From NCBI GenBank assembly GCA_028751875.1, contig CM054143.1, forward strand, positions 65,069,269 to 65,133,268: 64,000 nt of DNA. Reading direction: 5' to 3'. The notes beneath the pieces were generated by a model that worked only from the letters and a program-made list of their open reading frames with translations, did no database searches and was not told where the DNA came from. Position 1 is the stretch's first letter; each line of letters opens with the position of its first letter. The position numbers and the translations under genes are program-made. Source of the DNA: Rapana venosa (lineage: Eukaryota; Mollusca; Gastropoda; Neogastropoda; Muricidae). Shown here in pieces: positions 1 through 64,000 of the stretch.

Positions 1-365
1 GAGAGTGTCAAAATGAAAGACGGTGCTAAGAACACTGACCCCGGGTTTCCGGCCCCCTAAGCAGAAATACCGCTTTTATTCTTAAAATTATTTTAATCTA
101 ATATAATTCTAATCATTTTAATATTCTTATTCTTATAATTATAATCTTATTATAGTTGATGATGTTGATGTTGAAGTTGATGAATTGTTGATGTAGATTT
201 GAAGTCATATTAATTATTATATAAAATACAGGGGGGAGACGCGGGACGGGGTTCGTTCCACGGCACAGCTGAACGTCGCTGATGGTGAGTTTTGGGATGC
301 GACCGTGTTCCAGCCATTATTTAGTAGAAGCCACTACCGCCTTGGGGCAGGACGGCTGCAAAACA
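1..365. other. unrecognised AT-rich sequence
   Basis: No exon, RNA or repeat signature was recognised. The first half is AT-rich; a GC-richer patch follows around 235-360. Confidence 0.5.
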
Positions 366-480
366 CGACTCCTGTGTACGTGCTTATTTATGAAATGTTG
401 CCACCGTGACGCGCACGTGTTCTGCCCGCGTTACCAACTGGGCCTCTGAATATACAGCGTCTTCGACGGATGGGGGAGTG
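366..480 (-). repeat. degenerate SINE-A body
   Basis: SINE-A is the name used here for a tRNA-derived family found many times in this window. Its body carries a GATGAGACTATAAAC-type motif followed by AACATCTTGCGCACACGTTAAA. This stretch matches that body in reverse, with many substitutions. Confidence 0.45.
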
Positions 481-499
481 AGAGTCGGCTCTGATGGTT

Positions 500-780
500 A
501 CCTCCATAGGTTCTCTGAGGGGATGCGGAGGCCTGTCAGTATAACAGCAGCATCCCCACTTCAACAAAGTTTGTACTAGGAGTTCCTCTTTTCTGTCCCT
601 CTCTTTGTCTCTGCCTCTTTCCATTTCATCCTATCCCCACCTTTTGAGACTTATTGCCTTCTTGCTCGTATCTCCTGCCTTTTTTTTCTTTTCAAGAAAG
701 ACGTAAAAGCTAACAAGTCTCTCCCACGGCGAAGTCGAAGCGTGGGCTCCAGACTTGTCAGGCGCTTAAGACGCACAGCA
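500..780 (+). repeat. interspersed repeat C, copy 1
   Basis: The stretch aligns by eye over about 280 bp with 28980-29290 and, in reverse, with 17105-17345, 43190-43465 and 56690-56900. Shared marks are CCTGTCAGTATAA, a long C/T-rich middle, and AAGTC(T)AACAAGTCTCTCCC near the end. The element type is unknown; no ORF is conserved between copies. Confidence 0.6.
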
Positions 781-1075
781 CCGCGCATATTCCACTCGTG
801 TGCCCCCGCCAGACGCAGCAGCAGACGAAGAGAAGACGAAGCAGAAGTCGAAGGAGGAGGAGGAGCCGAAGCAGCTAGAAGCAGAAGGAAGAAGAAGAAG
901 AAGAGACGACGCCGAAGAAGCCCACGAGATAATGCCGCGGAGGAGGCGGAGTAGGCGCGGAAGACGGCGGAGGAGAAGGGAAGAGGAGGCGAGGAGCAGA
1001 CGAAGAAGATGAAGGAGAGGAGGAGGAGGAGAAGAAGAAGGAAGGAGGAGGCGGAGAAGACGGCGGGAGGAGGAG
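781..1075. repeat. GA-rich low-complexity tract
   Basis: A purine-rich tract of GAAGA/GGAGGA motifs. It gives open frames of Arg/Glu or Leu/Ser on opposite strands, which come from composition rather than coding constraint. Confidence 0.7.
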
Positions 1076-1170
1076 AATTCCATACGAAAATCCCCTTGAA
1101 CGAGTGCTTCGTGATGACTCGAACCCGGGCCGTCAGATCCCGACACTCAACAGCTCTCCCCTAAGCTTTC
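1076..1170 (-). repeat. SINE-A tRNA-like head
   Basis: In reverse it reads as a tRNA-derived promoter: an A-box-like stretch, then GGGTTCGAGTC resembling a B box. With 366-480 it may be the two ends of one SINE-A copy split by repeat C and the GA tract. Confidence 0.5.
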
Positions 1171-1189
1171 CCCACCCTCACCCTTCCAT

Positions 1190-1213
1190 CCCCCCCCCCC
1201 CCCCCCCCCCCCC
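1190..1213. repeat. poly-C run
   Basis: An uninterrupted run of about 24 C. The length is probably unreliable in the assembly. Confidence 0.9.
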
Positions 1214-3245
1214 TAATATAGCGGCTTCAGTCTAAGACACGGACCGCAAGTTACTCCATCACAGCACTGGCATTTTACTGCTTGGATTAGGGGTATAAGT
1301 GCAAGTGCTGTCAGAAGAAGAATTGATTAGGGGGCTGCTAGTGAGATGTGAGAGTGTGAGTGGTGTAGTCAGTGTGTGATGTGTGTGGTGGTTTGTGTTG
1401 GGAGATGAATACATTATTTTCATTCCATTAGAACCATACACAGCCAGCACTACAAATTTCCCATGAATCTCTGGGGTACTACACTCCGTGTCTCTCTTTT
1501 ACCTACTTTTTTATATCTTCCTACCTTCTTTTGCACTTTCTTTTTCTTTTTTTTCTTTTTATTATTGGGGGGGGGGGGGGGGGGGCCCAATCCTCCTGAG
1601 TAGATGAGAGTCAGGAAGCAATACTTACACAAAAGCAGTTTTAACATGTGTGTATTAGCAAAGCAATGGTAAGTGTTGTATGTGAGTTTGAGTTTCTAAG
1701 AGAACATGAGGGCAGGAAGCAACGCAAAACAAACAAAACAAAACCCACCCCAACAACAACGCAGCCATCCTGTTATAGGCAGCCACCACTCCAACACAGA
1801 GACAGAACATCTTGCCTTACACGTACCATCCTGTACCGCTTTTCGGAGGCGTGGCCATGTGTGTCGGTTGAGACCAGCTGACAAACATTTACAAAAACTG
1901 TAATACACACGGGAGACAATGGTGAACCAATCCAAAACACTATGGATGTAAAACATCCATCTTGAGACCTGGATGTAACAAAAGGCACAGGAGTCAGAAT
2001 ATTCATCCATTCCCTCGCTAAAAAGACTACTGATACATATGATATTGTTTTGGTCTTTTGTCAAGGAAGGACGAGGATGTAATATGCGACTATGCGTGGT
2101 TTGAAGAGATCTCATCAGCGTACACTACCTCCCACACATATCATGCAGGCTTTAGCACCTTGTATCACCTCAATACTGACCACAGCTTATTTGCCCAGGC
2201 CCCATGCTTTCGGGTTCTGAAACAGAATAGGCCGCACATGCGGAGGGAAGGACGCTGGCTGCAAACCACAATTCCGAGGCCGCTCCAACGACCTCCTAGA
2301 CATGGGGATAGGGGGAATGGCAGCATGCTGCAAGTTTTTCTTTTGTCGATACACCTAAAGTGATCGCTCCTCAGAACTTCTGTGCTGTAAATCCAAATGG
2401 AGATCAACACTTATTTTTATTCAGAGTTATCTTAGTATAAATACAAACTAGACCTAACAAGCTTATGAACAACATAAAGTAACAACCAAGGGACCAAAAA
2501 CAAGATACAAGCACACACACTGTACAGACTAACCAAGCTAAAAGAAAAGGAAATTTGATGGCGGATCATTGTACATGCTTATTATCATCTTACAATAATT
2601 CGCTCATCACGAGGCCGGGCTAGACAATTTTTTAATTGCGCTGGCACATTGAATTAGCAATGCATTTGCTTTTTTATTTTCCATCATGCCTCAACCTTCA
2701 CGTACGTACCACACCCTTCCAACACAAGCAGTATAACAGACAGACAGATCAACTGAGGGTAGCAGACATTATCCAGCCAAGCGAGACAGAACATATACAG
2801 AGCGGAGCGACAGCGATATAACCCCACACCCACCCCCACCCTGTCATATGAAGCCACTGAATTAGGGAGTGGGAAGGGGGTGGGGTGGGTGGTAGAGGTT
2901 GTGGGAGAAGTAGGTGTGGGGGGGGGGGGGTTGGGGGGGAGTGCCGAGGAGTTTAAAGATTCCGTGCTGGCTGCAGATCGCCTCCGTGATGCAAAATTCG
3001 AGTTTGCCCATCACAGTTTCCTGACTCTGTCGCTGCTCTGTTGTATGTTTGTCTCATGCTGTCAGCCTAATTTGTCTGCTGCTGTCTGGCAGTTTGCACA
3101 GATGCCGTACTGGCTGTTTGTTGCTTGGCTGTCAGTATATATGCCTGTCTGACTCCCTGCTTGCCTGTCAGGCTGTCTGTCTGCTTGTATGTCTGGCTGG
3201 CTGGCTGTTTGTCTCTCTGCTTGTCCTTAATGTTTGTCTGTGGCA

Positions 3246-3281
<36 letters not shown>

Positions 3282-3540
3282 CGTGCGTGCGTTCGTGCGT
3301 GCGTGCGTGCGTGCGGGTTTATGTGTTCTTATGTTGAGTTGATTACAGCAGTAATAATAATGAGATGATGGAGATGACAAGTGTGTCAATGATGATGACG
3401 ATAATGATGCTATGTGTGGCGCATTACTGTTTGGATCTGTAAATGTAGACGATTACTATGAGGATGTGAGTGCCACAACCCCCACCCCCACACCTACCCT
3501 CTTCCTTTTTGTCGTTTGTATTGTAGCCTACGGCTGAAGT
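1214..3540. other. non-coding, with SINE-A fragment and microsatellites
   Basis: No convincing exon. It holds a poly-G run (1567-1585), a decayed SINE-A body on the plus strand (about 1795-2010), a G-rich patch near 2875-2940, a (CT)n run at 3248-3277, and a CGTG-rich run just after it. Confidence 0.5.
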
Positions 3541-3566
3541 AAAAGGATAAAGGTAAAGGTAAAGGA

Positions 3567-3844
3567 GTCCCATAACCTATAAGGTCGTAGGGGAGCGAGG
3601 CGTCAGAGACCTCACTTCTCTAGGGCCAGCATATTGAGGGCGGCGCCCATCTCCTCTCCCTCGCTGCTTTACCTTCCCTGACCCTAAAGAGGGCAGGTAC
3701 CCATTTACAGCTGGGTGAACTGAAGGAACTGTACTGAAGCCAAGGCACGCAAACGGTCACCCATCCAACTGGTAACCACGCTCGACGCTGCTTAACTTGG
3801 CTGGGGGAAAGCGAGTGCTCCGACCACTGAGCTATTCCGTCCCC
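3567..3844 (-). mobile_element. composite tRNA-5S-like SINE, copy 1
   Basis: Read in reverse, it begins with a tRNA-like A-box region (ATAGCTCAGTGGTC). It continues into a stretch like the 3' half of 5S rRNA (AAGTTAAGCAGCGTCGAGCG, then GTTACCAGTTGGATGGGTGA). A simple tail of TTTACC units follows on the left (3540-3566). It is nearly identical to 19646-19940. Confidence 0.75.
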
Positions 3845-3867
3845 TGAAGTACATTAATTAAAACATT

Positions 3868-4045
3868 TGAGTGCTCTCTCTCTCTCTCTCTCTTTTTGTT
3901 TTGGTTTTCTTTCTCTTTTGTTTGTTTGTTTGTTCTGGTGTGGGTTGGTTGGGTTTTTTTGGGGGTGGGGGTGGGGTGATGGGGGATGTTTTTAGGGTTT
4001 TCTTTATTAGTTTTGCTTTGGGGGGGGGGGGGGGGGGGGGGGAGT
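3868..4045. repeat. (CT)n and poly-G runs
   Basis: A (CT)n run at about 3872-3892 is followed by T- and G-rich sequence and a run of more than 20 G at about 4020-4042. Confidence 0.8.
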
Positions 4046-4059
4046 TGTTGGGGGGTTAT

Positions 4060-4345
4060 TTCCCCATGTTTCTACTGCGAGACTGTATAAGTGTTGGGTT
4101 ATTATTAACATGTATCCCTACGGGCGGGGACTGGATGTAAAAAAGCACATGAGTGCTTATTCATTATCCTCGAAATAAAAGAATTTGTCATTGTCATTGT
4201 CTCTCAGTGGGTATGTAAAAGCTATGTTATTTCCCCTTGTTTTTATTGTGAGACTGTATAAGTATTGGGTTATTATTATTAAGATGTATCCCTAACGGGC
4301 GGGGATAGATGTAAAAAAGCACATGTGTGCTATTCATATCCTGAA
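4060..4345 (+). repeat. two direct copies of a SINE-A 3' end
   Basis: A segment of about 130 bp occurs twice (about 4060-4195 and 4225-4345). Both copies contain ATGTAAAAAAGCACATG followed by a GAAATAAAAG tail, the typical SINE-A end. The second copy has several single-base deletions. Confidence 0.7.
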
Positions 4346-5274
4346 ATAAAAGTTTGCATTTTTTAAAGTCTCTTCCTCCACCACACCACACTCCTCTTTT
4401 CCCCTTCAGTGGGATGTAAAAGCGCCCAAAGCGTCAGTCGAGGACAGAAAACAACCGATAACAAAAGGGTATAGCCGCATTCTCCACAAAATTAACAGGC
4501 AACATTCTTTTGTAACATTCGCCGAAACTCATCACAAAAAAAACCAAGCCAGTTTTGCGCAAAACACAAAACATAAGGTGGAAATTTCGGCAGTGTGTGT
4601 ATTTTGGGTGTTATGCCCCATAAAGTTTGAAGGGAAACGCAGAAGGGAATTTGACGGAAGCAACAGTTGGTGACAAAAAATAGGGACGGTTAGCAGGTTG
4701 CTCATATTCTCTGAAAATAAGCAGGTGGCTTTTTACAGGCTGCGTACACTAAGCAAATGAGCCAAAGCCTGCCCAGTAACATATGTAGGGATGAAAAACG
4801 CTTTGTGTATTCGGGACCCAAATAAAGCAAAAGAGAAAGAAAAAAACCAAAATATAGCAGCATTCACATGATGCAACCATGCAAGCACGCATACAACTGT
4901 ATCCAAAAACAGAATCGTTTAAGGACACATCCCAAAATTGTCATGAAGAAGGTAAGATTGTAAGAAAAGATGATTTGGGTTTAAATTGTTTTTCGCTCAA
5001 TGATCACATTCCTGTATCCTTTTACTGATGGTGTGAATTTATCAAAAGTGATTGTGACCAGGAGTTAATATCATCCAAACTGTGTGAAAATGTGTGTGGG
5101 GGTGGGGGAGGAAGAGGGTGAAAATTTGTCTAGGAGGGAGTGCTAGTTAATAGGATACAGTTCAATGGTTTGTGGAGCACAGACAGGTGGGGGAAGCAAA
5201 TAGTTGAGGTGGTGGTTGATATTGTGCATATTGATTGTTTTTATCTGTGTGGCCCTCCCCACCCCTCTCTTCTT
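4346..5274. other. unrecognised sequence
   Basis: No exon or repeat recognised beyond short A- and G-rich tracts. Confidence 0.4.
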
Positions 5275-5533
5275 TTAGTATGTTTTTGACCCAGAAGGCC
5301 AAAAGCCGGAGCTTATCCGGCGTAGCGTAAGCGAATGTGTTTTTCACCCACCCCTGTCCCAGGCGCAGTCTGTCGCCAGATACTTCCGGCAGAGCTAGGT
5401 CCCATTTTTCACTGGGGGGAGTGAGGAAAATAGGAGTAAAGTGTCTTTCCAGGGACAACAACCGAGCCGGCGGGGACGAACCGCGACCTCTGGGATCACG
5501 AGTTGACCGCTAAACCATCGACCACGGATGCCC
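5275..5533 (-). mobile_element. SINE-D (tRNA-derived), copy 1
   Basis: In reverse it has a tRNA-like head with B-box-like sequence GGTTCGTCCCCGCC, then a GTTGTCCCTGGAAAGACACTT core, then an end with GATAAGCTCCGGCTTTTGGC. The same order is seen at 29652-29925 on the other strand. Confidence 0.7.
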
Positions 5534-6840
5534 CCCTTCTCTTTGGGGGGTGTCTTTTTTCAGGGGGGGGGGGGGGGGGGTTCCTCTTGTTTATGTAAGG
5601 TTGATGTTGACAAAAGGGGTTCTTTCCATCCTTGCTGAATCTGTTGCTTCAAGGGGTTTGACTGGGGGAAAAATAAAGAAAAGCAAACACAAGTGCAATT
5701 ACCACCTTCACAATGTGTGCGTGGGGGGGGGGAGAGGGGGTGTCATGTTGCATATTGATGCTAACGGCAGGATACTAATATTTATTTAAGTATTTTATCA
5801 ATTGTATGACTGTGGAAAAAATGCTGGTAATATGAATGTAACTGAATGTGAAAGTGCACATGTGTGTGTGGTGGAACACAAATGTTATGGTCATCAGAGT
5901 ATTAAATAATTTTTGTTATTCATTTACACACACACTTAACACACACACCACAACACCTAAACACACGCAAAACAACAACATGCCACCCATTTCCCCACAA
6001 ACACCACAACAACATTCATTCTGACCCCAAACTTTCCAAAAATTTTAAATTAAGCTACATTACAAATGAACAAGGCATTTTACAAAAACCCCTCATAAAG
6101 CTCGTTTATTTACTTGCAGCTTTCAACCACATCCCCTCATCATCCTACAAAATGTATGTGCTGCCCCAACACCACACCCCGTTTATAGTTCTCAAAGACT
6201 TGTGTGGGTTATGGTGTAAGAGTGGTGGTGCGACGTGCACTCCCGTGCGTGCACATGTGCGTGCGTGCAAGTTTTTGTTATGGTGTGTGTATTGCTGTTG
6301 CTGATCCAAAAAAGGTATATTGATCCAAGAATTATAAATGATTGCTTCAATTCTTCCCAACAATTTCCCCTCAGTCTCATACTTTTTTTACCTTCCCCCC
6401 CCTTTTTTTTTTTTCTTTTTCCAGTAAATTTAAAATGATATACTTTTATTATTGTATCTCTGCTTGTGACGGGTATTTTCCTTGTTTTAGAGTTTTTATG
6501 AATATGTGTATGTGAAAGTGATAGTTTGATTTAGAAAAAAAAGATTGTAGTATCTCTTTATCAAAATATTCTACATTTTAATGTACTTTTGTGGTTTATT
6601 TTTGATCTCATTTTGTGTATAATATAAAGGGGGACTGGAATTTATTACCTGTGTTGATATAACAGTCGATTTTTTGCAGATCAAGAGCAGCGTTTGAAAT
6701 TGCTTTTAGTATTGTTTTGTTTTATTGGGTGTTCCTTCATTCATTTTATATTCTCCTGTTTGATTATTGAATTGAAAACCTACAAACCCGGGCTTCTATT
6801 TTGAAGATTACTTAAACATACAGAACAAGAAAATATATAT
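5534..6840. other. unrecognised sequence with simple repeats
   Basis: Contains a poly-G run around 5562-5580, CA- and T-rich tracts, and AT-rich sequence. No exon recognised. Confidence 0.4.
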
Positions 6841-6959
6841 TTTAATTAGCAAATAAATCCTGACTATATTATGTCTCTCTTCAGACAAGTGGCCAACAAA
6901 ACGGGCCCTCGGTGTAGGCTACTGAATATCAACAGTGAAACAAACAAAAAGTTGACTTT

Positions 6960-9615
6960 TGCAACCATATATACAACAGTGGGATCAGTTTTCTTTGGTT
7001 TGCTAGTAAATCCCGACTTTCCCCAAAATATAACAGTTTGCATACATGAATATTCCGGGGTATCAAATCTTCCGTGAAGATCCACCAAACCCAGTCCACC
7101 GGGTTACTTACATATATGTCCCTCGCTCAGTTGTAAAAATATATAAACTTGGGGTTTAGACTTTTAAAAAATCCATGTGGATAGAAAAATTAAAACACAA
7201 TAGCCAATATTAATAGGATTTATATACAGAAATCCTTCAGAAACCAGAGACTGGTTAGAATATTCAACTCCCTTATGGACGAGGTAATACTTTTAAAAAA
7301 ATGAAACAATTATTCTTGGGGATTTTAACATAGACTTATTAAAACCTAAACCAAATGGAGTCACAACATTATTTGTTTGGCCTATAAAACAACAAATAGA
7401 AGACCAACTCGGATAACAAATAACTCTAGAACTTAATAGATCATATCTACACTACTACAAAACAACCATAACAAAAGTATGCACTCCCTCATGTAGATGC
7501 AGTGATCATAATCCGTGTGCTTACTTGGTTTAAAAATGTATCAAAATCCCTTTAAAGTAGGGCATAAAAACTATTTTTTACAGGAAATTTAAAACCTTTA
7601 AGAGCAAGATTTCCTTTCAGACTTGACAAAACTCGCCATTCATGACATATATCAAATCAGAGACCCTGTGAAAGTGTTTGAATTTTGGATTAGGACATTT
7701 ACTTCAGTATACGACAAACATGCCCTTTCATAAAAAAGAGTTAAAGAAAAAATCAAACCACCTTGGATACACAAAGACATAGATCTGAAATACACCTAGA
7801 GACTATTGAAAACACATGGTTCAAAAGAGCAGTTCAGAGCACAAAGAAACAAAGTTACTTCACTAAAACGCAAATAAAAAGTGATTAGTTTCAAAAGTTG
7901 TTAATTAAACTACGACTCTCCCCAAGTATGGAAAGCCATAAAATACTTTATGTAATAAACCTATATCAAAAGTCAACTGAAGTTAAAGATATTCAGCTGA
8001 GAATTGAACAACCACTTCTCAAACATTGCCACCAAAGAAATATCAAATGACAGTCAAAAAAAATGTCTCCATTACTTAGAACAATATATCGAATCAAAAG
8101 AATAAAATTCCCATTTAAACTACTGCCAAGCAATCACGACGTCTTGGAAGCCTGCTCTTCAAAAAAGTTTCGAACACGTGGTTTAGACAATCAGTTGGAA
8201 GGAATAATTAAACTTTGTGGTCAAGTTATGGGCTGGAACACTGCATACTTGTAAAAACTTGGTGCATAGAGAAAAAACTTTCCTGTCATATTTAAAAAGG
8301 CAAAATCATACCAGTCCACAATAGGTGACCCTGCTTTCCTTAAAATTTAACAGACCAATTTCAATTCTGTCTGTCTTATCTAAACCCATCAAAAACATAT
8401 CCAAAAATCCGTAATTCCTACTTTGTAAACAACAATCTATTAAATGAAGATCAGTCAGGTTTTCATAAAAACTATGCCTGTCACACAGCTCTTACACAAA
8501 TTATGGACAGTCTCCTACACAATATCAATGAAAATAAATATACAGGTCTTCTTTTTGTTGACTTTGAAAAAGCATTTGATGTAATCAATCATTCCCTATT
8601 ATTGCGTAAACTACACTTGTATAAACTAACACCAGAAATCTTTTGAAAAGCTTTTTGTCGAATAGGCAGCAGCTAGTAACTGCAAATAATCAAACACCAG
8701 AACTAGTACCTATTAAACATGGAGTACCACAAGGGTCAATATTGGGTCCACTTCTACTTTCAATCTATGTAAATGACTTATCCCAATTTCTAGAATGTAG
8801 CTGTGAAATGTTTGCTGATGACACATCTCTCTATTATAGTGATTCTGACCCCCACAGCTACAATCAAACTTCAAAACGTATTGACAGATTTGTTATTGGA
8901 CTCAGCTAAACCCATATGCCCCTACATAAAACGAAAACTAAGTGTAGGTATGTATTTGAAAGACAAATGGACAAACAATGAAAGATAAATAACAACTCTG
9001 TTAAATAGGTAAAGGTAATTAAGAAGTTGACTCCCACAGAATTCTGGGTGTAATTATTGACAAAAACTTACTTGGATGACCACGTGATGGCGCTGGGAAA
9101 ACGTCTCGCTTACAGCTACTTCATTTATAAAAAATAAACATTTTCTGAATAATTATTTTCGCAAACTCTTTTTTGCGGCCATATTTTGCCTATAGTTGAC
9201 TATGCTTCATCTCTTTGGACAGCTGCAGTGATACAAATTAAAATTGATTCATCGATTATATAAAAGAGCACTGAAACTTGTTACTAAATCAAGCTCCCTC
9301 CATCAACAAATTTTAGCAAACAAATATCCTACTTCAAAAACAGACTTTATCTAAATAAAGCTCTTTTGTCCAGAAAGTTGTCAATGGAAATGCCCCTCCA
9401 AAGATCACCAATAGCTTCAAAGTCCAAAGAACACGACATAATCATCTACTAACATTTCCGAGACCCAAAAAATAACCTTTACAAAACAAGCTTCTTGTAC
9501 TCAGGTAGTGATTAATGGAACAAGCTCCCAAAACGCTTAAAATGTATCAAAAACAAAAATCAGTTCAAGACACAGCTAAAAAGCCATCTAATGCATGAAT
9601 GCCTAGGAATTGACT
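6960..9615 (+). mobile_element. decayed non-LTR retrotransposon (LINE-1 of this window), APE endonuclease and RT
   Basis: Broken frames on the plus strand still show an apurinic-type endonuclease domain (IILGDFNIDLLKP near 7310-7345, then SDHNP near 7502). A reverse transcriptase follows, with FVDFEKAFDVINH near 8555, GVPQGSILGPLL near 8725 and the catalytic FADDTSLYY near 8812. The frame ends at about 9613 in LMHECLGID-stop, as CR1/Jockey-type LINEs do. Stops and frameshifts throughout show it is a fossil. Clade assignment (CR1/Jockey-like) is inferred from domain order and motifs. The 5' limit is uncertain. Confidence 0.85.
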
Positions 9616-9674
9616 AATAAGGCAAATCAACCATGACTAATACGGCAAATCAACCATACTTACATTTATCAGCA

Positions 9675-11690
9675 CTTACTGCATTTCATCAATGACCTCA
9701 CCAACAACTTCAATGAGGCAGTCCGAGAAACAGCAGAGGAGGTACTCGGTCGTCAGAGGAATAAACACCAGCCATGGACTACCAATGACATCTTGGACCT
9801 CTGCGATACAAGAAGAGCACTGAAACCAACCAGGTCTTCCAACCCTAAAGAATACCGGGAGGCCAACAATCTGTGAAGAAGTCAATGTTAAAGGCCAGAG
9901 AGAGTGGATCAGTGATCAATGTGATGAGATCGAAAAAAAATGAAAGTGGGCACCCGTAAAAAGGCATACGACACCTGAAGAAATCACAAAACCACTTAAA
10001 CCAAATCATCAGTCATTTAAGACGCTCCGGAAAACCCCCTCACAGAAAGCTCAGCTGCATTGAACAGTGTGGTTGAATATTGTCAAGAACTTTTACAATA
10101 CCCAATACAACCTGCAAGGCATAATAGAAGAGAAAGCAGCAACATCAAGAGCACCCTCGCCATTACCTATACTGAGGGAAAAAGTGGAAGAAGCCATCCG
10201 CAGCTTTCCAGTAGGAAAGTCCCCAGGAGCAGACAAAATACCAGCAGAGCTGTCAAGCATGGTGGCGAAACAGTCATCACATATGTTACAGCTATCTGTC
10301 AGAAGATTGGGAGACAAAACAGTGGCCAACAGATGGAACAATCACTCATATACCCCTGCCCAAGAAGGGGAATTTACGCCCAAAGCCAAACTATAGAACA
10401 ATCAGCCCCATCAACACGCCAGCAAGATCATGCTCAAAGTTATTTTGAATCGACTCAAAAAGGAGCAGAAGAACACCTTGCAGAGGAACAAGCTGGGTTC
10501 AGGGCAGGCAGGAGCACAATCGAACGATTTTTAATGCCACATCATGTGGAAAACATCTCCAACATCAGAGAGACCTGTTCCACAACTTCATCGACTTCAA
10601 GAAGGCTTTTGACAGAGTATGGCACGAAGGCCTGTGGCAGGTCCTCAGAATGTTTGGCATTGAAAAAGACTAGTGCAATCACCCCAAGCACTATCAACAC
10701 TGCAACAGTGCAGTCCCTTTTGAAACAATCCCGGTCGGAGATACTTCAAAACCACATTGGGGTCCGACAAGGATGCCTGTTTTCCAGTCCTGTTCAATCT
10801 GTTCTTGGAAACATCATGAGAGAGACCTCCTTTACTTCCACTCTACCATCTCCATTGGGGGCAGACCCTCAACAACTTACGGTTTGCCGGTGACATTGAC
10901 TCATGGGCGGAAGTAAAACAGAGCTGCAAGATCTTACGACCAGATTGAGAACAGAGCTGGGCATATGGGGTGGAGGTGAGCTCGGGAGAAAAGTAAAGTA
11001 CTTGTGAAAAGCACGAGCAATGCCACCGCTAAAATTTACATGAACGGCCAACAACTGGAGGAGGTGATGCTTTTAAATACCTCGGCGCTCACTCACAAAG
11101 GACGGGCGATCGACGACAGAAATCAAAGTCGAATAGCCATGGCAACATTTTTCCATGACAAAACTCACCACCTATGGAAAAGTAAGAGATCAGTTTCCCA
11201 ATCAAACTAAAGCTTACAAAGCCCTAATTCAGTCAATCTGCTGTACGGAAGTGAAACCTGGACATTGGACTGCTGGAAAAAAGCAAAGCGATCCCGTCAT
11301 TCGAAACAAAATGCCATAGAAAACTACTGGCATATCTTGGAGAGAACGAAAGACCAATGAATTTGTCAAGAGTCAAATAACCACTGGCAGGTCCACAGGA
11401 ACCCTTCTCACCTCGTCAAGAAGAAAAAGCTGACATGGTTCGGCCACGTCACCCGCCACCCAACACTCTGCCAAAACAGTACTGCAGGGACACTCGAAAG
11501 GTGGCAGAAGGAAGGGGAAGACAGAACAAGTCATGGATGGACAACATCAGAGAATGGACCAGGATGAATGACTCGGCACTACTGCGCAGAGCCGAGGACC
11601 GAGATGGATGGAGGAGGCTTACCACGGCATCGTCTTTCATGTCTCCCCCACGACCGCCAAGGTCACGGGTCTGATGATGATGATGACTGC
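9675..11690 (+). mobile_element. decayed non-LTR retrotransposon (LINE-2), RT part
   Basis: It begins with the linker before the RT (ETAEEVLGR near 9728) and runs through FPVGKSPGADKIPAEL (near 10206), a damaged QAGFRAGRSTIE block (near 10490), a GVRQGC block near 10762 and FAGDIDSWAE, a mutated FADDID catalytic box, near 10885. The C-terminal part ends in GRRKGKTEQVMD (near 11500) and the usual trailing tryptophan-rich tail. It belongs to the same family as 47384-48255 on the minus strand. Frameshifts and stops make it inactive. It follows LINE-1 with almost no gap. Confidence 0.8.
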
Positions 11691-12655
11691 ATTTCTTTAA
11701 AAAAAATAATAATTCAAGTATGTCTTACTGTGACTAGAAATTCTAATCACACGCTGTATATGTGTGGAGGGAGGGGGAGGCAGGAAAGAGGCACACTAAT
11801 TATGCAAAGAAGTAAAAGTAATCTATACAAGCTAGTAAATAATCTACAAATTTTAAAACATGGAAAGGAGGAAAAAAAAAAATTTTTTTAATGGTAGACC
11901 TGATAGCTTGATAGTGTGTCCTCTCTCTCTCTCTTCCCTTCTCTCCTCTCCTCTCCTCTCCTCATGCCCTTTCTCATGTCCAATTCAATAGATTTTATCG
12001 TGGATGTTGTTTTTATTGCAGTTAGAGATGAGATTATTAGTACTATTATAAGCAATGTTGTTTTAGTTTGATAGTCCAGTTGATTATGGGCTTTTGAATT
12101 TTGTATTGTATTGGGGTTTTACTTGTTTGAATAATGTTTTTTTATTTTTATTTTTCTATTTGATTTTAAGTGTTTTTCCCCTTCCCCCCTTTATACTCCC
12201 CCCCACCCCCATCCTTTCCCAAAGCTTTTTGTTTCATTGTTTTGTTGTTCATGGTGATGGGGATTATTGGTTATATTGCTGTCTCATGGTGATGGGTGAT
12301 TGTTGTTATTATTGTATCTCTATTATAATAATCATTATCATTGTCTTATTTGACTTATCTTGCTTGTTTGATAGTTATTGTGTGAATATATTATTTTTAA
12401 AAAGCGCTATTTGAAGAGTATGAGCGCATATAAGCACATGTTTGCTGGGTGGCGGAGGAGAGGAGGGAGGTCATTGCAGGCAATATTGTCAGTAATGACG
12501 CAACGAATGCCTAGTATTTTCTAACGTTTTGTTCCTGTACCTTTTTATTATCTAAAGTATAAACGTGAAAGAATGGATGAAACAGTAGGTGAAGTAATTT
12601 GTTTGTCCTGACGTTTTATGATTTTCTTTTATTTAATTCTTAAAACATTCTTTAT
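11691..12655. other. unrecognised AT-rich sequence
   Basis: Short CTCTCCT repeats at 11921-11965, T-rich tracts and AT-rich sequence. No exon recognised. Confidence 0.4.
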
Positions 12656-12659
12656 TTAC

Positions 12660-12927
12660 ATGTGTGTGTGGACGTGAGCACGCACAGGGGTGTATGAGTG
12701 TGTGTGTGCATGTATATGTATATGTGGTAATTTGTATTTTCAATGTATTATCTCATCGATTTTCCTCTTTTAACTGGTTTAATTTAATGGTAAAGGATGC
12801 AATAATGTAGTATTTTAGTATAATCATTAAGAAATTTGTTCTTAGATAGATGGCTTGATGAAAAAAAGCAAATGCATTGCTTATTCAATGTACCATCTGG
12901 AAATAAAATTTTGACTTGACTTGACAC
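12660..12927 (+). repeat. LINE-type 3' end with TTGAC tail, copy 1
   Basis: Aligns over about 270 bp with 22645-22922. Both end in CATCTGGAAATAAA followed by TTGACTTGACTTGAC. Short tandem tails of this kind are typical of RTE-like LINEs and dependent SINEs. No protein-coding part is attached. Confidence 0.6.
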
Positions 12928-13989
12928 ACACACACACACAGAGAATGTTACAGCATAATCATACCACCATCATCAAAACAGTAATACCAATTATAGTGAA
13001 TACAAGTTTCTGTATCATTAACACTCAACAGCATCCCTCCATCCTCCATACTTTTTCTTCATTTTTCCTCTACAGGGAAGAAGCATCACAGATCTTTTCT
13101 TCTTTCCTAAATACAGCACCCATTCTGGCACAGACAAAACAATCAAAATGAAAACCAGAATCTATCAGTACTCTTGGTGTATCATTTTATCAAAGCATGT
13201 TGCTGCTCTTCTTCTTCTTGCCTGGCGTTCCCCAGCTTCACACCCTCCAGGGGTCTATCACCCAGAAGAGGCACTCTGTCTCACTTCTCCCACCTGGAAA
13301 TCACTGTGAGTACACACTGGGTGAGAAGTTTGCCTGTCTGTCTGTTTTCAATTGCCTGGGCTTTTAGGCAGCCACACTCCATCTTCAAAGGATTTTTCTT
13401 TTAATCATTTAACGGAGAGCACAGGTTGTTATGCTAAAAGCTTGTGATGGATAAAGACAATCTCGACATAACATTTCAAGATTCAAGATTTCATTTGCCT
13501 TTGACCTCTCAGTAAACAAAATCAACTGAAACATATATAATTTTCATTAACAAAAACATTTACAACACTGCATGTAACAGAAATAGGAATGAAGGCAACC
13601 TTTAACAACAATTAAACGTAGACCTCGCTTACTTAAACTGGATGGGATGGTCCCCATTGTCTCCCTTGCAGAAGAAGTGCAAGCGCCACGCCATGTTTCT
13701 AAACTGGGACACACCAGCACATTGTGCAAGGCTCTGTTACCTGGAGTGGTCATTCTGACACCTCCCAACAGACACTTCACCTACACAGTGACTTGTAGAA
13801 TGTATACAGCCCCTCTTTAGAGCCCACACCGTTCTGATCATGATCCCCAGCTCAGAAGCTGTGGCACAGATATGAACTAATCTACCCCCACTCTGCTAAT
13901 CTACCTCTGCTCCGCTACATCAATTATAACTGTTTAAGTTTGGGTTTGTTTGTTTTTTTCTCCTCCTTCCTCAGCTATAACTCTGAGGT
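12928..13989. other. non-coding, possible retroelement end
   Basis: Contains TTCAAGATTCAAGATTTCA near 13479, which reversed looks like a short tandem retroelement tail, followed by about 300 bp of unrecognised sequence (to about 13800). No exon recognised. Confidence 0.35.
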
Positions 13990-14330
13990 CCATCAATGGA
14001 GAATTTTTGTGTAAAGGATTGCTTTAGCCCCCCATGAAGGTAGCTGCACTCCGACCTCAAAGATGCATGCTGGGTATGTTTGTGTTTCCATGACCCACAA
14101 CAAATTACAGGGGATCTTTAAAGTGCGTATATGATCTTCCGAATGTGTATGTATGCGAAGGGAATTAAGGCGCTGACAGGTCTGCACTTGAAGTTGGCCT
14201 GGGAGATTGTAAAAATCCCCACCCTTAATTCACCAAACACAGCTGAGATTCAAACCCACGACATCCCTACCCATGGGATTGAAATTGCAGTCTTTAACAC
14301 TTGGCTACAGCAGCATGCCGTCCATTTTAA
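13990..14330 (-). mobile_element. SINE-B, copy 1
   Basis: SINE-B is a second tRNA-derived family in this window. All the longer copies lie in reverse: a tRNA-like head with B-box-like GGGTTTGAATC at the right, GGTGGGGATTTTTAC in the middle, and GCATGCTGGGTATG-type sequence toward the left. This copy ends near 14325 at the tRNA-like head. Confidence 0.65.
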
Positions 14331-14837
14331 GTTAATGACCTGAGCCATAGATATAAGAAATCAGAGTCTGAATCAGCAAAACAAACAACAACAACAACAT
14401 GAACACTGACCATTGTTGGCCCAGTATTAATAGCACCACTTGAAATTATGGCTTTTCACAATATCCATCACATAATCAGAACTGTATCACAGATTGCATT
14501 GTTTTCCCCTGATGCAAGAAATGAAGAATCAATACAGTCAGTAAGGCTGTGATTCTCACAACCAAGTTGTGCAGTTCTGGTACAGTAATATTGTATTCTC
14601 TTTCTCTCTCATATGCATGCAACAAACACCCACACACACTGCATTGTAGATAGTTAAGCATTCAACTGATCAGCCACAGACACTTCTTGCCCTGACTTCT
14701 CTCCCTAAACTCCTTGAGGAGTCACTGGGGACACTCCACAGACACTTCTCAGGCAATGTATTCAGGGCAGGTTGACCTGGCAGAGCCAATCCACCTCCTG
14801 GCAGTGGCCTCCTACATGCTGGTTGTGTTCATGACGT
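14331..14837. other. unrecognised sequence
   Basis: No exon or repeat recognised. It leads directly into the 30-bp array. Confidence 0.4.
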
Positions 14838-15689
14838 TCTGGGTGTGAGCTTTCACCATATCCACGTTCCAGGTATCAGCTTTCACCATATCCACGTTCT
14901 GGGTATCAGCTTTCACCATATCCACGTTCTGGGTATCAGCTTTCACCATATCCACGTTCCGGGTATCAGCTTTCACCATATCCACGTTCTGGGTATCAGC
15001 TTTCACCATATCCACGTTCTGGGTATCAGCTTTCACCATATCCACGTTCCGGGTATCAGCTTTCACCATATCCACGTTCTGGGTATCAGCTTTCACCATA
15101 TCCACGTTCTGGGTATCAGCTTTCACTATATCCACGTTCTGGGTATGAGCTTTCACTATATCCACGTTCTGGGTATGAGCTTTCACTATATCCACGTTCT
15201 GGGTATGAGCTTTCACTATATCCACGTTCTGGGTATGAGCTTTCACCATATCCACGTTCTGGGTATGAGCTTTCACCATATCCACATTCTGGGTATGAGC
15301 TTTCACTATATCCACGTTCTGGGTATGAGCTTTCACTATATCCACGTTCTGGGTATGAGCTTTCACTATATCCACGTTCTGGGTATGAGCTTTCACTATA
15401 TCCACGTTCTGGGTATGAGCTTTCACCATATCCACATTCTGGGTATGGGCTTTCATCATATCCACGGTCTGAGTATAGGCTTTCACCATATCCACGTTCT
15501 GAGTATAGGCTTTCACCATATCCACGTTCTGAGTATAGGCACATCCACAGCTTTCACCACATCCACATTCTGGGTATAGGCTTTCACCATATCCATGTTC
15601 TGAGTATAGGCTTTCACCACATCCACATTCTGGGTATAGGCTTTCACCACATCCACATTCTGGGTATAGGCTTTCACCATATCCATATT
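14838..15689. repeat. 30-bp minisatellite, about 28 copies
   Basis: Each unit contains GAGCTTTCAC(C/T)ATATCCACG followed by TTCTGGGTAT. Three sub-blocks differ at fixed positions (TATCAGC, TATGAGC and TATAGGC variants), showing block-wise expansion. Because the unit is divisible by three, open frames run along it on both strands. A SINE interrupts it, and degenerate units continue at 16176-16235. It lies 3 kb past the LDHD stop. Confidence 0.95.
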
Positions 15690-16004
15690 AATAATAATAA
15701 TAATAATGTATGGAATTTATATAGCGCTGAATCTTGTAAAGCAACAAATCAAAGCGCTCAGATTTTATTTCATACCACTTTAAGTCACGGCAGATTTTTC
15801 TCCGTGAAATTCGGGCTGCTCTCCCCGGGGAGAGCGGGAGAACGCGTCGCCACTTAGCGCTGCGCCACCCTTTCACCCTTTTTTTTTCTGCAGCTGTATT
15901 TGTTTCCCTATCAGAGTGGCTTTTTTCTAAGAATTTTGCCAGGGACAACTCTCTTGTTGCCGTGGGTTTTTTTACGTGCGCTAAATAATTACGTGTAACA
16001 CACG

Positions 16005-16035
<31 letters not shown>

Positions 16036-16175
16036 TAGCGCCCAGACCACCACTCATAGTCTAATGGATGGGGGAAAAATTTCCGGTCCAAACGGGGTAC
16101 GAACCGCCGCACACTTCAGACCCGGACTTTTCGCTTTCTAGACAGGCGCGTTACCTCTAGACCACCGATCCACCA
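15690..16175 (-). mobile_element. SINE-1 (tRNA head, LINE-type tail) inserted in the minisatellite
   Basis: In reverse it has a tRNA-derived head with B-box-like GGTTCGTACCCCG. A central block with CTTTCGGATGAGACGATAAA resembles the conserved core of V/MESC-type superfamily SINEs. It ends in the tail GCGCTATATAAATTCCATAC plus (ATT)n. The 7-bp direct repeat CCATATT flanks it (15683-15689 and 16176-16182), a target-site duplication. Confidence 0.85.
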
Positions 16176-16235
16176 CCATATTCTGGGGTACAGGCTTTCA
16201 CTATATCTACTTCTGTGATATAAGCTTTCAGTACC
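16176..16235. repeat. remnant of the 30-bp minisatellite beyond SINE-1
   Basis: About two diverged units (CAGGCTTTCACTATATC and AAGCTTTCAG) continue the array on the far side of SINE-1. Confidence 0.8.
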
Positions 16236-16539
16236 TCATTTTTCACATGATAATGAAAAAACAAACAAAAAGCACTATATAAAAACCAGCCTGACAAATA
16301 GCACTTGAAAGTACACATTACAAACATTACGCCCTGCAAAAATATCGTACAGACAGTTCCCACACCCTTTGACGATGCAGAGAATGTGTTCTCACATGTG
16401 TGTTCTGAATAATCAAACATTGCATAGTAGGTCACAAAATAAACACAAACTTACTCTAAAATAAGTAGAAGAATACAAATGCCAAAAATGTAAACTTAGG
16501 AAACAGTATTGAAGTAAGGGGGAGGGGGGGGGGGTATGG

Positions 16540-16930
16540 TTCCTCAGTTGGAGCTCTGAGGTTCACCGAGATTTTTGCGTATGCCACCGTTCCTGCCCCC
16601 CATTGAGGCTGCCACATGAGATGATATCTAAATATAACACTGGCTTGCATATGTTGGGGCGTGGGTTTTTTAAATATAACTGTGAAATCTATTCCTACCA
16701 GCTTGCAATAGCCTACTCTTCCAAAAAGCAGAAAGGGTTTTAAAATGTGCACAAGATGTTCTGTATGCATTCATGTACTGGACCTCGATTCATAGTCTCA
16801 CCTGAAGGACTGTCAGTGGAGTAGCTCCAAGGTAAAAATCCCCTTGAACAGGGAGGGGCCTCGGTGGGGATTTGAATCCAGGCCATCAGATCACAAGCAC
16901 AATGCTCTAAACCATCCCCACCCTCCAAAA
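16540..16930 (-). mobile_element. SINE-B fragment next to SINE-A
   Basis: About 16540-16640 matches the left end of SINE-B (GAGCTCTGAGGTTCACCG). About 16680-16930 is a reverse SINE-A with its tRNA-like head at the right end (CACAATGCTCTAAACCATCC). Confidence 0.6.
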
Positions 16931-17104
16931 ACAGTTAACAACATTATCAAATGGCTGTTTCTAAACACCTCCTCATGTAGATACACAGCCACACTCCAGA
17001 CTTCACAGGAATTTACAACATAAAATCACACATTATGGAAATATTGTTTCTTCTTCACAGCAACTACTGTTTTCTATCACATGCGCAAAAATGCGCTGCG
17101 CTGC

Positions 17105-17345
17105 CGTTAAACTCCGGACAAGTCAGGCCCATCACATCCAACTTCGGCAGAAGAGAGAATTGTTATCTTTTAAGTCTTTCTGGAAAGAAGGCAGGAGAAT
17201 GAACCAAGAAGGCAGAAAATAGACAGGGAGACACCAAGAAGAAAAAATGAACAAGGCAGAAACAATGAGAGGGGCAGAAAAGAGGGAGGGAACTCCTAGC
17301 ACGGAATTTCCAGAAGGTGGGGATGGTATCTATACTGACAGCCCC
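17105..17345 (-). repeat. interspersed repeat C, copy 2
   Basis: Reverse match to 500-780 and 28980-29290 (AGAATTGTTATCTTTTAAGT near the start, ATACTGACAG at the end). Confidence 0.65.
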
Positions 17346-17562
17346 CCCCCCCCCCTCCCCCCCCTCCCCACAGGTTTGGGGATGGGGGTGGGGGGATATT
17401 GTTTGACGCTGGTGATTTATATGTTGGCGAAAAACCAGTGTTCTGTAAACCTATGATGTACATTGCCTCTGTCTTCCTCTTTCCTCTCTGGGTTTTTCTT
17501 TTTCCTTTTCCCTCAGCTTCCATCATTGTATCAGACTACAGACATACATTGCTTTAGCTGTG

Positions 17563-17629
<67 letters not shown>

Positions 17630-18125
17630 ATATATATGCTTGATCTTTCTCTCTCTCTCTGTCTTTTTTTTTTTTTAAACATTTTTTAAAAAGTGTGCAC
17701 CAAATGTTACAACACAAAATAATATTTTGTCTATTTTTACAGTCTGGGACTATCTGTTTGAATATCCAAATTATTTCAGCATTTTAAAAATATCAAATAA
17801 GCAAAAACAACAACAACAAAACTGGTGACACTATTCTCAAAATATGGGGTTGCTTATATACCAGAATTATTTACGCACTGTACAAAACAAACAAACAAAA
17901 AAACAAGAGAGAGAGAAGTTAAATAACAAAAGATAAACAAAAAAGTGTATTCTAAAATTATGGGACTCTCTATTTAAATACCAGAATCATTTCAACATTT
18001 AAAAGAAAAAGGAAAATCAACCAAAGACAACACAAAATAGTGCAACAATTTTCAAATCATGGCACTCTGTTTAAATACCTGATATATTTCAGCTTTTCTT
18101 TAAAAACAAAAACAAACGGATATCA
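17342..18125. other. non-coding, poly-C and (TA)n
   Basis: Interrupted poly-C at 17342-17368, (TA)n at about 17565-17638, then A-rich sequence. No exon recognised, although this lies downstream of LDHD and could include its 3'UTR. No polyadenylation site could be assigned with confidence. Confidence 0.5.
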
Positions 18126-18129
18126 GGAG

Positions 18130-18545
18130 CCACCAGGAAAATGTGCCACCTTCCCCACCCCATGTTTCGCTGTTCCCCGGCTAGAGCTGTGCGGTTGACC
18201 AACGGTCAGACTTTGTGTATGAAGCCATTTCTGCCCCACCATGAAGGTAGCCGCATTCCCACAGTGGGGTGCATGCTGGGCATGTTTGTGTTCCTGTAAC
18301 CCACCGGACACTGCATAAACTACAGGATCTTTAACATGCATGTTTGATCTTCTGTATGTGTACATACACAAAGGGAAATAAGGCACAAGCAAGCTGCACT
18401 TGAAGTTGACCTGGGAAATCATAAAAATCCCAACCTTTAATTCATCAGATGTCACCAAGATTCAAAACCACGAATTCATGGACTCCAGAGATTGAAGTTG
18501 AACGGTCTTAACCATTCCACTGTAGTGTCTGTCACAACCACGAAA
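18130..18545 (-). mobile_element. SINE-B, copy 2
   Basis: Same order of blocks as 13990-14330, including GCATGCTGGGCATGTTTGTG and TTGACCTGGGAAATCATAAA, with the tRNA-like head at the right end. Confidence 0.65.
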
Positions 18546-18778
18546 AACTCCATCACCAAAACACAGATGGTTTTACAAACTGCATACAAACAAACAAAAA
18601 AGCCTAAAAAAAAATAAAAGGTCTTTGGCAGAAGCAAGTTGGTCACTTAAAAGTTTCCAGTACACTGCACATTGGTCTCTTCACACACGCACGCATTTTT
18701 CTGAGAAAAAAAAAGAAAAAAAGAAAAAAAAAGAAAAGAAAGAAAGCATGAGCAGAAGAAAAGCAGGTTGTCCGCCTC

Positions 18779-18947
18779 CTACAAGAAGATCTTGCCGGGG
18801 TTGAGGATGTAGTTGGGGTCGAAGGCCTGCTTGACCACTCTCATGACGGCCATGCCCTCAGGGCCCAGCTCCTTCTGCAGCAGCCCCTGCTTGCCCATGC
18901 CTATGCCGTGCTCCCCAGTGCAGGTCCCGTCCAGCTGCATGGCCAGG
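18779..18947 (-). CDS. LDHD: LDHD exon 12 (last coding exon)
   Basis: The acceptor GTTTCAG lies at 18948-18954. The exon completes a codon with one base, then encodes LAMQLDG, the conserved [11 protein letters not shown] motif and a C-terminus ending NPGKIFL before TAG (18781-18779). Human LDHD ends in a very similar MNPGKVL. Either version of exon 11 joins in frame. Confidence 0.95.
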
Positions 18948-21900
18948 CTGAAACCCACGGCCCTCAGGCATCAGTCCACAGCAGAGCAGTCATGTCTGCC
19001 GTGAGACACTGGCCAGTCATCAGACACTGACATGGGCAGTCATGCCATCAGGATGCAGATGAACAGAGGAAGAGGAAGAGAAGGAAGGACTGTTAGTCTA
19101 GGGGTAACGCGCCTGCCTAGAAAGCGAAAAGTCCAGGTCGGAAGTATGTGGTGGTTTGATCCCCATTTGAGCCAAAACCTTTTTCCCCATCCACTGGACG
19201 ATAAGTGGTGGTCTGGGTGCTAGTCTTTCAGAAGAGATGATAAACTGAGGTCCTGTGTGTTACACATGATTATTTAGTGCATGTAAAAGAACCCACGGCA
19301 ACAAGAGAGCTGTCCCTGGAAAAATTCTGTAGAAAAAAAGCTACTCTAATAGGGAAACAGGGAAACAAATACAGTTGCAGACAGGAAAAGGAAATTTTAC
19401 AAAATAATAGGTGGCGCTGCTCTTGTGGAAACACACTCTCCCCAGGAAGAGCAGCAACAAATTTCATGCAGAGAAATCTGCTGTGACTTAAAGTGGTATG
19501 ATAATGAAAAAGAAAAAAAAAGAAAAAAGAAGAGGGGGATGAAAGGAAGAAGATCTAAGAAGAAAAGGGAAGATTGATTAAAGTGAGGGGAAAAAGGAAA
19601 TAGAAATGTTGCAGAAAATGAGTACAGGTGTGGTCATTTATGATGTAAGTAAGTAAGTAAAGTGTCCCATAACCTATAAGGTCGTAGGGGAGCGAGGCGT
19701 CAGAGACCTCATTTCTCTAGGGCCAGCATATTGAGGGCGGCGCCCATCTCCTCTCCCTCGCTGCTTTACCTTCCCTGACCCTAAAGAGGGCAGGTACCCA
19801 TTTACAGCTGGGTGAACTGGGAGAACTGTACTGAAGCCAAGGCGCGCAAACGGTCACGCATCCAACTGGTAACCTCGCTCGACGCTGCTTAACTTGGCTG
19901 GGGGAAAGCGAGTGCTCCGACCACTGAGCTATCCCGTCCCCATTTATGATGAGAGCTGGATATAATGTGTGTGCGTGTGTGTACGTGTATGTGTGTGTGC
20001 ATGCGTGCGTGTGTGCATGCGTGCGTGTGTGCATGTGTGTGTGTGCATGTGTGTGTGCATGTGTGTGTGCATGTGTGTGTGTTTTGTCTGTTCGTTTGTT
20101 AGGAGGGGGTAGCACTAAAATATCACAGAAAATGCTGCAATGACCCTACATGATTGAATAAATAAAATTCTAAATAAATGAATAAACAGACTGCAGCAGA
20201 ACTAAACCATCGAAACAACAGAGCATTTATTTTACAAAAGACTCTTTATGATATATTCTTCAACCATTCAAATTCTCACTTTTCATTTTCTTCATCTACT
20301 TATCTATCTTCATACTCTTTATATACAATCTGTCATCTGATTAAATGCGCTGCCCTATGCTCTCACATAATCAAATGACAACTATAAAAATTAATTTGGT
20401 CTGTTTTTGCTCAAGATTAGTCTTAGTCTTTTCATATTTGGTTAACCCAACTATTACACTTGTGACTGACTGCAACAATGAACTGAAGTATGCAACAGAC
20501 AGACGTTCCAGCCGTAACTGGAGACAGCATTGTGTCGTGCAGCAAACACGCACACTGCCGGTTTTCTGTGGGGTTTTACCATTCCTCACCTGGAGCTCCA
20601 AGGTTCACCAATGGTGAGAGTTTTGCGTATGTGACTGTTTTTTCACCATCATTAGGGTAGCCACAATCCAGCTTCAGGGTTACAGCTAGGAACTGAAACT
20701 AACAATTTTGCCAGGACAGTCGGGAGGTACCTCCCAGCTCTTCCGATTTTCAACTGACACATGGGTTCTGTTGACATGCACAAGTCTGTAAGCACCTGGG
20801 CCTGACTGGTTTGGAGGCGAGTCCCCTCTGAAAGCTTGACAGTCAAACCAGTTTTCCCGTTCAAAACTGTGAATGTTAGAAACTGAACCCAGAACCCCAC
20901 AGTTCATTTGTTAGGCAGGCAAACGTCTAAACTGTCCTGCCACCTTCCTTCTTGCAATGTGTTTAAATGGCATTCTTCAGGTTTGCAACAACAAACAAAA
21001 ACTGTTTAAAAACTAACACACAAAAATCAACATGCTGTGATCAACATCAGGAGAGGCAAGACCAATGCAGAAAAAAACAAAAACTCACTTCTTCAGGTCA
21101 GCTTTATCATAGGACCACTGTTACCACACTACAGGGTAGAGCAAAAGATACTGAAATGTACTTTTAACAGGACAAAGTTCACTGACTTTTGCTCTCAGAG
21201 CCTAGTGATTTTTTTCTCTCTCTTAACTTTGGAATTCTTTGCAGGTAAATCCTTAGCTACCTTTCCCTTGCCTGTGTGAGTGTGTGTGTGTGTGAATGTG
21301 TGCATATGTGTGTGCATGCATGAATGCATGCATACGTGCGTGTGTGCACGCATGCATGTGTCAGTGAACACATGTAAATATTATATGGGTAAATGCTTAA
21401 GCCTGCTTTCTTTCAATTTTGACATGCATCAACTTGTTTTTCTCTCTAAAAATAAATAAAATGATTATCTAATAAAGCAGTTGTACACACAACAAAGAGG
21501 CATATTATATATCCATTACTCTACATTCACGTGAGGACTTCACCTCACATGAGGACACTCTCATGAGGCCACGGTTCCCAGAGTCTTTGACTTCCAACAG
21601 CGCTACCGCCTCCTCCCCTACCTCCGGCAGCAGCAGCAGCAGTGTTCATCATAAGACAGCAAGGCTTTTCCTCCCTCTGTTCCTGGGCTAGAGCTCCCAG
21701 GTTCAGCAGTGGCCAGACTTGGTGTATGTGACTGTTCGTTCATCAGGAAGCCACATTCTGACTTTGGGGATACAGTTGGGAATCAAACCTACCCATTTTC
21801 ATTTTGCCGGGACAGTCAGGAGGTACCTCCCTGCTCTTTCCAATTTTCAACTGCCGTTGGTTCTTTTGACATGCACAAGTCCTTAAACATACAGGTCTGA

Positions 21901-23247
21901 CTGCTTTAGAGTTTCTTCTGAAATAATTGACCTTCAGTTTATTTTTCCTGTCAAACTGGGAAGAAAGGACAAGGTGGGGATTCAAACCCAAAACCTCACA
22001 GTTACTTGTGAGGCCGGTGAATGTCTTAACCGCCCTGCCACCTTCCTAATAGATAATGCTTATTTTCGTTGGCGTTGTGCTGTGTCTAAATGGTGACTGG
22101 ATGTGTAACTTGTCACTGAAATGGCACTGAGCTGCAGTTTGGTTAGACTGCTTCACACTTCATTCCCACATCAGATGATATTCCGCGTTGTAGTAGCATG
22201 AGAAGAATCATCACTACACCAAGCAAACCTTTACACAACACAACTGAGTAAACGTCTGCAATATGAGAATTATTTGTGATGAGTTTTTGGGTATGACAGA
22301 CTTATGCACAATATGGAAATTGTTAGCTATGAGCATTTCTAATCTATTACGATGTCCTTGGGTATGATGGACTTACAGTGCCACGTCAGAGGAAAAGTCC
22401 TTGATCTGCTGAACCTGTTGCTCTGTGGCGTCAGTTCTCAAGACCACGCAGTGGAAATTGCCGTCACCCACATGGCCACATATCGGAGCTGTCAACACAT
22501 CAACCCACATCAACACACCTCACAGTGTTCTGTGCCAGGCTGCCTTCATACCATGGTGCCTGTGGCCAAGTCCTTCAGATGAAACTGTACACCCAAGGCC
22601 TAGCAGCAAACCCACTCACTCACTCACACACCGCGTCAGGCGTAAGTGTGTGTGTGTGTACATGTGCGAGCACGCGCGCAGGTGTGTATGAGTATGTGTG
22701 TGCGTGTGTATGTATATGTGCGTAATTTGTATTTTACAATGTATTATCTTATCGATTTTCCTCTTTTTACTGGTTTAACTTATTGGTAAATGTTGCAATA
22801 ATGTAGTATTTCAGTATAATCATTAAGAAATTTGTTTTTAGATAGATGGCTTGACGAAAAAAAGAAAATGTATTGCTTATTCAATGAACCATCTGGAAAT
22901 AAATATTTGACTTGACTTGACTCAGGCAGTCCTTAAAGCCCTGTTTCAGGGCTTTCCTCCAGCAGAATGGTGACTGCTTCCCTTCACACAATACAATACA
23001 CCCCCCACTTCCTCTTGCCTAGGAGAACAGAATGAGACAGGCTAAACAAACATAACAGCATCCATCAACACAACACATGCAGTCACTCACCTATGGGGCC
23101 TCACTACCTCCTGACAGTCACACTTCACCGAACACGTCAAGCAACACAAAATCCAAACACATCAGCCAAGGATAAAAACAATACAACCAACTCGGCATTC
23201 TTGGTTTGAAAACAGCTCCTCCCACCATGCAAAGCTCAAAAGCAAGG

Positions 23248-23303
<56 letters not shown>

Positions 23304-26300
23304 TGCCCCATGCAGGCAGTGAAGACTCTGAAAGCAAACTGCAGGCTCCCGACTCACAAACTGATTTCATGGCTCAGTTCTGTGATCAGTTTGGTCTGGT
23401 CGGGGCGATCACTCTCCATGTTAAGGAAGACGTGGAAATTACCGTCCCCCACATGCCCCACCATAGGGCCTGGTTACAGCATGGTTACAGCATGGTTACA
23501 GCATGTTACAAAGGACAGCATGTTACAATGGTTACAATGGATGGCATGTTACAATGGACAGCATGTTACAATGGACAAGGTGTTACAATGGTTACAATGG
23601 ACAGCATGTTACAATGGTTACAATGGACGGCATGTTACAATGGTTACAATGTTACAATGGAAAGCATGTTGCAATGGGCAGCATGTTACAATGTGCAGCA
23701 TGTTACAATGGATAGGTTACAATGGGCAGCATGTTACAATGGGCAGCATGTTACAATGGGCAGCATGTTACAATGGATAGGTTACAATGGATAGGTTACA
23801 ATGGATAGGTTATAATGGATAGGTTACAATGGATGGCATGCTACAATGGACAGCATGTTACAAAGGATAGGTTATAATGGGCAGGATGTTATACAGGGCC
23901 GGATGTAGTAATGGGCAGGATGTTATAATGTGCGGGATGTTATACAGGCCAGATGTTATAATGGGAAAGGATGCTACAATGGTCAGGACATAATAATGGG
24001 CCAGATATTATAATGGGCCGGATGTTATAAAAGGCCGGATGTTATAATGGGCCCGAAATTAGAATAGGCCGGATGTTAGAATGGGCCGGATGTTATAACG
24101 GGCCGGATGTTATAACAGGCCAGATGCCATAACGGGCAGGATGTTATAACGGGCAGGATGTTATAACGGGCAGGATGTTATAACGGGCAGGATGTTATAA
24201 TGGACCTGGGCCTGATGTTATAATGGGCCAGATGTTATAAATGGGCCGGGTTTTATAATGGGCTGGAAGCTATAATGGGCAGGATGTTATAACGGGCAGG
24301 ATGTTATAACGGGCAGGATGCTATATAATGGGCAGGATGCTATATAATGGGCAGGATGTTATAATGAGCAGGATGTTATAAAGGGCAGGATGTTATAAAG
24401 GGCAGGACGTTATAATGGGCAGGATGTTATAATGGGCCGGATGTTATAAATGGGCCAGATGCTATAATGGGCCAGATGCTATAATGGGCCGGATGTTATA
24501 AAGTGGGCAGGGTGTTATAATGGGCAGGATGTTATAATGGGCAGGATGTTATACAGGCAGGATGCTATACAGGCAGGATGTTATAATGGGACGGATGTTA
24601 TATAGTGGGCGGGATGTTATATGGTGGGTGGGATGTTATATGGTGGGCGGGATGTTATATAGTGGGGCGGATGTTATATAATGGGACGGATGTTATATAG
24701 TTGGCAGGATGTTATATAGTGGGGCGGATGTTATATAGTGGGCAGGATGCTATATAGTGGGGCGGATGTTATATAGTGGGGCGGATGTTATATAGTGGGA
24801 CGGATGTTTATATAGTGGGCGGGATGTTACATAGTGGGCCGGGTGTTATATAGTGGGGCGGATGTTATATAGTGGGACGGATATTATAATGGGCTGGATG
24901 TTATATAGTGGGCAGGTCGCTATATAGTGGGACGGATGTTATATGGTGGGACGGATATTTATATAGTGGGCCGGATGTTATATAATGGGTAGGATGCTAT
25001 ATAATGGGCCGGATGCTATATAGTGGGACGGATGCTATATAGTGGGATGGATGCTATATAGTGGGATGGATGCTATATAGTGGGATAGATGCTATATAGT
25101 GGGACGGATGCTATATAGTGGGACGGATGCTATATAGTGAAACGGATGTTATATAGTGGGGCGGATGTTTATATAGTGGGACGGATGCTATAAAGTGGGG
25201 CGGGTGTTATATAGTGGGGCGGATGTTATATAGTGGGACGGATGTTATATAGTGGGACGGATGCTATAAAAAGGGACGGATGCTATATAGTGGGACTAAT
25301 GTTATATAGTGGGACGGATGTTATATAGTGGGCAGATGTTATATGGTGGTCCGGATGTTATATAGTGGCAGATGTTATATGGTGGTCCGGATGTTATATA
25401 GTGGGCAGATGTTATATGGTGGTCCGGATGTTATATAGTGGGATGGATGTTATATAGTGGGCAGATGTTATATAGTGGGCAGATGTTATATGGTGGTCCG
25501 GATGTTATATAGTGGGCAGATGTTATATGGTGGTCCGGATGTTATATAGTGGGATGGATGTTATATAGTGGGCAGATGTTATATGGTGGTCCGGATGTTA
25601 TATAGTGGGATGGATGTTATATAGTGGGCAGGATGCTATATAGTGGGCCGGATGTTATATAGTGGGCAGGATGCTATACAGGCAGGATGTTATAATGGGC
25701 AGGATGCTATACAGGCAGGATGTTATAATGGGCAGGATGCTATACAGGCAGGATGTTATACAAGCAGGATGTTATACAAGCAGGATGTTATACAAGCAGG
25801 ATGTTATAATGGGCCGGATTATGGGCAGGATGTTATACAGGCAGGATGTTATACAGGCAGGTGTTATAATGGGCAGGATGTTATAATAATAATAATAATA
25901 TGGAATTTATATAGCGCCGAATCTTGTAAAACAAACAAATCGAAGCGCTTGCACTCAAATCATTTACGTGCATGCAACTTTCCTCAAATATAATAAAGAA
26001 CATATTTCAAATTTATGCACGTGTACACACACACACACACACACACACTTAGGAGATGAAGGATGCTGTTGAAAAGTAGAGACGGATATGAGGGGAAAGT
26101 GTCAGGTAGGAAATAAGTGTGTTTTGAGGCTGGATTTGAAGGTATCAAGTGAAGGTTTTTGGCGAAGTGAAAGGGAGACGTCATTCCATGTGGACGGACC
26201 AGAAACAGAAAAAGATCGACAGCCAACAGTGGTTTGTTTGAATCTGGGTGTTCGAAAGCACAAAGTATCTGCGGCTGAACGAAGGGAACAGGATGGAGTG

Positions 26301-29300
26301 TACAGGTGAAGACAGTTACAAAGATAAGATGGTGCAGATTTGTGGAGACATTTGAAACAGAGGGTATTGATTTTATACCTCAGTCTTTGTGAGACTGGCA
26401 GCCAGTGAAGAGATCGCAGAAGAGGAGTGATGTGTTCGGATTTTTTCTTTCTTAGGACCAGTCGAGCTGCAGAGTTTTGTATGCGTTGAAGAGAGTGGAT
26501 GGATGATGCTGGTAGGCCAGCCAAAAGATAATTACAGTAGTCTAAACGTGAAAGAATGAGAGATGTGACGAGCTTGGAAGTTGCATCAGTGGACAGATAC
26601 TTGCGAATCGCGCTTATATGCGCTTCAATTTGTTTGTTTATTTACAAGATTCAGCGCTATATAAATTCCATATATTATTATTATTATGCGCCGTAGTTGA
26701 TAGTAGCAAGACTGGCAGGTCTGGGTGATGAATTTTTTCATAGAGAGTGTGTTGTCAAGAACTACACCTAGATACTTCACAGAGTTGGACAAAGGAACTG
26801 ACACACTGCCGAATTCTATTGATGTTGTTGTGATGGAGGAAAGTTTATGTTGGGTCCCTATGAGCATGGCTTCGGTTTTATCGGCATTAAGTTGTAACTT
26901 GTTCTGAGTCATCCAGTTTTGAATGTCTTGAAGGCAGTAGGACATATTTGTCAGGAGGGAAGGCAAGTTTTCAACAGTATCACTGCACTGAAGCTGAGTG
27001 TCATCGGCATAGAAATGATGATCAATATGGTGGTTGTTTATTATACGTTAGAGTGGAGCAGTGTAGAGAGTAAAGAGAACGGGGCCCAGGACCGATCCCT
27101 GTGGGACTCCACATTCCATTTTGACAGATTTTGATTGAATTTTGTTTACAATAACTTTCTGGAATCTGTCTGTGAGGTATGAAGTAAACCAGGTGAGGGC
27201 TGTGCTATTAATACAGAACGTATTTTGGAGGCGAGAAAGAAGAATTGAGTGATCTATAGTGTCGAAGGCTGCAGATAAGTCAAGAAGAGTGAGGAGGGAG
27301 ATTTTTCCTGCATCAGAAGCAAGTAGAACAAAAGAAAAAAAAAAAAGAAAAAAAAGGGTGGCGCTGCTCTTGTGGTGATGCGCTCTCCCCGGGGAGAGCA
27401 GCCCGAATTTCATGCAGAGAAATCTCGTGACTTAAAGTGGTATAAAATAAAATAAATAAATAAAGAAGTGTATCTAAAGTATGGACTAGGGTGGTTTCGG
27501 TGCTGTGGTTGGGGCGATAGGCAGACTGAAAAGTGGGAAGGAGATCATTGGAATGAAGGTGACTGTTGAGCTGTTTGAGAACAACTTTTTCTAGTACTTT
27601 AGAGACAAAGGGTAAGTTTGAGACAGGTCTATAATTTTTCAGAATGTTGGGATCGAGGTCGTGCTTTTTCAGTAGAGGTGTGACTATTGCGGTTTTAAGA
27701 GCTTGTGGAAAATTTCCTGACACAAGAGATGAGTTTACTATTTTAGTGATAATAGGTACAAGTTGTGGAAGGCATTGTGAGAAAACAGGAGCAGGTATGG
27801 GATCGAGGTTGCATGATTTTATAGTCATTTCCTTCAGAATTGTCATGATTTCTTTTTCACTTGTGGAACAGAAGGAAAAGAGAGGAGTGCCAGTGAACTG
27901 GGGATCAGGAGGTGCAGGCTGGAAATGAGTCTGATCCAGTCTGGAGCGTATGTTGTGGACTTTGTCTGAAAAGAAGGCAGAAAAGATAGATGGAAGTTCA
28001 GACAGGCTGTGGGTGGTAGGCAGAGGAATTGTTTTTGCAGACCCAAGGAGATTTGAGGTGAGGGAAAAAAGAGATTTTATGGATGTAGCGCAGAGAACTT
28101 GGGAAGAGAAGTATTCTGTCTTTGCTGAATGGATTAAGAGTTTGACTTTGTTTTTATTTGTTTTATACAGGCAGGATGTTATAATGGGCAGGATGTTATA
28201 CAGGCAGGATGTTATACAGGCAGGATGTTATAATGGGCAGGATGTTATAATGGGCAGGATGTTATAATGGGCCGGATGTTATAATGGGCAGGATGTTATA
28301 ATGGGCAGGATGGTTACAATGGACAGCATGGTGTGACAAGCACAAACACATAAATTCATATCAACTTCATTCAAATTTTCAGGGCTCATGTACGCACTAA
28401 ACACACACACACACACACACACGCAGAGCACATACTCTATGATTGGCACAAACTTACCTATCAGGTTTGCTTTCTTAATCATCTCTTTTGCCTTGACAAC
28501 AGCTTCAGGTAAATTGGATATGGGGACACACACATCTGTGCTGTAGGCCTGAAAACAAAGCAAACAAACACGAACCAATCACACAATCCAAAACAACACT
28601 ACACATTACGTCTTTTTTTCCCCATTCCCCAGCTAGAGCCCCAAGGTTCACCAATGGCGAGCATGTGCGCATATGACCGCTGCTGCCTGCCATGAAGGTA
28701 GCCATATTCCGACTTCATGGATCATGTAAAACAAAATCTAAAGTATGACACCAGTGTGCATGAGTTTTTAAAAATTTTAACTTCCATTTCTACTGGCACG
28801 CAATGGCCTACTCTTCCAACAAGCAGAACAGGTTTTAACATGTGCACAAGATGTTCTGCGTGCGTTCACATACCGGACCTTGGTTCACAGTCTTATCTGA
28901 CAGACTTTTGGGGAAGTGGAGTCAGTAATGATGTTAACCCCTGGGAAAAATTCCCCATGAACAGATGACTTTTCCCTAGTGGAGATGCTGGGGGGCCTGT
29001 CAGTATAAACAGCATCCTCACCTGGAAAATCTGTGCTAGGAATTCCCAATTTTCTAGCCCTCTCTTTCTTTCTGCCTTGTTCCTTTTCTTCCTGCCACCT
29101 CCTTCTTGACTATTTTCTGCCTGCTTGGTCCTTTCTCCTGCCTTTTTTCCAGAGAGACTTAAAAGATAACAATTCTCTCCTATGCCAAAGTCGAATGCAC
29201 TGGGCCTGACTTGTCAGGTGCTTAGTGGCATCGTAACGCACATCCACTCATATGACAGCACCCTAGTTGCTGTCTGAGCATTCAAAGAAGAAGACCCGGT

Positions 29301-31440
29301 GATTTGGTGGTGGATCAAACCCAGGCCATCAAATCACATACAGTAACACTCTAACCACAAGGCTATCCCATCCCCATGCCATTCATAACTACTTCAGACA
29401 ACTTTTAAAAAACAAAACAAAACCTAAAGCTTTCCCACCCTACCTTGTGAAGAAGAGTTCAGGCCATAGTGTGCTGACAGAAAAATGGAAGATATGATAA
29501 ACACTTGTGGAGGAAAACTAATCCAGGTAACCACTTACAACTTCTCCATCATTTTGTAAATGACTTAACAATTATTCCATTTATAAACATATACATTTTT
29601 TAACTCTAGAAAATTATACCTTTCACTGACGGCACCTAAGGCATTTTTTAGTAAGAACCACGCCTTTGGCTTGACCACTCGTGATCCAGAGGTCGCGGGT
29701 TCGATCCCCACTCGGCTCGGTGTTGTGTCCTTGGGAAAGACACTTACTCCTATTTTCCTCACTCCACCCAGGTGTACAAGTGGGTACCAGCTCTGCTGGG
29801 GAAGTATCTGGCAACAGACTAGCGTCCTGTCACAGGGGTGGTGAAAAACCATCAGTTCGCTTAACGCTACAGAAACCGGGATAAGCTCCGGCTCTATGGG
29901 CCTTCTGGCTCGAAAGAACATACTTTTTGGCTTGACCCAACTCAAATTTCAGCTCCTGGATGAGCCTTTGTCAGAGGTCCATGGTGATTAATGCTTCACC
30001 TTCAGCTGTACCTTGCAGCGAGACGCTTTTCATAATTCAGAAGTGTCAATCGCATTCATGAGAATATTTGATATTCTTATGGCCTGTTAAAGCTGCCATC
30101 GAAAGATGATGACAAAAAGAGAAAGAAAATATGCCCAAAATAACTAAATAAATAAATAAAAAGATACAGAAAGAAAGAAAGAAAGAAAGGGAGGAAGGAA
30201 GGAAGGAAGGCAGGAAGGAAGGAAGGAAAGGAAAAGAAAGGAAAGGAAAGGAAAGGAAAGGAAGGAAGGAAAGGAAGGAAGAAAGGAAGAAAGGAAGGAA
30301 GGAAGGAAAGAAGGAAGGAAGGAAGGGAGGAAGAAGGAAGGAAGGAAATGAAGGAAGGAGGAAGGAAGGAAGGAAGGAAGGAAGGAAGGAAGGAAGGAAG
30401 GAAGGAAGGAAAGGAAGGAAGAAGGAAGAAAGGAAGGAAAGAAGGAAGGAAGGAAGGAAGGAAGGAAGGAAGAAAGGAAAGGAAGGAAGGAAAGAAGGAA
30501 GGAAGGAAAGGAGAAGGAAGGAAGGAAGGAAGGAAGGAAAGAAGAGGAAGGAGGAAGAAGAAGGAAGGAAGGAAGGAAGGAAGGAGGAGGAAGGAAGGAG
30601 GAAGGAAGGAAGAGGAAGGAAAGGAAGGAAGGAAGGAGGAAGGAAGGAAGGAAGGAAGGAAGGAAGGAAGGAAGGAAGGAGGAAGGAAGGAAGGAAGGAA
30701 GGAAGGAACAAGTGCTTATTCCATTATCCTCAAAATAAAAGAATGAAATAAAAAATCAGATAAAACACATACACACACACGATCACTGTTGGCATTTTGC
30801 TTCAAAGACAGCTGTTAACTCATGACGACGCACACATGATAACATCCAGATGTGCTCAGCACTGAACAAAGCAGAATGCATTATTTCCAAGTCAGAGGGA
30901 AGAATTCTTCCACATGGTTATAGGAAGGAAGGAAGGAAGGAAGGAAGGAGGAAGGAAGGAAGGAAGGAGGAAGGATAAACAGCTGACCCTGGAGCCGGGC
31001 ACGAGGGCTAGAGAGGCGTACAGCAAATCGTGCCGTGCCCTCCACAGTCGGTTCCTCTCCTCAATATCTGAGGCCCACTGGAAGTCACTGCCTCCGTTCC
31101 AACCTGCTATCTCCTCTGCACACATCCACCCCCTTATATCACCAACACTGCTGCACTACAGGACGCCAACAAGAGAGAGACAGAGAGGGAGAGAGGGAGA
31201 GAGACAGACAGACAGAGACACACAGAGAGAGATGCATCACTGACACAGAGACATGGCAGAATTACAGGAAGGAAGGAAGGAAGGAAGGAAGGAAGGAAGG
31301 AAGGAAGGAAGGAAGGAAGGAAGGAAACTACAGCCAGACTTTGGAGTAAGAAATCATTCTCACTTACACGCACGCACGCAAACATGCACACATGCACAAT
31401 CACTCACTCAGACACACACACATACACACACACTCACTCA

Positions 31441-31477
<37 letters not shown>

Positions 31478-34041
31478 GTGGGTTTGATTCTCATTCAAGA
31501 GGATTTTTCTGCTGGAGTTAACATCAGTGCAGACTCCACTCTCCCCAAAGTCCTTCAGATGAGACTATAAACCGAGGCCCCATGTACGAATGCACACAGA
31601 ACATCTTGCGCTCAAGTTAAAACCTGTTCCGCTTGTGTGCCAGTGGGAACGGATGACAAAATTTACAAAACTGCATACACACAGGGACTGGATGAAAAAA
31701 AGCACACAAGTGCTTATTCCGTTATCCTCAAAATAAAAGAATAAAATAAAAAATCAGATAAAACACATACACACACACGATCACTGTTGGCATTTTGCTT
31801 CAAAGACAGCTGTTAACTCATGACGACGCACACATGATAACATCCAGATGTGCTCAGCACTGAACAAAGCAGAATGCATTATTTCCAAGTCAGAGGGAAG
31901 AATTCTTCCACATGGTTACATCTTTACACCATTCAGGGTGATGGCAGATTTCTCCACTCCTGCCTTCCTTTCAGGATTCAGGGCAAACAGCGGTGATGCC
32001 GGTCAGAGCGCTCACCCACTGTCTCCACCTGCTCTCTGACAGAGGTGGGGGAGCCGTGGAACTCCAGGAACAAGGACGGCGCCTCCTTCATGCTGAACTT
32101 GCTGTAACTGTTGAAAGCGCCGATCGCCACCTCGTCCAGGAACTCTGAAAAACACAGAGGACAGGACATGGCTGATGTGACTCTGGAGGGAGGGAGGTGA
32201 CACAGAGAGAGCACCAGCCAGATGACCTCACTGATGCCTCCCTTCACTCCTGGAGGAGTTGTTGGGGCCAGCACTGCACTGATCTCTTCAGGCAGGCTGT
32301 CATGTCATGGGCACGCTGAACCTGGCAGAGCCCATCCCTCTGCATGCTGCATGCTGGGTAGGGTATGTTTGTGTTGTCCATCCATGTCATGGGCAGAACA
32401 TGCATGTCTGACTCAGGTGTCTGTTCCAGATTTTCCCTCTGGTGTTCATATCAGTGTAGACTTCATTCCCCTGAAAGTCCTTTGGATGAGACGATAAACC
32501 AAGGTCCTGAGTGTGATTGCACACAGAACATCTTGTGCACCCATTAAAACCAGTTACACTATTCAAAAGAGTAGGCCATAGTGTGCCAGGGGGAACGGAT
32601 GACAAAACTGCACGCATACTGACAAAACTGCACGCATACTGACAAAACTGCACGCATACTGACAAAACTGCACGCGTACTGACAAAACTGCACGCATACT
32701 GACAAAACTGCACGCATACTGACAAAACTGCATGCGTACTGGAATGTGGCTACCTTAATGGTGGGTAAACAGTTGCAAACACAAAATCAATCTCACCATG
32801 GGTGCACCAACAACAAAAAGAAGCAAAAAACAGAAACAAAAAGACAAACCAATAACCAATGACTCAGCAGACTCTAACCTGCAGCAAGAAAGACAAACGG
32901 GGGTCTGCACACATAATGACGTGCTCTCCTCGGGGGACCAGCCACACACAGAAATCCTCCGGGACTTATACACAGGGGGACGGTGTAGCCTAGTGGTCAG
33001 AACATTGCACTCGCAATCTGAAAACCCATGTTTGAATCTCGTTAAAGGGGATTTTTTTCCTCTGGAGTTAACCTCAGTGCCAACTCCACCCTCCCCAAAA
33101 ATCATTTGGATGAGACTATAAACTGAGGCACCGTGTGCGAACGCACACACAAGCGCTTCGATTTGTTTGTCTTTTTACAAGATTCAGCGCTATATAAATT
33201 CCATATATTATTATTATTATTATTAACATCTTGCGCACACATTAAATCCTGTTCCACTTTTCAAAAGAGAAGGCCATTGTGTGCTGGTGGGAACAGATGA
33301 CAAAATTTACAAAACCACAAACACACAGGGACTGGTCATAAAAAAGCACATGAGTGCTCATTCCATTATCGATTAAAAAAAAAAAAAAAAGAATATTGCT
33401 ATACAATGCAGTTACAATTCTATTTAATACAATAACGTTCTACATAATCTCCAGTATTATTAATACAATACAGTACAATACAATATAATTCAATAAATAT
33501 TTTTCATTATCATTAAGACAATACAGTATCATATGATTCAGTAATATCTTTCTTTTCACTCATACAATACAATTCAGTACACTGTAGTAAAATACAATAC
33601 AGCTCAAGACAAGACAATTATATCCAATACAATACAGAAAGCACAAAACAAAACAATACAAAACAAACACAAATACCACACCAGTACCCTTCGGATGCAA
33701 CTATAAACCAAGGCCAAGCCTGCCAACACACACACACACACACAACTTGCTCACACGTTAAAACCTGTTCCATTTTTAGGGAGAGAAGGCCACTGTGTGC
33801 CAGTGGGAATGGATGACAAAATTTACAAAACTGTATACACTGGATGTATAATAAAAAAAACACCCACCACATTAATGCGCATTCCATTTCCCTTGAAATA
33901 AAAGAACAAATGATCATAATACTCTTACCAATTCGAGCAATGGGCACACCACTCTGCAAGACTTGAACGGTGGTGTCCACAGCTTCCTGTACGCCTTGAA
34001 AATGAACCACCGCTGACATCACCTGCATATCACACACACAT

Positions 34042-34095
<54 letters not shown>

Positions 34096-37000
34096 CATCA
34101 CAACGTCTGATCTGACAATGCCATCACTGTACTCACTATCAACACAATCGTCTCTTGTACGGAATAGACCTGAGATGTGAGGTAGACTAGATTCATACTG
34201 TACTATATTAACAACGGTCTCTGGATATATCATGCACAAGTATGCAGGAGGGGGGAATAGTCAAACGGTTATGACTAACAGCACGGAACTTTTTATCTCA
34301 TGTTAGCGGAAAGCATGAGGTTTGAGCCTCTACTGAGGTGTCCGTTTTAGAGGATCCTGATGCCCGAGTTCACAGCGGCATCACCTCGAAGCTCTTCCCC
34401 TGCCAGTCCTTCAGTTGCCACTATGAACCACAGTCCAATACGTACACCTGTCCCTGTGGGACAAGCACCACCCACACACAGGGATAAAGCCATCCATTAT
34501 TTACACGCACGCACGCACATGCACATGCACACACACACACACACACACACACACACCACGGACACAACCATACCCATATACACAACACAAAAAGTGACAA
34601 CACAAAACTCATAATCGTTACTGTTTTCTTCTAGTAGGACTGTTACCAAACGACCCATGCTATCCATGATCCTTTTTCAGGGCCGACAACTCAGTCAGCT
34701 ACAGGGTGGACAACTCACTAACAAATTCAGGGCAGAAATTTGCTCATTAAGTCAGGGCAGACAACTCACTCACTCACTGATTTAGAGCAGACAACTCACT
34801 CATTCACAAATTCAGGGCAGACAGACAGCCTCACAGATTGAGGGTAGAGAGACAACTCACAGATTGAAGGTAGACAACTCACAGATTGAGGTAGGAGACA
34901 ACTCACAGATTGAGGGAAGAGAGACAACTCACAGATTGAGGGTAGAGAGACAACTCACAGATTGAGGGTAGAGAGACAACTCACAGATTGAGGGTAGACA
35001 AATCACAGATTGAGGGTAGAGAGACAACTCACAGATTGAGGGCAGAGAGACAAATCACAGATTGAGGGTAGACAACTCACAGATTGAGGGTAGAGAGACA
35101 ACTCACAGATTGAAGGTAGACAACTCACAGATTGAGGGTAGAGAGACAACTCACACATTGAGGGTAGAGAGACAACTCACAGATTGAGGGTAGAGAGACA
35201 ACTCACAGATTGAGGGCAGAGAGACAACTCACAGATTGAGGGTAGACAAATCACAGATTGAGGGTAGAGAGACAACTCACAGATTGGACAACTCACAGAT
35301 TGAAGGTAGACAAATCACAGGTTGAGGGTAGAGAGACAACTCACAGATTGAAAATAGACAACTCACAGATTGAAGGTAGGGAGACAACTCACAGATTGAA
35401 GGTAGGGAGACAACTCACAGATTGAGGGTAGAGAGAAACTCACAGATTGAGGGTAGAGAGAGAACAACTCACTCATTCACAGATTGAGGGTAGACAACTC
35501 ACTCACTCACAGATTGAGGGCAAACAACTCACAGATTGAGGGCAAACAACTCACAGATTGAGGGCAAACAACTCACAGATTCAGGGATGGCATGGAGTTT
35601 GATGATGGCCTTGGTGATGATGCCCAGCGTGCCCTCTGACCCCACAAAGAGGTTGGTGAGGTTGTAACCCGCTGCCGTCTTTCTGCAACATACAGACCTA
35701 GACCTTGGTCTTTGTCCATCACCACTAGCTACTGCTCTGCCCCAGAGCTCAATCAAGTCATCCTTACTCTGGGAGACTTTCACCACCAACAGATTGCATG
35801 CATGCTGGGTATGGTGATGTGTCATCCGTATCACCACCAATAGCTGGCCTACTAAAGGTGGATGACTTTTTAACGTGTGTGCAAGATGTTGTGTGTGCAT
35901 TGGCAAACAGGACCTTGGTTTATAGCCTCACCCTGAAAGACTTTTTGTGGGAGTGGAGTGAGTACTGGTGTAACCTCCAGGAGGAACACGCCTTGCTAAC
36001 TTGCTAAGACTTGAATCTGTAGCCTTAGTTACTCTCAGAGAGGAGCTGAATGCTCTAACCACAAGACTCTCTCCTCCCCTGGGATAAAATACAGACAATC
36101 AGCTCTCTGATTTGTTGCTTTACAAGATTCAGCGCTATATAAATTCCATTTATTATTATTATTATTATTTTTTTATTATTATTATGATTATTATTCCAGG
36201 AACAGACAATCAATCAGTGATTCCAGGTACAGACAATCAATCAGTGATTCCAGGTACAGACAATCAATCAGTGATTCCAGGAACAGACAATCAATCAGTG
36301 ATACCAGGAACAGACAATCAATCAGTGATACCAGGAACAGACAATCAATCAGTGATTCCAGGAACAGACAATCAATCAGCGATTCCAGGTACAGACAATC
36401 AATCAGTGATTCCAGGAACAGACAATCAATCAAAGATTCCAGGAACAGACAATCAATCAGTGATTCCAGGTACAGACAATCAATCAGTGATTCCAGGTAC
36501 AGACAATCAATCAGTGATTCCAGGAACAGACAATCAATCAGTGATTCCAGGAACAGACAATCAATCAGTGATTCCAGGAACAGACAATCAATCAGTGATA
36601 CCAGGTACAGACAATCAATCAGTGATTCCAGGTACAGACAATCAATCAGTGATTCCAGGAACAGACAATCAATCAGTGATACCAGGTACAGACAATCAAT
36701 CAGTGATTCCAGGAACAGACAATCAATCAGTGATTCCAGGTACAGACAATCAATCAGTGATTCCAGGTACAGACAATCAATCAGTGATTCCAGGAATAAC
36801 CAATCAGTGATTCCAGGTACAGACAATCAATCAGTGATTCCAGGAACAGACAATCAATCGGTGATCCCAGGAACAGATAATCTGTGATTCCAGGAACAGA
36901 AATCAATCGGTGATTCCAGGTACAGACAATCTGTGATTCCAGGAACAGACAATCTGTGATTCCAGGAAGAGACAATCTGTGATTCCAGGAACAGACAATC

Positions 37001-40000
37001 AATCAGCGATTCCAGGAACAGACAATCAATCAGTGATTCCAGGTACAGACAATCAATCAGTGATTCCAGGCAGGAACAGACAATCAATCAGCGATTCAAG
37101 GAACAGACAATCATAAATTCCATACACCCCCTGCATGCTGTAATAAAAGAAAAAAAATTGAAAAAAAGGAAGAAATGTTCATTTACGGTCTGCCATGCAG
37201 AATTTTACTTCTTTTTTTTTTTTGTATGTTGGAAACAAGTTTTCAGGCAAATGATTTTTTTTTAAAAAGCTCTGATATTTAAAAGAGTCTTTTCAGTTAG
37301 CTTGAATATATGCCGATTATGAATGAAGATTTCTTGACTGTTTAATCCATTTGAAAATAAAGGGGAGGGGATGAGGGGGGAGGGCAGTGTCTAGTGGTTA
37401 GACCACTGCACTCTTTACCTGACGGCCCAAGTCTGAACCACCACTGAGGCACCTGTTCAAGGGGATTTTCCCCCTGCAGTTCACATCAGTATTGACCCCA
37501 CTCCCCCAGAAATCTCTTCATTAAAGACTTGAGTGAATGCATGCAGAACAGACCCGTTCCACTTTTTGGAAGAGTAGGCAATTTGACGCTGGTAGAAATG
37601 GATGAGAATTTTTTTTTTAATGCACGCATACTGGTGTCAGGTTTAGACATCGTCCCTTGATGCAGGATGAAAATGGCCACATGTGCAAAATCTCACCATT
37701 AGTAAACCTTCGAGTTCTTGCTGAGGAACAAAACAACAACAAAAACCCAGTCCCAACATCAAGTTTGGTCTTTCCATTTTTTTGTTTTTTAATTACAAAT
37801 TGTATTTTGTTTTGTTTTCAATCCTGATTAATCCATGAGACAGTTCGTAACAGGCACTGTTTGGGGATATTTTGTTACATGAATTATATACATTTTTAAA
37901 AAGTTCCTTATTTCGATATTTTGTTTGAAAAATTTTCTTTGTTACTTTTTGCTAAAAAATCTTTAAAGTATATTTACATAATCAAAAACAGCCGACAGCA
38001 GAAATGAAAACAAAACCAAAAAAAGAAGAAAACTAAATAAAAACAAAGAAAGATAAATCAAACAAGTTTGCAATCCAAAAGAAGAAATCAAACGATTTGT
38101 TAAAAAAATTTTTAATGACGTTGTCATAACAACAACTACAATTTAGATATTTTTTAAAAGAAAGTATTTAAACAAACTAAAAATATGTGAATACAAATTT
38201 TTCGAAAACATTCAACCTAGCAGAAGAGAATTACGGGACCTACACGCAGCGCTTCCCTTTGCCCGACGTCCAGAACACATTGCCCTCCGCCCCCACCACT
38301 TCCAAGTTCAGCGTGTTTTCTCGCATGGTGCCGTAGCGCACAGCGTTGGTCCCCGAGGCACTGGTGGCACACATCCCGCCCAGAGAGGCATCAGCTCCGG
38401 GATCTGACACACCCAACACAATGGAATGCACGACCAGGCCTGTCTGAGACATTGGCGTTTTGTTGGTTTCTCTTCTTTGGCTACAGCTCCAAGGTTCACC
38501 TATGGTGAGATTTTACGAATGCAACCATCCACACATAACTTTAGGCAGCCCCTTTTTTCACCTAAGCTTGTCTAAACTCAACGCCAGTGTGCATGCGTCG
38601 CGTTTTTTTGTAATTTTTTTTTTTTTACATTTTGTTGTCTATTTCTACCAGCATGCAATGGCCTACTCTTCCAAAAGGTGGAACGGGTTTTAACATGTGC
38701 ACAAGACGTTCAACATGCATTTGTACAGGGGACCTCAGTTTATAGTCTCATACAAAGGATATTATTGGGGGAAGCAAAGTCTGTATGGATATTAACTCCA
38801 GGGAAAAAAATCTGTTCAAACAGGCGTCTCACTGGTGGTGGTGGTGGCTCAAACCCGTGACACCAGATTGCGAGCTCAATGATGTAACCACCAGGCTACC
38901 CCGCCCCCTACCTTCTACCTACCTCACTTTCATTCACCGTCAATTTTTAAAAAAGCTCCCCGAGCCGCCCAACCCCCTTCACCCCAACCCCTCCTCCCCT
39001 GGGATTGTGTGTGACTGAAAGCACTGAGCACTGCATGCTCTGTACTGACCTATAATACAGGAAAAGTTAGCACTGCTCTGTACTGACCTATACTACAGGA
39101 AAAGTCAGCACTGCTCTGTACTGACCTATACTACAGGAAAAGTCAGCACTGCTCTGTACTGACCTATACTACAGGAAAAGTCAGCACTGCTCTGTACTGA
39201 CCAATACTACAGGAAAAGTCAGCACTGCTCTGTACTGACCTATACTACAGGAAAAGTCAGCACTGCTCTGTACTGACCAATACTACAGGAAAAGTCAGCA
39301 CTTCATGCTCTGTACTGACCTATACTACAGGAAAAGTCAGCACTGCTGCTGTACTGACCTATACTACAGGAAAAGTCAGCACTGCTCTGTACTGACCTAT
39401 ACTACAGGAAAAGTCAGCACTGCTCTGTACTGACCTATACTACAGGAAAAGTCAGCACTGCTCTGTACTGACCTATACTACAGGAAAAGTCAGCACCTGC
39501 TCTGTACTGACCTATACTACAGGAAAAGTCAGCACTGCTCTGTACTGACCTATACTACAGGAAAAGTCAGCACTGCTCTGTACTGACCTATACTACAGGA
39601 AAAGTCAGCACTGCTCTGTACTGACCTATACTACAGGAAAAGTCAGCACTACATGCTCTGTACTGACCTATACTACAGGAAAAGTCAGCACTGCTCTGTA
39701 CTGACCTATACTACAGGAAAAGTCAGCACTGCTCTGTACTGACCTATACTACAGGAAAAGTCAGCACTGCTCTGTACTGACCTATACTACAGGAAAAGTC
39801 AGCACTGCTCTGTACTGACCTATACTACAGGAAAAGTCAGCACTGCTCTGTACTGACCTATACTACAGGAAAAGTCAGCACTGCTCTGTACTGACCTATA
39901 CTACAGGAAAAGTCAGCACTGCTCTGTACTGACCTATACTACAGGAAAAGTCAGCACTGCATGCTCTGTACTGACCTATACTACAGGAAAAGTCAGCACT

Positions 40001-40826
40001 GCTCTGTACTGACCTATACTACAGGAAAAGTCAGCACTGCTCTGTACTGACCTATACTACAGGAAAAGTCAGCACTAAGCACTGCATGCTCTGTACTGAC
40101 CTATACTACAGGAAAAGTCAGCACTAAGCACTTCATGCTCTGTACCGACCTACAGGGAAAGTGAGTCCCGTGCCTCGTATGAAGGAGTTGAGTTCGCTGC
40201 GCGTCACTCCACATTCCACCGTGCAGTCGAAATCTTCATCGTTGACCTCCACCACCGTCTTCATCTGCCCCACGTCCAGACTCACACCCCCCTGAACAGA
40301 CAGAGGCCCGAGAGATCCAATCATGCTGCTTCAATTATAATGATGATGATAACAACAAATAATTTGTGACAGGCAGATGCGCTGTCCAATCATGCTGTTT
40401 CTATAAAAATAAGGATAACAACAAGCAATGTGTTTATTGCGCAGATCCATAAGCTCTACGCACTTCATAATATTTTCCCTATCCCCTAAACAGACTCCTC
40501 CTTCTCCACACACATGCGCGCATGCACGCACGAGCGCACACACACACACTCTCTCTTCTCATTCACAGACAAAACTCCACTCAAAGTGACATGATACACA
40601 GATCTACACGGGAGAGGAATCTGGCTCAATGATCAGCAGGACCTACCATGACAGAGTTGACACCCCCTTCCAGCCCTGTGCCGGTGCCGAAGGTCACCAG
40701 GGGGATGTGGTTCTGGTTGCACATCCCTGCCACCCTGCTCACATGCTCCACTGTCTTTGCAAACACCACCACATCTGGCATGTGGGCCCTGCACACACAC
40801 GCACACACACACACACACCAACACAC

Positions 40827-40863
<37 letters not shown>

Positions 40864-43800
40864 GGGACATTCAATTATTGGAATCTCTGACAGCCAGACT
40901 GTGAGTCAGCGACAGTCTTCTTCTTTCTTCAGCCTTCCCCATTGGATCATATTGTACTGTATTGTATTCCATTGTATTGTATTGTATACCACTTTATGTC
41001 ACGGCAAAAATCTTTGTGTGAAATATGGGCTGCTCTCCCTGGAGAGAGTGCATCGCCACAAGAGCAGCGCCACCCATTAACTTGTTTCATTTTCATGTCT
41101 GCATGTGTAGTTGTTTCCCTATCAGAGTGGTAATTCTTTTTTCTTTTAACAGATTTGCCAGGGTCAACTCTCTTGTTGCCATGGGCTCTTTTAATTGTGC
41201 TAAATGTGTGTTGCACACAGGACCTCCGTTTATCATCTCATCCAAAAGATTTGCACCCAGACCACCACTCATGGTCTAGTGAAGTTTCGAGCACAAACGG
41301 GGATTGAACCACCACACACTTCAAACCTGGACTTTTCGCTTTCTAGGCAGGTGCGTTACCTCTAGACCACCGATCCACCAATATGTAGTGCCTGGTCTTC
41401 CTTCTCCTGTGCTGGAGACTCTGCAGGAGGTCTGCCTGCTGCTGGCCTAGGCTGACACATTCCAGCTTCAGAGCAGCTCATGACCAGTGGAGCCTTTGAC
41501 CCCTCTTGGCCGAGGATGCTGAGAACCAGATTTGTTACCATGCTGGTCATCCATGCCTATGCCACGTTCACTTGAGGCTTGAGGCTGTACCCCCACCCCC
41601 ACCCCCCACCCACCCCCAGGAGAATAATAATAATAATAATAATGTATGGAATTTATATAGCGCTGAATCTTGTAAAGCAACAAATCAAAGCGCTCAGATG
41701 ATTTTTAAAAAAAATTTTTTATACCCACAACATAAGACTGATAGAGTGGAAGACAGATCTATCTCTACAGAGCAGTGATTAAACTGGGTTGTTGTTTTCT
41801 GTTGCTGTTCCTCAGCTAGAGCTCCGAGGTTCACCGATGCTGAGACTTTGCATATCTTCAAGACTGTTGTTACCCACCACGAAGGCCCAGCTTCATGGAC
41901 TGTATGCTGGGTATATTCCTGTTTCCATAACCCAACACACACCGACATAAGCTGTGGAATCTTTGACATGCTTATTTGACCTTCTGCATACATGCGTATA
42001 CACAGAGAGAATTAAGGCACTGGCAGGTCTGCACTTGAAGTTGACTCAGGAGATCGTAAAAATCCCCACCCTTAATTCACCACATGCAAACACTGAGATT
42101 CAAACCTACAGCTTCCTGGACCCATGGGACTGAAGTCAAACAGTCTTAACCACTCAGCTATAGACAGGTTCTGTCTGAACTGGGAGCCAAGTGTAAATCA
42201 CCCACTCATCTCCAAGGTGCGAGTTCACTGGTCTGAATCTCTCTTCAAGCCAGATTTGGTCTCCATTCACAAGACTATGAGCTGAATGGTGGTCTGGGTG
42301 CTAGTCTTTTTGGACAAGATGATAAACTGAGGTCTTGTGTATAACACACATTCAGCACAGTGTTAAACATGTGACAAAAAAATAAAGCTTCCATAACAAA
42401 ATCCTGTAGGAAAAAAAGCTGTTCAGATTATTATGGAAAAACACACACACACAGAGCAACACACAAAAAAGGGGGGGGATACATTGCCAAGTACCATGTG
42501 GAAATAAAACTCAGTCATGACTTCACACTCACACACACACACAACACACACAACACACAAACAACACCACACACAATGCGCATGCATACACACACACACA
42601 CACACAAAACACACAGAACATAAGTACTTTTCAGGTATAATCTTAATCTCAAGACACTTATTTGACCCCCCAAAATATCTTACCCCCAAAAAAATAATAA
42701 TAAAGGACAAACAAATAAAACAATCAACCCAACAAAACATGATATAATCCTAAACTGACTTATGGTGGGATTCATCGTGTGAGTGATGTTCACGGGCAGC
42801 CTTTGCTGTTGTCACGTTGCTTTTGCCCACAGCGCCACTCAAATCTTTCAGAAATCCATCTGTCACCTTCCCATACTCTGCTGCCTGTCAGGGAAAAAAC
42901 ATTCTTTTATAAAGTAAACAAGCAAAACCAATAACAACAAACCACGGACACATGAGTCATAATGCTGGAACATGTAAATGACAAACAAACGGATACATTA
43001 CTAATTTATATGTATTCAAATGAATGAATAAAAGAAATGATGATGATCATATCATAAAAGTCAATGCTGATGTCAGCCTATGTGACAACACGCATGCAAT
43101 ATCATCAGTCAGACCACAGACCACTAGGAAGTTGGTTCAATTCTTCTTCTTCCTCAGCAAACACTCAGGCAGCAACTATTGTTGTCTGTCATATGAGCAA
43201 AAATAGGTTCTGCTGCCATTAACTTAAGCACCTGACAAATCAGGCCCAGCACATCCAACGTTAATGTGGGAGAGAATTATCTTTTTTTTAAAGTCTTTCT
43301 GGAAAAGAGGCAAAAGACTGGACCAAGAAGGAAGAAAATACAAAAGAAGAGTGACAGGAAGAAAAGGAACAAGGTGGAAACAAAACCAGAGATAGAAAAG
43401 AAGGAACGCCTAACAGAGAATTTCCCAAAGGCAAGGACGCTGTTTATACTGACAGGCCCCCAGCATCCCCATTGAGGAGACTGTTCGTTTATTTATTTTA
43501 TTCTTTTATTTCAAGGATAATGGAATAAACACTTATGTGATTTTTTTTCATCCACTCCAGTCCCCGTGTGTATGCAGTTTTGTCACTTTTGTCATCCGTT
43601 CCCATCAGCACACAATGGCCTACTCTTCTGAAAAGCAGAACAGGTCTTAACATGTGCGCAAGATGTTCTGTATGCATTAGCACACAGGACCTCGGTTTAT
43701 AGTCTCATCCAAAGGACTTTTGGGGAGAGTGGAATCAGCACTGATGTTAAATCCAGAGGAAAAGTTCTCTTGAACAAGAATTGAAGGAAGGTGGCAGGAT

Positions 43801-45950
43801 GGTTAAGACGTTTGCCTGCCAAGAAGTAAGCCGTCAGGTTCTGGGTTCGATTCCCAGCCTTGCCCTTTCTTCCCAGTTTGACCCCAAAAAATCAACTGAA
43901 TGTCAAAGTCCTTCGGATGAGACTATAAACCAAGGCTCCGTGTGCGAACGCATGCAGAATATCTTGCGCACACGTTAAATCCTGTTCCGCTTTTTGAAAG
44001 AGTAGGCCATTATGTGCCGGTGGGAACAGATGACAAAATTTACAAAACCGCAAACACATGGGGACTGGATAAAAAAAGCACACGAGTGCTTATTCCATTA
44101 TCCTTGATATAAAAAAATTAATATTAAAAAAGAACTGAACCCGGTCAGCAGATCACGAATACACCACTCTAACCACCAGGCTATCCTGCCAAATGTCAGG
44201 AAGAGAAAACTGAAGAGGTATGGTCAAGTAACAAGATCAAACAGCCTTTCACAGAGCATCTTGCAAGCCATGAAGCAGGGAGGTAGGAGAAGAATAAAAT
44301 TATAAGGCAGATGGGGAAAAAATGAGCAGATGCATCACTGAATGGACTCAACATAGCTTTGCTGAGACCCAAGCATTGGTACGCAGCCATCACAAATGGA
44401 GAGAGCTGGTAGTTCTCACCAGGTACATCTACACTGCCCAGAGAGAGCACTGAGTGTATACTTCAGGCACTATCTGAGATGTGAAGCTGACTTTTGATAA
44501 ACATGCTGACCACATTTACAAATAATATTATCAATCAAGAATCTTTTGTTTGTAATGGTTAAAGAATGTTTGTATGATCTAGCGTCTCTGCTATTACAAT
44601 TTTATATGCTGCTGTTGTTGTTTTGAATCTTTGCTCAGTTATGTGCTGATAGTGGTAGAAGGTCTGGATAAGTGAATCAAGTGTGCTATGGCTGACATTG
44701 TGAATGTATGCAGTGAAGTCGTGGGTGAAAGGCAGATGAGTAACTTGTGCTATTATCACAGATGAGCTTTCCAAAAATTGAAGGAATGATGGCTGTCATG
44801 CTTTCAAAAAGTTATGAACTTTTCCTTCTGGAAGATAAAACTCTAAACTTCAAAGCCAAAACACAGTTCAGGAAACTTGTTCCACTGTTATTTCATTATT
44901 TTGTGGATGATGATGATATGATGATGATGACAATGGTGTGTGTGTGTGTGTGTTTGTGTGTCACTGGGTGTGTGTGTGTTTGTGTATGTGTGTCTGTCTA
45001 TATAAATATAATCTATCTATTCTTTTATTTCGAGAATAACAGAATCAGCATACATATGATTTTCTTCATCCAGTACCCATGTGCATGAGGTTTTGTCAAT
45101 TTTGTCATCAGCTCTCAAGTATAAGTTAAGTATGCATGTTTAAGTAATAAGTATCCGAGTATACTGGTTCATGTGTATGCACATGTGTGTGTGTGTGTGT
45201 GTGTGCATACAGGGGGGGAGGAGGGTTGTAACTTCTACAGAACATCTTGCGCACAGGTTAAATCCTGTTCCGCTTTTTGAAAGAGTAGGCCATTGTGTGC
45301 CAGTGGTAACAGATGACCAAATTTACAAAACCGCATACACACAGGGACTGGATGTAAAAAAGCACACAAGTGCTTATTCCATTATCCTCGCTATAAAAGA
45401 ATAAGTAAATGATAAATACATGGAGATTTTATATTATATATATATATATATCCTATATTATATTGGTGTGTGGGGGGGGGGGGGGGGGGGGGGGTGTAAT
45501 GTATGCCACAGTGTCTTCAGTTCCAAGATCATGGTTTTTTTGTTTTTTTTAATTTTGTTTTTGTGTGTGTGTGTGGGGTGTGTGTGTGTGTGTGTGAGTG
45601 TGTGTGTACTGTGAGTTTGTGCTTTGTATTTGTTTGCTTGTTGGTTTGGGTTGGGGTGGGTTGTTTTGTTATTTTCTGTTGTTTTTTGTGGATTTTTTTT
45701 TTTTTTGGAGGGGGGGGTGTTGGTGTGTTTGGTTTGGTTTGTTTCAATTGTTTGTCTTGTTTCCTTGTTGGTGGTGGTGGTGGTAGTGTTACTGCTGCCA
45801 CTGCTGCTGGCTTTCTTTTTTCTTTCTTGAGGAAGGAAGGGGGGATGGAAAGGGTATAATTGTTGATAATGGGGCATGTTCTGCAAGAGCTTGTGTTACT
45901 TTGTTGTGCAGTGTTGAATATGGTCGTCTGCAACCATGACCAGTTGTCAT
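18779..45950 (-). CDS. LDHD: D-lactate dehydrogenase, mitochondrial (whole gene span)
   Basis: The product oxidises D-lactate to pyruvate with FAD and passes electrons to cytochrome c in mitochondria. Read from 5' to 3', the exons give the FAD-binding (PCMH-type) domain with [10 protein letters not shown] in exon 3, [10 protein letters not shown] in exon 5 and [14 protein letters not shown] in exon 6. The FAD-oxidase C-terminal domain follows, with IEFLDEV across exons 7/8, FLEFHGS in exon 8, STDVCVPIS in exon 10, GHVGDGNFH in exon 11 and [11 protein letters not shown] in exon 12. Exon lengths (51,125,142,142,160,106,94,129,128,91,112,169) sum to 1449 nt, 482 codons plus stop, close to the human protein. 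Every junction keeps phase with GT/AG ends. Exon 11 exists in two versions. Exon 1 is tentative. Confidence 0.95.
19087..19510 (+). mobile_element. SINE-1, copy 2
   Basis: tRNA-like head at 19087 (GTCTAGGGGTAACGCGCC, B-box-like GGTTTGATCCCC), central CTTTCAGAAGAGATGATAAA, then TGACTTAAAGTGGTATGATA. It lacks the LINE-type tail and ends in A-rich sequence. Located in the last LDHD intron, in antisense. Confidence 0.8.
19646..19940 (-). mobile_element. composite tRNA-5S-like SINE, copy 2, with TSD
   Basis: Near-identical to 3567-3844. The perfect 11-bp direct repeat CATTTATGATG flanks it (19635-19645 and 19941-19951), marking a recent target-primed insertion. The 5S-like portion lies at about 19843-19905 in reverse. 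Confidence 0.85.
19965..20082. repeat. (TG)n/TGCA microsatellite
   Basis: Long tract of GTGTGTGCATGCGTGC-type repeats. Confidence 0.9.
20083..20570. other. unrecognised LDHD intron sequence
   Basis: AT-rich, with AATAAATAAA runs near 20160. No exon recognised. Confidence 0.4.
20575..20945 (-). mobile_element. SINE-B variant, copy 3
   Basis: The left end GGAGCTCCAAGGTTCACCAA is shared with other SINE-B copies, and the right end is a tRNA-like head (GTTAGGCAGGCAAACGTCTA). The middle contains CGGGAGGTACCTCCCAGCTC, a short inverted repeat also present at 21815-21835. Confidence 0.6.
20946..21679. other. unrecognised LDHD intron sequence
   Basis: Contains a (TG)n/TGCA tract at about 21275-21360. 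No exon recognised. Confidence 0.4.
21680..22050 (-). mobile_element. SINE-B variant, copy 4
   Basis: Same layout as 20575-20945, including the short palindrome AGGAGGTACCTCCCT. The head in reverse reads GGCAGGGCGGTTAAGACATT and then GGGTTTGAATCCCC (B box). Confidence 0.7.
22377..22488 (-). CDS. LDHD: LDHD exon 11b (alternative, canonical-like)
   Basis: This 112-nt open exon has acceptor GACAG (AG at 22489-22490) and donor GTAAGT (from 22376). It starts after phase 1 and ends in phase 2, exactly as exon 11a does. It encodes [16 protein letters not shown] and an acidic/glutamine-rich helix ([12 protein letters not shown]). The HVGDGNFHC motif and following residues resemble human LDHD more than exon 11a does. 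The HVGDGNFH histidines belong to the conserved C-terminal core of this flavoenzyme family. Confidence 0.9.
22645..22922 (+). repeat. LINE-type 3' end with TTGAC tail, copy 2
   Basis: Second copy of the 12660-12927 element, lying between exons 11a and 11b of LDHD. It ends in ATTTGACTTGACTTGACTC. Confidence 0.65.
23247..23302. repeat. (ACAG)n microsatellite
   Basis: About 14 tandem ACAG units, 56 bp past the donor of exon 11a in transcript direction. Confidence 0.95.
23358..23469 (-). CDS. LDHD: LDHD exon 11a (alternative)
   Basis: This 112-nt open exon has acceptor AACCAG (AG at 23470-23471) and donor GTGAGT (from 23357). It uses the same entry and exit phases as exon 11b. It encodes [18 protein letters not shown] and a helix with [17 protein letters not shown]. 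The nine residues GHVGDGNFH are identical in both copies; the rest has diverged strongly without stops. The acceptor has no polypyrimidine tract and directly abuts a minisatellite. Confidence 0.85.
23470..23880. repeat. minisatellite of TTACA units abutting the exon 11a acceptor
   Basis: Starts as three copies of TGGTTACAGCA touching the acceptor AG, then becomes 17-bp and shorter units of the TTACAATGGACAGCATG type. It grades into the next array. Confidence 0.9.
23881..25887. repeat. 17-19-bp minisatellite, more than 100 units
   Basis: Units of the form GGATGTTATAATGGGCA or GGATGTTATATAGTGGGC, with block-wise variants (GGCA, GGCC, GGAC, GGGC). The array is cut by a LINE and resumes at 28166. 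Confidence 0.95.
26618..26690 (+). mobile_element. tail-only retroelement insertion inside LINE-3
   Basis: About 70 bp of the shared 3' tail (ACAAGATTCAGCGCTATATA, then (ATT)n), in the orientation opposite to the host LINE-3. Confidence 0.75.
27345..27465 (+). mobile_element. 5'-truncated SINE-1 inside LINE-3
   Basis: Contains GGTGGCGCTGCTCTTGTGG, CTCTCCCCGGGGAGAGCAGC and GACTTAAAGTGGTATAAAAT, as in 15690-16175 and 40986-41380. It splits the LINE-3 RT between the HTLDTLL and LASDAGKIS blocks. Confidence 0.8.
28166..28333. repeat. continuation of the GGATGTTATA minisatellite
   Basis: About nine units of GGATGTTATAATGGGCA on the far side of LINE-3. Confidence 0.95.
28458..28548 (-). CDS. LDHD: LDHD exon 10
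   Basis: 91 nt with acceptor TTTTCAG and donor GTAAGT. It encodes [17 protein letters not shown] and a basic helix ending KKANLI plus one base. TDVCVPIS is strongly conserved in LDHD. Confidence 0.95.
28625..29375 (-). mobile_element. SINE-B fragment and SINE-A split by repeat C
   Basis: 28625-28720 matches the left end of SINE-B. 28750-28970 is a reverse SINE-A body, and its tRNA-like head appears only at 29300-29375. The intervening 28980-29290 is repeat C. Confidence 0.6.
28980..29290 (+). repeat. interspersed repeat C, copy 3
   Basis: Matches 500-780: GGGGGGCCTGTCAGTATAAA, a C/T-rich middle, and AGACTTAAAAGATAACAATT. Confidence 0.65.
29652..29925 (+). mobile_element. SINE-D (tRNA-derived), copy 2
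   Basis: Head with GGTCGCGGGTTCGATCCCCA (B box), core GTTGTGTCCTTGGGAAAGAC, and 3' part ATAAGCTCCGGCTCTATGGG. Antisense to LDHD in intron 9. Confidence 0.8.
30168..30706. repeat. (GGAA)n microsatellite, about 0.5 kb
   Basis: Long imperfect GGAA/GGAAA tract. GGAA repeats can bind ETS-type factors, but no function is implied here. Open frames across it are artefacts. Confidence 0.95.
30708..30919. repeat. direct duplicate of 31706-31918 (copy 1)
   Basis: About 212 bp, nearly identical to 31706-31918 and starting in a SINE-A tail (ACAAGTGCTTATTCCATTAT). It is flanked by GGAA arrays on both sides. Confidence 0.9.
30921..30975. repeat. (GGAA)n next to the exon 9 donor
   Basis: About 13 GGAA-type units starting roughly 12 nt past the exon 9 donor; in the transcript it reads as (TTCC)n. 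Confidence 0.9.
30988..31115 (-). CDS. LDHD: LDHD exon 9
   Basis: 128 nt with acceptor TGTGCAG and donor GTCAGC. It encodes [20 protein letters not shown], the counterpart of the human segment around the conserved RLW/ARH, and ends LVPGSR. It lies between two copies of a 212-bp duplication. Confidence 0.93.
31262..31327. repeat. (GGAA)n microsatellite
   Basis: About 16 perfect GGAA units upstream of exon 9 in transcript direction. Confidence 0.95.
31357..31480. repeat. (CA)n and (CT)n tracts
   Basis: CACGCACGCA, CACACATACA, (CT)n and (CA)n runs follow one another up to a SINE-A. Confidence 0.9.
31480..31745 (+). mobile_element. SINE-A, head-truncated
   Basis: Contains GGGTTTGATTCTC (B-box remnant), GGAGTTAACATCAGTGCAGA, TCAGATGAGACTATAAACCG, AACATCTTGCGC and a tail CTCAAAATAAAAGAATAAAA. 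Confidence 0.85.
31706..31918. repeat. direct duplicate of 30708-30919 (copy 2)
   Basis: Second copy, about 1.0 kb from the first. This copy continues into unique intron sequence, so it is probably the source. Confidence 0.9.
32016..32144 (-). CDS. LDHD: LDHD exon 8
   Basis: 129 nt with acceptor TTTTCAG and donor GTGAGC. With one base from exon 7 it starts [17 protein letters not shown] and continues through [14 protein letters not shown]. It belongs to the FAD-oxidase C-terminal domain. Confidence 0.95.
32420..32600 (+). mobile_element. SINE-A fragment
   Basis: Body with TTGGATGAGACGATAAACCA, AACATCTTGTGC and AAGAGTAGGCCATAGTGTGC. Its 3' part has expanded into a tandem repeat. Confidence 0.75.
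32602..32745. repeat. 20-bp tandem repeat grown inside a SINE-A
   Basis: Seven units of GACAAAACTGCACGCATACT with C/T variants. The unit corresponds to the SINE-A segment that normally reads TGACAAAATTTACAAAACTG followed by CATAC. Confidence 0.9.
32970..33385 (+). mobile_element. SINE-A, full length, with a nested tail insertion
   Basis: Head GGTGTAGCCTAGTGGTCAGA (A box) and GTTTGAATCTCG (B box), body with TTGGATGAGACTATAAACTG, tail ending near 33385 in poly-A. A tail-only fragment of the SINE-1/LINE-3 type (33152-33226) splits it just before AACATCTTGCGCACACATTA. Confidence 0.9.
33400..33665. repeat. ATACAAT-rich low-complexity sequence
   Basis: Irregular AATACAATACA-type repeats in LDHD intron 7. 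Confidence 0.7.
33685..33905 (+). mobile_element. SINE-A fragment
   Basis: CTTCGGATGCAACTATAAACC, GTTAAAACCTGTTCCATTTT, and a 3' end with CTTGAAATAAAAGAACAAAT. Confidence 0.75.
33929..34022 (-). CDS. LDHD: LDHD exon 7
   Basis: 94 nt with acceptor ATGCAG and donor GTAAGA. It encodes [20 protein letters not shown] and SGVPIARI; human LDHD has a similar VQAAVDSTVHILQ and VPVARIEFLDEV. The acceptor is preceded by a (TG)n tract rather than a polypyrimidine tract. Confidence 0.94.
34032..34092. repeat. (CA)n just upstream of the exon 7 acceptor
   Basis: About 60 bp of CA, (TG)n in the transcript, beginning about 10 nt before the acceptor AG. Confidence 0.95.
34093..34679. other. LDHD intron sequence, no element recognised
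   Basis: Contains a CA-rich tract at 34507-34555. No exon recognised. Confidence 0.4.
34680..35576. repeat. minisatellite copied from the exon 6 donor junction, about 30 units
   Basis: Units mostly 22-26 bp containing AACTCACAGATTGAGGG, usually followed by TAGAGAGAC. In the transcript each reads CCCTCAATCTGTGAGTT, which matches the exon 6 end CCCTGAATCT|GTGAGTT. The array begins exactly at the junction. Confidence 0.95.
35577..35682 (-). CDS. LDHD: LDHD exon 6
   Basis: 106 nt with acceptor GTTGCAG and donor GTGAGT. It encodes [19 protein letters not shown], then [20 protein letters not shown] and [11 protein letters not shown] are hallmark FAD-binding residues of the family. The donor is the first unit of a decoy-donor array. 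Confidence 0.95.
35800..36085 (-). mobile_element. SINE-A (reverse), with SINE-B left-end trace
   Basis: Reverse body (GTGTGCAAGATGTTGTGTGT, AAAGACTTTTTGTGGGAGTG) and tRNA-like head CTCTAACCACAAGACTCTC at the right end. Confidence 0.65.
36105..36194 (+). mobile_element. tail-only SINE-1/LINE-3 fragment
   Basis: TTTACAAGATTCAGCGCTAT, then ATAAATTCC and (ATT)n, at the edge of the next array. Confidence 0.8.
36195..37112. repeat. 27-bp minisatellite, about 33 units
   Basis: Units contain CAGGAACAGACAATCAATCA followed by GTGATTC, with A/T variation at one position and a degenerate right third. The unit is divisible by three and gives repetitive open frames on both strands. Located in LDHD intron 5. 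Confidence 0.95.
37113..37375. other. unrecognised intron sequence
   Basis: A/T-rich; nothing recognised. Confidence 0.4.
37380..37740 (+). mobile_element. SINE-A, full length but diverged, plus SINE-B trace
   Basis: Head GTCTAGTGGTTAGACCACTG, body with TTCAAGGGGATTTTCCCCCT, and an end near 37645. 37675-37735 matches the SINE-B left end on the other strand. Confidence 0.7.
37741..38230. other. unrecognised AT-rich intron sequence
   Basis: Nothing recognised. Confidence 0.4.
38244..38403 (-). CDS. LDHD: LDHD exon 5
   Basis: 160 nt with acceptor TGTCAG and donor GTAGGT. It encodes [20 protein letters not shown], then [17 protein letters not shown]. This is the most conserved part of the FAD-binding domain and is nearly identical to the human sequence. 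Confidence 0.96.
38470..38915 (-). mobile_element. SINE-B fragment next to reverse SINE-A
   Basis: 38485-38525 matches the SINE-B left end. 38640-38915 is a reverse SINE-A with head CTCAATGATGTAACCACCAG at the right. Confidence 0.7.
39020..40149. repeat. minisatellite copied from the exon 4 donor junction, about 28 units
   Basis: Mostly 37-bp units with CTGTACTGACCTATACTACA then GGAAAAGTCAGCACTG. In the transcript each reads GACTTTTCCTGTAG-TATAG-GTCAGTACAGAGCA, paralogous to exon 4 end ACTTTCCCTGTAG|GTCGGTACAGAGCA. Several units carry a longer CATGCAGTGCTTAGT spacer that is also present next to the exon. Confidence 0.95.
40150..40291 (-). CDS. LDHD: LDHD exon 4
   Basis: 142 nt with acceptor TGTTCAG and donor GTCGGT. 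It encodes [20 protein letters not shown], then [13 protein letters not shown] and GLTFPV. The last 17 nt and the donor are the ancestral-looking copy of the adjacent 37-bp array unit. Confidence 0.94.
40647..40788 (-). CDS. LDHD: LDHD exon 3
   Basis: 142 nt with acceptor GTGCAG and donor GTAGGT. It encodes [19 protein letters not shown] and [24 protein letters not shown] contacts FAD in this family. A (TG)n tract of about 70 nt directly precedes the acceptor. Confidence 0.95.
40791..40861. repeat. (CA)n directly upstream of the exon 3 acceptor
   Basis: Nearly pure CA on the plus strand, (TG)n in the LDHD transcript. It replaces the usual polypyrimidine tract. Confidence 0.95.
40986..41380 (-). 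mobile_element. SINE-1, copy 3
   Basis: Reverse element: ACCACTTTATGTCACGGCAA, CTCTCCCTGGAGAGAGTGC, central ATCATCTCATCCAAAAGATT, and tRNA-like head ending ACCTCTAGACCACCGATCC. It lacks the (ATT)n tail. Confidence 0.8.
41622..41700 (-). mobile_element. tail-only SINE-1/LINE-3 fragment
   Basis: (AAT)n then GTATGGAATTTATATAGCGC and CAAATCAAAGCGCTCAGA. Confidence 0.8.
41805..42165 (-). mobile_element. SINE-B, copy 5
   Basis: Well-preserved copy: CTAGAGCTCCGAGGTTCACC at the left, GGAGATCGTAAAAATCCCCA in the middle, and tRNA-like head (AGTCTTAACCACTCAGCTAT) at the right. Confidence 0.75.
42200..42430 (+). mobile_element. SINE-1, diverged copy
   Basis: Contains GGTGGTCTGGGTGCTAGTCT, ACAAGATGATAAACTGAGGT and a weak tRNA-like start. 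Confidence 0.6.
42760..42884 (-). CDS. LDHD: LDHD exon 2
   Basis: 125 nt with acceptor CTGACAG and a donor at AA|GTCAGT. It encodes [14 protein letters not shown], then [11 protein letters not shown] plus two bases that pair with exon 3 to give lysine. Human LDHD has REQHGRDESVH at the same place. Confidence 0.9.
43190..43465 (-). repeat. interspersed repeat C, copy 4
   Basis: Reverse match to repeat C (AGTCTTTCTGGAAAAGAGGC, TGTTTATACTGACAGGCCCC). Confidence 0.65.
43490..44195 (-). mobile_element. reverse SINE-A split by a nested SINE
   Basis: Tail and body at 43495-43775, head at 44130-44190 (CACTCTAACCACCAGGCTAT). The gap is filled by the forward chimeric SINE at 43785-44110. Confidence 0.75.
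43785..44110 (+). mobile_element. chimeric SINE: SINE-B head on SINE-A body
   Basis: Head GGCAGGATGGTTAAGACGTT and GGTTCTGGGTTCGATTCCCA (B box) as in SINE-B. Then TCCTTCGGATGAGACTATAA, AATATCTTGCGCACACGTTA and a tail as in SINE-A. It sits inside a reverse SINE-A. Confidence 0.8.
44195..44460 (+). mobile_element. LINE 3' coding remnant (LINE-2 type)
   Basis: Frame fragments [20 protein letters not shown] and [11 protein letters not shown] match the C-terminal KRRKLKWFGH / GARRQGRPSKSW region of the 47384-48255 element, then decay. Confidence 0.7.
44461..45230. other. unrecognised LDHD intron 1 sequence with microsatellites
   Basis: GATGATGAT and TG-rich tracts around 44905-45000, SINE-A-like tail trace near 45020-45110, (TG)n near 45185. 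No exon recognised. Confidence 0.4.
45235..45405 (+). mobile_element. SINE-A 3' part
   Basis: AACATCTTGCGCACAGGTTA, AGTAGGCCATTGTGTGCCAG, tail CTCGCTATAAAAGAATAAGT. Confidence 0.85.
45468..45860. repeat. poly-G, (TG)n and T/G-rich low complexity
   Basis: Poly-G at about 45470-45494, then T/G-rich sequence and GGTGGT repeats. Open frames here come from composition. Confidence 0.85.
45900..45950 (-). CDS. LDHD: LDHD exon 1 (tentative): start and mitochondrial targeting sequence
   Basis: An ATG at 45950 opens 17 codons, [17 protein letters not shown], then a GTAACA donor in phase 0, as exon 2 requires. The basic stretch with RRPYST resembles the R-X-Y/S cleavage pattern of mitochondrial presequences. 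The frame extends upstream without another ATG to a stop near 46040. It completes the protein at 482 residues. The donor is weak and the peptide short, so another first exon in 42.9-46.5 kb is possible. Confidence 0.4.
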
Positions 45951-46582
45951 GTCGGATTTTGCTGCTGGCTTGAGCGATTTTAGGTGTAGATCTACTAGAT
46001 GCACAGTAAGTGCTACAAATAAATTGACATTATCGTATTACACTACGTCACTAGTGAATGGGATCTGTTTCTAATATTCTGTCTTGTCTACAGAAGTTTT
46101 GCACCTCTCTCGAGTCATTTCGAACACTTTAACTAAGTAAAACTGAGCTAGCAGTACGTATTGGACTACGGCCTACGACTACGTCAACAGTCTTCTCCTT
46201 TTCTTCGTTTTCATGCAAACTAAAATATTTAGCATATGCATAACAGTACCTTCGTTGATTGAAATATGTGTCCTGACCAACAATCTGTTGTCCGTAATAA
46301 AAGATTTGCGTTTCTGATTGAAATCCGAGATAACATGATCAGTTTGTGCAGAGTGCAGCTCTGCCATGAGGTCATGGTCAAAGTTCAATGTCAAGGACGC
46401 TCTGACGTCATCGAGTAATTTAAAGATATTCTGATCATTGAATTACGATTACAATATTATATGAATCTACTTTTCTTTGTTATAATAGCTTTTTACAGTG
46501 TAAATTGTATTCATTTATTCATATAGTTACCAACACAAAAAAGTCGGCTTTTCTTCAACTTCATATCCTGTTTCCCGTCAGT
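45951..46582. promoter_or_regulatory. putative divergent LDHD / RPL14 promoter region
   Basis: About 630 bp separate the tentative LDHD start from the RPL14 start, and the genes point away from each other. No recognised repeat lies in it, unlike the flanks. Function is inferred from position only. Confidence 0.4.
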
Positions 46583-46597
46583 CCTTCTCCCTTTCCG
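46582..46597 (+). promoter_or_regulatory. RPL14: TOP-like pyrimidine tract of RPL14
   Basis: TCCTTCTCCCTTTCC lies 10-24 nt before the RPL14 ATG. Ribosomal protein genes of animals usually start transcription at a C in such a 5' terminal oligopyrimidine tract, which links translation to mTOR signalling. The exact start is inferred. Confidence 0.6.
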
Positions 46598-46605
46598 GTA
46601 TCAAG

Positions 46606-46608
46606 ATG
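46606..46608 (+). CDS. RPL14: RPL14 exon 1 (start codon only)
   Basis: The exon ends directly after the ATG at donor GTAAGG. Splitting the gene right after the start codon is common in animal ribosomal protein genes. Exon 2 continues in phase 0 with VFERF; human eL14 begins MVFRRF. Confidence 0.85.
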
Positions 46609-47316
46609 GTAAGGATAGTTCGCACGTGTTAAGAGCTCTGTAATTTCTATCATCCTGTAAATATCTAAGTACTATCTAGTTCTAAAAATATGGTGAGTGT
46701 AAACTGTTCTTATTGCTTAAGGTATTCAAATGTTTCTGAAATTAATATTAGTAGGATAGACGGTGTTCGATCAAGTGGTGTGAGTAGTTTGTAGACGCAC
46801 TGTATGTTCAACATGGCCGAATGGCCTGGCGGACGGCATGGCAAAGACATGACATGGACATGAACAGCTCATTTCATTGTCGTTTCTTCTGCTCTTTTTA
46901 TCGTAATATATTTGATCTTGTAGGCAGGTGGTAAATTGCTTGCTCATTACTGTCACATTTAGTCGCGCTCTTAGATGGAAAATGCTCACGCTCTCGACTG
47001 ATTCAGAACATATGAAGCCCGGTTTCCATTTTGTTGAAGTTATTGGGAGCTTGATGCATTGAAGTACGGTTTTAGACCGCACATTTTGCACTTTGATTGT
47101 ACATAACAACTGGTAAACTTTGAGAACAGGTGTGACATTTGATTAGTGACAAAATTGCATTTTTGAAATGAATTTTTTTAAGGAAAAAAGTGTAGTGCCC
47201 AACAACTTATTAGAAGGCTTCTTCTCTTTGACCTGCTGCAAAGTTGTTCCATGAGTTTACCCCCAATGACAGAAAATGTAAAAACTGGAGGCCCAAACCA
47301 TGCCCCCAAAATAGCT
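46609..47316. other. RPL14 intron 1, no element recognised
   Basis: Nothing recognised before the LINE 3' end. Confidence 0.4.
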
Positions 47317-47427
47317 CTTTTTTTTCAAATTCCAATACCTAGGTCTTCACTCACACTGCAAGTGGACCAATAACTCTTTTTTTTCAAATTCCAATACCTA
47401 GGTCTTCACTCACACTGCAAGTGGACC
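47317..47427. repeat. 55-bp tandem duplication at a LINE 3' end
   Basis: CAAATTCCAATACCTAGGTC and its flanks occur twice, about 55 bp apart. The segment includes the last codons of the LINE ORF. Confidence 0.85.
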
Positions 47428-48255
47428 GCCAAATGGTTCTGTCCTGGGCTGCTTTCAGGAGGTTTGGTACAGTGAGGCCGGTCCACTCCTTGATGTTGGA
47501 TATCCAGCTTTTGCTTGGTCGTCCCTGCCTCCTTGCTCCTTCCACCATTCCCTGCAAGACTGTCTTTGACAGGCTGTTATGCCTTGTGTGGCCAAACCAT
47601 TTCAATTTCCTCCGTTTGACTGTATCTAGCAATGGTTCTTGTTTGCCAGCCAGTGCCTCGATCTGCTGCCAGACGTAGTCGTTGGTTTTACGGTCTCTGT
47701 AGGTGATGTTCAGGATCCGCCTGAGGTACTTCATCTCAAAGGCTTGAATGCGACGTTCTAAATCGGCAGTGAGTGTCCATGCTTCACAGCTGTACAAGGC
47801 AATGGATGTGACAAGTGCCTTGTAGAGTCTGACCTTAGCGTGGGTTCTGATATTATGGTTTCTCCACACTTTCACCAGCTTAGTCATGGAGGAGAGTGTG
47901 CTCGTACCTTCTTTGGTGATGACTGCTCCAAGGTACTTGAAAGTTTCCACCTCCTCTAGTGTCTCGCCACTCATCTTGATGCTGGTGGGAGTGGTCGGTG
48001 TGGTACTGTTCACTAGGATCTTGCTCTTTTCCGTGCTGATCTCCATACCGTGGGCATTGGCTGATGTTTCCAGTCTGGTGGTGAGATCCTGGAGTTCTTC
48101 ACTGCGGCCCATGAGATCAATATCGTCTGCGAATTGAAGATTGCAGACTGGCCTTCCTCCTATTGTGATTGTGGTCTTGAAGTCAAAGAGGGCCTCCTGC
48201 ATGATGTTCTCCAGGAACACGTTGAAAAGAAAGTCAGAAGTGCACACACTACTAG
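47384..48255 (-). mobile_element. 5'-truncated LINE with open RT C-terminal frame
   Basis: One open frame on the minus strand carries LFNVFLENIMQEALFDF, the intact catalytic box QFADDIDLMGR (near 48130), VETFKYLGAVITKEGTS, LYSCEAWTLTADLERR and HTRHNSLSKTVLQG, ending GRPSKSWISNIKEWTGL. The 5' end is cut just before the QGC block. It is better preserved than the relative at 9675-11690. It lies in RPL14 intron 1, antisense. Confidence 0.9.
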
Positions 48256-48852
48256 GATCACTTACATCGATATTTGAGCCTGGATACACATCTCACAGCG
48301 TCATATTTTTGGCATGAAAGCCATAAAAACAATCGTACATGTTCAAATATAGCGTCCATCTTGGGAAAAATTGGGGGGGGGGGTCCTCAAGAACTTGCCA
48401 CAAACACGTGGGCAGTCTCGTTGCTTCTATTTTCACGATATTTGAAGCGAGATTGGCGGGAATTTCGAATGTATGAACGCGCTGAGTGACGGTCACGTCG
48501 CCCGCCGTTTTGGGACGCTATGCCCAGCAAAGGGTTGAATGATATTCAAACCCAGGTCAGCGGATCATGAGCGCAATGCGCACCACCAGGCTATATTCCC
48601 CCCCCATAATAATATATTTAGACATGACTGGTTAATTTATTATTTCATGCCTTGTGCCATCCGTATTACCAGAATTTGTGAACAACTTGGTCACTTCTGG
48701 TGGTTCTTCAAGTGCACTGCTGGTCAAGAGTGTTAAAAAGTGAACTTTTTCAAGGGTTTCAAACTGATTTACCAGTTGTCTGTAGAAAAGGATGAAAAAC
48801 TAGATCATTAACATGGAGTCAATATTTATTCTGTTTTGTTGTTTTCTTTCAG
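48256..48852. other. RPL14 intron 1, remainder
   Basis: A short tRNA-like SINE head trace in reverse near 48545-48595 (CAAACCCAGGTCAGCGGATC). Otherwise nothing recognised. Confidence 0.4.
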
Positions 48853-48954
48853 GTGTTTGAACGCTTCGTAGAGATTGGCCGTGTGGCTTTCATTGCCCAT
48901 GGCAGTGACAAAGGCAAACTGTGTGTCGTTGTCGACGTCATCGATCAGAACAGG
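48853..48954 (+). CDS. RPL14: RPL14 exon 2
   Basis: 102 nt, 34 codons, acceptor TTTCAG and donor GTGAGT. It encodes [20 protein letters not shown], then [14 protein letters not shown]. This is the KOW-type N-terminal domain of large-subunit protein eL14; human has VGRVAYV and VDVIDQNR at the same places. Confidence 0.96.
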
Positions 48955-49331
48955 GTGAGTGAGAGGATTATGATGAGGAGTAGGCAGATTAAAACGCACA
49001 AAACACCGCTTTTCAGTTTAGTTAAATCTACAAGACCGTATTAATGTCATAAACATAAGTTGTATATAGAGGCTTACACTAAAGGCACATGCACCCACAC
49101 ACTTACTCTTCCTTTTTTTCTTTTTCTTTCTTCCACAGTTCTGTCTGAAACCCTCACCCTATCTTCACATGTGGTATTTGTCTGAAAGATCATATGAATC
49201 GTATGGTCGGACCTTCGTGTGTTTTGTCAGATTGATGGTTGATGTACCTATCCTTTGATTGAAACTTTGTGTGTTTGGCTGAATGATGGTTTATGTAACT
49301 ATCCTGTGACTGAAACCTGGTGTCTGTGCAG
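48955..49331. other. RPL14 intron 2
   Basis: T-rich intron. An imperfect repeated phrase GATTGAAACTTTGTGTG / GACTGAAACCTGGTGTC precedes the acceptor. Confidence 0.6.
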
Positions 49332-49526
49332 GCTTTGGTGGATGGGCCCAGCAGTGGTGTGTTAAGGAAGGACATCAATTTCAAGGCCCTCCACCTCACC
49401 CCGTTCACCGTGAAGATTGGGCCCTCTGCCCGCACAGGCACTGTACGCAAGGCCTGGGAGAAGGCTGATGTCAGCAAGAAGTGGGAAGAGACCACGTGGG
49501 CCAAGAAGATCGCCGCTAGAGAAAAG
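49332..49526 (+). CDS. RPL14: RPL14 exon 3
   Basis: 195 nt, 65 codons, acceptor TGTGCAG and donor GTATGG. It encodes ALVDGPSSGVLRKDINFKAL and, at its end, KAWEKADVSKKWEETTWAKK plus IAAREK. Human eL14 has ALVDGP, QAWQKADINTKW and WAKKIEARE. The remaining C-terminal part (DFDRFK motif and basic tail) is not found intact. Confidence 0.96.
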
Positions 49527-49810
49527 GTATGGGGTGGGGGGAGGAATCGTGTGTGATGATTTCTTTGAGTCGTAATCTTCTGTTACAGTACCATATGTTT
49601 TGTCAGCACTATTAGTAATGTTTTTCCCAGTGTATTAGCAGCTTGTTAAATTACAGACATGCATATTTTAAAACTAAAAGATTACTTGCCAGTGATGAGC
49701 CTCAGTTGTATGATAGGAATTGCCGTCATAATGTGTCACCTGACACTTGTTGAAGAGTGAAGATCCCTAACCTGAGGCAGGTTATTGGAAATATACATAG
49801 ATTTTTTTTT
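49527..49810. other. RPL14 intron 3, clean part
   Basis: AT-rich. A phrase from here (GATAGGAATTGCCGTCATAA) recurs in altered form near 52443 and 53042. Confidence 0.5.
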
Positions 49811-52800
49811 CAGTCAGTTACAATATTTTTATTATAACAGGACCATCAGTGCTTGTATGGTAGATTGTTTCCAAGTATAATAAGTAATCTGTCACAGTGT
49901 TTTTGTTGGGTGGCAAACTTTGTATATGATGAAAATTTGTCATTTTATAATAATTTACTGAGGCCGATAATGTACACCTGTAGAAAAGGAAAAGAAAAAC
50001 TAACCAAGAAACCCAAACCAAATATAATAATAAAATTTGAAAGTTTGGGGCCGCCCCTTTAGAGAGAAAGAGTTATTCTTGCCATGAAGGCCTTTTGTTG
50101 ATTGCCTCATAAAAGTGTCTCACTGAATTCTGAACAATCCCTAATTAACCAATTATAACTCATGAGTAACAATTACCTTTTGTTAGACACTTTTTTCCCC
50201 CCCCATAACTTCAAATTAAAAAACAATTTCCCAAATAAACTACACAATACAAATTAACCTTGAAATTATTAGTCCCCTTGTGTTTTGTTCCAAATTTTTC
50301 AATAGATTTGGGTTTGTAATATTTTTAAAATCTAATTATGTCCTGTGCGAAAAAAAAAGGTTTTGAAATTTGGGGGGGGCCATCAGGGGGTTAAAGGTCA
50401 TCAACTTTCCCCAAAAAGGATTTTTTCCCCCGTTCCCGGGAAGTTGGGTCTGTGCAAACTTTGAAACTTAAATTTTGTTTTACAAAAGGGGGAAAAGGAA
50501 GAAGGGCCAAAAAGATCGTCCGTAAAGAAAATATTAGAGAAAACTGTGAAGCTTTGGTCGTAATCTTTTTTTAAGTAAATATGGGCCACTTTAGAAGGTT
50601 TTCCCATATTAACACATTAGTTAAATTTTTTGAGGGATTTTTTAATTAGTTAAATTCCGGCTGAACTTGGGGGCTTGGCATTTTCCCCAAAGTGAAGAGT
50701 GGAGACCCAACCAACCTTATTGATAATTTTACTTCTAGTTTGTTTTTGGTTTTAATTTTTAAAAGGGCCTTTGTAGCTGCGTGCTTTTCAATAAAGAACG
50801 CCAGGGTTTTTTTGTGGAGTGGACTTTAAATATGAAATTTGCAATTTGAAGAATTTGTTATGAAGCCTTTAAGGTGCTTTCCAAATAGGGGGGTTGTTTT
50901 TTTTTGGTGCGGGGGGTTAATGAGAGGGGTTTGTTGTTGAATTTTTTTTTGGGTTTGTTTTTTGTGTCTTTTTGGATGATCGGTCATTTTGGAGGAAATT
51001 TGTCTCCCATGTTCTCAAAAAAGGTAAAGTCTGCGAAAAAGTCCCATAAAAATTGCACTTTTCTTTTTTTTCCCTTTGTTGGGGGGAGGGGTGGTGGGGC
51101 AACGGGTTTCTGGTTGTAAAAGCATGGGGAAAAATCTCACAATCTTAGAAGAGAAGATATATGAACTCCCAAAAGAAAAATAGATAGAAAAACAAAACGT
51201 TTGGGGGCTTTTAAGAAAAAGGTTACTGCATGAGACCGGGGATAAAGAATTGCTTCCCTAAAAGGTTCTGAAGCATTCCTTTTAAAAGGCAAGTTTCTGA
51301 TAGTCATGAAAGGGGAAAAAAATTTTGGCATATTACCTTTCACAGTTTCTAACAAATAAAAATTAATAAATTACAAAGATTCGTTTTTTATAACAAAATT
51401 TCCAAGAGGCTGAAATTTTTTAACACTAAAATGATGAATTGAAAAATAACTTTTGAAATTAGGGTTTGCTACTAGGAAAATGCTAAATATTTTCCTTGTG
51501 AAAAATGTGAATTTACCAAGTTCTGAATGTGAATATCTTGTCATTTGTATACCATTTTGGTTTTAAAAACACTGAAGCCAATTCAAAATTCTGTTGTAAA
51601 AGAAAATTATAAAAAATTAAAAAATAGGAAAGGTTGGAAGGTGTTTTAATGTTTGGGAAAATGATGGCCCTAAGGGAGAGTTTTCCTTTGACATAATTTA
51701 GTTGTACAATTGGTGATTTTTAATTTATTCGCTAAATTGCAGGGCTAAGTGGGAGTGGTCACATTTGAGGTTCGCTTTTAGATTGCAATGTTTTGTTTGC
51801 AGTAGTGCTTTTATAAGAGCCCGGATTTTGTTGTGATGTTTAAGACTCAAATTGAAATATTGCAATTGAAGAGTTTTTTGATGAAATTTTTTATGTTTTC
51901 CACTATCAAAACTGTGTTTTTTTGGGGGGGGTTAATGGGGAAGGGGTTTGGTTGGTTTGTTGATTTTTTTTCCCTTTCTTTTTGCGCATCGTTTTAGGTT
52001 TGAAATTTATTTTTCCTTGAATGGGGAAGTTGTTAAATTTGCACTTTTATTTTTTTTTGATGGGGGGGGGGGGGTGTTTTTTCCTTAAAAACTGTTCAAG
52101 TATGGATTGGATTCTCATCTTAAGGCAATGGCAGCAATAAATTTAAGTAAACAATTTTAAAACTTTAAATAGTTGGCTGCAATGCACGAAAGACAAAGTT
52201 TCATTGGTTTAAGAATTCCTTTGGCATTCTAATTATAAAATGGAAATGCAGGTACTATACTTTGTTTCTATATGTAATGGAAAATCCAATTTTTCCAAAA
52301 GCGAAAAGTGAACCTTTGTTTCCACAAGTTTAGCCTAAAAAAAATGTGATGTGGCCTTTTTGATATTCTTTTAAAAATTATTTAACTTTTAAGGAGTTAA
52401 AAGGGAAGAAAAAAGTGAAGGGTTTGCCAAGATGAGCTTGGATGATAGGAATTGCGTCAAGTGCTTACACTTGATGACAAATCCTAATTTCTGAGGCAAG
52501 TTCTTTAGCTAGCTTTTGGGTTTTTTTTAAAATTTCTTTATGATCCCTTTTATGAAGAAACGGAGGTTTATTTCGGTTGGATCCAAAGAAGTTTTTTTTT
52601 GGACCTTTGTGTTTTATGAGGTGAAGTTGTTTGTCTTTGGTTGTAGTTTTGGGCTTGCTTTTTAATTTTTAATATTATTTGGTGTTGAAGGGTCCCATTT
52701 TGTTGTGGTTTAAAAATTTTTAAAAAGGGAAAGATTTTGTTTGGGGGGGGTTGGTTTTTCTGGGTCCAGCCTATTTCATTTCAATGAAGTGTAAGAAAAA

Positions 52801-55800
52801 ATTTACTTTGAAACATTTAAATTAATTGAAATTCAAACATGTTTTGTTCGCATTTCTTGGGGGCATAATTGTACAAAAGTACTGAATATAGTTGTTTTTT
52901 ATATTTTTCGGCAAAATTTTGGGATATTAACTTGTGTACCCCTATTTTGAGGCTCTTTCTGTGGTCATGGTTTAAGAAAATTTTAAGAATTTTGTTACTT
53001 TTTTGGTTTAACTAGGTTTTTTTCGATTGCAATGGGGTTATATGGAATTCCGTCATAATGTTGATAAACTTTTACAAGTGACAAACAAACTAAATGACTC
53101 TCCAGAGATTTTTCTTTAATTCCTTTAATTGTTTATTTGAAAGGAAACTTTTTAAAACTAAATCGGTTTAAAGTTTCCTTTGTGATTTGTGTTTTTAAAA
53201 ATGGGAGAAAGGTATTTAATCAACATGCATGTTTTTTTCCCTGTAAACCCTTTTTTTTCTCAAAGTAAAACTTAGGTTGGTTGTGTTGGGTTCTTTTCAT
53301 GAGTAAGAATCTCCTTTAATTTTTTTGTAGTTTAAGGAGTCATTAACTTATTACAGGCTTAATATGAATGCCAAGTTTGGGGGGTAGTAATTTATTTGAA
53401 AAATGCTTGATTTTGTGGATTCCTTCAAATTGTTTTTTGGAATTTACAATATTAAATGGATGGTGACAGTTATGGTTTATAAAACTATGGTTGTGCAAAG
53501 TAAGTTTATAGTTTGCGGGTTTTTTCAGGACCGGGGTATTTTCAAAAAATTGAGCTAGTGTAAATCCCCCCCCTTTCCCAAACAAAAATACAGGTCTTTT
53601 AATTATTTTGCTACTTTGTGAAAAAGGAATAATTAAAATGAGAAGAATTTCCGGTTTGCCCTTTTTTTTATGCTAGTTTATCATTTGTGTTTTGGGTTCT
53701 TTTTTCACTGTTTAGACTTCATTAAATTTTGTTTTTTCAGAGGGTCATTTTGTCAACTACGCTTCAAGCATGACAAGCACAAAACCCAAGGGTAAAAATG
53801 GCTCTGTCCTATTTCCTTGTTTATTTTACATGGAATAACGTGCAATTATATGGGTATATTTTGAATTTCTTTACATATTTGTGTTTTGCCAGTGCATTTT
53901 TAAAAAAATTTTTTTCCAAATGAAATGACCTTTCAATTAGAATTTTTCTGTTTAGGAATGCCAAAATGTATTGTTCTTGGGTGGCTAAGGTTTAGGAAAG
54001 TTTTGTTGTTTTTGGCCCAAGGGTCCCTCACTAATTTTTTTTTTTATAAAAATTTCCCTAAGGATAGCATAACAAATACAGAACAACAAGCAAATACAAC
54101 CCCTTAAGAATTATGGGTTTTCAGTCATGTTATTTGAAAATGAGCACTCCAAGGGTTATTGCAACCCACATACTTACTCTGTTGGAGGGGTGTCATTTTT
54201 AAAAAATTTTTTTCCAGGAAGCTGTAATGTGGAATTTGGTGTCGAAGGCCAAGGAACCACTGTGAAACCTAGAAGGGTTAGGAAAAGTTTAGGACTTCTG
54301 CAAGAAAGGCAATAGACTTTTCTTTTTGTTATGACGGATGTCATTGGGGGATCGGCATAATTTTACCAGAAACTAATTGAAAACCATTTTACAAGAGAAT
54401 TATGTGATTCTGGTAAAAGTTGTTCAAAAGATGTGTGACCATTGGTTTAATTACTTCAGTTTACAATAACCTTACTGAGATGGGTGTCGTATAAGCCGTT
54501 TTTGTTTTCAGAAAAACGCTGTAAAGTAATGGCAATTAAGGTCAAAGATTTTAACCCCGGAAACCAACTCAGGGGTCAGGTCCCAGTGCATTCCCGCTCA
54601 AATAATCTTTGCCGCGCCTGGCGGCATTGTTGTTGATCCTTTGATGCAATTCCCTTTGTACGGTGATGCATTTCGTCATTTTTTCCCCAAAGCCCCCGTT
54701 ACCCTGGTTAATAACGACTTTCAAAACGCCGGGAAAAACCCCGTGACTACAAAACCTCCCTTTACAACCCATTCACGGCAAATTTCTTTTAAGAACCTCC
54801 TTTCCCATAACAGCAACCTTCCCCAAAACCCAAATGGTTTGGCACCATTTGAAACCACAAATTATCGTTAATGGCGCTGATTCTTCAGAATGTTGGATTG
54901 CCTTTTTAAGGATGCCCCATGGAATCAGGATTAATCATGTTTGATGTGACCCGTGCTCGGGTGAGTTTAAAAGGGCCTTTGCAAAACACGAAGTTTTGAA
55001 GCTTCATCCCACTAAGGAAAGCTTTCTCTAGAAGTAACATTTTTAAACAAGCACCCCCCAACGGTGGCTTTTTACCTATCCCTTGTCTCATAATTGTAAA
55101 AAACGTTCATACAAAAATTATCGTTTATCCTTTCCCCCTTTATAAAAGTTCAGTGAATTTGGACATAAAAAATTCTTGGTTTGGAACTGGGATGAATCCA
55201 TAAAATTCGGGTTTATGGTTTCTGGTGTACACCTATAGGCTATGGCTTTGAAAAGCGGGTTGCATAAGCCACCATTTACAAAAAATTTTTGGAATCAAAG
55301 AACACTGGATATATCCTGGCTTTGACCACTGTTCCAAAAGCAAAAATTGCGCTTCATGGGGCTTCATTAATCTTTTCCATGTCGAATAAGTTGTCGCTAT
55401 TGGGACCATTTTTGGTCTCTAGAGGTTTCAGTAACCTCTTGTCATTTTGAGGGATTTGTTGCATAACCGGTTGGGTCGATTGAAACTTCGATAAAACCCC
55501 CTTGGGTACTCAGTGTTCAAAGCTATTTGCTTTTTGTGAGGATCGTAGTGAGTTTTTTTAAATTTTTGCAACAACTAAAAATGGGAAAGATGTTCTTTTC
55601 TATGTGTTATTTATTTTTTATTGTATTTTAAAGGGGCTTAAAAATTATGGTTCTTTTTTTTATCTTAAACAAACTAGACTGCCCACCCAGAAAATTTGGG
55701 TCTAAATGTGCATTCTATATGGGCTAAATGTGCATCTATATGTAAACCTCGAAAATTTCCAGGGTTTCAAACCTGAAGTAAAAGCCGCTTTTTGACTACA

Positions 55801-56420
55801 ATTAAAGGAAAAAACTCCTTAGGCGATCACTTCTGTTGTTGGCCACCCAACAGCAAAACATGGCAAAACGGTCGTTTTTTTACGCGTTTTTGTGTTATTA
55901 TGCATGACTGCTTGGGCAGTTTTTGTTCAAATGGTGACACTTCTTGTTGAAGGTGTCAATAACCTAACACAGCTGAAAAAGTGACAAATAAACCTTAGAA
56001 AACCTGACAGTGATGAAAACGATTGTGTGTTTCGATAGTGCATTTTAAAAACAAAAATGATTGAGATTTTGCTGTACTTGTGTTTGTGTTTTTGGGGGGG
56101 GGGGGGGGGGGGGGGTCCTCAGAATGAGTGATTAAAGTGTTTTTTTGTTGTTTTTTAATAATTATTTTCGTAGTGAAATCCTTGTAACTATTTGAGCTTG
56201 CTCATAGCAATTATGATACTATACTGTCATTGGGCATATCAGGTTATTATTTCATAATTTTTGAGTAAAGGGACATGAACTAGCAGGGTACTAAGAATTT
56301 TTTTTCCCGGCGTATGGGTGCATTTGTATGGGCAGTTAAGGTGGCGTGCTGTGTGGGACGCGCTCTTCCGGGAGGACCCAATTTATTAGAGAATCTTGTG
56401 AAAGTGGTATAAAATTTTAA
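49811..56420. other. noisy, self-similar sequence; RPL14 3' part expected here
   Basis: The sequence changes character: frequent T, G and A homopolymers and diverged repeated segments. 50761-51130 aligns with 51790-52140 at about 1 kb spacing; parts of 49680-49760 align with 52430-52510 and 53030-53090. A run of more than 20 G lies near 56093-56115. A truncated SINE-1 trace appears at 56338-56420. No open exon could be read except the broken candidate at 53741. It looks like poorly polished sequence or decayed duplicates. Confidence 0.6.
53741..53791 (+). pseudogene. RPL14: broken candidate for RPL14 exon 4
   Basis: It follows TTTTTTCAG and ends before GTAAAA. The sequence includes AGGGTCATTTTGTCAACTAC and CGCTTCAAGCATGACAAGC. 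These resemble an eL14 exon encoding (K)RAHL-D-RFK-M-AK, but with single-base losses that break the frame. It may be real sequence with errors or a decayed copy. Confidence 0.3.
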
Positions 56421-56689
56421 AAATAAAATAAGCAGTTAAAGCTAAGAAACCCAGGCTGTAATGAGGACATCGGCCATTCGCTTATTTACCCCCATATAAA
56501 AGAAATGTTTTAAAAAAAGATTGAACATTTTAAGTTTATGCATAAAAAGTCCCACATGGGCAAATAATACTGCAGAATGGACATCCTGTGCCCACCCCAG
56601 TGTTTAAAATCCTATCTTGTTGCGAGAACATAACACTGCCAAAAAATGTCATATAATGAAAACTTTTTTTAAAGATTGCTGGGGGGGGG

Positions 56690-56900
56690 GGGGGGCAGAA
56701 GAGTGAACTAGGAAGGCAAAAAATAAGCAAGGGTATTATTATAGAAGATAGGGAGAAAGATGGAAAATAGAAAGTAGTATTATTATAGAAAGATAGGGAG
56801 AAAGATGGAAAACAGAAAAGTGGATATTTCTTGCACAGAATTTCCAGATGATGGGGATGCTATTTATATTGATAGATTACCTGGCATTCCCACAGGGGAT
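56690..56900 (-). repeat. interspersed repeat C, copy 5, with internal duplication
   Basis: GAATTTCCAGATGATGGGGA and TTTATATTGATAGATTACCT match repeat C in reverse. An internal segment, AGAAAGATGGAAAA with ATTATTATAGAA, is doubled. Confidence 0.55.
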
Positions 56901-58785
56901 AGTGTCCTATGTATGCTAGCTCAGTACAGACAATGCTAAACACCACCAAATTGAGCCAGCAGCAGTGCAGGGCCCCTCTCTTATGTGGCCTAACGTGGAT
57001 CAGCTCCCTGTCGACGTCTGACCCTGAGGATGCCCCGTGATGAGTCTGGGTATGGCTGGAGACAGATCAACATGAGTAGTGTGGTAACGGCAGTACAGGA
57101 ACCTCACAGGTTGAATTACCTGTAGCATGCAAAAATAAAAGATTTTAGTCCAAGCCTTGTCTTCGAATCTGTCTTAGTAAACATACATACATTAAACATA
57201 AAATTGATAAAACATGGGGAAAAACCCTGCATACAATACTACAACACAAAGACATAAAACGTCAAACTACACACTCCTATCAATGTATTCTTTAGAGCAA
57301 CAACCTCTCTCTCTCTCACACACACACACAATCCAATTGTTTAGCCTATACCCCCACAACAGGCTATTTCAGGACTGTCACCTTGTAGGCCTAACTTTTT
57401 TTTTTAATCAAATAAGACTGCAAACGATACGCAGATCTATACAAACAGGGTTTAAAACCCATGCTACGGTCGTTCCTCATATCAACCATAAAGGTCAACT
57501 GAAGACAGTCACCTGTTGCGGGAAAACATTTGGAACTTTTAATTGAGGGGAAAGAATGAGCACACATGAACCATAAAATTATAACCAACAAATAGAATGA
57601 GATAAAATCAAAAGCTGATTCCTCAAAAACCAGCCTTGCTCATGGTAGCTGTGACATGTTGACAGATATGAAGCGAAAAATGCCGATTCTCTCAAAAGGT
57701 TTAAAATATTGTTAGGTGAAACATTACATAAAAGATCTTTAAGAGTCTGCAGTACAGCTCTCTCTCTGTCTGTCTCTCTCTCTCAAATTCAATTGCTTGA
57801 TGGAAAGTATAATATAAAAAGAAAATAACTTATTATATTTATACTCAGATCAGAGGGAGCACAAACAAACAAAAAAGAGGTGGACAAACAGACCAACTCA
57901 GAGAAATAAAGACCTGACAGACGGTAACAGATAGGGCCTAGCTGACATAATATCGAAACCCTGCTCCACACTGATAATCAATGACCTTAGTAGTGCGCGG
58001 TGTAACTGTTGTCTTGTAATAGGAAAAGTACTGTACATGCTGTTACGGCTAGTTCCAACAGGCACGCTACTTCTTGTTCACAGCCTGCGTGTTTAATCCA
58101 TTATCAGCTTGGACAGTATATACTGCATTGGAGCTGCCGGGCCACTTTTTTAACTGGGAGTTCAGACACTGTAGGCTAGGCCTATGTCAAAACCTAAAAG
58201 AAAAGGTGGGTCTCTTGCATTGGGTAGCCTTTCAGTCACGGCAGATTCCTCTGTACGAAGGTTAAGCTGTGTAGTATTAAGGTTTGAAACTAAGAGGCCT
58301 TACTCTTTAATCTTTGCCGTGGTTCACGACCGGTAAGATTTGCTTTCCCAGGACTTTTTAGCTGATATTTTAGCCTAGCCTACTGTTAAAAATCTGTGTG
58401 TTTAAAGAAATTCCACTCTGGCATAGGCCTACAGATCAATATCTGTACTGGAGTGATTTCCCTTACCTGTAAAGGCGTGTGCTGGATGGTTGCTCAGCAC
58501 CTTTTATTTCGACAGGATTTCTTGTGTGATCTGTTGATTGCACTTTGTAGATCACGCTTCAAGAACTGCAAATTCTTTCTACAGAGTATTCCCATGTGCT
58601 CACCAAACAGTTAAGGTAAACTCGTTTGTGTTGCAAAGATATCTAAATTTGGAAAAAATCGAATTTTCACCTGTGCACATCCAGTTGTTTCTGTTTTTGT
58701 TTTGAACAGTGTTTGTCATTAGCCTAATGTGCTGGTTTTCCTGTGATTTACAGAGCAGAGCTCTACACATTGTATGTATCGACGG
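56901..58785. other. unrecognised sequence
   Basis: Normal-looking sequence with (CT)n at about 57763-57783 and a CA-rich run near 57317. No coding exon recognised. Confidence 0.4.
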
Positions 58786-58787
58786 GG

Positions 58788-59060
58788 ACTGGATGGTTTT
58801 GTGGTTAGAGTGTTGAGCTCGTGATCTGACAGCCCGGGTTCAAACCATCATCAGAAACGCCCTCAACTTAACACAGTACCAACTCCACTTCTTTGGGATG
58901 AGTCTAAAAACTGAAGGCCCGTGTGCAAACGCTTGCAGAGCATCTTTCGCACACGTTAAAACTTGTTTTGCCTTTGGAAGACTTGGGCATTGCCAGTAGG
59001 AACAGATGACAGAATTTGAAAAAAAACCCAAAAACATGCACAGTGTCAGTGGCATCCTAC
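58788..59060 (+). mobile_element. SINE-A, full length
   Basis: Head TTTTGTGGTTAGAGTGTTGA (A box) and CCCGGGTTCAAACC (B box), body with TTTGGGATGAGTCTAAAAAC and ATCTTTCGCACACGTTAAAA, then A-rich. A SINE-B left-end trace lies at 59095-59165. Confidence 0.8.
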
Positions 59061-59165
59061 TGGTAGACATACCAGAAGTCTGATTGTAGAGCTATGTTAA
59101 TGTTGGGTAAATGGTGGAATACACAAAATCTCACCATTGGTGAACCTCAGAGTTCTAGCAGAGGA

Positions 59166-60000
59166 ACAAAACAACAACAACAACAACAAAAAAGTCACAA
59201 AACCCCCAGCAAACAAACCAAAAAGGAACAAAACAAACAGAAAAAAACCAACAATAACAACTTAAAAAAAATATATGCATCATAATAATATTTGTGTGAC
59301 ATAAGAATGTTGGTATAGTTATCACAAAATGTAAAAGCTTAATATCTTCTGTTCGTTTGAATGACATAGTAGTTTAAAAACAAAGATATAATATTGTACC
59401 AATGTCAGTTAGATGTCTTTTGATGAAAGTATGCAGTAAAGCCAATGACTAGTAATGAATATGAATCTTAAGAATTGTAGTTTGCTCAATGCATTATTTG
59501 TTATATATATGCCAATAGATATCTTCCTAGTAGGGAGAGGCTGTTATCAGTCAGGATATTGTAAATTCACCAAAATATGATGTATGCATTTACAAAAAGT
59601 GTATGTATTCTTCTTCTTCTCTCTGTCTGTCTGTTCTGTCTGTCTTTCTGTCTGTCTGCCTGTCTGTCTCTGGCTGTCTTGTGTGTGTGTGTGTGTGGTG
59701 CGCGGCAGGTGTGAGCATTTTGTGGTTTTGTGCATGTGTTGTGTATTTTTTTTGGTTTACTCTTTTGTGGTGGTTTGTGTGACTTGTGTTGGGGGTGTGT
59801 GTGCATGTGCATTGTGTATGTGTGGTGTTTCTTTAATTTAATGTCTTTTCAGATTAAGTGATTTACATTATAATTAAATTGCTGTGTGGGGGTGATGTGC
59901 ATGCTTGTGTTAAAAGATGGCTACATTGTTTGGATGAAACGTTAATGCTTATGTGTTATAGATATTAACCTGCAGATCCAATGAATTTCAAATAAGTTTG
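59166..60000. other. non-coding with (CTGT)n and (TG)n
   Basis: CTGT/CTGTCT tract at 59620-59675, then TG-rich sequence. Open frames here follow the repeats. No exon recognised. Confidence 0.5.
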
Positions 60001-63000
60001 CATAATGTATATATTACAGATACTTACTATATTGACACACGTTTAGTGATATTCAAGATGGCATTTGATGCACAACAGTATTTTGCCAATCTGTTACCCC
60101 TTATCTAGCAACTTCACTTTCCCCCTGGGTACACCTGCCAGAGACTTTAAAAAGTGTTAAATAATAAACTCTGGGAACACTAAATGTCTCCCGGGAAAAC
60201 TAAGGTGTTCTTCGAATGCAGGTTTTCCAATGGGGAGGCAGTGACGGCCCAGTTGTAAACCATTTTTTCAGATGGTATATCCACCATTTCCATCCTCCTC
60301 GTTCCCGTCCTCACAAAGTGTTAAAAGGATAAGTCGTAATGTTATCTTTTTTTTCAGTCTGCATTGACAGTTTGTTTTTGAAATGGAAGGGATTTGTCCC
60401 CCCTGAGATTTCATTAGTCCATTATTGTTTTCCATTTCGCTTTGCGTGCTCCCTCCTGCTTCCCTCTTCCTCATCTGAAACTAAGTGGGAATAACCAGAA
60501 TTCCCGGATTTAACAAAAAGTTTCATCTTAGTGCCACAGTATTGTAGAAGAGACCATTGAGTTTACAATAACAATGAAAGGTTGGTTGCAATCTTTTCTT
60601 GACCCCTGTTTCCCGTTTACATTATTTCTAATTACTCTTACACGAAGTTTTTAAAAATCTTTTTACCTGGGTAACAGGGTCTCTTTGGTGATAAGCCAGG
60701 ACTTCAGTGTTTTAATGATAAAAAAAATTGTCATTGAATAGGTGGACAACTTTTTTTTATGAAAGAACTTGACTGATTTTTTCAAAGCTTTGTACCCCTT
60801 TGCTGTTTTTCAATTGAAGCCCCGCAAAAATTTTTCCCTTTGGATAATTAATGGGTTTCATTTACGTTATTAAATTTATTTTCCAACCAAAATCCTTCCC
60901 CTTTTTACCAATTTGATGAACCACTTTCGCACTGGTACTGCAACCCTCCCACTCTAACCCCATCACTATGAACTGCACTGCCGCATGACTACATAATCTG
61001 TTTAAGGTGGCTTGCCTTGCACTTTGCGCCTATAATGTTGAACTAAACCCCTTTCCTCCCCTTACCCCTTTTTAAAGAAGTTTTTCAACTTGGTTGACTT
61101 TATGAAAGCTTATAGTAGGTTTCTTGTCAACCTTAAGTTACAGTGTGCTGTTTGGCAAACAACTCTCAAATGTTTGTTATACCCTGGTTGTGGGCTGGGA
61201 GGGGCCTAGCATTTCACCAGGTGTGTATGTTTTCACATTCTTTATGTTAAGTGTCCAGCATTTTCTCGTGAGTAGAAGATGGACTGGGTGTGATGGGGTA
61301 GTAAGTGTTCATTTTGGCTATTAGAAGTGGTGGTCAGCTTTTTCAGTACGTTGGGGTCCTCTCTATATTTATGTGCCTGAAGGTTGTAGCTACATTGTGT
61401 AGTTTGGAACAGTTCATGTAATAAGCACTTCAGAGCTTGATTCACCCAGTTGCTTTTCAACAGGTGGGGCTTTTTTTTGTTGAATAGCATCCCCTTCCCT
61501 CTCTTTCCCCCCCCCCTTCCCCCCACCCTCCCCTTTTTCTATTGAAAAACCCGCAGATTTTTCATGTAGAGGATAATTGGTTGATTTTAATTTGTTTGTC
61601 AGGTTGTGATGTGGGGGTTAGTTGTTCAGTCCAAATTTCCAAATGTATTCATTTGGGCAGTTGGTCTGCATGAACCAACTAACAGGGTGACAAAGGGATC
61701 TTTAAATCTTTCCTTGCGGGCTGGGCCGGGCACTTCTTCTTGGGTAGGCTGTGTGCTCCTGCGAATGCTTGAAAGGAAAAACAGGGGTTTTCTTTCCCCG
61801 CTTGAGGGTGGGGTTGTTTGGAGTAAATAAGGTCCCAAACCCTTTCGTGGCTCAATCATTCCTTTGGTGTGGAGTGCCAGTGTCCTAAATCCCTTCCGAA
61901 CCTTCATGCCACTCCAACAACAATTGGGTGGTCAGAATAGAGTGTTAGTTTTTATTCTACAAACAACAGTCAGCAGGACTAAGGCGGAACGAGGCATGCG
62001 ATGGTGTTCCCTGCCCAATGGGCCACTTCTTGGTGAAATGAAGCGTCAGTGGACCTTCTCCATGGAAGCGCCTGGAGCCCCTATAGTAGGATCGGCTTCT
62101 ACTTCTCACCAGAAGGGGGAGGATCCCGAAGCAGGTAATGCTCCGTGCGTACACCCGAGACGTTTACATCTCATCTATTTTGACATGGCAGGGTCCCACT
62201 TGCTTTGCTTCTACGTCGGACACCCGGAAGTCTCCTTACTTTTTGTGGGGTGCGGGCCTCCTGGAGAGGCTGCCCTTCTGATTTTTTCGCGGTTATTGAG
62301 GCCTTTTGCCTAGTTGAAAAGGGGTACGCTTTGAGGGAGGTAGCCCCAAACCCCTTTTTGATTGAAATGGCTCCTGGTTGGGGGAAAAAACAAGAATGCA
62401 ATGGCAATTGCTCCCTTCTAAGCTGTTATTTCGGTAATTTATCCTCTTTGGTTTGTTTCGTTATGGAATTTTCTACCCGGGTTTTGAAACTGAAAGGGAG
62501 CTACAAAAAAATCTGTAGCAAGTCATTCTAATTCAAACCCCACCCTTTTTAAGGGTTAGATGATCGGTTAAAAAATGTGTTTTGGTTTAGGGTCTCTTAA
62601 GCTTAAAAGAAGGGGGCATGATGCCGCTACTCGGGGTGAATGGCTTGTGCTGTAACCAAACCAAAGGATATTTTGGTTAACAAGGTAGGTTCCTGGCAGA
62701 GGTGGAAAAGGTGTCTACGGCTGTGGTTTAAAAATGGGGGGTTTTGATACTTCTCTGAAGAATTAAGGGCAATGGAAGGAAGCTTCCTAGAAAGAAAGGA
62801 TGTTTAAAAAAGGGCCCAGGGGTTTTTCCTAGGTTTGCAGAGGAATTTTGAAAAGAGTCACATTGAGGACGGTTAAGTTTTAGGAATTCCCAAAATCTGT
62901 AAGGATTATGCTTGTGCTTAGACTGAGGTGGGCTTGGCGTGTTTAGGATTGATTTTGGTAAATAGAATGCAAATTTTTTTTGGTTTGATTGTCTGCTTAA

Positions 63001-64000
63001 GAATGTTTTGGGTTTTTTTTGGGGGCAAATGGGTTTTGGGAAATTGATTGGATTACATATGGTTTAGAATTTTTGGTTAATGAAAGAACTGTTTAGTGTC
63101 TATTGGTACATGATTTAGGAAGCATGAAAAAATTGGGAAGATGTTATGGACAGGTATTTTGTGGGTTTAAATCTAGGATGTCAAATTGGTTTAAGTTTGT
63201 TTTGAAGTAGGTTTGGGGACCCAAAACGTTATGGGTTTTTTTGTTGGAATCTTTTAGGTTTTTTGTTTAAACTTTTTTTGTTTGGAGTTTGCTAAATTGT
63301 TTTGGTGTAAGTTTCTGAAGTGGTTTGTTTATTTCTCAAAGGAGAATTGATTTTTCCAGCATGTTATTTGGAATACTGGTTCCTTGCTCATCGATTTTCA
63401 GAGGATGGGAATGAGGACATTGGCATTTTTTAAAAGGCTTGGTTTTGTTTTTTAGGTGAATGGAATTTCGTGTCCCGGTTCCTTTGGTTCTCCCTCTTGG
63501 AATTTTTTGCGATGTGGATAGGGCTTTGCGCACTATAATGTTTGTTTTAAATAAAACCCTCTTTTTCTACCCCCATTTTAGAAAGAATTTTCAATTGGGT
63601 TACTTCATGATTTGCTTTAAATTAGGTTTCTTTTTTACTTAGCTTAGATCCGGTGTGTTTGGAAAATTTTCAAAAGTTTGTTTAAAATGGTGGTTTGGCT
63701 GGGAGACCAATTTCACCGGCCGGTTTTACTGTACACAATTTCATGTTAATGCAAAACATTGCTTGTAGCTGAAAATCAAGGGGTGTGATGGTTGCTCTCC
63801 CTTATTCCCCAAATGTCGGTATTTGAAAACTAGTGTCAGCTTTGTCAGTACGTGGACTTTATTCATGGTTTAGTCTTGTTGTAGCTCTGTGTTTGTGAAC
63901 GTCTGTTTTTCCCTTCAGGCTTGATTAAGGCTTGGTCTTATCAACATGGGCTCTTTTTTGTTGATAGCATCCCCAATTTCCTTTATTACTCTCTTATTCT
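60001..64000. other. second noisy, self-similar block
   Basis: 61090-61500 aligns with 63590-63985 (TCAGCTTTTTCAGTACGTTG against TCAGCTTTGTCAGTACGTGG, and GAATAGCATCCCC at the ends) at about 2.5 kb spacing, with many indels and homopolymer differences. No exon recognised. Confidence 0.5.

Follow-up and report, generated by a model that had tools for sequence, protein, structure and literature searches.

A candidate mutually exclusive pair of exon 11 copies in the LDHD gene of Rapana venosa may alter a substrate-pocket residue

To our knowledge, few mutually exclusive exon pairs are known inside the catalytic core of a metabolic enzyme. The nearest parallel to the LDHD pair described here is COQ2, also a metabolic enzyme, in which the internal exons 6a/6e are of equal length and are used one or the other (PMC7434440, PMC8659336). 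These reports describe exons of 134 nt in C. elegans and comparable pairs in further helminths as well as in annelids and molluscs, together with a swap that remodels the enzyme core, makes an invariant Phe-to-Leu change and switches the substrate (PMC7434440, PMC8659336). In C. elegans the pair controls the quinone of anaerobic electron transport (PMC7434440), and the change of product was demonstrated there by exon deletion (PMC7434440, PMC8659336), whereas a switch in LDHD would follow from the identity of a pocket residue. COQ2 acts in the quinone pathway and is unrelated to LDHD as an enzyme.

PKM isoforms act on the same substrates. Exons 9/10 of PKM, like the LDHD exons, form a mutually exclusive pair in a metabolic enzyme, and according to the cited passage they alter its activity and regulation; unlike the LDHD case, the PKM case is mammalian and its splicing regulators are known (PMC13296549). 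OGDH resembles LDHD in being a mitochondrial dehydrogenase (of the 2-oxoglutarate complex) with mutually exclusive exons, 4a/4b, and there the pair is described as setting Ca sensitivity (PMC7969005). Mouse LDHD (PDB 8jdc and others) belongs to the same enzyme family as the gene analysed here. In its structure Mn is bound by His398, His405 and Glu442, the substrate is bound by Arg347 and His443, and a hydrophobic subsite B, the region that also sets LDHD, D2HGDH and GlcD apart from one another, is formed by Val101, Trp351, Ser365 and Ile407 (PMC10589216).

No description of mutually exclusive exons in LDHD was found in the open-licence literature, in line with an earlier note on this DNA that knew of none. 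The word 'splic' is absent from the text of a paper on mollusc D-LDH (PMC2570690). In one literature match pairing LDHD with mutually exclusive exons, the LDHD passage seen concerns RNA editing.

The window analysed is a 64,000-nt stretch of the Rapana venosa assembly GCA_028751875.1 (contig CM054143.1, positions 65,069,269 to 65,133,268), and coordinates below are positions within it. LDHD exons 2 to 12, numbered as in the earlier note, lie on the minus strand of the window and run from 42884 to 18779. Exon 2 (42760..42884, 125 nt) is followed by exon 3 (40647..40788, 142 nt), exon 4 (40150..40291, 142 nt), exon 5 (38244..38403, 160 nt), exon 6 (35577..35682, 106 nt), exon 7 (33929..34022, 94 nt), exon 8 (32016..32144, 129 nt) and exon 9 (30988..31115, 128 nt), which carries Arg347 and position 351 in mouse numbering. 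Exon 10 (28458..28548, 91 nt) ends in phase 1 and is the upstream partner of two versions of exon 11, namely 11a (23358..23469) and 11b (22377..22488), each of 112 nt and 38 residues with the outer codons split. An intron of 869 nt (22489..23357) lies between them. Exon 12 (18779..18947, 169 nt), the downstream partner of both, contains Thr440, Glu442 and His443, the last coding sequence and the stop. The exon ends fit: exons 2 to 12 with one version of exon 11 give a continuous frame of 465 residues to the stop. A first exon of LDHD with the presequence was sought and not located.

The two isoforms match the domains PF01565 (FAD_binding_4; 110 and 109.9 bits) and PF02913 (FAD-oxidase_C; 222.6 and 221.1 bits, cut-off 21.2 bits), and both fit the latter alike. 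Among solved structures, mouse LDHD 8jdc is the nearest in sequence (335.6 bits, E 2.4e-99). In a tree of 35 proteins built without exon 11, the window gene stood beside Babylonia areolata P0211 (support 100/99) and belonged to a seven-member set that also contains Batillaria, Pomacea and Littorina (100/98); these three and Babylonia we take to be caenogastropods. A second Babylonia LDHD, P0121, was placed elsewhere within the set of seven, and the bivalves were unresolved in this tree. The gene is probably a caenogastropod LDHD, with predicted activity as a mitochondrial FAD- and Mn-dependent D-2-hydroxyacid dehydrogenase.

Re-reading of the sequence bore out the earlier note on the coordinates of the two exons, their equal length of 112 nt, their open frames and their canonical splice ends. 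Both have AG acceptors, with the donors GTGAGT (11a) and GTAAGT (11b). Both are entered after phase 1 and left in phase 2, as had been claimed, and the further claim that the frame enforces the use of one or the other holds, since the use of both or of neither breaks it. When both exons are joined, a stop falls within 11b, 87 nt ahead of the last junction, so placed that the transcript would be expected to undergo nonsense-mediated decay. When neither is used, exon 12 is shifted and a stop is reached 47 nt into it, with the loss of Glu442 and His443. The Babylonia protein P0211 ("isoform X2") is without exon 11 and ends in ...KDAKIVAWP, which is consistent with a product that skips the exon.

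The two exons are identical at 53 of 112 nt. In the nine codons of the shared motif GHVGDGNFH there are three differences, all at silent third positions; none falls on any of its 18 first and second codon positions. Over the remaining 27 whole codons the two exons disagree at 53 of 81 positions. This combination of silent-only change in the motif with strong divergence elsewhere indicates that both copies are old and that both have been held to the motif. The description of the exons in the earlier note as differing in almost all other residues is fair, as 25 of the 38 residues differ and nine of the 13 common ones are the motif. Its remark that mammalian LDHD looks more like 11b also stands: mouse LDHD reads HCILL, and the mouse-like protein P0061 matched 11b with E 2e-6 versus 3e-4 for 11a.

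Eight LDHD proteins and four exon peptides were compared with the window by tblastn. At E <0.5 the peptide of each exon found itself and the other exon only (E 7e-6 and 2e-6), values that reject a chance similarity of 11a and 11b. Neither a third copy of exon 11 nor a second copy of any other LDHD exon was found in the window by these searches. A whole-gene duplication within the window was likewise rejected, exon 11 alone being doubled. Batillaria exon peptides gave three extra short matches (E 0.008 to 0.28), of which those at 53222 and 62409 had no motif around them and the third, at 51490, had E 0.28. The tandem-duplication type of mutually exclusive exons is recognised by adjacent homologous exons with matching phase, and 11a and 11b show both features. 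Two database searches (per search, the best 120 of 8000 scored candidates) gave 227 listed proteins, none of which has the full motif in tandem; only Rotaria P0124, a fused protein, has two full motifs, and these are 462 residues apart.

Our main reading, with a probability of about 0.78, is that 11a and 11b form a mutually exclusive exon switch that retunes the substrate range of LDHD, comparable to COQ2 exons 6a/6e. Exon 11 would have been duplicated in tandem, and the copies would be spliced one or the other.

Among the listed matches, four mollusc species have two protein forms that part only in exon 11. Outside the exon, 0 of 457 residues differ between Pecten maximus P0133 and P0143, 0 of 457 between Saccostrea cucullata P0141 and P0149, 0 of 343 between Batillaria attramentaria P0001 and P0033, and 1 of 330 between Mytilus galloprovincialis P0153 and P0005, that one being the exon's first residue. 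P0033 is also without a stretch present in P0001. In Pecten and Saccostrea the records label the two forms isoform X1 and isoform X2, and within each pair both members lie on equally long contigs; LDHD isoform models are already in public records under these names, a point that goes beyond the earlier note. The Batillaria and Mytilus pairs are known from proteins alone and may in each case come from one gene or from two near-identical genes. As judged from these proteins, the pair appears to be retained in four related species. In all five pairs, including that of the window, the differences end at mouse position 430 and position 431 is identical (5/5), and form b has one extra residue in Pecten, Saccostrea and Mytilus.

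Three further candidates were rejected: Priapulus P0032/P0184 and Ptychodera P0164/P0176 are different genes, with 141/436 and 159/454 mismatches outside the exon, and the second Bradybaena protein, P0165, is a separate gene (164/451 mismatches).

Between related species, low identity in the variable part of the exon was found beside high identity in the body: 28% vs 82% for Patella/Lottia, 28% vs 83% for Argonauta/Octopus and 24% vs 77% for Gigantopelta/Haliotis. These values suggest that both forms may exist in limpets, abalone kin and cephalopods as well, each species being represented in the database rows by just one of them. Form a predominates, its pattern being matched by 41 of the 51 listed molluscs. 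In that the Phe form is commoner among the listed molluscs and the mouse resembles the other form, LDHD differs from COQ2.

Body identity and exon identity were also compared in every pair that had 250 or more body columns and a body identity of 80% or higher. Among non-mollusc pairs, 1656/1656 were 50% or more identical across the exon's variable part, compared with 39 of 57 mollusc pairs, the other 18 falling below; the pair counts share members and are not independent, and the 57 include the window's own pair. The "mollusc" group was compiled by us and comprises 51 database proteins, among them 14 'lgn' proteins assigned on similarity, and the two window isoforms; the alignment excluded P0124, and P0211 is without the exon. 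At 70 to 80% body identity some non-mollusc pairs also had low exon identity, down to 31%, so the contrast holds for close pairs only.

Alignment to mouse LDHD places positions 398, 405 and 407 in exon 11. Both window isoforms keep Arg347, Ser365, His398, His405, Glu442 and His443. Since the Mn-binding residues His398 and His405 are present whichever copy is used, either mRNA would code for a complete enzyme. The mouse enzyme combines Trp351 with Ile407, whereas the window gene has Leu351 with Phe407 (11a) or Val407 (11b). At position 351, Leu, Val or Ile is present in 50 of 51 mollusc rows, the window isoforms included, and there is one gap.

Form a and form b were compared in eight contrasts, five within one gene or species and three between sister-species pairs chosen after seeing the data. 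Form a has Phe407 in every contrast, and in form b a smaller aliphatic residue takes its place (Val, Val, Leu, Leu, Leu, Leu, Ala and Ala). Positions 406, 409, 410, 422 and 428 likewise differ in 8/8 contrasts, and positions 398, 400 to 403 and 405 change in 0/8. The form-a set of 42 (41 database proteins and window 11a) was selected with a pattern of which Phe407 is itself a part, so a count of 42/42 for this residue is circular; the eight contrasts were used instead. Phe407 also occurs outside form a, in 10 of the 177 remaining rows, among them mollusc P0165.

This regularity bears on the first of three alternatives, in which the exons are mutually exclusive and the switch mainly changes the stability, partners or amount of the enzyme, the change at 407 being neutral. 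We regard it as unlikely. The exon does vary at many positions past 410, and the b exons diverge between species as if loosely constrained (Batillaria b and Pomacea b share 34% in the variable part, with 79% in the body), yet the recurrence of the same kind of change at 407 and of differences at the five positions named above, with the Mn ligands constant, argues against neutrality.

According to the substrate-range reading, the copies would swap the stretch just past the metal site, above all the pocket-wall residue 407, and the swap is expected to alter which D-2-hydroxyacids fit. Judged from the one mouse structure, a difference in substrate range would have a structural basis, in that exon 11 carries a subsite-B residue. 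Form a may narrow the pocket through Phe407, and form b, aliphatic at both 351 and 407, may widen it; the 11b enzyme would have the roomier pocket also through its Leu rather than Trp at 351.

Splice signals were examined for both exons. In the 20 bases before the last four acceptor bases there are 10 pyrimidines for 11a, 9 for 11b and 6 to 16 for the other ten exons. A minisatellite with units of about 11 to 19 nt (23471..25887) reaches the 3' splice site of 11a, and the acceptor of 11a, at its edge, has 6 T's among the 20 bases, so that 11a could be weak or dying in this species. The acceptors of 11b and of some other LDHD exons are no stronger. That one copy is a relic in Rapana venosa, perhaps a decaying 11a, with the other alone in use, is nevertheless improbable: window 11a has VFLN in place of the VFFP seen in form a of the other contrasts, but in spite of the divergence at 53 of 81 positions both exons are open, in phase and bounded by canonical ends, the motif differs silently, and both Mn ligands are kept in each copy. 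The third alternative, that two LDHD genes are interleaved or misjoined or that an assembly artefact mimics alternative splicing, can be given very little credence: the related snail Babylonia does have a second LDHD gene (P0121 beside P0211), but no other LDHD exon is doubled in the window, 11a and 11b lie 869 nt apart in one interval, and Pecten and Saccostrea have two forms with identical bodies on equally long contigs.

Several possible causes of mutually exclusive use were considered. Minor (U12) introns were rejected, as the intron ends look, by eye, to be of the ordinary major type. In OGDH, according to the cited passage, distant branch points restrict the length of the intervening intron (PMC7969005); the intron between 11a and 11b, at 869 nt, is not so short that crowded splice signals would be an obvious cause. 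A single 15-nt inverted repeat, its arms separated by 1279 nt, was found in 21800-23900 and considered for an RNA-pairing selector. No known RNA family was found in the window at the curated threshold. As far as can be read from the DNA, exclusivity would rest on the frame; the splicing is presumably regulated, and both mRNAs would be made in Rapana venosa.

The origin of the pairs was examined with trees of the exon. In a tree of 39 exon columns all 32 form-a rows formed one group that took in a single further row, and a second group contained 7 of the 9 form-b rows, window 11a falling with form a and 11b with form b; the columns are few, as are the well-supported forks. Without columns 404-409 the forms were partly mixed, with 6 changes for form a and 3 for form b, compared with shuffled-label means of 24.0 and 8.6. 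In that tree window 11b was nearest to P0002 (form a), and window 11a to P0155 (form a), followed by P0184 and P0139. When all columns were kept, one-clade tests rejected none of three arrangements: the 9 b exons together (p 0.93), the two window exons as sisters (p 0.79) and a Pecten group of both forms and their form-a neighbour (p 0.62). Window 11a shares 56% identity with Batillaria a and 36% with b, and window 11b is about equally close to both (50% with a, 46% with b). The window pair is likely to be homologous to the pairs of other molluscs. The pairs may go back to a single ancient duplication followed by rapid divergence, or exon 11 may have been duplicated several times with residue 407 altered alike on each occasion; this second history, if true, would argue even more strongly that 407 matters.

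The analysis confirms the observation of the earlier note and supports and extends its interpretation: mollusc LDHD has a candidate exon switch that falls on a residue of the substrate pocket. Because the role of that residue in the pocket is established for an enzyme of solved structure, the candidate switch lends itself to a direct and inexpensive test. Passages in earlier work report several molluscs with D-LDH activity only (PMC2570690) and a D-lactate-specific LDH in Littorina foot muscle (PMC3819915). These reports make D-lactate a plausible fermentation product to clear, and in molluscs with only D-LDH activity a D-lactate-oxidising enzyme should matter. As a tentative extension, to which we give rather less than even odds, the pair could be an old mollusc splicing switch between a tight-pocket (Phe407) and a wide-pocket (Val/Leu/Ala407) enzyme, the two serving the clearing of fermentation D-lactate versus bulkier D-2-hydroxyacids, possibly with oxygen supply, in parallel to COQ2. 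If the main reading is true, one LDHD gene may make two enzymes with different substrate pockets.

Much of the intron upstream of exon 11a of the window LDHD gene is occupied by a long minisatellite (23471-25887), whose units of about 17-19 nt shorten to 11 nt at the array end, and the end of the array directly adjoins the exon 11a acceptor. A similar minisatellite block lies after the exon 10 donor (28170-28330). Large arrays of simple and tandem repeats were also found at 30100-30750, 14812-15687 and 36190-36850, two of them in LDHD introns and one downstream of the gene; all three produce long open frames of repetitive sequence. Reverse transcriptase pieces (RVT_1) are present on the minus strand within intron 10 (26625-28227) and upstream of LDHD exon 2 (47384-48292). 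Across these two regions, two RVT_1 matches scored at or above the curated cut-off and one fell slightly under it.

Among the database proteins compared, P0124 from Rotaria sp. carries the LDHD C-terminal motif twice, at a spacing of 462 residues, and is a fused or tandem form. Some snails possess two LDHD genes: two LDHD proteins were found in Bradybaena similaris (P0134 and P0165) and two in Babylonia areolata (P0121 and P0211), and it is with the P0211 copy that the window LDHD gene groups.
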